This document shows, one piece after another, positions 1 to 64,000 of a stretch of DNA of 64,000 nucleotides (position 1 is the first letter of the stretch; the number at the start of each line of letters is the position of its first letter). Under the pieces are notes generated by a model that worked only from the letters and a program-made list of their open reading frames with translations, was not told the DNA's origin and made no database searches. The position numbers and the translations under genes were made by a program. The DNA is from Antedon mediterranea (lineage: Eukaryota > Echinodermata > Crinoidea > Comatulida > Antedonidae): assembly GCF_964355755.1 (NCBI RefSeq), contig NC_092674.1:6267001-6331000 (forward strand), read 5' to 3'.

Positions 1-329
1 GTCTGATGGTATTTATGAACTATATATTAAAAATGTTAATATATTGCACCTCCTATAATATATAGTTATTAACTAGAGGGTGCAATCTGTCACGGGGTCC
101 TATAAGATGATGTGAACGCAATATATGTGCATAAATGACAATATTATCGCATAATTATTGAATTTAAAAAAGTAGACATTTTTCGAAAAAAATTGTGAAA
201 AATAGACAAATTTTGACACTTTCATTTGTTGACATAACTAGTTGCTATGGCTCTATAAGATGATGTTAACACAATATATGTGGATTAGTGGCAATATTAT
301 CGCGTAATTATTGATTTAAAAAAATTAGA
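1..329. repeat. Left flank of palindromic array, duplicated ~150-bp segment
   Basis: Two diverged copies of one segment lie at about 95-195 and 240-335. Each contains 'tataagatgatgt', 'caatatatgtg' and 'caatattatcgc'. A rough inverted match to 'gcgataatattattat' is seen near 4190-4210, so the array between them may be framed by inverted repeats. No gene is seen here. Confidence 0.5.
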
Positions 330-3300
330 AATTTTGCCAAAAAATATCAAATGTCAAAAAATAAAAGGGTCGAAAATCGGCCATTTTTCGAAAATTTCCT
401 GTACTATAGTTCAGGGATTTTTTCAAAAAAATGGCAAATTTTTGACCTTTTTATTTTTCGATAAAACTGGTTACTATAGCACAATTAACATGCGCAGAAC
501 CCATCAGTCGACTCTGCGCATGTTTATTATGCTATAGTAAATTACCATTGCACAATTGACATGCGCAGAACCCATTATTCGCCTCTGCTCATGTTTTTAT
601 ACTATAGTAACAATTTATGTCAGAACTAGTTACCATAGCACAATTAACATGCGCAGACCCCATTAGTCGGCTCTGCGCATGTTTATTTTGCTATAGTAAC
701 CATTTATGTCAAAAGTTGTTACTATAGCACAATTAACATGCGCAGAACCCATTATTCGACTCTGCGCATGTTTATTATACTATAGTAACCATTTATGTCA
801 AAACTGGTTACCATAGCACAATTGACATGCGCAGAACCCATTTTTCGTCTCTGCGCATGTTTATTATGCAATAGTAACTATTTATGTCAAAAAATAAAAG
901 GGTCGAAAATCGGCCATTTTTCGAAAATTTTCTGTACTATAGTACAGGGATTTTTTTTAAAAAATGGCGAATTTTCGACCTTTTTATTTTTCGATAAAAT
1001 TGGTTACTATAGCACAATTAACATGCGCAGAAGCCATTAGTCGACTCTGCGCATGTTTATTTTGCTATAGTAACCATTTATGTCAAAAGGGGTTACTATA
1101 GCACAATTGACATGCGCAGAACCCATTTGTCGACTCTGCGCATGTTTATTATGCAATAGTAACCATTTATGTCAAAAAATAAACGGGTCCAAAATCGGCC
1201 ATTTTTAGAAAATTTCCTGTACTATAGTTCAGGGATTTTTTTTAAAAAAATGTCAAATTTTCGACCTTTTTATTTTTTGATAAAACTGGTTACTATAGCA
1301 CAATTAACATGCGCAGACCCCATTAGTCGGCTCTGCGCATGTTTATTTTGCTATAGTAACCATTTATGTCAAAAGTTGTTACTATAGCACAATTAACATG
1401 CGCAGAACCCATTATTCAACTCTGCGCATGTTTATTATACTATAGTAACCATTGATGTCAAAACTGGTTACCATAGCACAATTGACATGCGCAGAACCCA
1501 TTTTTCGTCTCTGTGCATGTTTATTATGCAATAGTAACCATTTATGTCAAAAAATAAAAGGGTCGAAAATCGGCCATTTTTCGCAAATTTCCTGTACTAT
1601 AGTACAGGGATTTTTTCAAAAAAATGGCGAATTTTCGACCTTTTTATTTTTCGATAAAATTGGTTACTATAGCACAATTAACATGCGCAGAAGCCATTAG
1701 TCGACTCTGCGCATGTTTATTTTGCTACAGTAACCATTTATGTCAAAAGTGGTTACTATAGCACAATTGACATGCGCAGAACCCATTGGTCGACTCTGCG
1801 CATGTTTATTATGCAATAGTAACCATTTATGTCAAAAAATAAAAGGGTCGGAAATCGGCCATTTTTCGAAAATTTCCTGTACTATAGTTCAGGGATTTTT
1901 TAAAAAAAATGGCAAATTTTCGACCTTTTTATTTTTCGATAAAACTGGTTACTATAGCACAATTAACATGCGCAGAACCCATCAGTCGACTCTGTGCATG
2001 TTTATTATGCTATAGTAAATTACCATTGCACAATTGACATGCGCAGAACCCATTATTTGTCTCTGCTCATGTTTTTATACTATAGTAACAATTTATGTCA
2101 AAACTAGTTACCATAGCACAATTGACATGCGCAGAACCCATTGGTCGACTCTGCGCATGTTTATTTTGCTATAGTAACCATTTATGTCAAAAGTGGTTAC
2201 TATAGCACAATTGACATGCGCAGAACCCATTGGTCGACTCTGCGCATGTTTATTATGCAATAGTAACCATTTATGTCAAAAAATAAAAGGGTCGGAAATC
2301 GGCCATTTTTCGAAAATTTCCTGTACTATAGTTCAGGGATTTTTTCAAAAAAATGGCAAATTTTCGACCTTTTTATTTTTCGATAAACTGGTTACTATAG
2401 CACAATTAACATGCGCAGAACCCATCAGTCGACTCTGCGCATGTTTATTATGCTATAGTAAATTACCATTGCACAATTGACATGCGCAGAACCCATTATT
2501 CGTCTCTGCTCATGTTTTTATACTATAGTAACAATTTATGTCAAAACTAGTTACCATAGCACAATTGACATGCGCAGAACCCATTGGTCGACTCTGCGCA
2601 TGTTTATTATGCAATAGTAACCATTTATGTCAAAAAATAAAAGGGTCGAAAATCGGCCATTTTTCGAAAATTTCCTGTACTATAGTACAGGGATTTTTTC
2701 AAAAAAATTGCAAATTTTCGACCTTTTTATTTTTCGATAAAACTGGTTACTATAGCGCAGACCCCTTTAGTCGGCTCTGCGCATGTTTATTTTGCTATAG
2801 TAACCATTTATGTCAAAAGTTGTTACTATAGCACAATTAACATGCGCAGAACCCATTATTCGACTCTGCGCATGTTTATTATACTATAGTAACCATTGAT
2901 GTCAAAACTGGTTACCATAGCACAATTGACATGCGCAGAACCAATTTTTCGTCTCTGCGCATGTTTATTATGCAATAGTAACCATTTATGTCAAAAAATA
3001 AAAGGGTCGAAAATCGGCCATTTTTTGAAAATTTCCTGTACTATAGTACAGGGATTTTTTCAAAAAAATGGCGAATTTTCGACCTTTTTATTTTTCGATA
3101 AAATTGGTTACTATAGCACAATTAACATGCGCAGAAGCCATTAGTCGACTCTACGCATGTTTATTTTGCTATAGTAACCATTTATGTCAAAAGTGGTTAC
3201 TATAGCACAATTGACATGTGCAGAACCCATTGGTCGACTCTGCGCATGTTTATTATGCAATAGTAACCATTTATGTCAAAAAATAAAAGGGTCGGAAATC

Positions 3301-4075
3301 GGCCATTTTTCGAAAATTTCCTGTACTATAGTTCAGGGATTTTTTCAAAAAAATGGCAAATTTTCGACCTTTTTATTTTTCGATAAAACTGGTTACTATA
3401 GCACAATTAACATGCGCAGAACCCATCAGTCGACTCTGCCCATGTTTATTATGCTATAGTAAATTACCATTGCACAATTGACATGCGCAGAACCCATTAT
3501 TCGCCTCTGCTCATGTTTATTATACTATAGTAACCATTTATGTCAAAACTGGTTACTATAGCACAATTAACATGCGCAGAACCCATCGGTCGACTCTGCG
3601 CATGTTTATTATGCAATAGTAACCATTTATGTCAAAAAATAAAAGGGTCGAAAATCGGCCATTTTTCGAAAATTTCCTGTACTATAATAGTACAGGGATA
3701 TTTTCAAAAAAATTTTCGACCTTTTTATTTTCGATAAAACTGGTTACTATAGCACAATTAACATGCGCAGAATTTATTAGTCGACTCTGCACATGTTTAT
3801 TATGCTATAGTAACCATTTATGTCAAAAGTGGTTACTATAGCACAATTGACATGCACAGAACCGATTATTCGCCTCTGCGCATGTTTATTATACTATAGT
3901 AACCATTTATGTCAAAACTGGTTACCATAGCACAATTTACATGCGCAGGACTCATTGTTTGTCTCTGCGCATGTTTATTATGCAATAGTAACCATTTAAT
4001 AAAAAGGGTAGAAAATCGACCATTTTTCGAAAATTTCCCTGTATAATAGTACAGGGATTTTTTTTCGGAAAAATA
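330..4075. repeat. Tandem array of palindromic repeat units
   Basis: The block alternates two modules. Module one holds the inverted motif CATGCGCAGA...TCTGCGCATG with flanking 'ttactatagcacaatt' and 'ctatagtaaccattta'. Module two is a near palindrome starting 'aaaataaaagggtcgaaaat' and ending 'attttcgacctttttatttt' around a centre 'ctgtactatagtacaggg'. Some combinations recur nearly unchanged at spacings of 444 bp (1740 and 2184) and 1444 bp (1452 and 2896), so the array has higher-order structure. Many short reading frames beginning MSKLVTIAQLTC arise only because the unit repeats. They are not genes. Confidence 0.9.
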
Positions 4076-4862
4076 GCTAAAATATCAAGTTCTTAAAATT
4101 CAATTATTATTCAATAATATTGCTGTATATGATCATATATTGGCTATCATAGGTAGAATTTTGGAAAAAAAACTGACTATATAATTCAATACGCGATAAT
4201 ATTATTATATGCATATGTTATTTGGAAGGAGCTGTTTTCTTAAACATGTCTATTCACCTGTTGGCTTCAATCTGCTATCATTAACACTTTTGCATCCTGC
4301 AACAATAAATTAATGACACACTAGTCTTAGCTTTGATGTTTTATTTGCAAATAACATCTACAGATTTTCAAGACTGTGAACTAACAGTAAAAAAAAACAA
4401 AACATTATTCACTGTAATTCTCACTATACCTTGCTGTACGATTGATAATTCGTGGTTACTTGTGAAACATTTACAAAATATCAAGTGTTGTCAAAAACAA
4501 TACATTCTATGCTTTCTGGTTGATTAAGAACATTCTTTTGCTGCGTTTGGCGCCTCATACCTTTGAATCCTAAATATCCATAAATGCTTAGTTGCAAAGC
4601 TACCGATTTCTAACTATGTGAGCATTTTAAGGTAAACATACAATTTAAGTTCATGAAAACATCAATTTATCACCGAATGATAAAATTCTAAATACAGACA
4701 TTATAACAATTTTAAAAAGCAGGAAAATTTATTAAAAGACATGACATTTTCAATAATATATGGAAAGTAGTAAAAACTATATTTTAATTTTTTTTAAAGC
4801 AATTTTCTAAACGAATTACAATCACAACCATTATCTAACCCCTAAAATAACATTACATAATA
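4076..4862. other. Intergenic, no gene seen
   Basis: AT-rich unique sequence between the left array and the 3' end of the minus-strand MAGT1/TUSC3 gene. Nothing recognisable apart from short A and T runs. Confidence 0.5.
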
Positions 4863-4868
4863 TTTATT
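4863..4868 (-). terminator. Poly(A) signal of MAGT1/TUSC3 homologue
   Basis: AATAAA on the minus strand, about 83 bp beyond the stop codon at 4951-4953. A second AT-rich candidate lies near 4724. Confidence 0.6.
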
Positions 4869-4950
4869 TGAAAGAAAATAAATGTTTCAAAAGTTGATGT
4901 TCATCAGGATGATGTCATTCCAGTTGAAACGGTGAGGATGAAAAGAGCCA

Positions 4951-7900
4951 TCAGCGCAGTAAGAAACTGAAAGAAAATAAATGATGGTAACACGTTTATG
5001 GGTCTTTCATTCATGTGGTTGTTGAATTGATCAATTATCATTATTTGTTCTTTATATTGGGTAGCCTCTTCAGTCAGACTGTTCTCCCAGAGGGCCAAGT
5101 GTATAGTACTATGATGCGTTTGTGACAGTGGCTGTGTGTGAACTAGTATACCGGGGTAACCCCCTACTCGTTTTGAAAGATGTACTAGTTTCTTTAAAGT
5201 GCACATGAACCATATGTGTACACGGACCTATGGTTTATAGTCCTTATCCGAGAAGACTCGTTCCACCACCAGAACCACGGAGTGAGTGAGCCTCGAATTC
5301 TTGCTGATGTTATGGCTACATAATGGTATTAAAATAAGAAATAAAGTTTGTTTTACCTGTATGGGTAACCTCTGTATTTGGAACGAAATATTGATAAAAT
5401 AAGACTGAAGAAAAACACTATCATAAACAGACCTATGATGGTCATTACTGAAATATAAAAAGAAAAATTAATTTATTTAAAAATACAAGACTGCTGAGTG
5501 ATACTTGCTTATGTCTTTTTCATTCTTAACATTAATAGTATTATTATAAAATACAAGACTGTAGAGTGATACTTGCTTACGCCTTTTTCATTCTTAATAT
5601 TAATGTTATTTATTTACGATCGATCTTACCTCTTTTCTGACCACCATTTGTTTCTGTAATAAAATTATCTTTACTTAATAACACCATTCCCACAGTCAGA
5701 AAGGCATCTGTTTACCAAATGTCAAGGGTCAAATGAAGTAAAGCTTGGGTAGGCAGTCCTTTACTTAAATCTGTCCAGTAACTGTAAATTCTGCAGAACA
5801 GCATGTTTTTCACATGTGCTGCCTGTATCATAAAACCTAACCTTCCATGATACAGGCAGCACATGTGACACAGATGAGATGCTGTATTACAGAATTTGCC
5901 TATGAATATATTTATATATGTGGCGATACAGCACTGAGAATTGAGTGTAACCAGCATGTGCCATAAAACAAACCCACTTGACTTCAATTAAAGGATACAT
6001 AAAACAAATATGATATATGTCTCTGCTTGGAACTGTCCCTGGCTGCTACCATGGATGTAGTTCTAAATGAAAAAAAAAAAAAAAATTCAATACACAGAAA
6101 TAGGTTGGTATATAAAACAAGAATTTTGTCCACAAGAAGTTTAAGGACAGTTAACATCCCTACCACCCACTTCCTTTTGGTTGTATATAACCTTCTTAAT
6201 CTTTTTACACACAAGTATGTGGTTTCTTTATGGCAATAATTATTGTGACATACTCACCACTTGGCCCGATTGAGGGTTTCTATGAGCAAATGGTGGGCCT
6301 CTTATGTGATTCCACATCTGACCAGACATCATTGAGAATACAACCAACTAAAACAACAAGTTTGAGTTTATCAGTGTTGGCATTGAAACTTGGTTGAGAG
6401 AGCAAAAAAAATGCAATTTTATTAAAGAATCAAGTACTTCGGGTGAGATATAAAGCCGTTGGTCCTGTGTACATAGTGCTTGGTACACTATTCGCAAAGA
6501 GTAGCCTAATCTCAATTTCTTCAGTTTCTAGTTAAGCTTAAGGACAAATACCTTGACGAGGCTAAACAACTTATCCTCTCTTAGTTTAGTGCATTTTAAA
6601 CTGTACGTGTATATGCCAAGCTATTATTTGAGTATTAAGTAATCTTAATTATACACATGCTTACCAGTGCCAGCATACCCCACATGTTTTTATTGTAAAG
6701 AAATTCCAGGTTATTTCTTCTGAAGTATAACAACCCAGCAATGGTTGTAAGGGCCAGGCCAAGTAGTAGAATTCCAGCATGGTTTGGTGGACGAAAGATT
6801 CTTATCTGGAAAAAATTAAAATAATAAATATGTAAATACAAACACTTTTTGTTTGAAAAGGGCTTTGAAACTTATAAAGAACTAAGCGACTACAAGATGA
6901 ACTAAGCGACTACAATATGAACTAAGCGACTACAAGATGAACTAACCGTTACATCAGTACGCTCGGCAACCCACTTGGCAATTTGTTCAGCCTGAAATCC
7001 AAGCCTACAATAAATCAAAAATTTAACATAAAAAGAAATATATAAAGAATAAATATTTTTTATGTTGATGTATTATTTTTTTATTTTAGTTTTCTTTATT
7101 CAGAAAGGAAAGTGAGGATTGTGGGGGATAAAATGAGAATTATGGGGTAAAAAAAAGTAAGGATTGTGGGGTAAAAAAAAGTAAGGATTGTGGGGTAAAA
7201 AAGTAAGGTTTGTGGGGTAAAAAAGTAAGTATTGTGGGGAAGAAAAGCAAGGATTGTAGGAGGAAAGTGCTGAGTGCGGGAAAAAAGGTGAGGATTGTGG
7301 GAAAAAAAGTAAGGATTGTGGGGCAAAAACGTGAGGATTGTGGGGAAAAAAAGTGAGGATTGTGGGAAAAAAAAGTAAGGCTTATGGGGAAGAAAAGCAA
7401 GGATTGTGGGGGAAAAAGTGAGGAAAGGAATACTTATGTGATAATCTAAAGAGGGAATAAAATGGTTTAATCATACCGTTGCATATCAAATGTATCGGCC
7501 TTCTTTGGCTTTCCTTTCATGGGAAAATGTATTATACTTGGAGCTGACGTTGCTTTTAGCTGTACATAAACAATTCAAAAGACAAAAATTATTAATGAAG
7601 AGGCTGATAGATGTCATTGGCAGCTACACACTGCAGAGGAGGGGGGGGGGGGAGGGCTGGCTTACAGAGAGAGGCTACTGTACTTACTGCAGAGAAAACA
7701 TCCTGCCCACTGTCATAATCCACACTGACAAAAAAAAGTTTATTTGAGTAGGAACCGGAAAAGCGCCATGAATTTGCCAGGATCTGGAACTCTTCATTCA
7801 CTTGCCTAAAAAAGAAGATATAAAATATTTAATTAAGTCATTGTATATAATTTTAATCGATCCAATCTGTCTACTCAGTGGTTTCTCGCTGTTGAATACG

Positions 7901-8673
7901 AGCGAAAATAATAAAGGTTTCTTAGGACAACTATGATTTCTTCGACAGATGAGAAAGCATGTTTCGGTAGTAGTATGATTTTTTAATGGACAGATGTGAG
8001 GAGAATTTCTTTCTTTCTAATGTTATGTATGATTATTATTAATAATATTAGAGGAAGTAGGAAGTTTAGAAGGTGCAGAAAAAGAAGAATAATACAGTTC
8101 TTACTTGCAAACTGAGCATTTTCTTCTTGAATCCATGGCGGTCAGCATTAGAATAACAGAATAATTTCTTGGCGAGGCTTTGATAAACTGGCGATACTTC
8201 TCACCGTTCATATTGATGACCGGTCTTTTGTAACTCCAATCCGTCAGTTGTTTTACTCGTTCTCCAAGAGTTTGCTGAAGAAAAAAAAATAATCAAGGTT
8301 AAATCGTTCACCAGGCCTACAAATAAAAATTCTTTAATCAAATTCAAAACTCGCATACAACAGAAAATACCGGTCGAGCCTAGGCCCAAGCATACGAAAC
8401 TGGGCGGAAGAAGGTCGAGTCGGCGTTGCCTGACTGAGCAGCGGTGCTAGGCTTGCTGCGAGCTCGACGGTACTGCTGTGTGGCCTGCGCTGGCTTGGAT
8501 GATTTGTGCACAAGTAAAAACTATCTATCTTTATATTTAACTGCATTATTATTTAGAAATACCTCTTTTTTCTTTGCATTAATCGACACATTCGTAAACA
8601 AGAAAATTAAGAAGGTAAACAGCCATAATTTTGCTATCGTAGCTAAGCCCCGATGCCGAACAGTCGCCGCCAT
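4951..8673 (-). CDS. MAGT1/TUSC3-like: Oligosaccharyltransferase subunit MAGT1/TUSC3 (OST3/OST6 family)
   Basis: ER membrane oxidoreductase subunit of the STT3B-type oligosaccharyltransferase; family members hold acceptor cysteines in mixed disulfides during N-glycosylation and have been linked to Mg2+ transport. Eleven exons in one continuous frame: 8673-8563, 8274-8105, 7805-7688, 7559-7477, 7004-6947, 6805-6665, 6347-6258, 6062-5999, 5707-5630, 5447-5357, 4966-4951; all introns GT-AG; 1020 nt, 339 aa, the normal family length. Signal peptide about 1-33, then KKKE. Thioredoxin-like lumenal domain with CSVCK (CxxC, Cys90 and Cys93), followed by [15 protein letters not shown] and RPPN motifs. 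Four membrane segments near 190-207, 221-240, 271-289 and 306-325, with MWNHIRGPP and IHGSSQ between them; C-terminus [17 protein letters not shown]. An in-frame ATG three codons upstream (8682) is possible, but 8673 has the better Kozak context (A at -3, G at +4). Invertebrates usually have one gene for the vertebrate pair, so the symbol is family-level. Confidence 0.96.
5085..5290 (-). mobile_element. SINE tail copy in intron 10 and beyond the last exon
   Basis: Read on the minus strand it contains 'catgtgcactttaaagaa', 'agtagggggttaccccggt' and a run towards 'ccactgtc'. The same elements in the same order occur on the plus strand at 22380-22500. This is the conserved 3' region of a SINE family. 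Confidence 0.6.
5811..5867. repeat. Perfect 21-bp inverted repeat in intron 8
   Basis: Arms at 5811-5831 and 5847-5867 are exact reverse complements (CACATGTGCTGCCTGTATCAT) around a 15-nt loop. It lies between exons 8 and 9 of the MAGT1/TUSC3 homologue. It is a hairpin-forming remnant of unknown origin. Confidence 0.8.
6462..6540 (+). mobile_element. Fragment of 5S-type SINE tail
   Basis: Contains 'gtacatagtgcttggtacac', 'tattcgcaaagagtag' and 'cctaatctcaatttcttcag', matching in order the tail of the fuller copy at 27285-27660 with an internal deletion. Confidence 0.6.
6878..6946. repeat. 20-bp tandem repeat against an exon boundary
   Basis: About three and a half copies of 'gaactaagcgactacaagat'. 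The last copy touches the splice donor of exon 5 of the MAGT1/TUSC3 homologue (exon end 6947). Confidence 0.85.
7096..7425. repeat. G/A-strand minisatellite in intron 4
   Basis: About 14 irregular copies of a ~22-bp unit 'gtaaggattgtggggtaaaa'. The plus strand is purine-rich with regular GGGG runs. On the gene's strand it reads as C/T-rich tracts. The frames rich in Phe, Thr and Pro within it are artefacts. Confidence 0.85.
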
Positions 8674-11553
8674 GATGAACATAACACAAGTACAATTGTA
8701 CAGATCCTATTGGTTAACCAATTGCTAGGTTTGACAATCTAGCCAATAAAATCAAGCGTAGCATACACTTCTCGGTTACTGGGAGTACTGTCTGCTACCC
8801 TCTAGAGGACAGACGCCGAAGGGATTATTTATTTTTAATCAAGATCTCTCCGAGTGTAGTCCGTATCGGGAGTGTTTTGCTAATTATAAATGTATTTTAT
8901 CTATTTTCCTTTTAAGCAGAAGAAATAAATCGTTTCTGAAGGTATTAAGTATGTTTTGTTACTTGAATTTAGACAAATACTTAGTCCGTTATATGTATTT
9001 AATCGTGATGAACACCCGGCTTGCTAGGCCGCAGGCGCAGATTGAACACAGAGTGTTTACTGTCAACAAACACAGTTGAAGGAGGGTACAATGTACTGGT
9101 ATTTGATTATGGTTCCACAACTTGATGGCCTAGCTTCATTTGGGTGTCGTTACTATGCTGTATAATCCAATTGTAATTTATTACAAATCTTGTCAATTAA
9201 TGACCAGGAGGGTAATTGAGACCACTTTGATTTGGCACTTAGATAGTATTAGGCCTAGGCTAGGCCTAGTAGAAAAGAAATTAAAAAAATGTACACCTAC
9301 AGTACTTTTAGTACTACTAATACTAACTAACTATGTACAGTAATAAAATCATGATTTACATTACTAAAATTTGTCGCATTAAAAGGGGCTCGCATTAAAA
9401 TCAACTTCTGGTATTTAGTATGGAGTGCTACTAAATTGAGTATCCCTCCTCCTTTCTATGCGATAGTGAGTGAAAGACGATGATAAGAAAAACTGATATG
9501 ATTAAAAAGCGTATCTACTGTACAGTATATGAATGAGTGAGTGTTTTGAATTAAGAAATACCAGAAGTTTCCAAAATTAAATGTGACTGTTTTCACCTTA
9601 TATAGGCTGACCTAACAATATTTTGTTTAGCAAACAGTATTCAATAGGGTGACCTATTGTTATTTTGTTATTTGATGTTTAATGCAAGCTTCTCCATTAA
9701 TTACCATTTGAATCGTTCGACACTGAATAGAATATTTAATATATTTCCCTATCAATCAATGCTAATAATCATTAATCTAAATCAATATAAAAGAAAATCC
9801 CTGTTTTTCATTTATTTTATGCACTGCTGAACAATCTTGATATATTTTTCTGTACAAAAAGATATTTTGCTAAAAATTATCATTAGAAGATTTAAAGCGC
9901 TTGTTTCTCAATTGCTTTATGCTTCAGTGAGCAGCAGTCTCTCTTTAATTGATGATTAATGTGATATATTGACGGGTTATAACAACATCTTAAGATCATG
10001 TGACATATGAAATACAGCCTTTTAAGTAGTGTTTAATGATGCACTTATGCAGAGTGTATGTATGTCTTGTAAACATAATGAAGAATACAATAATATGGAC
10101 ATTATTTGTAATAAATTATATTATATAGTAAAGTAATAAGGCAATAAAATAAACAGTTAAAATATTGGAATCAGAAAACATTAAATTTTGGTTTTTATTC
10201 ATTATTGATATGACTGAGTATACTAGTCCAAGAGGACTTGCGTGCAGTTTGAAATTTTGCAGATGGGATGGGAATAAGCATGTTAAATCTTGTGTCCAAA
10301 TGTGGGTGGGATTATACTGGGACATGAGATTTGCATGGGATTATTCACGGTCTACTGGTTAAATATTATTATTCAATGTATTTGTTTATTTTATTATTTT
10401 TTTTTTATTTATTTAATTTTCTGCCATATACAATACAAAGAAGACAATAAAAGGCAAGGAAAGACCAAACAGGTGCTAAACACCTATGCTAGTTGGTCAA
10501 CTCAGAACAGAGCACAGAAAAAAAACCAAAAAAATTACTTTCTACAATTAAAGCATACTGTAATATTATACTATATATTATTGCATTCTCCTCAAAGCAA
10601 AAAAATAAATGCTGTTTACAAGAGTGTTGTTGACGTTTTTATATCACAGGAATTTATTCACTCCTTTAATTAACAGTGACCTGGGTGGATTTTCATTGAT
10701 ATACCCTAAGGGTAAACTGTCACCACCAATTAGTGACAATCTAGTTGATTGTCGCCTGGCAGTAGCACATACCTGTCACATACCCCTTAAGCAAAATTAG
10801 TGACATAATAATTTGACATACTCTTCGATCAAAATTGTGTGTCACTACTTGTAATCCAGTATATAGGTTAAAATATTAATTGAGTCTCATTCAACTATTT
10901 GTAGTTGGTAAAATAAATTAGCTGTGTGATACTGGGAATTCTTTAGTGTGATGAAATACAGGTATGAGACTGTAGTATATGTAGAGATAAATTGTCAATG
11001 AACAAAAATCTAAAATTCTCATACTAATCAGTATTATAACAGTACATATAGGACGTACTGTAAGAACAGAAATGATATTATAAATAAGACGTTAATAACT
11101 ATATAAAAATGTAAAAACATATATCACATCCCAGTTTCTATTCTATGAATAAATTATTATTTAATGAATATTAAATACAGTATTGTAATATAAAATTGTA
11201 TAGGGTGAATCATATGTCACCTAAGGGTGGGTGAAAAGAAAATAATACAGTACTGTAACTTGGAGTATTAAATTATTTCTGTTGTTGTATAAGTACAGTA
11301 GGTGGTAGACGTCCTCCTGGGCAGAGGTGGGTGGGGACACATTTACTTCCTACTGTATGGGCGGATTCAGGAGTGTCCTCGGCCTTTTGACAAATGATAG
11401 CAAAAAAAAGAGTTATCTGTACATTTATTTTAAAGAGTTGATATCTGTTTTTTACTATTATGTAAAAAAAACGTTTACAAAATCTTGGATTTACCATTGA
11501 TTTTCTTTTTTTTAAAAATGTATAATTTTTATTTATTTTTATAGGTTTAAAGC
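8674..11553. promoter_or_regulatory. Intergenic region between divergent genes; presumed promoters
   Basis: About 2.9 kb separates the start codons of the MAGT1/TUSC3 homologue (minus) and the sarcoglycan (plus). CCAAT-type motifs occur just upstream of the former ('ggttaaccaattgc' near 8713 and 'gccaataaaa' near 8742). An acceptor-like 'tttttatag' at 11536-11544, ten bases before the sarcoglycan ATG, suggests its 5' UTR begins in an upstream exon that I could not place. A LINE-like 3' fragment may lie at about 10410-10490 ('ccaaacaggtgctaaacacc'). No further gene is seen. Confidence 0.5.
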
Positions 11554-14500
11554 ATGGGTAGAGGAGGTGCGTATACCTCCACACATCGAGACAGCGAGCC
11601 CGAAGTGATTCCCACCAAAATCGGCATTTACGGTTGGCGGAAAAGATGCCTGTATTTTCTTGTACTACTTCTGCTTGTTCTCATCATCATTAATTTTGCC
11701 CTTACCGTCTGGATTCTCAAAGTGTTGGACTTTTCCATTCATGGTCTAGGGAGTATAAAAATAACGGATAATGCAATCAGTATATCGGAAGATGTGGAGT
11801 TTCTTAAACCAGTCTATGCATCAAAAATACATGCAAATTATGTAAGTGAAAGTTTACAGTAGAGCGGTACCATTCCTTTTTTTTTTAGGTGAGCGAGTGC
11901 GATCACTCACCTAACAAACTCCTGCCATTGAGGAGTGTGATTTACTGTACAACACACTTAAATTTGGTAACACACCAAAATACAAACAGCAAACCTACAG
12001 CACCCAAGAATGTATTGAGGAGTGCAATTTGTAGCACACTTCCAATTTTAAAAAGACATGGCCTGAGTAGAACCTCTATTAAGGGGACACCTTTAGGACC
12101 CAACAAAATGTCCATTTAATAGGTGTCCCCTGAATGGGAGTGTCCCAAAGGAGGTTAAATCTTCATGGTACAATATTATGTGAATATGAAATAACATTCT
12201 ATATTTAGCACTTTATTAAAACAACCTTAATAATTCATTTTTTAAATAATGTAGCACCGCTTGAGTGAGCAGACTGCTATGTAAATTAACAAGTTGTTCA
12301 AAAGCTCTTAAATTATTTATCAATGATTTTTGAAAGGTTATTTATAATGTTTAAATCAAACTAAAGCTCTGTCTACACTATCAAACTTGATGTGACAATA
12401 TATGGACATGATGACAGAGCTTTATACAGTTGTTTCTTCATGTTTTTTTTTTCAGGATCTGCCTTTAGTCTTAAACTCAAAGAATAATATTACTTTCAAT
12501 ACAAGAGATGGGAATGGAAACGTTACAGGACAGTTTGTAATTGGTGAGGATATGCTGGTCAAATTAGTCATTAAATATACAGTCAGGGGATAGCTGTATA
12601 ATGTTAAAACGTATTATCAATTCAATCAATTTTAACAAGAAAGTGTCCCCTGAATAGGGATGTCCTTATCTATATGTTAATCTTATAGTACCTCCATTTA
12701 GTGACCATTATATGGCTTGGATGAAAAGAAGCTCTAAATCGATTATTTTCTAATTGATTGAACCAAAACTGCTAATGTTATCAATGATGCAAAATAACTA
12801 TACATGTACTATTGGGACATTGCTGCTCTAAGGTGTCTATGTGTCCTCTGTGTGTTGTTAAGAGTGGTTTTTTTGTATTAATCTGTATATTTCTTTTCCA
12901 CAGGATCAAAATCAGTAAAGTCATTTAGTGAAAGGTTTATAATATATGACAGTGAACAGAATATGTTATTTGATGCTAGTGATGAATTACTTACTATAGG
13001 GGACATAGTCAAACATGTGAAATTTAAAGGTAGATATTCATGTGTTCTTTTAACAGAGATTGTTGGATTGCACGATATAGATCAGCATACACTGATGGTT
13101 CAGTGTTCTCCTAATATAGAAATCATGTCCGTCAAATTAAGTGAAGTACCGAATTATTGATATAAGATGTAACTAATCTACTAAATTTATACAAAAATAT
13201 CAAATTATATTGTAGTGGAGCTGTAGCTTGGTGGTTAACATGCTTTCCTTCCAATCTCAAGGTCCAGGGTTTAATCCTGACCTAGTGCCAGGGCTGTAAC
13301 TCACGACTCTTAATTTAGTGTTACCTGTTTGTACCATGTTTAATAAAAAACATTTCGGGCAGCTTGCTTACAGTTTTCCTTGGCACCACCATTTACACAA
13401 CCAACTGTACCTAATATAACTAGAAAAAGCAGTTATGTTAATTTATGGTAGTGGCATTTGGACTATCTACGGACTATCAAACTTTATGTGACAAAAAAAT
13501 TTGATGTGCCCATATATGGTCATATCACTGCCATATTTGGGAACTTTCTTTGTCAAACTAGTTTTATAGTGTAGACAGGGCTTTAAAAAAACTAACCATA
13601 TTACTACCATATTTGGGCACATAACAACATTCTGTCAAACTAGTTTGACAGTGTAGACAGGGCTTTAAAAAAATAACTAACTTGTAATGTTTCGTTTTTT
13701 AGTTTCAGAAGGTGTAGCATTTCAAGGTCCTGTTCAAGCAGATAGAATTTCATCAAATGAAGTTGATTCATTAACGTATGTTATATTCATGTACTAAATT
13801 ACATGGGGTACTCTGGGCCCAGGAGGAGACATAGACACCCCCCATGGGAGTGGAGGTTTATGGTATCATGCCTTACAAATACCATATGGACATATTCACT
13901 ATTCGCACTTAGGCTAAGGGAAACACTGTAGAAAAATCTATTTCAGTGAATACAATTTAAGGGAAATAAAATAAAACAGCAATGCAAATAAAATATTTGC
14001 AATTGCCTAGCAGTAGAAGCTAAACCCTAAATGTATGCACTATCAGAAACCGATTTTAGTATAGTGAAAAGAAACAAGAGAAATTGCATCTTTAGTGGGA
14101 GACTAGAGATTACTAACAATATTATCTCTTGATTATCGAAAGACTTGAGAAGTCTGACGTTAAATTGAAAACAGTGATACAACTCTAAAACTGTCTACAC
14201 TATCAAACTAGTTTGACAAAAAAGATTGATGTGCTATAATAGTAATATAACATCATCATGTCCATATATGGGCACATAATATAAAGTTTGATAGTGTAGA
14301 CAGAGCTTAACTATTGTTCAATGAGAAATTGAATCACATGCAATAATATTTGTTGTTTTTAATTCCCCAGGTTAGAATCACCAATAGGAGATGTTACAGT
14401 GGATGCTGCTAAGAAAATAACAATATCTTCTAAAAATGACATTAAATCTAGTTGCCATGGAGACATGACACTTGGTTCAAGTACAGGAAAAGTAAGTAAA

Positions 14501-15069
14501 GAAAGAAAGAGAACTTACATTTGTGTTCTATCGTCATAGATCCATTTAATTCTGGAAAAAAAATATTGAAATATAAAAAGATATTGAATTGTGTATTTTT
14601 ATTTATTTATTCATTTAGCATCCATTCAACAATACATTTAAAATGCATAACAAAGAAAAAATACAAACAATTGGAGTATTAAAATTGAATAAAACCAAAG
14701 TGAATGGATGCAAGAACGACCCATAAAATCGACATGTCAATTTATTTCCAATGGGGTCCATTGCAAGAGAAATCAGAGATGTGAAAGTGAACAAGGATCA
14801 TAAGAAGGAAATGGAAATGTGAAAGACACCATGTACATACTGTATAGATAACTTGTTTTTTCTGGAATTTCAACAACTAAATTCTATAACTTCTTTTTTA
14901 TTTTATCTTTTTGCAGATTATTTTAAAATCGTCAAATATTCAAATTCCTGGATTAACAGATTCTTCAACAGCCGCCAGTGCCTACCAATTGTGTATCTGT
15001 GAAAATGGCCGTATTTTTCTCGCTGAACCATCACAGCAATGTGTCCCAACCAATACTACTTGTCCCTAA
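11554..15069 (+). CDS. SGCD/SGCG/SGCZ-like: Sarcoglycan (gamma/delta/zeta type)
   Basis: Single-pass type II membrane glycoprotein of the dystrophin-associated sarcoglycan complex, which stabilises the muscle plasma membrane. Six coding exons: 11554-11841, 12456-12543, 12904-13029, 13703-13775, 14371-14491, 14917-15069; GT-AG junctions in phase; 849 nt, 282 aa against about 290 in vertebrates. A basic cytoplasmic stretch with the hallmark IGIYGWRKRCLYF (residues 23-35) leads into the membrane helix (about 33-57), then WILKVLDFSIHGLGSIKI, typical of the family. Extracellular sequons at N107 (NIT), N118 (NVT) and N278 (NTT). LESP opens exon 5 as in vertebrate orthologues. The C-terminal cysteine cluster is intact (C258, C260, C274, C281; QLCICENGRIFL). 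The start follows a presumed 5' UTR splice acceptor. Deuterostome invertebrates often have one such gene for the three vertebrate paralogues, so I do not choose between them. Confidence 0.96.
11873..12170. repeat. Intron 1 with copies of the GGGGACACC inverted-repeat family
   Basis: 'agtagaacctctattaaggg' at about 12067 faces 'ggtgtcccctgaatgggagt' at about 12122, a short inverted pair. The same family occurs near 12640-12670, 17340-17720, 24780-24860, 26310-26460 and 54689. Confidence 0.6.
12362..12424. mobile_element. MITE, CTCTGTCTACACTATCAAAC family (short copy)
   Basis: Starts 'taaagctctgtctacac' and ends 'gatgacagagcttta', forming a small inverted-repeat element in sarcoglycan intron 1. 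It lies 31 bp upstream of exon 2. Confidence 0.7.
13215..13325 (+). mobile_element. tRNA-derived SINE
   Basis: Carries A-box-like 'tagcttggtggttaac' and B-box-like 'ggtccagggtttaatcc', followed by 'gtgccagggctgtaactcac'. Related copies lie at 25726-25830, 54719-54850 and, inverted, 55432-55556. Confidence 0.75.
13464..13670. mobile_element. MITE, CTCTGTCTACACTATCAAAC family (doubled copy)
   Basis: One full element ends at about 13584 ('tagtgtagacagggctttaa'). A second right half follows at 13601-13670 with the same end, giving a partial duplication. It lies just upstream of sarcoglycan exon 4 (13703). Confidence 0.7.
14183..14310. mobile_element. MITE, CTCTGTCTACACTATCAAAC family
   Basis: Left end 'ctgtctacactatcaaact' and right end 'agtttgatagtgtagacag' are inverted. 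The interior contains 'catcatgtccatatatgggc', shared with the other copies. Confidence 0.8.
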
Positions 15070-15107
15070 TTCACCCAAATACCTTCTCTGTTCAAACAAA
15101 ATGTTTT

Positions 15108-15113
15108 ATTAAA
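15108..15113 (+). terminator. Poly(A) signal of sarcoglycan gene
   Basis: ATTAAA 39 bp after the stop codon, followed after four bases by a genomic run of A residues (about 15117-15133). No stronger AATAAA is closer. Confidence 0.55.
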
Positions 15114-15284
15114 TTGAAAAAAAAAAAAAAAAAGTTGTTAAATAATACAAAGTGTTGCAAAAAGATTTTGTATAAAAAAATACATCCATAGAATACATCT
15201 ATAGAATTTTAAAAAAATGCTATTCCACAGTACAACATTGAGGGTGAAAGAGTTTGCTATCGAATCATATGTTTACATACCTTG

Positions 15285-15385
15285 AAAGTCCAGTGGTCTA
15301 ATGGTAATGGCATGTTATTTCGAGTAGAATTCCAAGTTCGAGTCTTGTGGGGAAACCTTTCATCCTCACAGATTTACTTATTTTC
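15285..15385 (+). mobile_element. tRNA-like SINE head
   Basis: 'agtccagtggtctaatggta' and 'caagttcgagtcttgtgggg' match in order the tRNA-like segment at 63085-63156. The following 'catcctcacagatttactta' also resembles that element's tail. Confidence 0.6.
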
Positions 15386-15873
15386 AGTGTTATTATAGCT
15401 GTTTAGAATTGTCTTGAAATTACCACAAAATAGTTACAATACAACCAACCACATCACTAGTAGGATGTCTACTATTTCTCTATACAGTAGGTATTCAAAA
15501 GTCATCAAGGTATCAAACACATTGCAAAACAATAGAAAACTATACTTGTACTGAACAGATTTGACTTTTTAACATTTTTTTTGGTAAAATAAAATGTTTG
15601 GTATGAACAGAGTTTTTAAATTTTCTGTAAAAAAAAATGTGTGTAAAATAATTTTTACTATTTATAAAATACTAGAACTAGTAAACCTTGACTGTTTTAT
15701 TTGTACATTAGATATAATATGTTTATATGTTGTATAGTCTATTTGTTCGTATTTATTGAGTAGAATCTATTAAATCCAATTTTCAAATTTAATTCCTAAT
15801 TCCAAACGTTATTTGTTTGTCATTTTAAGAACACAGTGTGTGTGTGTATTGTTCCTTATAATATCTTGGTTTC

Positions 15874-15988
15874 CACTAGAGACCCAACGCACATGAATTG
15901 ACCAATCACAAGTAACTGTTGGCATAACACATCACCTTTGATTGGTCAATTCGTTTTTGTTGTGTCTCTAGTGAAAACCAAGCTTAAA
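15874..15988. mobile_element. MITE, CTTGGTTTCCACTAGAGAC family
   Basis: Left end 'cttggtttccactagagac' is the inverse of right end 'gtctctagtgaaaaccaag'. The interior has the inverted words 'gaattgaccaatcac' and 'ttgattggtcaattc'. Relatives lie at 21805-21951 and 22797-22955. Confidence 0.8.
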
Positions 15989-17017
15989 TAATTTAACTTA
16001 ATTAATAAACAATTAATTAAACTTATCTTTTAAGCTGAGTATGTCAATTAATTATGGCCAAAAATATTTTAAAACACCTCATGTAAAAATAATTTTTAAT
16101 ACTTAATCCCAATTATTTATTTATATGTACAATACTTATTATTGTTACTTATAAACACAGTAAATAGGTAGGTGAGAGAAGCACTTGCATGATGGGGAAA
16201 CATTGGATTAACTACATGAGCTATATTTAGGCTACATAATGTGTACCCTAAATATGCCTCACAACATTACAGATATATAAAAAGCGCGACTTACGTTTGG
16301 TTTATTTGGTATGTCCATTCCATCTTTTCCGACCTGGTAGCAAGATTATTTTCCGTTCAGTAATTCAGATGGGTTCCGTAGTTTGGTTAAAAAAAATTGG
16401 AGCTCTATTGACCAATGATCCAATTTTACTAAATTCACTACAAATGCTTTTGCCGATTTCTATTTGTGTTTATATTATCTTTGACGATAACTACTTTTTA
16501 TGGAAAAAATGTAATTGTGTGTAATCTAGTGTAGTGAAAGAATATTTAAAAACACATTTTATGTGCTTTTTTTATCTTCAAATATTTTGATTTCAATTTA
16601 AATTGTCTAGAACAAATATTTGTAGCATTTTAAACTACCGATTGAATTTATGTAGTAGAATTTAGTGAAAGAGAAAAAGTCACAGTTTAATGTTTTATCA
16701 ACCATTTTAATTAACTAAGATTAATAATGAAAAGAACACAACATTTGTAAGGGTGTATGTAGAGTGCAATTGGGGCGGGTAGGGTCCAAGAGTTTGCAAT
16801 TACAGAGGGTGTGTGTGTCCTACAGTAGAGATAGTTTTAAAAGTGTGTGAGAATAGGAGATAAAATTAATTCTAAATGTATTTATCAAGCACATTAATGC
16901 AAAATATTGATATACCATATAAACATTTGTTTAGCTCTTACGGAGCAATTATTAAAACATGGTGTGCCTATTTCAGCCCTTATTTACAATTGCGATCATG
17001 AGTATGATACCAGATTT
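15989..17017. other. Intergenic, no gene seen
   Basis: AT-rich sequence between the two convergent genes. A 75-residue reading frame at 16297-16524 has no recognised features and I do not regard it as a gene. Confidence 0.5.
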
Positions 17018-17256
17018 AAAATATTTGTTTGCTTGCAAATAAATGATAATAATTCATTATGTAAAGCATAAAATAAATTTGTTATTTTACTAAAGTTTTA
17101 CCTCCCCTCCACTACTGTGGTACCAAATAATAAAAATAATACCACATACAAGATTACAGTAGTGGAGGGGAGGTAAAACTTTAGTAAAATAACAAATTTA
17201 TTTTATGCTTTACATAATGAATTATTATCATTTATTTGCAAGCAAACAAATATTTT
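17018..17256. repeat. Perfect 101-bp inverted repeat (long hairpin)
   Basis: Arms at 17018-17118 and 17156-17256 are identical reverse complements by my base-by-base reading, with a 37-bp spacer that itself begins with 'ggtac' and ends near 'accac'. It is intergenic. Perfect arms imply a recent origin or repair between the arms. Confidence 0.9.
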
Positions 17257-17337
17257 GCTTGCTTGCTTGCATTTTAATAAAATGTTGTAATAAAGTTAAA
17301 TTTTAAAGACAATGAATAACTACTTCTATTACAGTAG

Positions 17338-17740
17338 AACCCCTCCTTTGGGACACCCCCATTAAGGGGAAACTTTCCCACGAAACGAACAAGGGGCAAC
17401 ATATGTTTTAATACTATGTTCAACTATTCAGGGGACACCCCCATTAAGCGGAAACTTTCCCACGAAACGAACAAGGGGCAACATATGTTTTAATACTATG
17501 TTCAACTATTCAGGGGACACCCCCATTAAGCGGAAACTTTCCCACGAAACGAACAAGGGGCAACATATGTTTTAATACTATGTTCAACTATTCAGGGGAC
17601 ACCCCTATTAAGGGGAAACTTTCCCACGAAACGAACAAGGGGCAACATATGTTTTAACACTACGTTCAACTATTCAGGGGACACCTCTATTAAAGGAACA
17701 CTTTGTTGTACCCCGAAAATATCCCCTTAATAGAGTTTCT
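17338..17740. repeat. 82-bp tandem repeat from a dispersed element
   Basis: Four copies start 'ggggacaccc' or a close variant at 17431, 17513, 17595 and 17677, with an initial related copy at 17351, at an exact 82-bp spacing. The outer ends 'cagtagaacccctcc' and 'agagtttctactg' are inverted, so the array sits inside one copy of the GGGGACACC inverted-repeat element. Confidence 0.9.
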
Positions 17741-17829
17741 ACTGCAAATTGTTAAAGGCATGACGAAATATAATATTTTTAATTTGTAATTGTTTCAGAA
17801 ATGTTTGTATAATTGATTTAATAACTGTT

Positions 17830-18506
17830 AAACTACGGTAATTGGCTGTAATGGCGAGTGGTAGGGGAGGGACGTGATAGTGTCATAAACTACGGTAATT
17901 GGCTGTATGGCGAGTGGTAGGGGAGGGACGTGATAGTGTCATAAACTACGGTAATTGGCTGTATGGCGAGTGGTAGGGGAGGGACGTGATAGTGTCATAA
18001 ACTACGGTAATTGGCTGTATGGCGAGTGGTAGGGGAGGGACGTGATAGTGTCATAAACTACGGTAATTGGCTGTATGGCGAGTGGTAGGGGAGGGACGTG
18101 ATAGTGTCATAAACTACGGTAATTGGCTGTATGGCGAGTGGTAGGGGAGGGACGTGATAGTGTCATAAACTACGGTAATTGGCTGTATGGCGAGTGGTAG
18201 GGGAGGGACGTGATAGTGTCATAAACTACGGTAATTGGCTGTATGGCGAGTGGTAGGAGAGGGACGTGATAGTGTCATAAACTACGGTAATTGGCTGTAT
18301 GGCGAGTGGTAGGGGAGGGACGTGATAGTGTCATAAACTACGGTAATTGGCTGTATGGCGAGTGGTAGGGGAGGGACGTGATAGTGTCATAAACTACGGT
18401 AATTGGCTGTATGGCGAGTGGTAGGGGAGGGACGTGATAGTGTCATAAACTACGGTAATTGGCTGTATGGCGAGTGGTAGAAGAGGGACGTGATAGTGTC
18501 ATAAGG
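17830..18506. repeat. 56-bp minisatellite, about 12 copies
   Basis: Nearly identical direct copies of a unit starting 'aaactacggtaattggctgt' and ending 'gggacgtgatagtgtcat'. The only changes seen are one extra A in the first copy and single substitutions in two later copies. There are no spacers, so it is a recently amplified minisatellite. Confidence 0.95.
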
Positions 18507-19000
18507 GGAGGGGTTAATTTTGTAATCATTTGGTAGAATATTTGATTATTTTAGAATAATGAAAAAGCAGTTTAAAGAATGTAAACATTTATGGTTTGTA
18601 AATTGTGTATTAATTTCCATTTTTTACAAATAAAATCCATCGTTTGATTTTACACTAAACGTTTGTGTTTTTCTTCTTCCCCCCTCCCCCTGTTTGTTTT
18701 TTATGTTCCTGCGGTATGCCAAAATCAGATCCAGATGATAAGCTCTATCGTCTAGCAGGGGGTAGCGGAGTATTAAATGCAAGTGCCAGAGACTCCTAAG
18801 GAAAGAGCCCCTAGTCGATGCCTGTTTTTCAGTTCACATTTACTGTAACAAATGTAACCAAAGAAAGGATAGGTTTAGAACTAATACAATTTTCTGAATA
18901 AACATTATTATTACAATAATAAAAAGTGCAGCGGTTGTGTTGTTAAATCTGTGAACAGTACTTTGTTGCCAACAGAAACATTTTTCTACTGTGTTACTAA
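18507..19000. other. Intergenic, no gene seen
   Basis: No open gene. Contains 'cttcttcccccctccccct' near 18671 and a short segment 'gataagctctatcgtctagc' of unknown origin. Confidence 0.4.
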
Positions 19001-19770
19001 ATGGCATTTATGTACATTATTAAATAATTGTTAAATATGTTGGTCTAGTTAATACCTACACCTGAAAAAATGGCATTTATGTACATTTTATTTAATAATT
19101 GTTAAATATGTTGGTCCAGTTAAAGATGTATTGTCGCTTTGACTAATTCCAAAAAAATTTAAAAAAAAAAGATTTCGAAAAAAGGGGGTCATTTTGAAGG
19201 ATCATAATAGTTATTAACTTTCACCAAAAAAAAATAATTTAACTGAAATACAGATGTTTTTTTGTTAAAAAAATAAATTTTTCGATTAAAACATATCTCA
19301 TAATGCAACGCGCTTGTTTGGCTACTCGGTATGCAGCATAATCATAAAACTTCCTTGCGATCTGTGTGAAAACACCTTCTCATCCGTGACGAGTTGTAAA
19401 CAATCCTAATTAGCATCAGGAATAATGCATACTCGTAGTTTGAAATCTTTGTTTAATTTGTAATCAAATTAATTTACCTGTCAATTACGTAAACTTGTTG
19501 TTTTTGGCTCGAATTTTCGACTTAAAGTGAATAACTTTAATATTACTTTGATATGGCCAATTTAAATTTAGAATATTTTGACCTTCATTTTTTGTGTTTC
19601 AAGGGACAATGCATCTTTAATACCTACACTTGAAAAAATGGCATTTATGTACATTTTATTTAATAATTGTTAAATATGGTGGTCCAGTTAATATACCTAC
19701 ACCTAAAAAATGGCATTTATGTACATTTCATCAAATAGTTTAAAATAATGCTGGTCCAGTTAAATAATAC
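19001..19770. repeat. ~66-bp tandem repeat split by an insertion
   Basis: Units containing 'aatggcatttatgtacattt', 'taataattgttaaatatg' and 'ggtccagttaatacctac' occur near 19001-19060, 19069-19123, 19621-19695 and 19696-19765. The array is interrupted by the TTAA-flanked element at 19124-19616. Confidence 0.85.
19124..19616. mobile_element. 493-bp element with TTAA target duplication
   Basis: Begins AGATGTATTGTCgCTTT and ends in the inverse AAGgGACAATgCATCT, with TTAA on both sides (19120-19123 and 19617-19620). A neighbouring repeat unit without it reads 'agTTAAtacctacacc', giving an empty site. No coding capacity. A TTAA duplication is typical of piggyBac-like and Kolobok-like elements. 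Confidence 0.85.
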
Positions 19771-19778
19771 TTAAAAAG

Positions 19779-19784
19779 TTTATT
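19779..19784 (-). terminator. Poly(A) signal of CACHD1-like gene
   Basis: AATAAA on the minus strand, 43 bp after the stop codon at 19827-19829. Confidence 0.6.
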
Positions 19785-19826
19785 TTGACAATAAATACAA
19801 TTTTACTACAAATTAGTGCTATTAAA

Positions 19827-22800
19827 TCAAATATTGGTGACGTAGTTCTCTTGCATATCCAAGTACATAGGTTCAACTGTCGGTTGATCTGGGGTATCTG
19901 GATTTTGTTTTGTTTCTTTCTGTGCTTTCTTCCTCCTAACAATGTACACCACAACCACAACAATACAAAACACAGCAAATATTGCTATTACGACCAGCAC
20001 TGCAACTAAAATTCAAAATAAACATTATTTTACATATTAATGTTATTTAGTGGTGTGTAAAAATAATGGACCTACATTGTTGGTCTCATTTTGTATTTTT
20101 TTTTCCCTCTTAAATTTAGCCATATTGCCATACGAAACTCTAAAGCAATATACAAAATGCCTATATTACCTGGGCTAAATTTAATTTCTTGAATGGGAAT
20201 ACGAAATACCAAATTTTATGGAAACCTCGAATCTCTGTCTACACTATCAAACTAGTTCGTTTGTTTGATGTGCCCAAATATGGTAGGGATATGACATCAT
20301 CATGTCCATATATGGGCACATAATATTTTGTTGTCACATAAAGGTTGATAGTGTAGACAGCTTAAAGCAAGATAACTTGTTATTGTCAAATTCTATAAAA
20401 AAATTTGTTTTACCTAACTTTCCACCGGTTTGGTTACTGTTTTTTGTAGAATCTCCTTGACAATTTCCATTAATACTTTTACATTTAGATTCATCACAAA
20501 TTTCACAGACCAAGCTACTCGAACATGAGCTAAAATTTACATTACGTTTAGAATTAATTGCAATTGAACTATTATTGAAATTAATATATAACAATAACAA
20601 TTAAATCTAAATCTTAAGGCTCTGGCTATACTATCAAACTTTATGTGACAAAAAAAAATGTGATGTGCACATGGACATGATGATGTCATATTACTACAAT
20701 ATTTAGGCATATTAATACCATATTTGGGTATATCACTACTATATTTGGGCACATCACACTTTTTTTGTCGAGCTAATTTGATAGTGTAGACAGAGCTTAA
20801 TGATTCTATTTTTATATCGTTTTTCTAATTGCAATTTTAAACGTGAATTTTATAGATTTATAGTTCTATACGTATATCTGTATTTGTCAGTGATCTGTAA
20901 TAGCCGAAGGCTGGATGGCAATCTTTTAATGTTATCGCAGTTCAATTCTCCTTGGAGAGGGAACCAACAAGATGGCGGCTGCAATCGACCAATCAGATAT
21001 GCCCTATGCAGTCTGCACTACGTACTACGCCTGTGTTGAGCCTATCTACGTGAGAACTGTACGCAGCGCAGCGCGTTAAGCGTAAATAAACGCGAATGCA
21101 TTCTATATGATCCTCGCTATACAAAAAATGCTAGATTACCAAGAAATTATTCATTCTATTGCGATTAACAATATATTGAATTTTATAAAAACTTCACTAG
21201 TGTGCTTTGGCAAGAATATGTGTTTATTGGACTTAATGTATTATATTAGATTATTATTTTTTATATTAAATAATGTTTTTGAACACATTTACGGCCGCCA
21301 TCTTGTTGGTTCCCCCTCCTGTTGGAATCACTTTTCAGTCTGGAGTATGCCCTCTTATAGCCTTCGGCTTACAGCTCACTGGTATTTGTTCATATTAATT
21401 TTCCATGTGCACAAATAAATGAATTGAAATTTAAAATTTTGGAGATGGTAGTTGCTTTTAGTGGAAACCCATGATTTCATAAACAAATTTTACTTCCATT
21501 TTTTTGTATTTATTTATTCACTGAAATGTACATACAAAAAAGAAAAAGACATAGCATATAAAAAGAACATTCAGTGAAGGATGGGACCAACAGGTGGTAG
21601 ACACCTCTAGAACGGTCCAATCACAAATTGCACAATGAGTATTAAAAAGGTTTATAACATAATAATAAATATTTAAATATAAAAGTAATTTATAAATTTG
21701 TAATATTGAAGATTTAACTTAAGTTGGCCAACATTTACAGCAGCGACAACAAACATAATTTGTACACATGGAAATTGAATGTGAAACCAGCAAGAACAAA
21801 AGAACAATGTCTTTTGGTTCTCACTAGGATGTAACTTAAGGACATAAGCGCAACAAGCGAGTTGACCAATGACAGTTCGTATAATCCATTGTCATCCATT
21901 GGTCAAATTACTTGCGATGCCCTTATTCCAAGTGAGAACAAAGCTTATCTGATTGAAATGATTGTACTGTACCTTAATGTAGATTTTACACTGCAATCAA
22001 CATTAAGACATGTTTGGAGTCCGTCTACCGAGGTGGCCTCTTCAATTTTTTCTTGGACATACAATGGGGGACTGCAAGAAGGAGCACTGTTTTCATCAAC
22101 ATTATATCTAAAATCACAATAATCAAACAATTGTTCATTTTCAGCGCACGGACATTCACACGTCGAAGGGTCCTCTGATACACAATTGAGCTGAAAGAGT
22201 ATAAAAACATGTTAAATAGATTTGCCCAGTGGAAAATAGGCTTTAAGTAATGATGATAAGTAGCCTACTTGGTGGATCAAATGCACAGCAGTATTCTGTA
22301 TTATTTTGTTGGGTCTGTAATATTCTAACAATTTGCGTATCCAGTTTGAACCAGTTTAGGTTGGAAATTCTTAAACTTTAATCTGTGTACACACACATCT
22401 GGCTCATGTGCACTTTAAAGAACCCAGTTAATCTTTTGGAAGAGTAGGGGGTACCCCGGTGTACTGGTTCATCTCAACCCTGTCGTTGTGGACAGACGAA
22501 TGAGTGCCGTTTGGTGGCAGCTGTATGACACAAGGGGGTCTCTTAGGGGAGAAGAAGGTTGTTGTATGTGTCGTTCAAACTTGTGTGCAATTCAGCCAGC
22601 TGTACGACAAAGGATCCTTATTGGAGAAAACAGTTTTATGTGTCATTCACACCGGTGCACAATTCGTAGGCTGCGAGTTGCAGGTTAATATTCCGCCCCT
22701 GCATTTACTTTATACAGACCATGTCTCTGTTGAGCTTCTCTCTGTGGGTGTTGGCAGAATCGCATCACACAATTTTAACACTACTACTGGGTCTTAAGCT

Positions 22801-25800
22801 TGGTTCACACTACCAATACAATGCAAGAACCTAATGCAATGTAAGCGATTTGACCAATTACAAGCGATGGATTAATGGAACAGGGGCTCATTGGTTAAAT
22901 CGCTTGCGTTGCGCGTACGTCCTTGCGTCGCATCTCTAGTGGGAACCATGCTTTATAAGCAAGCAGTTACATTACCAATTACTTACTGGAGAACAGTAGC
23001 AATTGTAGTTACAATTCAATTGAAATGAAATGATAACTAAAACAGCGTTCGTTCTTGGAATGATTTGTAGTCGATACTGAAGGCAATCAATACTTTTTAA
23101 TTTGTCATGAACGCCACCCTCTATGTCCGTAATCTGAAACGAATGACAAGTGTATTTTATTAGCCATCTTAAAGCTCTGTCTGCACTATCAAACTTGTTT
23201 GACAAAAATAGTGTGATGTTCCCAAATATGGTAGCGATATGGTTAAATATGGTAGTGATATGACATTGTCATGTCCATATAAGAGCACATCGCACAGAGC
23301 TTTAAACAGCATAACTGGTTCAGTTTTTCATTACAAACGAAATATGTTAAGGACTCTTTTTAAAATTGAAATAAAAAATGCAATTCAATACTTTTGTTTT
23401 TTTACACTTTATAAATTAAAAACCAAACTAAGATTAAACAAAGTTTAATATAATATAGGCTTAAACAACATTAATTGTTAAAATTTATTTTAAAAAAAAA
23501 GGTTTTAGAAAAACAATAAATGAAGTATATTCTTTATTATACTTCTTAATTAAAAGAAATAACAATTCTTAGTTTACCTCATAATAGTATTGTCTTTTAA
23601 TATCCTGATAATTAATGCAAGCTTTGCGCACCATAATCCCATTTTCAATCAAATCAACAGACAGTAGTCTTTCTTTATCAACAATGTGCGTTTTCTTGTA
23701 ATTGGACAAGAGATCTTGATGAACAATCAGATACCCACTTCGATCCATTACAAAACAACTAAAAAAAAAATGAATAAATAAAGTTGAAAGTAGGCCCATA
23801 CAACTGTTAAAAAAAGACAAATAAATGTGCTATCGTAACACACCTAAATGTATGCCATTATATTGTTTACAAATACACTCATACACTATTCGTATTCTCT
23901 CGATTGGGGACATTGTACATTGATGTTTTGGAACAATTGTTGAGAACTTTGTACGGTTAAAAACCACCCTGTAACATACGGCCATACTGCGTTCTCATCA
24001 GATCACCGAAGTAAGCAATGTTGGTATGGGTCCAGTTTGCGTTGGATGGGGATATCGTGGCGGGTGCTGTAACAGGCATGGGTTTGAGCCTCTGTACCAT
24101 ACTGATTGCATCCTTAGGATGCTTTACTCTCATTGCCTTGTCCTTCGGTGGGATGTCCGTTGGTCCCGTGTACAATCAGTAGGGTGAGTAGGGGATCATC
24201 TCCCTGTGTGCTGATCTGGTAGGCGCTGCACTGGAGGTTTGTACCCGGGTTTGTAGAGGGCCTAATCCAAATTTCTTTACTTTCCATGTATGCTACCTTT
24301 ACCCCGGAGACAACGTAGTTGTCTTCTCAGAGGGTTTACGCTGTCTATCACAGCAGTATGTACAATACAGTTTATTGGGTGGAATGGAGAGAATTTAATA
24401 GGGAGCATTATTATGAATATGCATCATGTTTCATCTGCTCTGCTCTGCTCTGCTCTGGCCCGTATTATTATACTAATCAACTTACTTGTACGTTGAATCT
24501 TGACAATCAGGATACAAATCTGTTATCGTTTTGTAGAAATAATCTAATGTTATATCCATCCCCATCACTCCAAAGATTTTGGACGAACCTCTGTCAAGAA
24601 ATGGTACCAAATAATTAATTATTATGTTTATTATTATCATTGTTATTTTATAAATTTATCTGATGTGAACATGATAAGGAGGCTAAAAACTTTCCACACA
24701 TGTTTTTCTGGACTAAGAAACAGCAAAAAACTGCAAATTTCAGCCAATTGCTATCTTGAAGGGTTGACCATAGTGTAAAAACATATATTGCCCTTTGTTC
24801 GTTACACGGGAAAGTGCCCCTTTAATAAGCGTGTCCCGAAGGAGGAGTTCTACTCTAACTTCAAAATAATTATAATCAATTGCATGCAACAATGTTTGTA
24901 CATATTAATAATATCTTCAAACTTTGTAATCCGCCAAAGAGATATTAGAAATTGTATTATTCCCTAATCAACAAAAACTTGTTTGTTTGTCCCACCAAAT
25001 GGAACAAGTTTCCTATTAATATAAAAGAAATGAAACATTTTGTTCAATTCAAGAAAAAAGAAAGAAATATCTTTTAATTAAATATTTCATTTTTATTATA
25101 TACTATTACTGATGCTTCATAATTCTCACTTGTTCTTATTACTTTTTTGTAACCATGGCAACTGAGACAAGTTTACTTCTAGGTTTGTCCTCATTTTATG
25201 CTCTGTATTATGTGTATGGCATTTGATGAAATAAATATTTGATGAATTTGAATTTATTGTTTAAAGGTTTGCATGGCAAAATCAAATGTTGATATAAAGT
25301 TTGCAGTACACCACATATCTTAGTTCTGAAAAGAACAGTTGAGTTTCTCAACGTTTTGATCAATATGCGTTGAGTGAGAATGCAGAAAGTCCAGGAAACT
25401 TGGAATATAAGTGGAAAGGGTGGAACTGATGTGAAATTTGAATGTACATACCTGAATGTTATTGCTCTACTAAGTGATACTGTTGGCCTGTAAGATGCTC
25501 GGAACGAATCAAAGTTTGATGCGGTGATAATAAGTGAATCTTTGGAACGTACTGCTTGGGCAAACCTAAACAATTGAATTTCAAATGAACAACAAAATCT
25601 TATAATACTTGTCTCCGTCACTGTTATAGAATTATCTATGATTTACTAAAACATCATTGTCAAATATTTGCATGCTTTTGGTTACACTTTTGTAAATTTG
25701 TATGTTGTATACAGTACTGTGTGGAATGGAGCTATAGCTTGGTGGTTAATGTGCTTGCCTTCTAATCCAAAGGTCCAGGGTTCAATCCTGACCTAGTACC

Positions 25801-27796
25801 AGGGTTTTAACTCACGACTCTTTCAACTTCACTCCCTCGAAAAATACTCATTGGATTCTTAAAAATGATGAAATAGATCGAAAAATTTATTCTCAAAATG
25901 TGTCCCTTTATTTGGAGTTCTCTCGTATTAATATCCCTGATATATTTTGAATTAAATTAACATTTGGGCTGGAAAAATGAACTGAGTATATACTGTACCA
26001 TTGTTCATTTGTAAAATCTCGATACTTATTCATTCTGAATCCGGGGTAAAATCGCAACACGCCGTTGGCTGTGCCGATATAACGTGTTGCAACATTATCA
26101 TTGTTCACATCACTCAACCATGTATCATCTATTAAATGAGTGATAAAAACCTCATCTCTGATACCATCCTGAAATGAAGATACAATCTTTCAATAAATCA
26201 TAAAAAATCAAATCATTTTTTTAATGAACAAACAAGAATTGAGGCAGATATGAGAATCAAAGTGATTCCATTTCAAAAAGTTACACAAGCATTTTTGCTT
26301 GTTGTACAAAAAAATTCCTTTAGGGACACTATGGGGACATTCTTATGATGGGGACAATTCCTTGTGAAATGAATGTTCAATTATGGCTAACTCCTATCAA
26401 AGCGACACTTCTAATAAGGATACATTTTGTCTCGAAGGGGTCGTCAGTGGTTCTACTGTAGTTTTAAAACATTTTTCTGTAAAATCTGGTATTCTATTCG
26501 GAATGTGTTTTTAATGGTAACAATGAATTTGGGACCTTGTAGACCCCGAAAAAAGTCTGGTTTTGGGAGAGTTTCCGGTTTTCAGAAAGTCTGGTATTGG
26601 GAGATTTGACTGTAGTTATTTTCAAGCTGCTAATTCCATTTTTCAGGGGTCTACTACTCAAACCCCTCAAGCTCCTGATATTCATTATGAGCGTTTCCCA
26701 ATAACAATTTGAGTAATCTCCAGTCTCTCACTAAATGTGCCATTTTTCCCCCGATTGTTATAGATATACTATATATAGATTGTTCATAATATGGCATTTT
26801 CCACAATGTACACATAAGAGCCTGGCATACTCATTTAGCGTTCAATACTATGCACTATTTAACGATCATTAAATAGTACTTTTTTTCCTTTTTTTTTCAC
26901 ATACTGAAATATTTGTAATGTTCAATGGGATACATATAGATTCAAGTATTATTTATAATGGCCTTATATGAAAATACTTACTGTCGGTGGCATAATCACC
27001 TAGGTGATTGCATGCTACTATTCCACTGGGTTTCCATATATCAATCCGATGGTACACAAATGGGTTTCCTAAAATCAAAAAAGATTCTCAGCTGAAAGTT
27101 GCGTAAAGAAATATGGCACAAAAAATTTGATATTCGGAACACCATAGAAAAGATAAAAAAGTAGTGAAATATTTGCGCATGATTAATTTCTGTTCTTAGT
27201 GTTTTCAGTCTTCCAACATTAAGCTTCCCACAATTTGTTTAGGGCTTACCAACCACAATTGTGCACTTCCCTTTGCTTTAACTACTATACTACAGCGTTG
27301 AATCACCGGTTCTCGTCAGATCACCAAAGTTAAGCAATGTTGGGCCCAGTTGCATTCTGGATGGGAAACCGTCTGGAATCACGGCGGGTGCTGTATTACC
27401 GGAGAGTGATGGAATGATAATATCACACTAGCATGTGATAGGCAAGGGTTCGAGCCTATCTGTACCATACCAACTGTATCCTTAGGCAAGATGCTTTGCT
27501 CTCATTGCTTAAAGCCATTGGTCATGTATACATAGTGCACGTTAAAGGACTTGGTACACTATTCGCAAATAGTAGGGGATCGTCTCCCGGTGTGCTGATC
27601 TGGCTGGCTGCTGCCATTGGTCCACGGAGGGCCTAATCTGAATTTCCTCAGTTCCTCAGTTTGTTTGAGAACAAAATATAAATACCTTACATTGATTAGA
27701 ATATGACAAACACTCACCAGTTATCTCTTGTCTAAAAAGTTGAGCTATGTCCTCTTCAACCAAGGCCAACACTGCTACAAGTGTTGTGCCTTCAAC
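19827..27796 (-). CDS. CACHD1-like: CACHD1-like gene, 3' half (exons 14-23)
   Basis: Exon 14 (VEGTTLVAVLALVEEDIAQ) completes the first Cache and joins exon 13 in phase 0. Exons 15-20 encode the second Cache: NPFVYHRIDIWKPSG, IRDEVFITHLIDDTW, ATRYIGTANGVLRFYPG, FAQAVRSKDSLIITA, KIFGVMGMDITLDYFY and CFVMDRSGYLIVHQD. Exons 20-22 are cysteine-rich (NCNYNCYCSP, TCECPC, CEICDESKCKS), like the CACHD1 C-terminal ectodomain. Exon 23 gives the membrane helix (AVLVVIAIFAVFCIVVVVV), a basic stop-transfer RRKK, and a tail much shorter than that of vertebrate CACHD1, ending in TNI. Exon 16 must use a weak donor, TG|gtacag, to rebuild Trp in EQWFAQAV. Confidence 0.92.
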
Positions 27797-30700
27797 CTTT
27801 ATTAGGATGTAAAAATATGTAGATTGTAATATACGTGGGTGATTGCTGTATTAGGATAGAAAATGAACTAAATAAAGGTGGTGGCACCATCCACATTAAT
27901 CTTAATAACTTAACTTAATGAAAAATAATCTGGCGCTGGGTTGTCAAAGGCGGGTGTGTAGAAAGCGACGACCTCGAATTGGACGACCCCAACGACCCGG
28001 GCGACCTCGAATTGGACGACCTAGAATTGGACGACCCATAACACGAAACCGACGACCCCTATAATAGCCTAGCCTAGCCTAGGCCTAAGTATGGTATAAC
28101 ATCCCGAAGCCGAACATAACCAAAGATCTTTAAACCATACCTTATATAATACTCGCAAGCAAGCAATTGATTGAAAAAAATACAGAAATATCGCCATTTG
28201 ACAGGTATAGTATGTAGTTGTTTTTTGATAACAGAGAACTATCACTTATGCCATCCTCGTATATAATTAATTTCGTACGGAAAATACATTTAATTGATTA
28301 TATCATTAGATAGAGTATCATTCTTAGAATTAATTGTCAGTAATATATATAATTTTTTAAATGTTAGGGATATATTTTAAAATAACTATAAATAGATATA
28401 TAATTACACAAACTCAAGATGTTCTTTTCTGCCTGAAACCTAGGCCGAGGAGGGAGCTATATATCCAATACCAAATTGGCGAGTAAATCATGTTTTACTT
28501 TAAATTAAATTTATACGCTCTTCCACAAGGTCAATTGTTAGTTATACATACAGACTATATTAAAACAATGATTTTGAACACGTAGGGCATTTCTTTGAAT
28601 TCTTTCCTATTGTCGTTTTGTGGTAATTTACAGCTTTTTATATGTTTAACAAACGTACATAATCAATTGCGTCTGCATCATGCTAGACTACAACTTCCGG
28701 TAGTGACGTAATCAGCATATTTTTGGTAATAAAACTTTTTCACTAAGCTAGGGAATCTTCTGATATCAATATTCATTAGACCGTACTTTAGTTAGCCAAT
28801 CAAAATAAACGTATAAACAATTTTGCGGCGATGTTGTTGAGGTAAAATATACTGTGTTTTACAATAACCAATTTGGTTAGAGTAAAACACAATGATAAAG
28901 AATAGGAAACATTTAATAATATGATAAATGTCATTACATAGCAATTTATCACTGTGTTTTACTATAACCAATTTGGTTAGAGTAAAACACAATGATATAG
29001 AATAGGCAACATTTAATAATACGATAAATGACATTTACATAGCAATTTAGCACTGTGTTTTACTATAAACAATTTGGTCAAAGTAAAGCAGAATGATAAA
29101 GAATAGGAATTTAATAATATGATATATGACATTTACATAGCAATTTAGCACTGTGTTTTACTATAACCAATTTGGTTAGAGTAAAACACAATGATAAAGA
29201 ATAGGAAACATTTAATAATATGATATATGACATTCACATAGCAATTTAGCACTGTGTTTTACTATAACCAATTTGGTTAGAGTAAAACACAATGATATAG
29301 AATAGGAAACATTTAATAATTTGATAAATGACATTTACATAGCAATTTGCACTGTGTTTTACTATAACCAATTTGGTTAAAGTAAAACACAATGATAAAG
29401 AATAGGAAACACTTAATAATATGATAAATGACATTCACATAGCAATTTAGCACTGTGTTTTACTATAACCAATTTGGTTAGAGTAAAACACAATGATATA
29501 GAATAGGAAACATTTAATAATTTGATAAATGACATTTACATAGCAATTTGCACTGTGTTTTACTATAACCAATTTGGTTAAAGTAAAACACAATGATAAA
29601 GAATAGGAAACACTTAATAATATGATAAATGACATTTACATAGCAATTTAGCACTGTGTTTTACTATAACCAATTTGGTTAAAGTAAAGCAGAATGATAA
29701 AGAATAGGAATTTAATAATATGATATATGACATTTACATAGCAATTTAGCACTGTGTTTTACTATAACCAATTTGGTTAGAGTAAAACACAATGATAAAG
29801 ATTAGGAAATATTTAATAATAATGATTATTTACATAGCAATTTAGCACTGTGTTTTACTATAACCAATTTGGTTATAGTAAAACACAATGATATAGAATA
29901 GGAAACATTTAATAATATGATAAATGACATTTACATAGCAATTTATCACTGTGTTTTACTATAACCAATTTGGTTAGAGTAAAACACAATGATAAAGAAT
30001 AGGAAACATTTAATAGTAATGATTATTTACATAGCAATTTAGCACTGTGTTTTACTATAACCAATTTGGTTATAGTAAAACACAATGATAAAGAATAGGA
30101 AACATTTAATAATATGATATATGACATTCACATAGCAATTTAGCACTGTGTTTTACTATAACCAATTTGGTTAGAGTAAAACACAATGATATAGAATAGG
30201 AAACATTTAATAATTTGATAAATGACATTTACATAGCAATTTAGCACTGTGTTTTACTATAAACAATTTGGTTAAAGTAAAGCAGAATGATAAAGAATAG
30301 GAATTTAATAATATGATATATGACATTTACATAGCAATTTAGCACTGTGTTTTACTATAACCAATTTGGTTAGAGTAAAACACAATGATAAAGAATAGGA
30401 AACATTTAATAATATGACATATGACATTCACATAGTAATTTAGCACTGTGTTTTACTATAACCAATTTGGTTAGAGTAAAACACAATGATATAGAATAGG
30501 AAACATTTAATAATTTGATAAATGACATTTACATAGCAATTAGCACTGTGTTTTACTATAACCAATTTGGTTAAAGTAAAACACAATGATAAAGAATAGG
30601 AAACACTTAATAATATGATAAATGACATTTACATAGCAATTTAGCACTGTGTTTTACTATAACCAATTTGGTTAAAGTAAAGCAGAATGATAAAGAATAG

Positions 30701-33700
30701 GAATTTAATAATATGATATATGACATTTACATAGCAATTTAGCACTGTGTTTTACTATAACCAATTTGGTTAGAGTAAAACACAATGATAAAGATTAGGA
30801 AATATTTAATAATAATGATTATTTACATAGCAATTTAGCACTGTGTTTTACTATAACCAATTTGGTTATAGTAAAACACAATGATATAGAATAGGAAACA
30901 TTTAATAATATGATAAATGACATTTACATAGCAATTTATCACTGTGTTTTACTATAACCAATTTGGTTAGAGTAAAACACAATGATAAAGAATAGGAAAC
31001 ATTTAATAATAATGATTATTTACATAGCAATTTAGCACTGTGTTTTACTATAACCAATTTGGTTAGAGTAAAACACAATGATAAAGATTAGGAAATATTT
31101 AATAATAATGATTATTTACATAGCAATTTAGCACTGTGTTTTACTATAACCAATTTGGTTATAGTAAAACACAATGATATAGAATAGGAAACATTTAATA
31201 ATATGATAAATGACATTTACATAGCAATTTATCACTGTGTTTTACTATAACCAATTTGGTTAGAGTAAAACACAATGATAAAGAATAGGAAACATTTAAT
31301 AATAATGATTATTTACATAGCAATTTAGCACTGTGTTTTACTATAACCAATTTGGTTATAGTAAAACACAATGATAAAGAATAGGAAACATTTAATAATA
31401 TGATATATGACATTCACATAGCAATTTAGCACTGTGTTTTACTATAACCAATTTGGTTAGAGTAAAACACAATGATATAGAATAGGAAACATTTAATAAT
31501 TTGATAAATGACATTTACATAGCAATTTAGCACTGTGTTTTACTATAACCAATTTGGTTAAAGTAAAACACAATGATAAAGAATAGGAAACACTTAATAA
31601 TATGATAAATGACATTTACATAGCAATTTAGCACTGTGTTTTACTATAACCAATTTGGTTAAAGTAAAGCAGAATGATAAAGAATAGGAATTTAATAATA
31701 TGATATATAACATTTACATAGCAATTTAGCACTGTGTTTTACTATAACCAATTTGGTTAAAGTAAAACACAATGATAAAGAATAGGAAACATTTAATAAC
31801 ATGATAAATGTCATTACATAGCAATTTAGCACTGTGTTTTACTATAACCAATTTGGTTAGAGTAAAACACAATGATAAAGAATAGGAAATATTTAATAAT
31901 AAGGATTATTTACATAGCAATTTAGCACTGTGTTTTACTATAACCAATTTGGTTATAGTAAAACACAATGATATAGAATAGGAAACATTTAATAATATGA
32001 TAAATGACATTTACATAGCAATTTATCACTGTGTTTTACTATAACCAATTTGGTTATGGTAAAGCACAATGATATAGAATAGGAAACATTTAATAATATG
32101 ATAAATGACATTTACATAGCAATTTAGCACTGTGTTTTACTATAACCAATTTGGTTAAAGTAAAACATAATGATAAAGAATAGGAAACATTTAATAATAT
32201 GATAAATGACATTTACATAGCAATTTATCACTGTGTTTTACTATAACCAATTTGGTTATGGTAAAGCACAATGATATAGAATAGGAAACATTTAATAATA
32301 TGATAAATGTCATTACATAGCAATTTAGCACTGTGTTTTACTATAACCAATTTGGTTAGAGTAAAACACAATGACAAAGAATAGGAAACATTTAATAATA
32401 ATGATTATTTACATAGCTAGCAATTTAGCACAATGTTTTACTATAACCAATTTGGTTATGGTAAAGCACAATGATATAGAATAGGAAACATTTAATAATA
32501 TGATAAATGTCATTACATAGCAATTTAGCACTGTGTTTTACTATAACCAATTTGGTTAGAGTAAAACACAATGATAAAGAATGGGAAACATTTTAATAAC
32601 ATGATAAATGACATTCACATAGAAATTTAGCACTGTGTTTTACAATAACCAATTTGATTAGAGTAAAGCACAATGATAAAGAATATGAAACATTCAATAA
32701 TATGATAAATGACATTTACATAGTAATTTATCACTGTCTTTTACTATAACCAATTTGGTTAGAGTAAAACATTTTAACTATGATAAATGATATTTAGCAC
32801 TGTGCTGGATACAGTAAAACACAAATTAAGAATAGGAAACATATAATAATATGATACATTTACATACAAATTTAGTATTGTGTTTTACTATAGCCAATTT
32901 GGTTACAGTAAAACACAATGATAATGAAACATTTATTATATGATATTATTTACATAGCAAAATATTATATTAAACATATCTTATTATCTAAACGTTATGA
33001 AAAGAATAGGATACATATAATGTAATAATATAATAAATACAAGTTACATAGTTTATCATCTTGTTTTACAGAACCAATTTGGTAACACAGTTAAACACAG
33101 TGATAAAGAATAGATACTGTTTTAGGTTATATAACCCTAACCCTAGTTTGAAGCGACATAATAAATTCATCGCGAAAAAGTACGTATCGTATTTAGAAAC
33201 TTTTGAAATTTGTTAGATATGTTTAATAGGTTCTTACGTCTATAAAACAAACAAAAAATATAAATTTCACAAAAAATTCGTGATTTTAATAATTTGCATT
33301 TCTAAAAATGTACACTTATGAAATACCATACATTTTCCAACACATTTTTACTTCATTGATGATTCCCAGAAATCAAAATAAAACAAATTATGATATTTCT
33401 TTTACATTATAGATGTAAGAACCTATATTGAACATGTACCAAATTTCAAACGTTTTTTAAGACGATACGTATATTTTTATCGATGAATTAAGTATGTGAT
33501 CGCTTCAAACTAGGGTTAGGGTTAAATAACCTAACAGTTCCATTCTTTAACACTGTGTTTAACTTGTAACCAAATTGGTTTTAGTACAACACAATGATAA
33601 ACTATGTACATTTTATTTTTCATATTACATTATAGGATACATATAATGTAATAATAATAAATACAAGTTACATAGTTTATCATCTTGTTTTACAGAACCA

Positions 33701-36700
33701 ATTTGGTTACACAGTTAAACACAATGATAAAGAATAGACACTGTTTTAGGTTATATAACTCTAACCTTAGTTTGAAGCGATCACATACTTAATTCATCGC
33801 GAAAAAATACGTATCGTATTCAGAAACATTTGAAATTTGGTAAATATGTTCAATAGGTTCTTACGTCTATAAAACAAACAAAAAATAAAAGTTTCAAGAC
33901 AAATTCGTGATTTTAATAATTTGCATTTCTAAACATTTACACTTATGAAAGACAATACATTTCCAACACATTTTTACTTCATTGATGATTCTCAGAAATC
34001 AAAATAAAACTATTAGGATATTTCTTTTGCATTTTAGATGTAAGAACCTATATTGAACATATCTACCAAATATCAAACGTTTTTCAAGACGATACGTATT
34101 TTTAGCGATGAATATTAAATATGTGATCGCTTCAAACTAGGGTTAGGGTTAAATAAACTAAAACAGTTCTATTCTTTATCACTCACTGTGTTTAACTTTT
34201 AACCAAAATGGTTATAGTAAAACACAATGATAAACTTATATGTCAATTTTATTTTTCATAACATAAAATGTTTGATATTCTTTATAATATTTAATATTAT
34301 ATTTTAGGCCTACTATTAATGACGTATAAATGCACACTACATCTGAAATAACTTTCTACTTCATTGGCGATTCTTACCAAAAAAAAAGAACTAATTTTGT
34401 TATGTATATAGAGCAACCTATTATAACATGTCTTGTATGATTTTTATCTCGTTTCAATGACATTTTATACTACAATTCAAATGAAAAAGCATCACAAAAA
34501 AATACGTCTGGTATTCAAAAAGTTTCTAAACTCGGTACACAGAAAAAAGGAAATATTGAAAATGTATGGTCTTTCATAAGTGTGAATTTTTAGAAATGCA
34601 AATAATGGAAATCATCGATTTGTCTTGAAATTTATAATTTGTTTTGTCTTATTGAACATATCTATACAAAATGTCAAACGTTTCTGAATACGATACGTTT
34701 TTTTTCTCGATGAATTTATAATGTCGCTTCAAACTAGAGGGTAGGGTAGTAACCTAACAAGTATCTATTCTTTATCACTATGTTTAACTGTGTAACCATA
34801 TTGGTTCTAATAAAAAACAATGATAAACTATGTAAATTGTATGTTTCATATAATTACATTTTTTCAAAAAAAAAATTATTGGGAATGTCAAATTTCTTTT
34901 TCATGACATATATCTACAAATTTCAGAAGCTTTTGAGTACGAGTATTTTACGCGATGTTTTTTTATCCTCATTTTAATATTTTGGTAATGTAATTCACAT
35001 AAAGTATTATATCCAAAAATTGTTTATTCTTGGGTAGAAATGAGGAAATAAATAGTATTCCTGTATAATATAATAATCAATAATAAAGTATAAAAAAAAA
35101 TGTTGTGTAAACGAACGTTTTTTACGCTTCGAATTTTCTGTTACATTATGTTTGGATTGAAGCTACAGATATTGAATCATGGACCTATAAATTAGTAATT
35201 TATAGGTCCATGATTGAACATATCGTCACTCACCACACATTTTTTGTTTTGTATTTCGAAAGTATTTATTCTAAAGAACAATTGATGCAAACATCAACTG
35301 CGTATCTTATTTCATTAATTAATTATATTAATTATAATTTGGCGATTATTCGTCACACGAAGAGTCGAATATCGATTCGTCTCGTCATGAGAAGAAAACG
35401 TGCATTGCGCACACTGTTTACGCGCCTCAACAATAAACGGCGAATATGCGATTCGTCACTTATGGAACGCCGTTTTACACAAGTTTTTGGCGATGATAAA
35501 AATTGCATCGATGATGAAATTGCGTCGATGAAAATTGCATCGACGCAATGTAGATTGCGTCGATGCAATGTAGATTGCGTCGACGCAATTTACATTGCGT
35601 CGATGAAAATTGCATCGATGAAAATTGCGTCGATGAAAATTGCGTCGATGAAAACTGCATCGATGAAAATTGCGTCGATGAAAACTGCATCGATGAAAAT
35701 TGATGTGATGAATTTAATTGATTATGAAAATTCCAAATGGTTTTAATTCAATCAATGATGAAAATGACTACTAGTAAAGTAAATGATGATGTTAATAATG
35801 ATGTTAATAATGTTATTATGTTGCTAAAAATTGACGGTTTCTGAATATTTTGATATGATAAACATGTTTACCGCTTGCGCTAGCGCGCGTTATAGACAAG
35901 CGCACAGTGATCGCGCACTAAAACAATGTTGAAATATATGCACTGATTAACATTTTAGTGATTTATTGTCAACACATTTTAGCAATGGATCCATTATTGT
36001 CCTTTCGGACACATTATATCTTCTAGCTAATTGCTTCCGTTAATCCACCAGTTCAGTACATAAAATCCAGATGTCCAGCATCCATGACATCATATTCAAA
36101 TCATACCGGCAGGGAGATCGCAATTTTCATCGATGAAAACTGCATCGATGAAAATTTTTTTTTTTTTTCATCGATGCAGTTTTCATCGATGCAGTTTTCA
36201 TCGACGCAATTTTCATCGACGCAATTTTCATCACATTAACGCAATTTTCATTACATCGACGCAATTTTCATCGACGCAATGTTCATCACATCATTACATC
36301 AATACTATATTCATCGACGCAATTTTCATCACATCGACGCAATTTTCATTGCATCATTGACGCAATTTTATCATCGCCTAAACTGGCATTCCATACTAAT
36401 TGCGTGTGATCTGATTGGTGTATTATAAATAAATTCATCGCGATGAAATTTTCAGTAGATGTAATGAGACAGTTCAGTAGATGTAATGACAGTTAATTTA
36501 ATTGTTCTGCTCTTTTTGTACAAATCTATACTACTTTATATTATGGATTTTGTAGTACTGTTAAAATTATTAAATCTCTGGAAGTGTGTTTTACGAGTAT
36601 GTCCGCAAATTTATGCGTTTACGGTTTTAAAATGTGAGTTTTAAATAGCGAACATGATCTTGTTAGGTGCACTACGCACGCAGTATTCCAAAATGTCTTA

Positions 36701-39700
36701 CTAATTGGGAGAAAATCATATTGTATCATATCATATTATATCCATTCTTTAAATTCATATTCTTTATCCAAAACTAAATTGGTATAGTAAAACACAGTGC
36801 TAGCAATTTATCATATTATTAAATGTTTCATATTCTTTATCATTGTGTTTTACCCTAATCAAATTGGTATAGTAAAACACAGTGCTAAATTGCTATGTGA
36901 ATGTCATTTATCATATTTTTAAATGTTTCCTATTCTTTATCATTGTGCTTTACCATAACCAAATTGGTTATAGTAAAACACAGTGCTAAATTGCTATGTA
37001 AATGTTATATATCATATTATTAAATTCCTATTCTTTATCATTGTGTTTTACTCTAACCAAATTGGTTATAGTAAAACACAGTGATAAATTGCTATGTAAA
37101 TGTAATTTATCATATTATTAAATGTTTCCTATTCTTTATCATTGTGTTTTACTCTAACCAAATTGGTTATAGTAAAACACAGTGATAAATTGCTATGTAA
37201 ATGTAATTTATCATGTTATTAAATGTTTCCTATTCTTTATCGTTGAGTTTTACTCTAATCAAATTGGTTATAGTAAAACACAGTGCTAAATTGCTATGTA
37301 AATGTTATATATCATATTATTAAATGTTTCCTATTCTTTATCATTGTGTTTTACTCTAATCTGATTGGTTATAGTAAAACACAGTGCTAAATTGCTATGT
37401 GAATGTCATTTATCATGTTATTAAATGTTTCTTATTCTTTATCATTGTGTTTTACTCTAACCAAATTGGTTATAGTAAAACACAGTGATAAATTGCTATG
37501 TAAATGTAATTTATCATATTATTAAATGTTTCCTATTCTTTATCATTGTGTTTTACTCTAACCAAATTGGTTATAGTAAAACACAGTGATAAATTGCTAT
37601 GTAAATGTAATTTATCATGTTATTAAATGTTTCCTATTCTTTATCGTTGTGTTTTACTCTAATCAAATTGGTTATAGTAAAACACAGTGCTAAATTGCTA
37701 TGTAAATGTTATATATCATATTATTAAATGTTTCCTATTCTTTATCATTGTGTTTTACTCTAATCTGATTGGTTATAGTAAAACACAGTGCTAAATTGCT
37801 ATGTGAATGTCATTTATCATGTTATTAAATGTTTCCTATTCTTTATCATTGTGCTTTACTCTAACCAAATTGGTTATAGTAAAACACAGTGCTAAATTGC
37901 TAAATGTCATTTATCATGTTATTAAATGTTTCTTATTCTTTATCATTGTGTTTTACTCTAACCAAATTGGTTATAGTAAAACACAGTGCTAAATTGCTAT
38001 GTAAATGTAATTTATCATATTATTAAATGTTTCCTATTCTTTATCATTGTGTTTTACTCTAACCAAATTGGTTATAATTTATTTAATTTCATTTCAAAAG
38101 ACATTTACCTAAATTGCTATTTAAATGTCATTTATCAAATTATTAAATGTTTTCTATTATTTATCTGGTTATATAGTAAAACACTGTGCTAAATTGCTAT
38201 TGTATTAAGGACGAGTTCCGAGAAGATGTATTCAAAGCTACAACCAATCAGAACAGTGTTAATCAATATAGTCCATGGCTACAGCCAATCAGAAACGTCC
38301 AAATCGCAATAACCCCTAGGCTAATAGAAATTATTGGTCCGAGTAGCCTTTTCAACCAGACGTTGCGAGGTTTAAAAAGTAAAACATGATTTACTCGCCA
38401 ATTTGGTATAGTTTATATACCTGGAGGAGGAGGAGGCCTCCTCCTCTCCTCAGCTCTCTGCTCTCACTTCGTTCGTTTCGCTACCTGATCCGTGCAGGCC
38501 TAGGCCTAGGCTAGACTGGATATTATGATTGCAAGCCAAAAAGGTAGATTTAGAAGCATATTTTATTGATTACCCATCATCAGTGTCACCCTTAAACAGA
38601 TAGTTAAGCTATATTTGTAGGTCATAGCTTATTTCAGACAATATTTTAGCCTCCAAAAAGGGCAGATTAGGCCTAGGCCTAGTAGGCCTAGCCTAGGCCT
38701 AGGTAGAGGGCAGGCCTATAGGCTAGCCTAGTCTAGGCCTAGCTGGCTAGCTAGGGCCTAGCCTAGGCCTAGTTAGGCTAGCAACTCTATACTCTAGCTA
38801 ATAGTTTAGGCCTAAAAACTAGGTAGGCCTAGTACTACTAGGCCTACTATATGGCTAGCCTTGTCTAGCTAGGCCTAGAAATAGAAAGATCTAGCCTAGC
38901 TAGAGTAGTAGGCTAGGCTAGTAGGCCCACCTGGTTAGGCCCTACTAGGGAACTTGTAGGCTAGCTAGCTAGGCCTACTTACTAGCTAATAAGTAGCTAG
39001 GCCTAGGCTGCCTAACTAGCTAGCTCTATGTATTCTAGTTAGGGCCTAGACTAGTTTATTAGGCCTTAGTTTAGGCTGATTAGGCCTGCCTAGTCCTAGT
39101 TAAATAAATAGGCATATAACCAGGCTCAGTCTAAACACTCTAGGCCTATCTATATGAGACCTGTGCTATTAATTATAGGCCTAGGGCCTTGCTAGCTAGC
39201 CAGCAGAATGGTCTAGAGAGGCATAGGCCTAGCTAGGGATAGGCTGGGGGGTCATAGACAGCCTATCTATATAAAATATTAGATAGGTAGGTAGGAGTAT
39301 TAAGATTCATCAGTGTGTAAGTTGATTTCATTGCTAATGCCAAGGTATTAGGCCTGTTTATTTTCAGGTTGAAAGCAATGGATAAACAGAGATTCAATTC
39401 TACAACAAAAGAGACAAAAGTCAAACTCAAACTGATAATTAACAATGTTTCCAGTTAAATTAATGTTAATTATTTTAATAGATTGTAGTGACCCTAACTA
39501 CCTTACTGTTTGTGTATGGCTGTAATATTATATTAAATGTCATCACAATTAGTAAGGTTGTGAGGCTTCACAATTTCAAACAACTCTTGTGTCTCTTCTT
39601 CATGTGGATGGATTAAAAAATACTGTGAGTATTGTACACTCTTTATATGAATATATCATCAATCACAATATCAAATATGATCCGTGTAGTAACAATTTGA

Positions 39701-42700
39701 TAACTTAGCATGCATCTTATAATATCTACATCATCAATAATTAATATTAATATAAATCTACATCACAATGTTGGATATGATCTTTGTAGTCAAAATTTGA
39801 TAACTGAGCACACATCTTTTAATAACTACCTTATCAATAACTATTAATAATGTCCTATATCACATTGTTGGATATGATCAGTGTTAGTCATAATTTGATA
39901 ACTGAGCACGCATCTTTTAATATCTACCTCATCAATAATTAATATTAATAATCTATATTGCATTGTTCAATATGATCAGTGTAGTCATAATATGATAACT
40001 GAGCATGCATCTTTTAATATCTACCTTATCAATGACTATTAATAATATCCTATATCACAATGTTGGATATGATTAGTGTAGTCATAATTTGATAACTGAG
40101 CATACATCTTTAGAATTACTTTTATTTAAGTATATAAAAGAATAATCTATAATTTACAATGTTTTATATGTTGTTAATTCATCAGATATTATCTATTGAA
40201 CTGATATGGTTTTGTTTATTACAGTATAGTACATACAGCACTTTATGTTATGTTATGTTATTTATTTATTATTCAACATTTTTTGTTTGGTTTTTGACGT
40301 TATCAAATTTTTATTTTCTTTTAAGTTCTGTTATTTATTTGTTAATTTTGTAGCTTAAGTTAGTTAAGATAAAAGGTACCAAGCTTGATTAGCTTCGGCT
40401 ATACCTTGGCTACCTTTTGTATTGAAATTGTTTTTGTTTGATACAATAAAGAAGAAGAATTAATAATCTATATTACACTGTTGGATATGATCTGTTTGGT
40501 TTTTTAATATCTACCTTATCAATAACTATTAATAATATCCTATATCACAATGTTGGATATGATCAGTGTAGTCATAGTTTGATAACTGAGCATGCATCTT
40601 TAATATCTACCTCATCAATAATTATTATTAATAATCTATATCACAATGTTGGATATGATTAGTGTAGTCATAATTTGATAACTGAGCACGCATCTTTCAA
40701 TATCTATTTCATCAATAATTATTATTAATAATCTATATCACATAGTTGGATATGATCAGTGTAGTCATAAATTGATAACTGAGCAAAAATCTTTTAATAT
40801 CTGCATCATCATTAATTAATATTAATAATCTATATCAAACTGTTGGATATGATCTGTTTAGTTTTTTAATATCTATCTTTTCCATAACTATTAATAATAT
40901 TCTATATCACAATTTTGGATATGATCAGTGTAATCATAGTTTGAACTACCTCAACAATAATTAATATTAATTGTCTATATACCAATATCAAATATGATCA
41001 GTGTAGGCCTAGTCATTTGATAACTGAGCATGCATCATTTTATATCTGCTTCAAATATTAATATTGTCTTAATATAATAAGTGGTTTGAAGGATGTTTGC
41101 AGATGGCCTTTTTTGCATTGTAAAGTTCAATTTATCCAAAAGGTCAAATTTTGACCTATTTCAATAAAATCATTTCATAAGTTGTCTTCTTTTATAGTTT
41201 TAGTGATAATCAATATTAAGTGGTTTTTTACCCCAAAAATGTCAAACCTAGAGCTATTTAATAATAAAATGATTTTATAAATTGTCTTCTTTTATATTTC
41301 TAGTAGTGGTATAATCAGTATTCAATTGTTTGAATGATGTTTGTGGGGTATTTTTTAATTAAGTTTACGCAGTTTACATGGTAAAATCTGTCAATTATCC
41401 AAAATTGACATTTTTCACTCCTAAAAAAATCTTAGAGCCATTTCAATAAAATTATTTCATAAATTGTCCTCTTTTTATGGTTCTAATAAGGATATAATCA
41501 AAGTGGTTTGGATGATGTTTGTGGGGTGTTTTTTAAAAGTTTGCACAGTTTACATGGTAAAATGTGTCAATTTATTCCTAGAGCTATTTCAATAAAATTA
41601 TTTCATAATCACCCCAAAAATGTCAAACCTAGAACATTTTAATAAAATGATTTCATAAATTGTCTTCTTTTATAGTTCTAGTAGTGGTATAATCAGTATT
41701 CAATTGTTTGAATGATGTTTGTGGGGTATTTTTTAATTAAGTTTACGCAGTTTACATGGTAAAATCTGTCAATTATCCAAAATTGACATTTTTCACTCCT
41801 AAAAAAATCTTAGAGCCATTTCAATAAAACTATTTCATAAATTGTCCTCTTTTATAGTTCTAATAATGATATAATCAATATTAAGTGGTTTGGATGATGT
41901 TTGTGGGGTGTTTTTTAAAAGTTTGCACAGTTTACATGGTAAAATGTGTCAATTTATACCTAGAACTATTTTAATAAAATGATTTCATAAATTGTCCTCT
42001 TTTATAGTTCTAGTAGTGGTATAATCAATATTAAGTTGTTTGGATGATGTATGTGGGGTGTTTTTTTAAAGTTTGCACAGTTTACATGGTAAAATCTGTC
42101 AATTTATCCAAAGTTTACATTTTTCACCCTAAAAAATCAAACCTAGAGCTATTTCAATGAAATTATTTCATAAATTGTCCTCTTTTATAGTTCTTGTAGT
42201 GGTATAATCAATATTAAGTTGTTTGGATGATGTTTGTGGGTGTTTTTTTAAAGTTTGCATTAAGTTTACGCAGTTTAAATGGTAAAATCTGTAAATTTAT
42301 CCAAAATTGACATTTTTCACCCTAAAAAGTCAAACTTCAGAGCTATTTCAATAAATTGATTTCAAAAATTCTCTTCTTTTACAGTTCTAGTAGTGATATA
42401 ATCAATATTAAGTTGTTTGGATGATGTTTGTGGGGTGTTTTTGTTAAGTTAGCATTAAGTTTACGCAGTTTACATGGCAAAATCTGTAAATTTATCCAAA
42501 ATTGACATTTTTTACCCTAAAAATTCAAACCAGAGCTATTTCAATAAAATTATTTCATAAACTGTCCTCTTTTATAGTTCTAGTAGTGGTATAATCAATA
42601 TTAAGTTGTTTGGATGATGTTTGTGGGTGTTTTTTTAAAGTTTGCATTAAGTTTACGCAGTTTACATGGTAAAATCTGTAAATTTATCCAAAATTGACAT

Positions 42701-45700
42701 TTTTTACCCTAAAAATTCAAACCTAGAGCTATTTCAATAAAATTATTTCATAAATTGTCCTCTTTTATAGTTCTAGTAGTGGTATACTCAATATTAAGTG
42801 GTTTGGATGATGTTTGTGGGGTGTTTTTTTAAAGTTTGCACAGTTTACATGGCAAAATCTGTAAATTTATCCAAAATTGACATCTTTTACCCTAAAAATT
42901 CAAACCTAGAGCTATTTCAATGAAATTATTTCATAAATTGTCCTCTTTTATAGTTCTTGTAGTGGTATAATCAATATCAAGTTGTTTGGATGATGTTTGT
43001 GGGTGTTTTTTTAAAGTTTGCATTAAGTTTATGCAGTTTAAATGGTAAAATCTGTAAATTTATCCAAAATTGACATTTTTCACCCTAAAAAGTCAAACTT
43101 AGAGCTATTTCAATAAATTGATTTCAAAAATTCTCTTCTTTTGCAGTTCTAGTAGTGATATAATCAATATTAAGTTGTTTGAATGATGTTTGTGGGGTGT
43201 TTTTGTTAAGTTAGCATTAAGTTTACGCAGTTTACATGGCAAAATCTGTAAATTTATCCAAAATTGACATTTTTTACCCTAAAAATTCAAACCAGAGCTA
43301 TTTCAATAAAATTATTTCATAAACTGTCCTCTTTTATAGTTCTAGTAGTGGTATAATCAATATTAAGTTGTTTGGATGATGTTTGTGGGTGTTTTTTTAA
43401 AGTTTGCATTAAGTTTACGCAGTTTACATGGTAAAATCTGTAAATTTATCCAAAATTGACATTTTTTACCCTAAAAATTCAAACCTAGAGCTATTTCAAT
43501 AAAATTATTTCATAAATTGTCCTCTTTTATAGTTCTAGTAGTGGTATACTCAATATTAAGTGGTTTGGATGATGTTTGTGGGGTGTTTTTTTAAAGTTTG
43601 CACAGTTTACATGGCAAAATCTGTAAATTTATCCAAAATTGACATCTTTTACCCTAAAAATTCAAACCTAGAGCTATTTCAATGAAATTATTTCATAAAT
43701 TGTCCTCTTTTATAGTTCTTGTAGTGGTATAATCAATATCAAGTTGTTTGGATGATGTTTGTGGGTGTTTTTTTAAAGTTTGCATTAAGTTTATGCAGTT
43801 TAAATGGTAAAATCTGTAAATTTATCCAAAATTGACATTTTTCACCCTAAAAAGTCAAACTTAGAGCTATTTCAATAAATTGATTTCAAAAATTCTCTTC
43901 TTTTGCAGTTCTAGTAGTGATATAATCAATATTAAGTTGTTTGAATGATGTTTGTGGGGTGTTTTTGTTAAGTTAGCATTAAGTTTACGCAGTTTACATG
44001 GCAAAATCTGTAAATTTATCCAAAATTGACATTTTTTACCCTAAAAATTCAAACCAGAGCTATTTCAATAAAATTATTTCATAAACTGTCCTCTTTTATA
44101 GTTCTAGTAGTGGTATAATCAATATTAAGTTGTTTGGATGATGTTTGTGGGTGTTTTTTTAAAGTTTGCATTAAGTTTACGCAGTTTACATGGTAAAATC
44201 TGTAAATTTATCCAAAATTGACATTTTTTACCCTAAAAATTCAAACCTAGAGCTATTTCAATAAAATTATTTCATAAATTGTCCTCTTTTATAGTTCTAG
44301 TAGTGGTATACTCAATATTAAGTGGTTTGGATGATGTTTGTGGGGTGTTTTTTTAAAGTTTGCACAGTTTACATGGCAAAATCTGTAAATTTATCCAAAA
44401 TTGACATCTTTTACCCTAAAAATTCAAACCTAGAGCTATTTCAATGAAATTATTTCATAAATTGTCCTCTTTTATAGTTCTTGTAGTGGTATAATCAATA
44501 TTAAGTTGTTTGGATGATGTTTGTGGGTGTTTTTTTAAAGTTTGCATTAAGTTTACGCAGTTTAAATGGTAAAATCTGTAAATTTATCCAAAATTGACAT
44601 TTTTCACCCTAAAAAGTCAAACTTCAAAGCTATTTCAATAAATTGATTTCAAAAATTCTCTTCTTTTACAGTTCTAGTAGTGATATAATCAATATTAAGT
44701 TGTTTGAATGATGTTTGTGGGGTGTTTTTGTTAAGTTAGCATTAAGTTTACACAGTTTACATGGCAAAATCTGTAAATTTATCCAAAATTGACATTTTTT
44801 ACCCTAAAAATTCAAACCAGAGCTATTTCAATAAAATTATTTCATAAATTGTCCTCTTTTATAGTTCTAGTAGTGGTATAATCAATATTAAGTTGTTTGG
44901 ATGATGTTTGTGGGTTTTTTTTTAAAGTTTGCATTAAGTTTACGCAGTTTACATGGTAAAATCTGTAAATTTATCCAAAATTGACATTTTTTACCCTAAA
45001 AATTCAAACCTAGAGCTATTTCAATAAAATTATTTCATAAATTGTCCTCTTTTATAGTTCTAGTAGTGGTATACTCAATATTAAGTGGTTTGGATGATGT
45101 TTGTGGGGTGTTTTTTTAAAGTTTGCACAGTTTACATGGCAAAATCTGTAAATTTATCCAAAATTGACATCTTTTACCCTAAAAATTCAAACCTAGAGCT
45201 ATTTCAATGAAATTATTTCATAAATTGTCCTCTTTTATAGTTCTTGTAGTGGTATAATCAATATTAAGTTGTTTGGATGATGTTTGTGGGTGTTTTTTTA
45301 AAGTTTGCATTAAGTTTACGCAGTTTAAATAGTAAAATCTGTAAATTTATCCAAAATTGACATTTTAAAACACAAACTAGGTTGTAAAAAGTGAAGGAAG
45401 TCATTATATTTTAATATTGTTTGGTAATAAAGATGCCTATCATAGTCAAATGGCAATAACTGATTAGCCGAGACCAATGACATTTAAAACAACTCCTACT
45501 TAAAATTCCCTACTTATACAGTACAGCAGCTTTTTGATTGGCTGCAAGTTTAGTTTTCTGTTCGTTCATCAGAAATGGTATAAATAATTATTAATCAATA
45601 AGATTACTGGATTTCTTTAGTATTTCTGACACATTTCAAATCTTAATTGAATTATTAATGTAATGGAAATTTGTCATAGGCCTATTATAGCAACATATCA

Positions 45701-48700
45701 TTTCTGGAAGAGTATTACGGTCTGAATAGATCGATGTTAAAACACACGTCCTCATTTATCAAATTATTCATTCACTGCACATTTATTCTGTTAAGAAGAA
45801 CTGGGACCCTCAATAGAAGCCAAAGCATGTCTCATGATGGCCCCTACAATACATATCAAACATAAAAAGATATGGAATATTTTTATTTTTACAACGGCAC
45901 ACGTTCATCATAAACGATGCGTTCTTAAAAGTATAAATTTAAACAGCAAACGGATACAAATCAATAGGGTAATTAGGAACAAAAGAATAACACATTTTCA
46001 AAACCCATCGACTCGATCTCTTGTATACAGTGAATCTAACAAAATCACACTGATCATATCCAACATTAAGTATTAATAATTATTATTGATTAGGTAGATA
46101 TTAAAAGATGCGTTATAACAAATTATGAATATACAGATCATATCCAACAATGTGACATAGATTATTAATAATAATTATTGATGAGGTAGATATTTAAAGA
46201 TGCGTGCTCAGTTATCAAATTATGACTACACTGATTATATCCAACAATGTGATATAAGATATTAATAATAATTATTGATGAGGTAGATATTGAAAGATGC
46301 GTGCTCAGTTATCAAATTATGACTACACTGATCATATCCCACAATGTGATATAGATTATTATTAATAATTATTGATGATGTAGATATTGAAAGATGCGTA
46401 CTCAGTTATCAAATTCTGACTACACTGATCATATCCAACAATGTGATATAAGATATTAATAATAATTATTGATGAGGTAGATATTCAAAGATGCGTGCTC
46501 AGTTATCAAATTATGACTACACTGATCATATCCCACAATGTGATATAGATTATTATTAATAATTATTGATGATGTAGATATTTAAAGATGCGTGCTCAGT
46601 TATCAAATTATGACTACACTGATCATTTCCAACAATGTGATATAAGATCTTAATAATAATTATTGATGAGGTAGATATTTAAAGATGCGTGCTCAGTTAT
46701 CAAATTATGACTACACTGATCATATCCAACAATGTGATTTAGATTATTAACATTAATTATTGATGAGGTAGATATTAAAAGATGCGTGCTCAGTTATCAA
46801 ATTATGACTACACTGATCATATCAAACAATGTGCTATAGATTATTAATAATAATTATTGATGAGGTAAACATTTAAAGATGCGTGCTCAGTTATCAAATT
46901 ATGACTACACTGATCATATCCAACAATGTGATATAAGATATTAATAATAATTATTGATGAGGTAGATATTAAAAGATGCGTGCTCAGTTATCAAATTCTG
47001 ACTACAATGATCATATCGAACAATGTGATATATGATATTATTAATAATTATTGATTAGGTGGATATTTAAAGATGCGTGCTCAGTTATCAAATTATGACT
47101 ACACTGCCACAATGTGATATAGATTATTATTAATAATTATTGATGATGTAGATATTTAAAGATGCGTGCTCAGTTATCAAATTATGACTACACTGATCAT
47201 ATCCAACAATGTGATATAAGATCTTAATAATAATTATTGATGAGGTAGATATTAAAAGATGCGTGCTCAGTAATCAAATTATGACTACACTGATTATATC
47301 CAACAATGTGATATAGATTATTAATAATAATTATTGATGAGGTAGATATTTAAAGATGCGTGCTCAGTTATCAAATTATGACTACACTGATCATATCCAA
47401 CAATGTGATTTAGATTATTAACATTAATTATTGATGAGGTAGATATTAAAAGATGCGTGCTCAGTTATCAATTAATTATGACTACACTGATCATATCAAA
47501 CAATGTGCTATAGATTATTAATAATAATTATTGATGAGGTAAACATTTAAAGATGCGTGCTCAGTTATCAAATTATGACTACACTGATCATATCCAACAA
47601 TGTGATATAAGATATTAATAATAATTATTGATGAGGTAGATATTAAAAGATGCGTGCTCAGTTATCAAATTCTGACTACAATGATCATATCGAACAATGT
47701 GATATATGATATTATTAATAATTATTGATTAGGTGGATATTTAAAGATGCGTGCTCAGTTATCAAATTATGACTACACTGATCATATCCAAAAATGTGAT
47801 ATAGATTATTATTAATAATTATTGATGCTGTAGATATTTAAAGATGCGTGCTCAGTTATCAAATTATGACTACACTGATCATATCAAACAATGTGCTATA
47901 GATTATTAATAATAATTATTGATGAGGTAGATATTAAAAGATGCGTGCTCAGTTATCAAAATATGACTACACTGATTATATCCAACAATGTGATATAGAT
48001 TATTAATAATAATGATTGATGCTGTAGATATTTAAAGATGCGTGCTCAGTTATCAAATTCTGACTACACTGATCATATCCAACAATGTGATATAAGATAT
48101 TAATAATAATTATTGATGAGGTAGATATTAAAAGATGCGTGCTCAGTTATCAAATTATGACTACACTGATCATATCCCACAATGTGATATAGATTATTAT
48201 TAATAATTATTGATGATGTAGATATTTAAAGATGCGTGCTCAGTTATCAAATTATGACTACACTGATCATATCAAACAATGAGATATAAGATATTAATAA
48301 TAATTATTGATGAGGTAGATATTAAAAGATGCGTGCTCAGTAATCAAATTATGACTACACTGATTATATCCAACAATGTGATATAGATTATTAATAATAA
48401 TTATTGATGAGGTAGATATTTAAAGATGCGTGCTCAGTTATCAAATTATGACTACACTGATCATATCCAACAATGTGATTTAGATTATTAACATTAATTA
48501 TTGAAGAGGTAGATATTAAAAGATGCGTGCTCAGTTATCAAATTATGACTACACTGATCATATCAAACAATGTGCTATAGATTATTAATAATAATTATTG
48601 ATGAGGTAAACATTTAAAGATGCGTGCTCAGTTATCAAATTATGACTACACTGATCATATCCAACAATGTGATATAAGATATTAATAATAATTATTGATG

Positions 48701-51700
48701 AGGTAGATATTAAAAGATGCGTGCTCAGTTATCAAATTCTGACTACACTGATCATATCGAACAATGTGATATATGATATTATTAATAATTATTGATTAGG
48801 TGGATATTTAAAGATGCGTTCTCAGTTATCAAATTATGACTACACTGATCATATCCAAAAATGTGATATGGATTATTATTAATAATTATTGATGATGTAG
48901 ATATTTAAAGATGCGTGCTCAGTTATCAAATTATGACTACACTGATCATATCAAACAATGTGCTATAGATTATTAATAATAATTATTGATGAGGTAGATA
49001 TTAAAAGATGCGTGCTCAGTTATCAAATTATGACTACACTGATTATATCCAACAATGTGATATAGATTATTAATAATAATTATTGATGAGGTAAGATATT
49101 TAAAGATGCGTGCTCAGTTATCAAATTCTGACTACACTGATCATATCCAACAATGTGATATAAGATATTAATAATAATTATTGATAAGGTAGATATTAAA
49201 AGATGCGTGCTCAGTTATCAAATTATGACTACATTGATCATATCCCAAAATGTGATATAGATTATTATTAATAATTATTGATGAGGTAAACATTTAAAGA
49301 TGCGTGCTCAGTTATCAAATTATGACTACACTGATCATATCCAACAATGTGATATAAGATATTAATAATAATTATTGATGAGGTAGATATTAAAAGATGC
49401 GTGCTCAGTTATCAAATTCTGACTACACTGATCATATCGAACAATGTGATATATGATATTATTAATAATTTTTGATTAGGTGGATATTTAAAGATGCGTG
49501 CTCAGTTATCAAATTATGACTACACTGATCATATCCAAAAATGTGATATGGATTATTATTAATAATTATTGATGATGTAGATATTTAAAGATGCGTGCTC
49601 AGTTATCAAATTATGACTACACTGATCATATCAAACAATGTGCTATAGATTATTAATAATAATTATTGATGAGGTAGATATTAAAAGATGCGTGCTCAGT
49701 TATCAAATTATGACTACACTGATTATATCCAACAATGTGATATAGATTATTAATAATAATTATTGATGAGGTAAGATATTTAAAGATGCGTGCTCAGTTA
49801 TCAAATTCTGACTACACTGATCATATCCAACAATGTGATATAAGATATTAATAATAATTATTGATAAGGTAGATATTAAAAGATGCGTGCTCAGTTATCA
49901 AATTATGACTACACTGATCATATCCCAAAATGTGATATAGATTATTATTAATAATTATTGATGATGTAGATATTTAAAGATGCGTGCTCAGTTATCAAAT
50001 TATGACTACACTGATCATATCCAACAATGTGATATAAGATATTAATAATAATTATTGATGAGGTAGATATTAAAAGATGCGTGCTCAGTAATCAAATTAT
50101 GACTACACTGATCATATCCAACAATGTGATTTAGATTATTAACATTAATTATTGATGAGGTAGATATTAAAAGATGCGTGCTCAGTTATCAAATTATGAC
50201 TACACTGATCATATCCAACAATGTGATATAAGATATTAATATTAATTATTGATGAGGTAGATATTAAAAGATGCGTGCTCAGTTATCAAATTCTGACTAC
50301 ACTGATCATATCGCACAATGTGATATATTAGTAATAATTATTGATGAGGTAGATATTAAAAGATGCGTGCTCAGTTATCAAATTTTGACTACACTGATTA
50401 TATCGAACAATGTGATATAGATTATTAATAATAATTATTGATGAGGTAGATATTAAAAGATGCGTGCTCAGTTATCAAATTCTGACTACACTGATCATAT
50501 CGCACAATGTGATATAGATTATTAGTAATAATTATTGATGAGGTAGATATTAAAAGATGCGTGCTCAGTTATCAAATTTTGACTACACTGATTATATCGA
50601 ACAATGTGATATAGATTATTAATAATAATTATTGATGAGGTAGATATTAAAAGATGCGTGCTCAGTTATCAAATTCTGACTACACTGATCATATCGAACA
50701 ATGTGATATAGATTATTAAAAATAATTATTGATGAGGTAGATATTAAAAGATGCGTGCTCAGTTATCAAATTATGACTACACTGATCATATCCAACAATC
50801 TGATATATGATATCAATGCTAATTATTGATGAGGTAGATATTAAAAGATGCGTGCTCAGTTATCAAATTGTAACTACACTGATCATAATACTATACATAG
50901 TCCTTTATGCATTAGACATTGATTTAGTAGTACTACATATCATTTGTTATATTAAGAATGTTGTTTTAGTGTTATTAAAATACTTATCGAATTTTTTTGA
51001 AAATAAAAATATTAGTATTGGTACCTATAAATTTATATATTATAATAACATGCTAGATGTTATAATAATGTGATCTTTATTACAACTAAGAAACAGTTAT
51101 GTACGAGGATGATACACACTGATAGTTCTCAGTTATCAAAAAACGACTACACAATATAGCTCCATTTGATACTGAATGTGTCGACACGAACAAACGAACA
51201 GATATGGAACGCCAAGAGTGCATCATTAAAACTGCATTCGACTCGATTAGCACACGAAATATCATAAACATGGCAAACCAGGCCCTTTTTCAGCGGCAGG
51301 TAAGGTTTGACCATGGAGGTATATGGTTTGACCAGCTCCATGGTTTGGTAAAAATATTTTATACCTCCATGGTTTGACCGTATACAATGCATGTGTGAAA
51401 TGTAAAGCTTTCTTATGGCCCTCCCCATGCAGGATTAGGCCAAGTTGAGCCGCCGACAAGTTGAGGCGCCGCCAAAAACGTTATTTTCTATGAAACGCCA
51501 AATGCTTACTTTCGCCGGTGCTCGTTTCTATTTAATAGAAGTTCTATTTATATTAATTATTAGATATAACGATGTATATTCCAAAGTTTATATATCACGG
51601 TTTTCAGTATATATTATTAAATATTATAATTAAAGAGAAATAATTATGAATATCTGACTTGTAGATTCCAAAATATAAGGCCTAAAACATGACCGAAAAT

Positions 51701-54700
51701 GATCGTTTTTAGCCAAAAATGACGTAAACATGTTGCCCCCTCAGGCGGCAGTTGAAGTAAAATAATTGCATAAAATCACCGTTTTTTAGTAAAATATTTT
51801 GTGTATTAACATTGTAAAATTCAATAAAATATGATATTAAAAGATAGTAAATAAAAAATAATAATTATTTAACCTCATTCGAAGAATATCAATACTCTAT
51901 TAGTCCTGAGAGACAACGTGATTTTACGTGGTAGGCATACACGCGAGAAAAATATTATGGAGTGCACTGCATTTTTACCTTGAAAGATTAAAAACAATTA
52001 AATTATTAAATATGACTACAGTACTTTCCTTTGCTGTTTCAAACCAACAAAATTGTAGTATGTAATTATTATTTATTTTCATGACACAATAAACCTAAAG
52101 ACCATGAACTTATGTAGGGCCTACTAGGACACCACTCTATCACTACGCGAAATGTCGTAAAAGACGCACTGGCCGTTTCATAGAAATTACCGGCGGCTCA
52201 ATTTGTCGGCGGCCCAACCGGTCATATCCCCCCATGCACATGTTACGCTGCTTGGTAGGCCTATAGTGTTCGTTATAAGAAGACGAGATGTAATTATACG
52301 TCCATGGTTTAACCATGTATTGTATAATATTTATTTCTTTTTAATTTATTTTTAATATGTCGAATGCAGTTTTAATGATGCACTCTTGGCGTTCCATATC
52401 TTTTCGTTTGTTCGTGTCGACACAATCAGTATCAAATGGCGATATTTCTGTATTTTTTCAATCAATTGCTTGCTTGCGAGTATTATATAATAAGGTATAG
52501 TTTAAAGATCTTTGGCTATGTTCGGCTTCGGGATGTTATACCACACTTAGGCCTAGGCTAGGCTATAGGGGTCGTCGGTTTCGTGTTATGGGTCGTTCAA
52601 TTCGAGTTCGTTCAATTCGAGGTCGCCCGGGTCGTTGGGGTCGTCCAATTCGAGGTCGTCGCTTTCTACACACCCTGTCAAAGGCCTCTATCAAAAAGTG
52701 GTCAGGTTGAAACCTTACCAACCGTACTGGTTGCTAGAGCCCTGCTCAATAGTTGTATTGGACAGGTCGGTTTTGAGGAGATCTGTAGCTCTTCAGACTC
52801 CTCGCTGTTTCTGTATGAGCACTGGATGCGATTAGATCTTTTGCAAACAGTTTGAATAGCTCATAATACGCCTAAAATATACATCTACAGCAATCAATAT
52901 ACAGCATACCTGTCTCCAGTAGTACGTTGTTCTCACGGACACAACATCAACACCTTCACCAAATGTGTCTCCACGTGCTATAATTTTGTCTGCCACAAAT
53001 GTACGTTGTCCTTCTTCTCTATCGGGTATATTACTGTTTTGGAAGATAAACAACAAATCAATTGAGTACCATACTATAACATTGGTATACAAGTGATATG
53101 CCATATGGATAATGATAAAGAATATCGAACCAGCATGAGAGAAGCATAGGTTTGAGATATGTCCATTCCATGTTGCTTCTATCCTTATACTTTATATATA
53201 ACGATAAATACTTTACTCTCATACTTCGGATAAGACATAAAGCTGTTCATGATTCCACATATGCACGATAACAAATTTGTTACACTATTTGGAAATTAGC
53301 TGATTGCCATTCTAATACTGAAGAGATCACCATCTAACCTTACTCTAATGTAAAAACTCATTTGACTTGAAATTGTCATAAAATTGTGTTTATGTGAAAA
53401 TTTAACATTGTTTTTACCAGGAGGATTACCTGATTGTATCATTGTAAACATCTTTAAATTCTGGAGCTCTTTCTAAAGTTGTAATGTGAACATATATTGA
53501 ATAGTCATTAGTAACCACTTGTGTCAGAGGTAGCAACGGATGAGTCAGTGTGCGACCTGAAAATAAAAAATGAGTTTATCATATATCATATAACACATTT
53601 TTTTTTTATTCAATTTTTTTTAAACCACTTTAGCTTCAAGGGGCGCCTCAGATAAAAAATACAGTACAAATATAGTTAAACAATAAAGAACAGTACATCA
53701 ATCAAATCTTCCAGAATTAACAAGAAATTGTACATAATAAAACAATGGAGTATTTTCAAGAGTCAAAAGAAGATCAGATCCAAAAATAAAATTTTCACTT
53801 AAACAATTTAAATTATAGGCCTACTGTTAAAGAATAATCCTCGACTAAGATATCCTCGATAATTAAGTTAGCGATTACATCTCTTTGTAGATTATAATTT
53901 AGGGCAATAACATACGAAATGAAGCGGATTCTCAACATTAAAGTCACAAGTAAAATTTGGATTGTCTCATAGTCCATGGAAAAATAAATGCAAATTGAAA
54001 CAAGTCGGATTCAGTGTGAATTTGGTATTATAATCATACTTCAAACTGTTAATTATTCAGGGACACAAATAATTTGATGATAACAGAGAGAAAAAATTTA
54101 AGGATTTCATAAATTGATTTGATTAATCTGTCATAGGAATCAAGTTTTTCAGAGACTGTATCATTGAATTATACATTTGATAAATGAAGAAACTTAAAGA
54201 TCAATACATTTAATAGTCCAGAAATAAAGATGCTTATTAACAAAAAAACAAAATAGTTAAGCATACCTTGAACTGATTCTGCACAAACAAGAAAAAAAAA
54301 GATAAATATTATATACGTATTATAATTATAAATTGTTTATCTATATTGTAAATAACAACAATAATAATTCTTGTGAGGCAAACAAAATATATATATATAT
54401 ATAAATCCAAAGGCAAATTACTGAAAAAAATGACAATGCTGTGGGTATCAGTGGCTGGATCTCAATGGAGATACAAAAATAAAAAGCGAAAAGCTAAATC
54501 AAAACGATAAAGTAAACAGCCAGAAAAGTTAGCAGAGCTTTCGGGCAACACTAGCCCTTCATCAGTGCAAGTGAAGGAATTTGGATAACGTCATATATAT
54601 ATATATATATATAAACATTTACAAGCATTAGAGGAAATTCTAAAACACCTGGTTATAAACTGAATGTTATATTTGGAAATTTGGATACAGTAGAACCTCT

Positions 54701-57700
54701 CATTTGGACACTTTCCCGTGATGGAGCTGTTGGTGGTTTAAATGCTTGGATACCAATCCCAAGGTCCTGGGTCCAAATCCTGTAAGATGGCAGGGTTTTT
54801 TTCTAATGACAGAACAACTCTACTCTTGTAATAAGACTTTGTTTGTGTAGAGCATCTTGTGTATATGTTTTCTTTGTGAATTATTTAAGAGGAGGTCGCC
54901 TTATTAGCCACTAGCCTTAACAGTTATGTGGCTATCTGGCCTTTCCAGGAGGCTTTTCTCTAAACTGCCATTACAAATAGAAATAAACAATGTATGAAAA
55001 AAGATATGTCATAAATGTAATAAAAATAACCTACCTTTTTTGTCAAACATAAATGCGTATGAATATTCTCCTTGCTTGAAATAGGTGAGATCTTCAAATA
55101 TTTCTGCTAATGGGATATCAGTACCAACTACACCTCTAAATTCCCCATTAATTCTGACAGGTTTTAACACTGAGCTCAATAAACCTGTAGAAGTAGAAAT
55201 AGGAAATAATAGTAATTATTGGTATTCTGGCAAAATAACTGAACAGAAAAGACAATTAGAAGCAAAACAAAATACAGCTGCCCATATTGACTTTAAGAAG
55301 TTGTTGGGAATGGAAGATTTAGTGACTGGAGATAAGGAAGTATGTAATATACTCATCCAACAGAGAGCACAAACTCGCCAATTACAAGATGGATACAAAT
55401 GTTATAGTTTATCATGCTTATAAACTAAGTCTCATTTGAGGCTTAGGGAGTGGATTTGAAAGAGTCATGAGTTACAACCCTGGCACTAGGTTAAGATTGA
55501 ACCCTGGAAGGGATTGGAAGGCAAGCATGTTAACCACCAAGCTACAGCTCCGCTACTTTTTAAACCGTTTAAACCTTATACAGTCTTTTAAAAAATAGAA
55601 AGACTTTATAAAAGCGTGGTCAAACCAGAGGCTGCAATTACAACTATCAAACTTTATCAAAAAACCTTGCGTATCAACATTTTTACGAAAACAATAGATA
55701 CCAGGTGCTTCCGTCCAAGCGTGTAGATTATGTTTTTTGGGTGGAAAGGGATCTGACATTTGTTAAATAAGAACAAACTTTTTTTTTAGAATCTTACCTG
55801 CACCAAATGCATCCGCATACGGAACTGTTATTAAAATATCATTATGGGTTCCTGCACCAGAAATGAAATTGTAGTAAGATGCCATTGACGCTCTAAGGTT
55901 ATCAGGATTGCTAACGTAAGTATATTCACCAGGCTAGAAAGAGGAAAAACATGGAAATAAAATCGTAGTAAATAGCATAACTCTCTATAATGGTACACTT
56001 GATAGTGAACAAGAAAAGTTTAAAAAGATCCAGAAATAAAATTTATGGTAATAGTCAAAGATTCTCTAAGATACATGTACTCAGGCTCTAAAATACAAAA
56101 CAAAATGGAACTAGAAATGAAAAGATATGTTAGCCTTCACACGTCAACAGCAATAGGAGGTTGAACGTTTTATCTCAAATTTGTATGGCACCAAGATGAA
56201 CATAAAGACAACTTACATGAATTTCACCAACTGAAGTGTCCGGTGTTAAGTTGTATTTCTGATAATTCTGAAGAGCAATGTCTGATAAGATACCAGTACT
56301 TTCTGCAAACAAAAAAAGCATTTGAAAAGTAGATAAATAGAGGGTTTACCTCTGTACGCAATTTAAAAAAAAATTAATTTTTCGGAATTTATTTGGCATA
56401 TAAAAAAACACCACAACAATCCCAGAGGGCAAACATGTGATTTACAATACACAACAATGAAAATTAATAAAAGATGATTATAGAAAGGTAAAAATTTTAT
56501 AAAAATATACTGAGTTTATTATAATTATCATTATTCGTTAAGATTACCAATTATTTAATTATATACAAGTATGCTACGCTATTCTACATCTTTTGTATTC
56601 CCAGTACTCCCAGATAAACCATCTAATCTGCTATATCATTGTAGACATTCCAATGTGGCCTTATATTAATCCGCCTCAGTTTCTAGTTAAACTAAAGGCC
56701 CATACAGTTTAAAATCAATTGGTCTATTGTTTTTTTTAATCAGTAACTTAAAGCATTTGCCAAGTATATACTTGCTGTGTATGTTTCTTTCTATGTATCG
56801 TTTTTGGTCCACAATTTTCAAGTTATTATCTGATGCCGTGATATATATATTCTGTATAATATTGGTAATGCCAATAAACCCATTTACTTAATTTATTCAA
56901 ATTTTGGTACTGTTTAGTTAAAACACGGGTTGCTGTAAAAAGAAGGAAGGCTGCAGGCTAGGCCTCCTCACTCAAATCAGCCTCTTCTCTAGCCATTGGT
57001 CTCTTGAATTTGAATTTGTTGTTGTTTTTTGGCAGTTAGTGAGGATGGATCTGATTGGTTGAGAAATAAATTAATTCCTTGTTTACCATTCAAAATATCT
57101 TCCTGAATGCTACCAATGTTCTTAGAATTCACACTACCATTCAGAGTAGCTTAACTGAATGCTAACTGACTTTTATAAGCATTCCGATTATTAATTGGTT
57201 TAAACTATGAATGCCTAAAATCTTGAAATGACCACTAAATTAGCATTCAAATGCTTATCGAATGCTTATCGAAGGCTATTTAAGCATTCGGCTTTGCTAA
57301 GGGACCCTGTCTTGTTGTGTATGTCAATTATAAATTGTATACTTACCATCAATACCAATTCCAAATCCAAAAGTCAAGATAGTCACTTTGAACAGAAGTG
57401 CTTGATTTCTCTGCAATAATGTTTCCATTACTGCATCTTTACTATCAGTTGGTATTCCATCGGTCAAGAATAATATTAACTGGCCTAAAATAAAGTATTT
57501 AAAATTGTTCCTAAAGCTCTGTCTAAACAAAAATGTGATGTGCCCTTAAATTGACATGATGATGTCATATCACTCCCATATTTTGGGTATATCACTACCA
57601 TATTTGGGCACATAACACTTTTTTTTGTTAAACTAGTTTGATAGTGCAGACAGCAGAAATATATTGCTATGGTTGAGAAAATGAAAACTATAAATCTTCT

Positions 57701-60700
57701 ATCAAACTTCATACAGATGAGCAAAAATATAACAAATTTAAATGTAATATTGTTTATTGTTACTGGGGAATTGGAATACAGTAGTATGCACCTGTAATAA
57801 TTGTCCGCTTGATGTATACTTTGAGAATAATGTAAAAACGATTCTACTGCAGTTACTGCAGTAAATTCCATTTTGTTTGCGACTGCTTCATAAACTTTCA
57901 CATTGAATCAAACTAAAATCAGCGAGTAAATAAATGTAGTTACTGCAGTAACTGCACATTCTTATCTTTTCAAACTTTAATTTGTGCTGTTAATACAAAA
58001 TATCATTTAAAAAATACATTTGAAAAAAGTAATCATTCATTGACAACTTACTTCGAAATTGGTTTTCAGGAATAGAGCTCTCCAGAAGATCAAATGCCAA
58101 ATTGATAGCATTTACATAGTATGTATCACCTGTAGTAAAAACAGATTTTTATTTACATATACAGGTACCTCCATGTCCATACTTTGAATAGAATAGAAGA
58201 CAAGACAACATTTTCCACCAGTATGGCGTGCGAGTTTTGACTTTTGACTTCACTGGAATCGTGAGAGTTTTGACTAATATAGTCGAAAAGTTTTAAAATC
58301 ACAATAAAATTGTTTTCATACTGAGAATGTACCTACTTTGTTTGTGTACATACCAGAAGGTGAAATGTTATTAATTTCAGCTTCGAGACCTAAGCCATTA
58401 AATGCTGAAGCCTCTGCTAATCTTTCTGAGTGACAACCACTATCTGGTGTTGAAGCTTCAGTAGAAAAAGACACAAGTCCAACCTAAATTAACAAAAACA
58501 AACTTTAATATTTCCCAGAGAGAAGGTATTATTACGGTCGTTAGTACTACTACTACTATGGTTTTTTTAAACAGAGAGCATTATTTTCTATGATGAAAAT
58601 TAAATACACAAACATACACGGTCACTTGGATTCAGGGTCTTTAAAACCGTTATTGCTGCTTCTTGAGCAATGTCCATCAAAGTCCGACCATTGTGCTCAG
58701 TTGACATGGATCCACTTCTATCAATTACCAGAACTACGTCTTTTGGCATTGGTGTTGCTGCTTCTATAAACCATGGCCTAATAGGAGATTAAGTTTAGTT
58801 ATTGTTTTATAACTATCACTCAGCCAGCACAATTCAATGGGATACTCCTTCAAATAAAAACAAATTAGGCTAGAAGTATCATATTATTACTTATCCTAAT
58901 TCCACTAAATTGAAATCATGTGACTCGAAAAGTGTTTGCAGAGGTCAGAAATCAGTTTCGCGTGGATATATTCGCCTACTGAACAAAAGGCTTTAAGACG
59001 ATTAAAAACTAACCTATACCGTGCGTCATATTTGACACAGTCTAATGTTTCTGCAGTCGGATACTGATGAAGCCCTCCTACATCATCTCCATAGAACTGC
59101 CACAAAACGTTTTGTTGATTGTAAATTGTCTTCATCTCGTTAAATGCGTCTTCAGAAAGCATGTGGGGTTCAGCAGATGCTGTACTGCTGATTCGGGTAC
59201 AAAGTTTGGAAAAATCAGTCTAAGTTTAAAAAAAAACAAACAAAAAGTTTATTCTCTACAAGAGAACTGCAAAATATTACTGATTCATGCAAGATTTTCT
59301 TTCATAACCTAAAGCTCTCTGTCTACACTATCAAAATATAGTTTGACAAAAAAGGGTGATGTGCCCAAATATGGTAGTGATATGACATCATCATGTCCAT
59401 GGGGCACATTTTTTTTGTCACATAAAGTGTTCACAAATTAATAATACGGGGTTAGGCTTGATGCAAATAAAGAAATGATGCAAACCTTATAAATACATGG
59501 GTAAATTATAGTGTAATAAAAGGATAAATAAAATTATCTTACCGGTTGCTTAAATTGATGGTTATCTTCAAAGCCATCGAGCGAAACTTCACAGCACTGT
59601 GGCCAGGCACTCATTTCGTTATTAGTACTAATTGAAGTTTTGACAATTTCAACCAACTGTTTTGTCACATCAATTGCATTTTGATACTTGTATTGTAAGG
59701 ACGTCTTCAACTGGAAAGAAGAGAAACACTCCTATTAGAAAGTTTTAAGAAAATATACAATACACTGCCAACAATACCAATAACAAAATCATCTTGATCA
59801 TCTTTATCAAACTGGTCTTGCGATATATTTCAAATGCAAGAAAGAAAACAGGTAGGATGCTTAAATGAGATGATGATAGACTAAGATGAAGTTATGAGAC
59901 TTTAAAAAACTTAAGATAAAAGAAATTGGTGAAATGAAATTTGTGGTTACAAAATGGCCAATAATTCGATGTCAGATTTTAGGATCCTCAATGCGATACT
60001 CCTGTTCCGCAACAACTTTTTTATAAAGATATACTAACAATTATATTTAAGACTACTAAAGCATTGATTAGTAACACAATATGCCTAGTCCTACTGTTTT
60101 TACAAAAGACATAAGTTCGATGCACTGCGCAAACAATTGTATACTTACTGTATCAGCAAGATCCCCTCCATTCTCTTTTTCTATATTATCATAATCGTAT
60201 TTGTTTAATATATCCTAAAAAAAGAATAAAATGATTAAAAGTAATTGAGGGAAATGTGTTATCGTGTTGCAATATTTATAAACATTTTTTTTAAAATTTA
60301 AATTTCTTTTAAAATGATAAAATACGTCAGAAAGTAGGCTAGTTTAAACAAAATAAAAATTGTACTCCGTATTCTGTGTTAAACCATATTGAAAATATAT
60401 GTAGTAAAATAGCGCCGCCATCGGTTTATTATGATTATATACGCAACACAATTGAACTACTGTACACTGTAATCAGTGGTCCGTAATTATGTCATCATGG
60501 AAAAAACCGAAAAACCCACTAATCGACATGCGAAAAATTCGAAGTTACGCCGTATTGAAAAACATGCACTTAAGTTTGTCGGGCAAAATAATTTGTTAAT
60601 AGAAATTTGCCAAAGTTTGCTTCAAACTGACAAACCGTTCGTTAAAAACTATACCGTAGTTTGCTGATGTTTGTAAACTCAGCCAAGGAATCAAATCACA

Positions 60701-61048
60701 CTAAATATATAAATTGGTTTACTAGAATGCAATACAAATAAATTAGTAGCTGATGATGATCAATAGGTTTATTATTATTAAAATGGGTTAGTTAGTGCAA
60801 ACATGTAGGAATCCTCCATGGTGCAACTAATAAGATCGTTAGTCTATTAACTATAACAGAAAATATACATTTTTAAATTGTTTTAATGTATATTGGGAAA
60901 ACCTTACCTGCATTGTTTGAACTCCAAGTACATCATTTGTCAAAATCGAAAGTTGATTAGACAACATTGTCGCATCGAGGTTTTGGCATTTCGACTGATG
61001 TATTGAATTTAAAAATAACAAACTCAAAATAATCTCAACTAACAACAT
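19827..61048 (-). CDS. CACHD1-like: VWA and Cache domain transmembrane protein (alpha2delta/CACHD1 family)
   Basis: Large type I membrane protein related to calcium-channel alpha2delta subunits and CACHD1. Twenty-three coding exons found, 3106 nt: 61048-60908, 60214-60149, 59710-59543, 59219-59014, 58777-58618, 58483-58354, 58129-58052, 57484-57347, 56302-56217, 55933-55798, 55184-55035, 53556-53430, 53033-52910, 27796-27718, 27068-26982, 26168-25999, 25565-25452, 24590-24486, 23758-23578, 23133-22987, 22190-21973, 20529-20414, 20005-19827. All use GT-AG. Order: signal peptide (about 1-21), VWA_N, VWA with an intact DRSGS metal site (D213-S217) and LTDG (D325), Cache domain ending TYYWRQVEGTT, second Cache with ATRYIGTANGVLRFYPG, cysteine-rich part, membrane helix, short tail. 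The second half matches CACHD1 best. Phase is kept everywhere except exon 15 to 16, where about 40 residues are missing. Intron 13 (25.1 kb) holds the giant element. Confidence 0.93.
20231..20366. mobile_element. MITE, CTCTGTCTACACTATCAAAC family
   Basis: Inverted ends 'ctctgtctacactatcaaac' and 'ttgatagtgtagacag' with the shared interior 'tgacatcatcatgtccata'. It sits in the last intron of the CACHD1-like gene. Confidence 0.8.
20614..20800. mobile_element. MITE, CTCTGTCTACACTATCAAAC family
   Basis: Ends 'taaggctctggctatacta' and 'gatagtgtagacagagctta' are inverted, with internally repeated 'accatatttgggtatatcac'-like words. Confidence 0.8.
20896..21372. mobile_element. ~477-bp inverted-repeat element
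   Basis: Left part has 'gtaatagccgaaggctgga' and 'gagggaaccaacaagatggc'. The right part has the inverse words 'gccatcttgttggttccccc' and 'tatagccttcggcttac'. The arms are about 75-85 bp long, so this is a non-autonomous DNA element inside the CACHD1-like gene. Confidence 0.75.
21805..21951. mobile_element. MITE, CTTGGTTTCCACTAGAGAC-related, near an exon
   Basis: Ends 'ttttggttctcactagga' and 'ccaagtgagaacaaagctta' are inverted, and the interior has 'ttgaccaatgacag' against 'ccattggtcaaatt'. Its right end is about 20 bp from the splice donor of exon 21 (exon end 21973). Confidence 0.7.
22380..22500 (+). mobile_element. SINE tail copy
   Basis: Contains 'ctcatgtgcactttaaagaa', 'agtagggggtaccccggtg' and 'ctgtcgttgtgg', matching the inverted copy at 5085-5290. 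Confidence 0.6.
22797..22958. mobile_element. MITE, related to the 15874 element
   Basis: Left 'aagcttggttcacactacc' and right 'ctctagtgggaaccatgctt' are inverted, and the inner parts 'gcgatttgaccaatta' and 'cattggttaaatcgctt' are inverted too. Confidence 0.75.
23169..23304. mobile_element. MITE, CTCTGTCTACACTATCAAAC family
   Basis: Begins 'ttaaagctctgtctgcac' and ends 'acagagctttaa'. It lies 36 bp from exon 20 of the CACHD1-like gene on its 5' side. Confidence 0.75.
23971..24285 (+). mobile_element. 5S rRNA-derived SINE
   Basis: The head (23971-24070) follows 5S rRNA word by word: 'tacggccatactgcgttctc', 'cagatcaccgaagtaagcaa', 'ggatgggga' and 'cgggtgctgt'. It has small deletions, so it is not a working 5S gene. 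The tail has 'aggggatcatctccctgtgt' and 'gagggcctaatccaaatttc', shared with the copy at 27285-27660. Both are in introns of the CACHD1-like gene. Confidence 0.85.
24750..24870. mobile_element. GGGGACACC inverted-repeat family fragment
   Basis: 'cgggaaagtgcccctttaat' and 'gtgtcccgaaggaggagttc' match the right half of the family at 12122 and 17338-17740. Confidence 0.55.
25726..25832 (+). mobile_element. tRNA-derived SINE
   Basis: 'tagcttggtggttaatgtgc' and the B-box-like 'ggtccagggttcaatcc', then 'gtaccagggttttaactcac'. Confidence 0.75.
26310..26640. mobile_element. Repeat-filled stretch where a CACHD1 exon is expected
   Basis: 26315-26460 is a copy of the GGGGACACC family ending 'gtggttctactgtag'. 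26475-26625 holds three diverged copies of 'aaagtctggtattgggaga'. These lie between exons 16 (26168) and 15 (26982) of the CACHD1-like gene, where one more coding exon is predicted but none was found. Confidence 0.6.
27285..27660 (+). mobile_element. 5S rRNA-derived SINE (fuller copy)
   Basis: The head 'ggttctcgtcagatcaccaa', 'agttaagcaatgttgggccc', 'tggatgggaaaccgtctgg' and 'cgggtgctgta' is clearly 5S rRNA-like. The body contains 'ggcaagggttcgagcc', and the tail contains 'cacgttaaaggacttggtac', 'gtaggggatcgtctcccggt' and 'agggcctaatctgaatttcc'. This is the SINE3 layout (5S head with a conserved deuterostome-type tail), named by family resemblance. Confidence 0.88.
27942..27951. repeat. Left 10-bp target-site duplication of giant element
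   Basis: TGTCAAAGGC directly precedes the left terminal repeat and recurs exactly at 52676-52685. Confidence 0.9.
27952..28206 (+). repeat. Left terminal inverted repeat of giant element
   Basis: The outer ~110 bp is a run of GACGACC/TCGAATTGGACGACC sub-repeats. Then 'agcctagcctaggcctaag', 'ataacatcccgaagccgaac', 'aaagatctttaaac' and 'atatcgccatttga' match the right end inverted. Confidence 0.9.
28850..32790 (+). repeat. Satellite A array, ~101-bp unit, ~40 copies
   Basis: Unit starts 'actgtgttttactataacca' and ends 'atttacatagcaatttag'. Each unit contains the palindrome GTGTTTTACTnTAACCAA / TTGGTTAnAGTAAAACAC, so each can form a hairpin. Subtypes (one shortened by ~8 bp; one with 'aataatgattatttacatag') recur in blocks, showing higher-order amplification. 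The repeated 62-residue frames beginning MSFIILLSVSY are by-products. Confidence 0.95.
32791..33110. repeat. Degenerate end of satellite A array
   Basis: Diverged, partly deleted copies of the satellite A unit, recognised by 'gtgttttactatagccaa' and 'ggttacagtaaaacacaa'. Confidence 0.7.
33110..34780. repeat. Palindromic modules with telomere-like ends, three copies
   Basis: Copies at about 33124-33533, 33745-34163 and a degenerate one near 34480-34760. The first two start 'ggttatataaccctaaccct' (or a variant) and end in the inverse 'agggttagggttaaataacc', with 'tagtttgaagcga' / 'tcgcttcaaacta' next to it. Short satellite A palindromes separate the copies. Confidence 0.85.
35180..35216. repeat. 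Short palindrome
   Basis: 'tcatggacctataaatta' faces its exact inverse 'taatttataggtccatga' with a single base between them. It lies at the left edge of the core of the inner structure. Confidence 0.8.
35510..35705 (+). repeat. Satellite D, 15-bp unit, left arm
   Basis: Tandem 'gcgtcgatgaaaatt' / 'gcatcgatgaaaatt'. It is faced by an inverted array at 36125-36365. A 178-residue frame (35210-35746) runs through it, its second half encoding IASMK repeats. Confidence 0.9.
35747..36124. other. Centre of the inner palindrome
   Basis: Between the two satellite D arms. Contains 'cgcttgcgctagcgcgcgtt', a GC-rich word in an AT-rich setting, and no gene. Confidence 0.5.
36125..36365 (-). repeat. Satellite D, right (inverted) arm
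   Basis: Units 'aattttcatcgacgc' and 'agttttcatcgatgc', the reverse complement of the left arm, partly interrupted by 'acatcattacatcaatac'. Confidence 0.9.
36780..38190 (-). repeat. Satellite A array, inverted, ~14 copies
   Basis: Same ~101-bp unit as 28850-32790 in the opposite orientation ('ttctttatcattgtgtttta', 'accaaattggttatagtaaa'). The array is about a third as long as its partner. Confidence 0.95.
38490..39250. repeat. AGGCCTAG-rich low-complexity block
   Basis: Dense, irregular overlap of AGGCCTAG, GCTAGCC and CTAG words. The same motif appears in the element's terminal repeats ('agcctagcctaggcctaag'). No gene. Confidence 0.85.
39640..41050 (-). repeat. Satellite B array, short arm, ~12 copies
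   Basis: ~97-bp unit with 'gttggatatgatcagtgtag', 'taatttgataactgagca' and 'aatatctacctcatcaataa', inverted relative to 46040-50890. The copies are more diverged than in the long arm and are interrupted by a LINE-like fragment at 40190-40459. Confidence 0.92.
40190..40459 (+). mobile_element. Non-LTR retrotransposon 3' end inserted in satellite B
   Basis: 'taccaagcttgattagcttc', 'ataccttggctaccttttgt' and the terminal 'caataaagaagaagaatt' give a 3' end with a short GAA-type repeat tail, as in CR1/L2-like LINEs. It breaks one satellite B unit. Confidence 0.55.
41080..45366 (+). repeat. Satellite C array, ~190-bp unit with ~765-bp higher-order period
   Basis: Unit contains 'gttctagtagtggtataatc', 'aagttgtttggatgatgttt', 'cgcagtttacatggtaaaat' and 'ctatttcaataaaattattt'. 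A variant 'accctaaaaagtcaaactt' recurs near 42315, 43081, 43845 and 44605, about every 765 bp (four monomers). The copies within that part are nearly identical, while the left end (41.1-42.3 kb) is more diverged. Confidence 0.93.
45367..46039. other. Unique spacer between satellites C and B
   Basis: No gene seen. An 80-residue frame at 45834-46076 runs into the first satellite B unit and has no recognisable features. Confidence 0.5.
46040..50890 (+). repeat. Satellite B array, long arm, ~50 copies
   Basis: ~97-bp unit with 'gatcatatccaacaatgtga', 'attattgatgaggtagatat' and 'agatgcgtgctcagttatca'. Distinct subtypes ('gtgatttagattattaacat', 'gtgctatagattattaataa', 'gattaggtggatatttaaag') recur in the same order near 46.7, 47.4 and 48.5 kb, so multi-unit blocks were copied. 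Confidence 0.95.
50891..51161. other. Spacer right of satellite B
   Basis: AT-rich unique sequence without a recognised gene. Confidence 0.4.
51162..52447. repeat. Inverted ~80-bp repeats next to the right TIR
   Basis: 51162-51247 ('gtgtcgacacgaacaaacga', 'tatggaacgccaagagtgca') is inverted at 52363-52447. The outer part of the right copy merges with the right terminal repeat of the giant element. Confidence 0.85.
51432..52229. mobile_element. 798-bp nested TIR element with 9-bp target duplication
   Basis: Starts 'ggattaggccaagttgagcc' and ends with the imperfect inverse, sharing GCCGCCGACAA and 'tttctatgaaacg'. It is flanked by CCCCATGCA on both sides (51423-51431 and 52230-52238). A 9-bp duplication again fits a Mutator-like pattern. 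No gene inside. Confidence 0.8.
52431..52675 (-). repeat. Right terminal inverted repeat of giant element
   Basis: The inverse of 27952-28206. Compared with the left arm it has small indels in the CTAGG segment and substitutions in the GACGACC sub-repeats. Confidence 0.9.
52676..52685. repeat. Right 10-bp target-site duplication of giant element
   Basis: TGTCAAAGGC, identical to 27942-27951. Confidence 0.9.
52910..61048 (-). CDS. CACHD1-like: CACHD1-like gene, 5' half (exons 1-13)
   Basis: Exons 1-4 encode the signal peptide and the VWA_N region, with a cysteine pair in WPQCCEVS and a VKYDARYRPWFIEAATP junction that directly precedes the VWA fold, as in alpha2delta proteins. Exons 5-9 encode VWA: KDVVLVIDRSGSMS, a TLNPSDRVGLVSFS strand, GDTYY, and LILFLTDGIPTDS. 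Exons 9-13 encode the first Cache module: GEYTYV, FRGVVGTDIPLAEIFEDL, FMFDKKGRTLTHPLL and VSVRTTYYWRQ. The ATG at 61048 opens a hydrophobic leader (LLVEIILSLLFLN). The 5' UTR and promoter lie to the right of 61048 but no clear signal is seen there. Confidence 0.93.
53557..54266. other. Intron 11 sequence, LINE-like fragment
   Basis: Intron of the CACHD1-like gene between exon 12 and the microexon candidate. 'ggggcgcctcagataaaaaa' followed by A-rich sequence may be the reversed 3' end of a non-LTR element. No gene seen. Confidence 0.35.
54267..54278 (-). CDS. CACHD1-like: Candidate 12-nt microexon of CACHD1-like gene
   Basis: On the minus strand AATCAGTTCAAG lies between a strong acceptor (T-rich run, 'tttgtgcag') and a donor 'gtatgc'. 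It is exactly in phase with the exon before (ends KK, G|) and after (|GT CGC): inclusion adds E-S-V-Q before GRTLTHP in the first Cache domain, and skipping restores KKGRTLTHP as in relatives. It is therefore likely an alternative microexon. No transcript evidence is available here. Confidence 0.6.
54508..54612. mobile_element. Dispersed repeat with (AT)n end
   Basis: 'gttagcagagctttcgggca', 'acactagcccttcatcagtg' and 'gaaggaatttggataacgtc', followed by (AT)n. The same sequence, again running toward (AT)n, is at 62367-62520. Confidence 0.8.
54689..54850 (+). mobile_element. tRNA-derived SINE inside a GGGGACACC-family end
   Basis: 'cagtagaacctctcatttgg' is the family's terminus. A SINE relative ('tggagctgttggtgg', 'aaggtcctgggtccaaatcc') follows at about 54719, suggesting nesting. 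Confidence 0.55.
55432..55556 (-). mobile_element. tRNA-derived SINE, inverted
   Basis: On the minus strand: 'ggagctgtagcttggtggtt', then 'gccttccaatccc', 'ccagggttcaatctt' and 'gtgccagggttgtaactca'. It lacks about ten bases just before the B box relative to the other copies. Confidence 0.75.
56305..57340. other. Intron 8 sequence
   Basis: Intron of the CACHD1-like gene. Apart from short LINE-like and SINE-tail-like words ('cctcagtttctagttaaact') and 'gcttatcgaatgcttatcga' repeats near 57250, nothing is recognised. Confidence 0.4.
57512..57652. mobile_element. MITE, CTCTGTCTACACTATCAAAC family
   Basis: Left 'ctaaagctctgtctaaac' and right 'agtttgatagtgcagacagc' are inverted, with the family interior 'gacatgatgatgtcatatca'. 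It lies 28 bp from exon 8. Confidence 0.75.
59309..59432. mobile_element. MITE, CTCTGTCTACACTATCAAAC family, truncated
   Basis: Left end 'aaagctctctgtctacacta' and interior 'tgacatcatcatgtccat' are present. The right end is cut after 'gtcacataaag'. Confidence 0.7.
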
Positions 61049-61704
61049 TCTAGGACTGTAAAACTAAAGAAATTATGCAATATATTATTTTACTATATTT
61101 AGAATAGACCATCGATATGGAATAAACATATTGACTTCCTGTTGGCATCGGACCCAATTATCTGTAATAGAAATGGTTAGAATTGAATCTAAAAGGGTAA
61201 GCGGCCTGTTTAGAATTTAATATAGATATATAGCAATATTCAATACAAAGCATGCCTACCATACCTTATTTGAAACTGTACTGGCTTGTACCGTAGTTCC
61301 ATTCAAACATAATAATAGAAATGAAACCTTTCTAAATCGAGTTCAAAGGGGGGTTTTCCATGAAAATAAAGGGAGCATTTGCGATACAAACGGGCAAAAA
61401 TATTACCCTTTGTGAGATAAGCACAAAAGGTATTACAAATAAATCAAATATTATTGAGGAGTGTACCAAAGGACCACTTCTTAAAATAGTGAAAATCGCT
61501 CTAGTTCACGATATTCACTCTTCCAACGGTGAAATACTTTTTTTACAACTACAATTTTATCCACTCTTAAGAGTTTGATCACTCTTTACAGTGAAAACAT
61601 TTTCACAAGAGAGCGAGTGGTATATTTACTCGTATACATGAGAAAGCATGTATGCAAATATATTGTCACATGACATTAACAAATGTAATTGGTTTTGAAA
61701 AAAT
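61049..61704. other. Upstream of CACHD1-like gene, no clear promoter
   Basis: Presumed 5' flank. No TATA box or initiator I would defend. A 72-residue frame at 61360-61578 on the plus strand is not recognised. Confidence 0.4.
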
Positions 61705-62100
61705 AGTTAAGTAAGGAAGTAGTTTAGTAAGGAAGTAAGAAGTTTAGTAAGGAAGTAAGAAGTTTAGTAAGGAAGAAGTTTAGTAAGGAAGTAAGAAGTT
61801 TAGTAAGAAAGTAAGAAGTTTACTAAGGAAGTAAGAAGTTTACTAAGGAAGAAGTTTAGTAAGAAGTTTATTAAGGAAGAAGTTTAGTAAAGGAAGAAGT
61901 TTATATTAGTAAGGAAGAAGTTTAGTAAGGAAGAGGTTTAGTAAAGAAGAAGTTGAGTAAGGAAGATGTTTAGTAAGGAAGAAGTTCAGTAAGGAAGTAG
62001 TTTAAGGAAGATGTTGAGTAAAGTTGAGTAAGGAAGAAGTTTAAGGAAGAAGTTTAAGGAAGAAGTTTCAGGAAGAAGTTTAGTAATGAAGAAGTAATAA
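61705..62100. repeat. AAGTTTAGTAAGGAAG minisatellite
   Basis: About 25 irregular copies of 12-20 bp built from 'gaagtttagtaag', with deletions and variants. Purine-rich on the plus strand. Confidence 0.9.
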
Positions 62101-62366
62101 AAAGCGAATAAATAAGAAAGTAAATGTACAATTACGCATTAATGATACACTCCTAACACTGGCTTATTCTCCACTGAAAGCTGTATTTCCACAGTCACCA
62201 AGATTCATGACAGAAGCACCAACACTACGAATTTAATCCCTGACACCACAGTTTCATTACCACAACCACCAGTGACCAACAGTGTCATATCCACTATCGC
62301 AAAAGAAAATGGGAAAAACAAGATAAAATAAATACAAACTCACATTTTCTTTAATTTAAAACGTCA
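62101..62366. other. No gene seen
   Basis: Short unique stretch containing 'ccacaaccaccagtgacc'. Nothing recognised. Confidence 0.4.
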
Positions 62367-62460
62367 ACGATAAAGTAACAGCCAGAATAGTTAGCAGAGC
62401 TTTCGGGCAACACTAGCCCTTCATCAGTGCAAGTGAAGGAATTTGGATAACGTCATAGTA
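62367..62460. mobile_element. Dispersed repeat, second copy
   Basis: Same sequence as 54508-54600, again followed downstream by a long (AT)n tract. Confidence 0.8.
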
Positions 62461-62505
62461 TAAAGCTGGCAAGTGCTGCCTGGGTGGACCGGAATAAAAG
62501 AAATA

Positions 62506-62777
<272 letters not shown>

Positions 62778-62792
62778 ACAAGAGGCAAAGAA

Positions 62793-62880
62793 CATTAATT
62801 CTAAACCGCCCGGTGATATACTGAAATTTAATTAATTAATTTGAAACGATAAAGATGAGGAAATCTGTGAGAATGAGAAA
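62793..62880 (-). mobile_element. SINE tail, inverted relative to 63161-63262
   Basis: 'attaattctaaaccgcccgg', 'tatactgaaatttaattaat' and 'aaatctgtgagaatgagaaa' are the inverse of the tail following the tRNA-like head at 63085. Confidence 0.8.
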
Positions 62881-63084
62881 AAGTTCTTTGCCTGCTGTGT
62901 TTATATATATAAAAAGTATCTCCTTGGAGATCCCGCCTCGTGAATAAAAATACTGAAAGATGAGGGGGTATCAATTTGATCTCTGTTGCGCGTGCGTACA
63001 ACTGAGGACTAGTGCTGTTCCTCCGTACCACGCCGAGAATGTTAAAGAGTCGCTATCCAATCGAGTTTGAACAATACCATGAAA

Positions 63085-63262
63085 GCCCCAGTGGTCTAAT
63101 GGTTAGGGCAACTGCATATCAAGCAGACGGTCCGAGTTCGAGTCTCGGTTGGGGCGACTTTTTCTCATTCTCACAGATTTCCTTATCTTTATCGTTTCAA
63201 ATTAATTAATTAAATTTCAGTATATCACCGGGTGGTTTAGAATTAATGTTCTTTGCCTGCTG
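63085..63262 (+). mobile_element. tRNA-like SINE with tail
   Basis: 63085-63156 folds as a tRNA: acceptor GCCCCAG/TTGGGGC (last pair G-T), D stem, anticodon stem with one A-A mismatch, perfect T stem CCGAG/CTCGG with loop TTCGAGT, and anticodon position ATC. The tail 'ctcacagatttccttatctt' to 'ggtttagaattaatgttctt' is repeated inverted at 62793-62880, and a related head occurs at 15285. It is therefore more likely a SINE head than a working tRNA gene. Confidence 0.7.
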
Positions 63263-63263
63263 T

Positions 63264-63269
<6 letters not shown>

Positions 63270-63302
<33 letters not shown>
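63270..63302. repeat. (TA)n microsatellite
   Basis: About 16 TA dinucleotides at the end of the SINE-like segment. Confidence 0.9.
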
Positions 63303-63305
<3 letters not shown>

Positions 63306-63690
63306 TATAGCAAGAACATCAAGTAGGCCTACACATATGTTTTGAAATAAAAATATAAATGTTCTCACTTTTCACTTATGCAGAACCCATGAAGTGTATT
63401 AACAATAATAAGTTCGCCATTCAGTTTCTCTATTCACGCCTAACGTATGGGTCTATGAAATTTTGACAGTGATATTATATTTATTTATAAAACACATTGT
63501 TGTACTTTATTGTATTCTTTATGGTTTTTACGAGTATTATTCTTTAGCATAACACCCATTGTTCGCAAACCCTGAATTGATTTTCAGTTTTCAAGCATTC
63601 GAATACCATTAAACGACTTATAATATAGAGGTAGGCCCAGTCATTGAAATTGCCAATATTTTACTGTATAGTTTCCTGGACGAAACGTGC
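63303..63690. other. No gene seen
   Basis: AT-rich unique stretch between the (TA)n tract and the right-edge minisatellite. Confidence 0.4.
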
Positions 63691-63694
63691 GGAC

Positions 63695-64000
63695 ACACGG
63701 CGCCTCAGCCGTGTTCATACGACGCCTCAGACGTGTTCACACGATGCATCAGTCGTCTTCTGACGACGCATCAACCGTGTTCATACGACGACTCAGCCGC
63801 AATCACACGACGCTTCAGCTGTGTTCATACGACGCCTCAGCCGCAATTACACGACGCCTCAGCAGTGTTCTCACGACGCCTCAGCCGCAATCACTCGACG
63901 CCTCAGCCGTGTTCATATGACGCCTCAGCCGCAATCACACGACGCCTAAGCAGTGTTCATACGACGCCTCAGTCGTGTTCATACGACGCCTCAGTCGTGT
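63695..64000. repeat. 22-bp GC-richer minisatellite at right edge
   Basis: About 14 copies of 'gtgttcatacgacgcctcag' + 'cc', alternating with the variant 'gcaatcacacgacgcctcag'. It continues past the window edge. Its base composition stands out from the AT-rich surroundings. Confidence 0.92.

Follow-up and report, generated by a model that had tools for sequence, protein, structure and literature searches.

Three nested DNA transposon insertions, two with satellite arrays, very probably fill an intron of a CACHD1-like gene in the feather star Antedon mediterranea

We report that a 24.7-kb unit in a feather-star intron very probably consists of three separate insertions of the cut-and-paste type, one inside another. 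The window, i.e. the whole stretch of DNA that was analysed, comprises 64,000 nucleotides of Antedon mediterranea (RefSeq assembly GCF_964355755.1, contig NC_092674.1, positions 6,267,001 to 6,331,000), and its features are given in Table 1. In the scheme that we propose, a 1.76-kb non-coding element of the foldback type (level 1) would have entered the intron, giving a 10-bp duplication; a 13-kb non-coding element (level 2) would then have entered the left inverted terminal repeat (TIR) of level 1, giving a duplication of CATTTGA; and level 3, a 10-kb relative of level 2, would have come to sit within that element, flanked by GAGGAGG. On this reading satellite arrays can travel round a genome within DNA transposons, and a clean duplication round a long repeat-filled unit can mislead, as it belongs to the outermost element only.

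Table 1. Features of the nested unit (positions in the window; a dot marks features given without strand).
Feature	Position	Strand
Level 1, left 10-bp target duplication (TSD) TGTCAAAGGC	27942..27951	.
Level 1, left part: outer 250 bp of left TIR, 15-bp sub-repeats	27952..28201	+
Level 1, right part: remainder of left TIR, middle, right TIR	51163..52675	+
Level 1, right 10-bp TSD	52676..52685	.
Level 1, end sequence GGGTGTGTAG		
Level 2, left 7-bp TSD CATTTGA	28195..28201	.
Level 2 element, ends CAGGTATA / GAGCTATA	28202..51162	+
Level 2, right terminal region with 28-bp motif common with satellite D	51097..51161	-
Level 2, right 7-bp TSD CATTTGA	51163..51169	.
Level 1/level 2 junction sequence ATCGCCATTTGACAGGTATAGTATG		
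Level 3, left 7-bp TSD GAGGAGG	28447..28453	.
Level 3 element, 9,970 bp; left end GAGCTATA, right end CAGGTATA	28454..38423	-
Level 3, right 7-bp TSD GAGGAGG	38424..38430	.
Level 2/level 3 junction sequence CTAGGCCGAGGAGGGAGCTATATATCC		
Satellite A array in the left arm of level 3, ~39 copies of 101 bp	28851..32771	+
Inverted arm pair of 15-bp repeats (GATGAAAATTGCGTC), level 3 middle	35485..36382	.
Inverted satellite A array in the right arm of level 3	36805..38076	-
Satellite D arrays, 97 bp, level 2 left side (39675-40111, 40502-40862)	39675..40862	-
Satellite E array in the middle of level 2 (193 bp)	41811..45366	.
Satellite D array on the right side of level 2, opposite in orientation to its left counterpart	46071..50887	+

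The intron that holds the unit extends from 27797 to 52909 (25,113 bp) and is reduced to 379 bp once the unit is subtracted, close to the ~370 bp given in an earlier sequence-only reading. The host gene is CACHD1-like, as that reading had proposed: CACHD1 is the best match of a hand-spliced 879-aa model (PDB 8s7c, 2.2e-52; alpha2delta-1, 6.8e-20). A shorter 328-aa piece of the host gene leaned slightly towards alpha2delta-1 (8e-15, with CACHD1 at 1.2e-12). Inverted repeats rich in satellites are hard to assemble, and an assembly artefact, with the inverted ends falsely joined, has to be considered. However, we give this almost no credence, since the exons on both sides of the unit follow each other directly in the deposited protein (P0001) and all three junction pairs show the duplication length of their own family, which misjoins would not.

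The ends of the unit align over 250/244 bp with 92.5% identity and their outermost 63 bp are identical, which agrees with the ~250-bp inverted repeats (outer ~60 bp identical) described earlier. Within the window GGGTGTGTAGAAAGCGACGA occurs once per strand (27952, +; 52656, other strand) and TGTCAAAGGC is confined to two positions, 27942 and 52676, so that the perfect 10-bp direct duplication noted before abuts both inverted ends exactly (chance expectation ~3.5e-6 from base composition; in an empirical check, 103 among 2,000,000 pairs of 10-mers drawn at random from the flanks). Inverted ends and a perfect duplication at the outer limits favour the view of the sequence-only reading, that the unit is one 24.7-kb non-autonomous Mutator-like element which carries satellites as cargo and transposed whole. 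We nevertheless regard this as extremely unlikely. Specifically, the insert has its own ends and its own 7-bp duplication, and joining the left and right parts of level 1 with one CATTTGA copy dropped (28202-51169 removed) restores an ordinary family member of 1,756 bp. Moreover, levels 2 and 3 are present elsewhere in the genome, and of the 34 further level 1 pairs that were tested, those with a TSD are no longer than 5.8 kb. The satellites are thus not cargo of the element with the 10-bp TSD but part of two nested families, both of which have 7-bp duplications; long satellite-carrying elements do exist, as levels 2 and 3, but neither made the 10-bp duplication.

Without its insert, level 1 of the window aligns end to end with nine ordinary 1.74-1.78-kb copies (95.3-97.8% identity) and differs by 0.2% from a family consensus that was built from this copy and 16 chosen copies, the latter differing by 0.3-1.2%. 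The level 2 insertion point is read through uninterrupted by at least one arm in 29 of 32 level 1 copies. The terminal 20-mer has 191 exact matches in the 354-Mb genome (reversed control, 0), and a perfect 10-bp TSD was found in 26 of the 34 convergent pairs and one of 9 bp in one more, bearing out the expectation that other copies would show similar duplications. The remaining 7/34, without a perfect 9- or 10-bp duplication, comprise five pairs in which it is absent (L028, a 15.8-kb pair, L038, L041 and L043), one matching at 9/10 positions (L022) and one that was cut at the wrong end (L012). The duplication was also present in 5/25 lone-end regions, while two distant end pairs, C4 (43.5 kb) and C1 (89.5 kb), have no common duplication. 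In the consensus the TIR is 322 bp long with 15-bp sub-repeats, and its outer domain measures 92 bp in 37 arms, 77 bp in five and 59-96 bp in six others (66 arms in all, 18 unscored). Level 1 therefore has the long TIRs with short internal tandem repeats in variable number that characterise foldback-type elements.

Level 2 is 22,961 bp long with level 3; subtracting level 3 and its duplicate leaves 12,984 bp. Its family has at least 26 left ends in the genome, that of the window included (98-100% identity), and 11 convergent pairs, of which the ten outside the window span 12.0-14.4 kb; the two of these ten with flanks read both have 7-bp TSDs (GTAGTGA and TAGATAG). One further level 2 copy lies at C3:3627018-3639162. 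For level 3, the core motif gave 59+59 matches in the genome (control, 0+0), and a perfect 7-bp TSD was found in 15 of 19 pairs tested. The GAGGAGG of the window is weak evidence when taken alone because its surroundings are GGA-rich, and the level 3 TSD rests on these family data. Among 38 level 3 ends, 18 read GAGCTATA, 17 CAGGTATA and three an altered form. The copies are mostly 5-11 kb long; the window copy covers the full length of one whole 6,895-bp copy from a different site, and in two whole sister copies there was no stop-free frame of at least 110 aa, bar one of 143 aa in L109.

Both families have inverted satellite arrays in their two arms (satellite A in level 3, satellite D in level 2), with strictly matching ends of only ~47-65 bp. 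Satellite A is present inside level 3 at 20/20 loci examined (18 elements), all outside the window, and for level 3 the arrays accordingly arrived pre-formed; for level 2, the 12-14-kb length of the other copies suggests that these hold satellites as well and that its arrays, too, came with the element. Alternatively, the satellites might have been amplified in situ after insertion of a small element, as proposed for Tetris-type arrays of Drosophila. The nearest neighbour lies in the monomer's own array for 39/40 and 10/12 satellite A monomers and for 47/49 of the right D array, although for only 3/7 of the left one; monomers being mostly nearest to neighbours in their own array, local amplification does occur. 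We still consider growth in situ very improbable as the source of the arrays, given the presence of satellite A at the other loci, a host copy 0.2% from consensus against a monomer divergence of ~5-6% within arrays, and a difference of 13.5% among the left D monomers. Pre-formed arrays are the preferred reading. Satellite D has 24/28 bp in common with the right end of level 2, a score reached by 0/300 dinucleotide shuffles for the right arm and 4/300 for the left. For satellite A, satellite E and the 15-bp repeat, by comparison, at least 31/300 shuffles attain each score against the ends.

A Pfam scan of 10 ORFs of the unit, a 211-aa one included, gave no family at cut-off and three weak sub-threshold matches, consistent with the earlier observation that no transposase is visible. 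Because no transposase was found at any level, superfamilies were assigned from duplication length and ends. The 10-bp TSD of level 1, in the window as in the 26 pairs, lies within the 8-11 bp given for the Mutator superfamily in the part of PMC6446971 used here, and a Mutator-type transposase probably mobilised level 1 in trans. Levels 2 and 3 have in common the asymmetric terminal octamers CAGGTATA / GAGCTATA (CAGGTATA has just two occurrences in the window, at 28202, +, and at 38423, -), behind which the sequence is family-specific, as well as inverted satellite arrays. The octamers and 7-bp duplications suggest a single transposition system, and the 7-bp length, Galileo-like and seen in the level 3 pairs and both level 2 pairs read, points to a transposase of the P-superfamily type. 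A hAT-type transposase appears improbable. hAT duplications are 8 bp, and the duplication at the level 2 copy of the window can be read as 8 bp long, CCATTTGA; however, 11/19 level 3 pairs are exactly 7 bp, in the four 8-bp cases the eighth base is obtained only by counting the element's terminal G, and GTAGTGA and TAGATAG are 7 bp, and we rejected hAT for both families.

Helentrons are of the rolling-circle type, and Helitrons and Helentrons are not known to have long TIRs or multi-base TSDs; the inverted ends and 7- or 10-bp TSDs led us to reject this class. The TU elements of sea urchin, reportedly the subject of work by Liebermann et al. in 1983, are said to be echinoderm foldback elements with outer TIR domains of 15-bp repeats, unlike middle segments and an 8-bp TSD. 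By this structure, level 1 is TU-like in that three relatives (L049, L052 and L064) share with it the outer part of the TIR only, but its TSD is 10 bp. The cited portion of PMC3169594 describes Tm1, a Mutator/Foldback element of Meloidogyne, with 13-15-bp TIR repeats in variable number, TSDs of 8-10 bp and a mean identity of 93.15% between the TIRs of one element, much like the 15-bp units and 92.5% of level 1; in contrast, Tm1 ends are asymmetric, those of level 1 symmetric, and Tm1 has a transposase-coding member where for level 1 none was found.

Tetris, a foldback element of Drosophila virilis, is likewise non-autonomous and modular with tandem repeats in inverted arms, and in the section of PMC4079207 consulted its TIRs reach 1.7 kb and its satellite unit has 37 bp (~80%) in common with a flanking TIR domain, which parallels satellite D and the level 2 end. 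Its TSDs of 8-10 bp are like those of level 1 and unlike those of the satellite-armed elements here, which have 7-bp TSDs and are mostly 5-14 kb long. Galileo (Drosophila, P superfamily) resembles levels 2 and 3 in its 7-bp TSDs, foldback-like form and internal tandem repeats in variable number in the arms, a likeness that concerns structure and TSD length; according to the part of PMC3573991 cited, its TIRs reach ~1.2 kb and contain at most three internal repeats, whereas arrays here have tens of copies. The Cg_HINE Helentrons of oyster (PMC7492417) are also non-autonomous and spread satellite-like arrays, but the elements here have inverted ends and fixed-length TSDs. Among the matches listed in a literature search there was no report of such crinoid transposons, a statement confined to those matches.

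Cut-and-paste efficacy is reported to fall with length, dropping above 6 kb of cargo, and none of the Pack-MULEs of one study exceeded 7 kb (both from the excerpted part of PMC6431247). In contrast, the dispersed non-coding elements described here mostly measure 5-11 kb in level 3, with short duplications intact at 15/19 pairs read, and 12-14 kb in level 2, with the duplications intact at 2/2. We tentatively propose, at somewhat less than even confidence, that levels 2 and 3 form an undescribed group of DNA transposons, marked by their octamers and 7-bp duplications, whose non-coding 5-14-kb members consist largely of satellite arrays from their own ends, still move whole, and spread satellites through crinoid euchromatin and introns alongside unequal exchange. 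Two questions become testable in this one genome: how a transposase pairs ends that lie 12 kb from each other, and whether satellites are generated and dispersed by foldback elements, the proposal made for Tetris.

Finally, we considered reading 51148-52452 as a foldback insert of 1.27 kb within the right TIR but dropped this, as the stretch is part of the ordinary level 1 element; the apparent 9-bp repeat GTGTCGACA in it sits in a palindrome. The level 1 end sequence had no match in a scan against viral contigs. Reverse-transcriptase-like ORFs, judged by eye, lie near three lone level 1 ends (L054, L057 and L063).

We report that the 24.7-kb unit in the intron of the CACHD1-like gene, which the sequence-only reading took for a single terminal-inverted-repeat (TIR) element, is an ordinary, young element of a TIR family split by a 23-kb insert. 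Specifically, it comprises three insertions nested by containment (levels 1 to 3, from the outside inwards), each of which belongs to a multi-copy family and shows that family's duplication length.

Nested elements of the unit, with positions in the window
Element	Position	Length	Ends	Duplication
Level 1 (two parts)	27952-28201 and 51163-52675			TGTCAAAGGC (10 bp)
Level 2 insert	28202-51162		CAGGTATA and GAGCTATA	CATTTGA (7 bp)
Level 3 element	28454-38423	9,970 bp		GAGGAGG (7 bp)

The inverted ends and the 10-bp duplication were as previously read: in the window the level 1 terminal 20-mer occurs once per strand, and the duplication is present at 27942 and 52676 and nowhere else. The outer arms of the unit (250/244 bp aligned) match at 92.5%. 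In the genome (354,431,138 bases, 18 contigs; window at C5:6267001-6331000) the 20-mer was matched exactly at 92 forward and 99 reverse places, and its reversed control at none. The first 100 of these 191 places yielded 34 convergent pairs with a spacing below 30 kb, the window's excluded; a perfect 10-bp duplication is present in 26 of the 34. One further pair has 9 bp and one 9/10; no duplication was seen at L028, the 15.8-kb pair, L038, L041 and L043, and the fetched piece of another pair, L012, was cut at the wrong end. For the 30 other ends among the matches listed, 25 regions were fetched; eight contained a second end (≤5 mismatches), five of these with a perfect 10-bp duplication. The commonest copy length is 1.7-1.8 kb, and the 322-bp consensus TIR contains 15-bp units in variable number.

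BLAST matches between the unit and the sister copies of 33 pairs (all but L012) were confined to level 1 parts within 27952-28201 and 51148-52675, the exception being the 15.8-kb pair with an extra short match near 33.8 kb. Joined at a single copy of the common CCATTTGA, the level 1 parts give a 1,756-bp sequence that can be aligned over its full length to the nine ordinary copies compared, at 95.3-97.8% (gaps counted), and that shows 0.2% substitutions (other copies 0.3-1.2%) relative to a consensus built from the window copy and 16 selected copies (1.67-1.78 kb); the 24.7 kb are therefore a split ordinary young element. Moreover, the level 2 insertion point is uninterrupted in at least one arm of 29 of 32 level 1 copies, and the length of the composite was absent from the 34 other level 1 pairs tested and from the remaining ten level 2 pairs.

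For level 2, a 98-base left-end probe gave 40 scored matches (49 candidates): at least 26 left ends at 98-100% identity, including the window's, two partial left ends at 83-85%, and 12 right ends at 83-84%. These form 11 convergent pairs, ten of 12.0-14.4 kb and the window's of 22,961 bp; subtracting level 3 and its duplicate from the latter leaves 12,984 bp, a length comparable to that of the other pairs. Among these ten other pairs, the two whose flanks were read both have 7-bp duplications (GTAGTGA and TAGATAG). The twelfth right end, left out of the pair count, faces a left end 73 kb away (C1:27182633 and 27255841, respectively).

The terminal octamers of level 3 are those of level 2 in reversed order: within the window, CAGGTATA is confined to one end of each element, whereas GAGCTATA is found at their opposite ends plus two unrelated places. 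A 29-base core adjoining the level 3 ends had 59 forward and 59 reverse genome matches (≤3 mismatches; control, 0), among which, as listed, 41 convergent pairs including the window's were identified by eye, 33 of them 5.2-10.8 kb core to core. Perfect 7-bp duplications were present in 15 of 19 pairs tested, four extending one base further because that base is identical to the terminal G; one pair has a 6-bp match requiring a shifted boundary, and three, each with one end altered, have no duplication. The window copy covers all of one sister copy (6,895 bp) and 5,024 bp of another (5,029 bp); their longest stop-free frame is 143 aa.

Six satellite array intervals make up 14,364 of the unit's 24,724 bp. 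Satellite A (101-bp unit) has oppositely oriented arrays in both level 3 arms, and it was detected in all 20 level 3 loci (18 elements) cut out where the core matched exactly, with 14-24 profile matches per locus, counted on both strands of a palindromic monomer. Satellite D (97 bp) lies within level 2 on its left and right sides, also in opposite orientations, with satellite E (193 bp) between its arrays. We infer that the arrays arrived together with levels 2 and 3, since divergence in the host element is much lower than among the monomers, and satellite A is present in sister copies of level 3. The right end of level 2 has 24/28 bp in common with satellite D, a score reached by 0/300 dinucleotide shuffles for the right arm and 4/300 for the left; this parallels the Tetris repeat, described in PMC4079207 as having 37 bp at about 80% in common with the TIR. 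For satellites A and E and the 15-bp repeat against the ends, at least 31/300 shuffles reached the respective score.

The CACHD1-like identity of the host gene held: against PDB, an 879-aa model gave 2.2e-52 for CACHD1 and 6.8e-20 for alpha2delta-1, while a shorter 328-aa piece placed alpha2delta-1 slightly ahead. Among protein matches, the best is to a CACHD1-like protein from the crinoid Antedon mediterranea, with 15 matching stretches in the window (seven at 97-100% identity; the others, including the two at the unit borders that extend into intron, at 70-93%). The exons flanking the unit are neighbours in this protein; these matches place the genome in that species or a near relative. The 25,113-bp intron would measure 379 bp without the unit.

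Nested transposons, foldback transposons and satellites within mobile elements are already known; what is unusual is how large and how numerous the non-coding elements are that retain short duplications and near-identical ends, and that two families (levels 2 and 3) have asymmetric octamers in common. All three levels appear to be non-coding elements mobilised in trans. Level 1 is probably moved by a Mutator-type transposase, its 10-bp duplication fitting the 8-11 bp stated for Mutator in PMC6446971. Levels 2 and 3 probably depend on one common transposase, perhaps of the P superfamily, in which the foldback-like Galileo has 7-bp duplications (PMC3573991).

Level 1 copies L009 and L011 carry other inserts, each with its own inverted ends and edged by 8-bp repeats (GCCTAGCC, within a short tandem repeat, and AACACGAA). 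Copies L020 (C2:13811975-13813926) and L021 (C2:13845082-13851071) lie 31 kb apart; their 10-bp duplications are reverse complements, their 100-bp flanks (as fetched) align in inverted orientation as part of matches above 99%, so that they are probably an inverted duplication holding a single insertion. Of the two, only L021 also contains a 4.1-kb insert whose ends are inverted. At L049, L052 and L064 likeness to the level 1 TIR is limited to the outer ~38 to 115 bp (by eye), followed by divergence; these may be relatives that differ in their middle parts, or they may represent the coding partner of level 1.

Elsewhere in the window, an Rfam 5S rRNA match (27277-27399; 42.3 bits, gathering score 38) opens a SINE-like repeat, and stretches of 23991-24229 are 80-91% similar to 27309-27614. 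A satellite at 354-4063 has 89-bp and related units, longer periods of 285, 374 and 444 bp, and an inverted GCGCAGA...TCTGCGC stretch in each unit. Within 17350-18504 lie two minisatellites of high homogeneity, one with an 82-bp unit (4.2 copies, 97%) and one with a 56-bp unit (12.1 copies, 99%), and the 97-bp stretch at 54503-54599 recurs at 62366 (97%). Finally, AT microsatellites at 62509-63302 have inverted flanks (62775-62884 vs 63157-63266, 96%), and a tRNA match (63085-63156, 52.4 bits) lies in a stretch 72% similar to 15218-15384.
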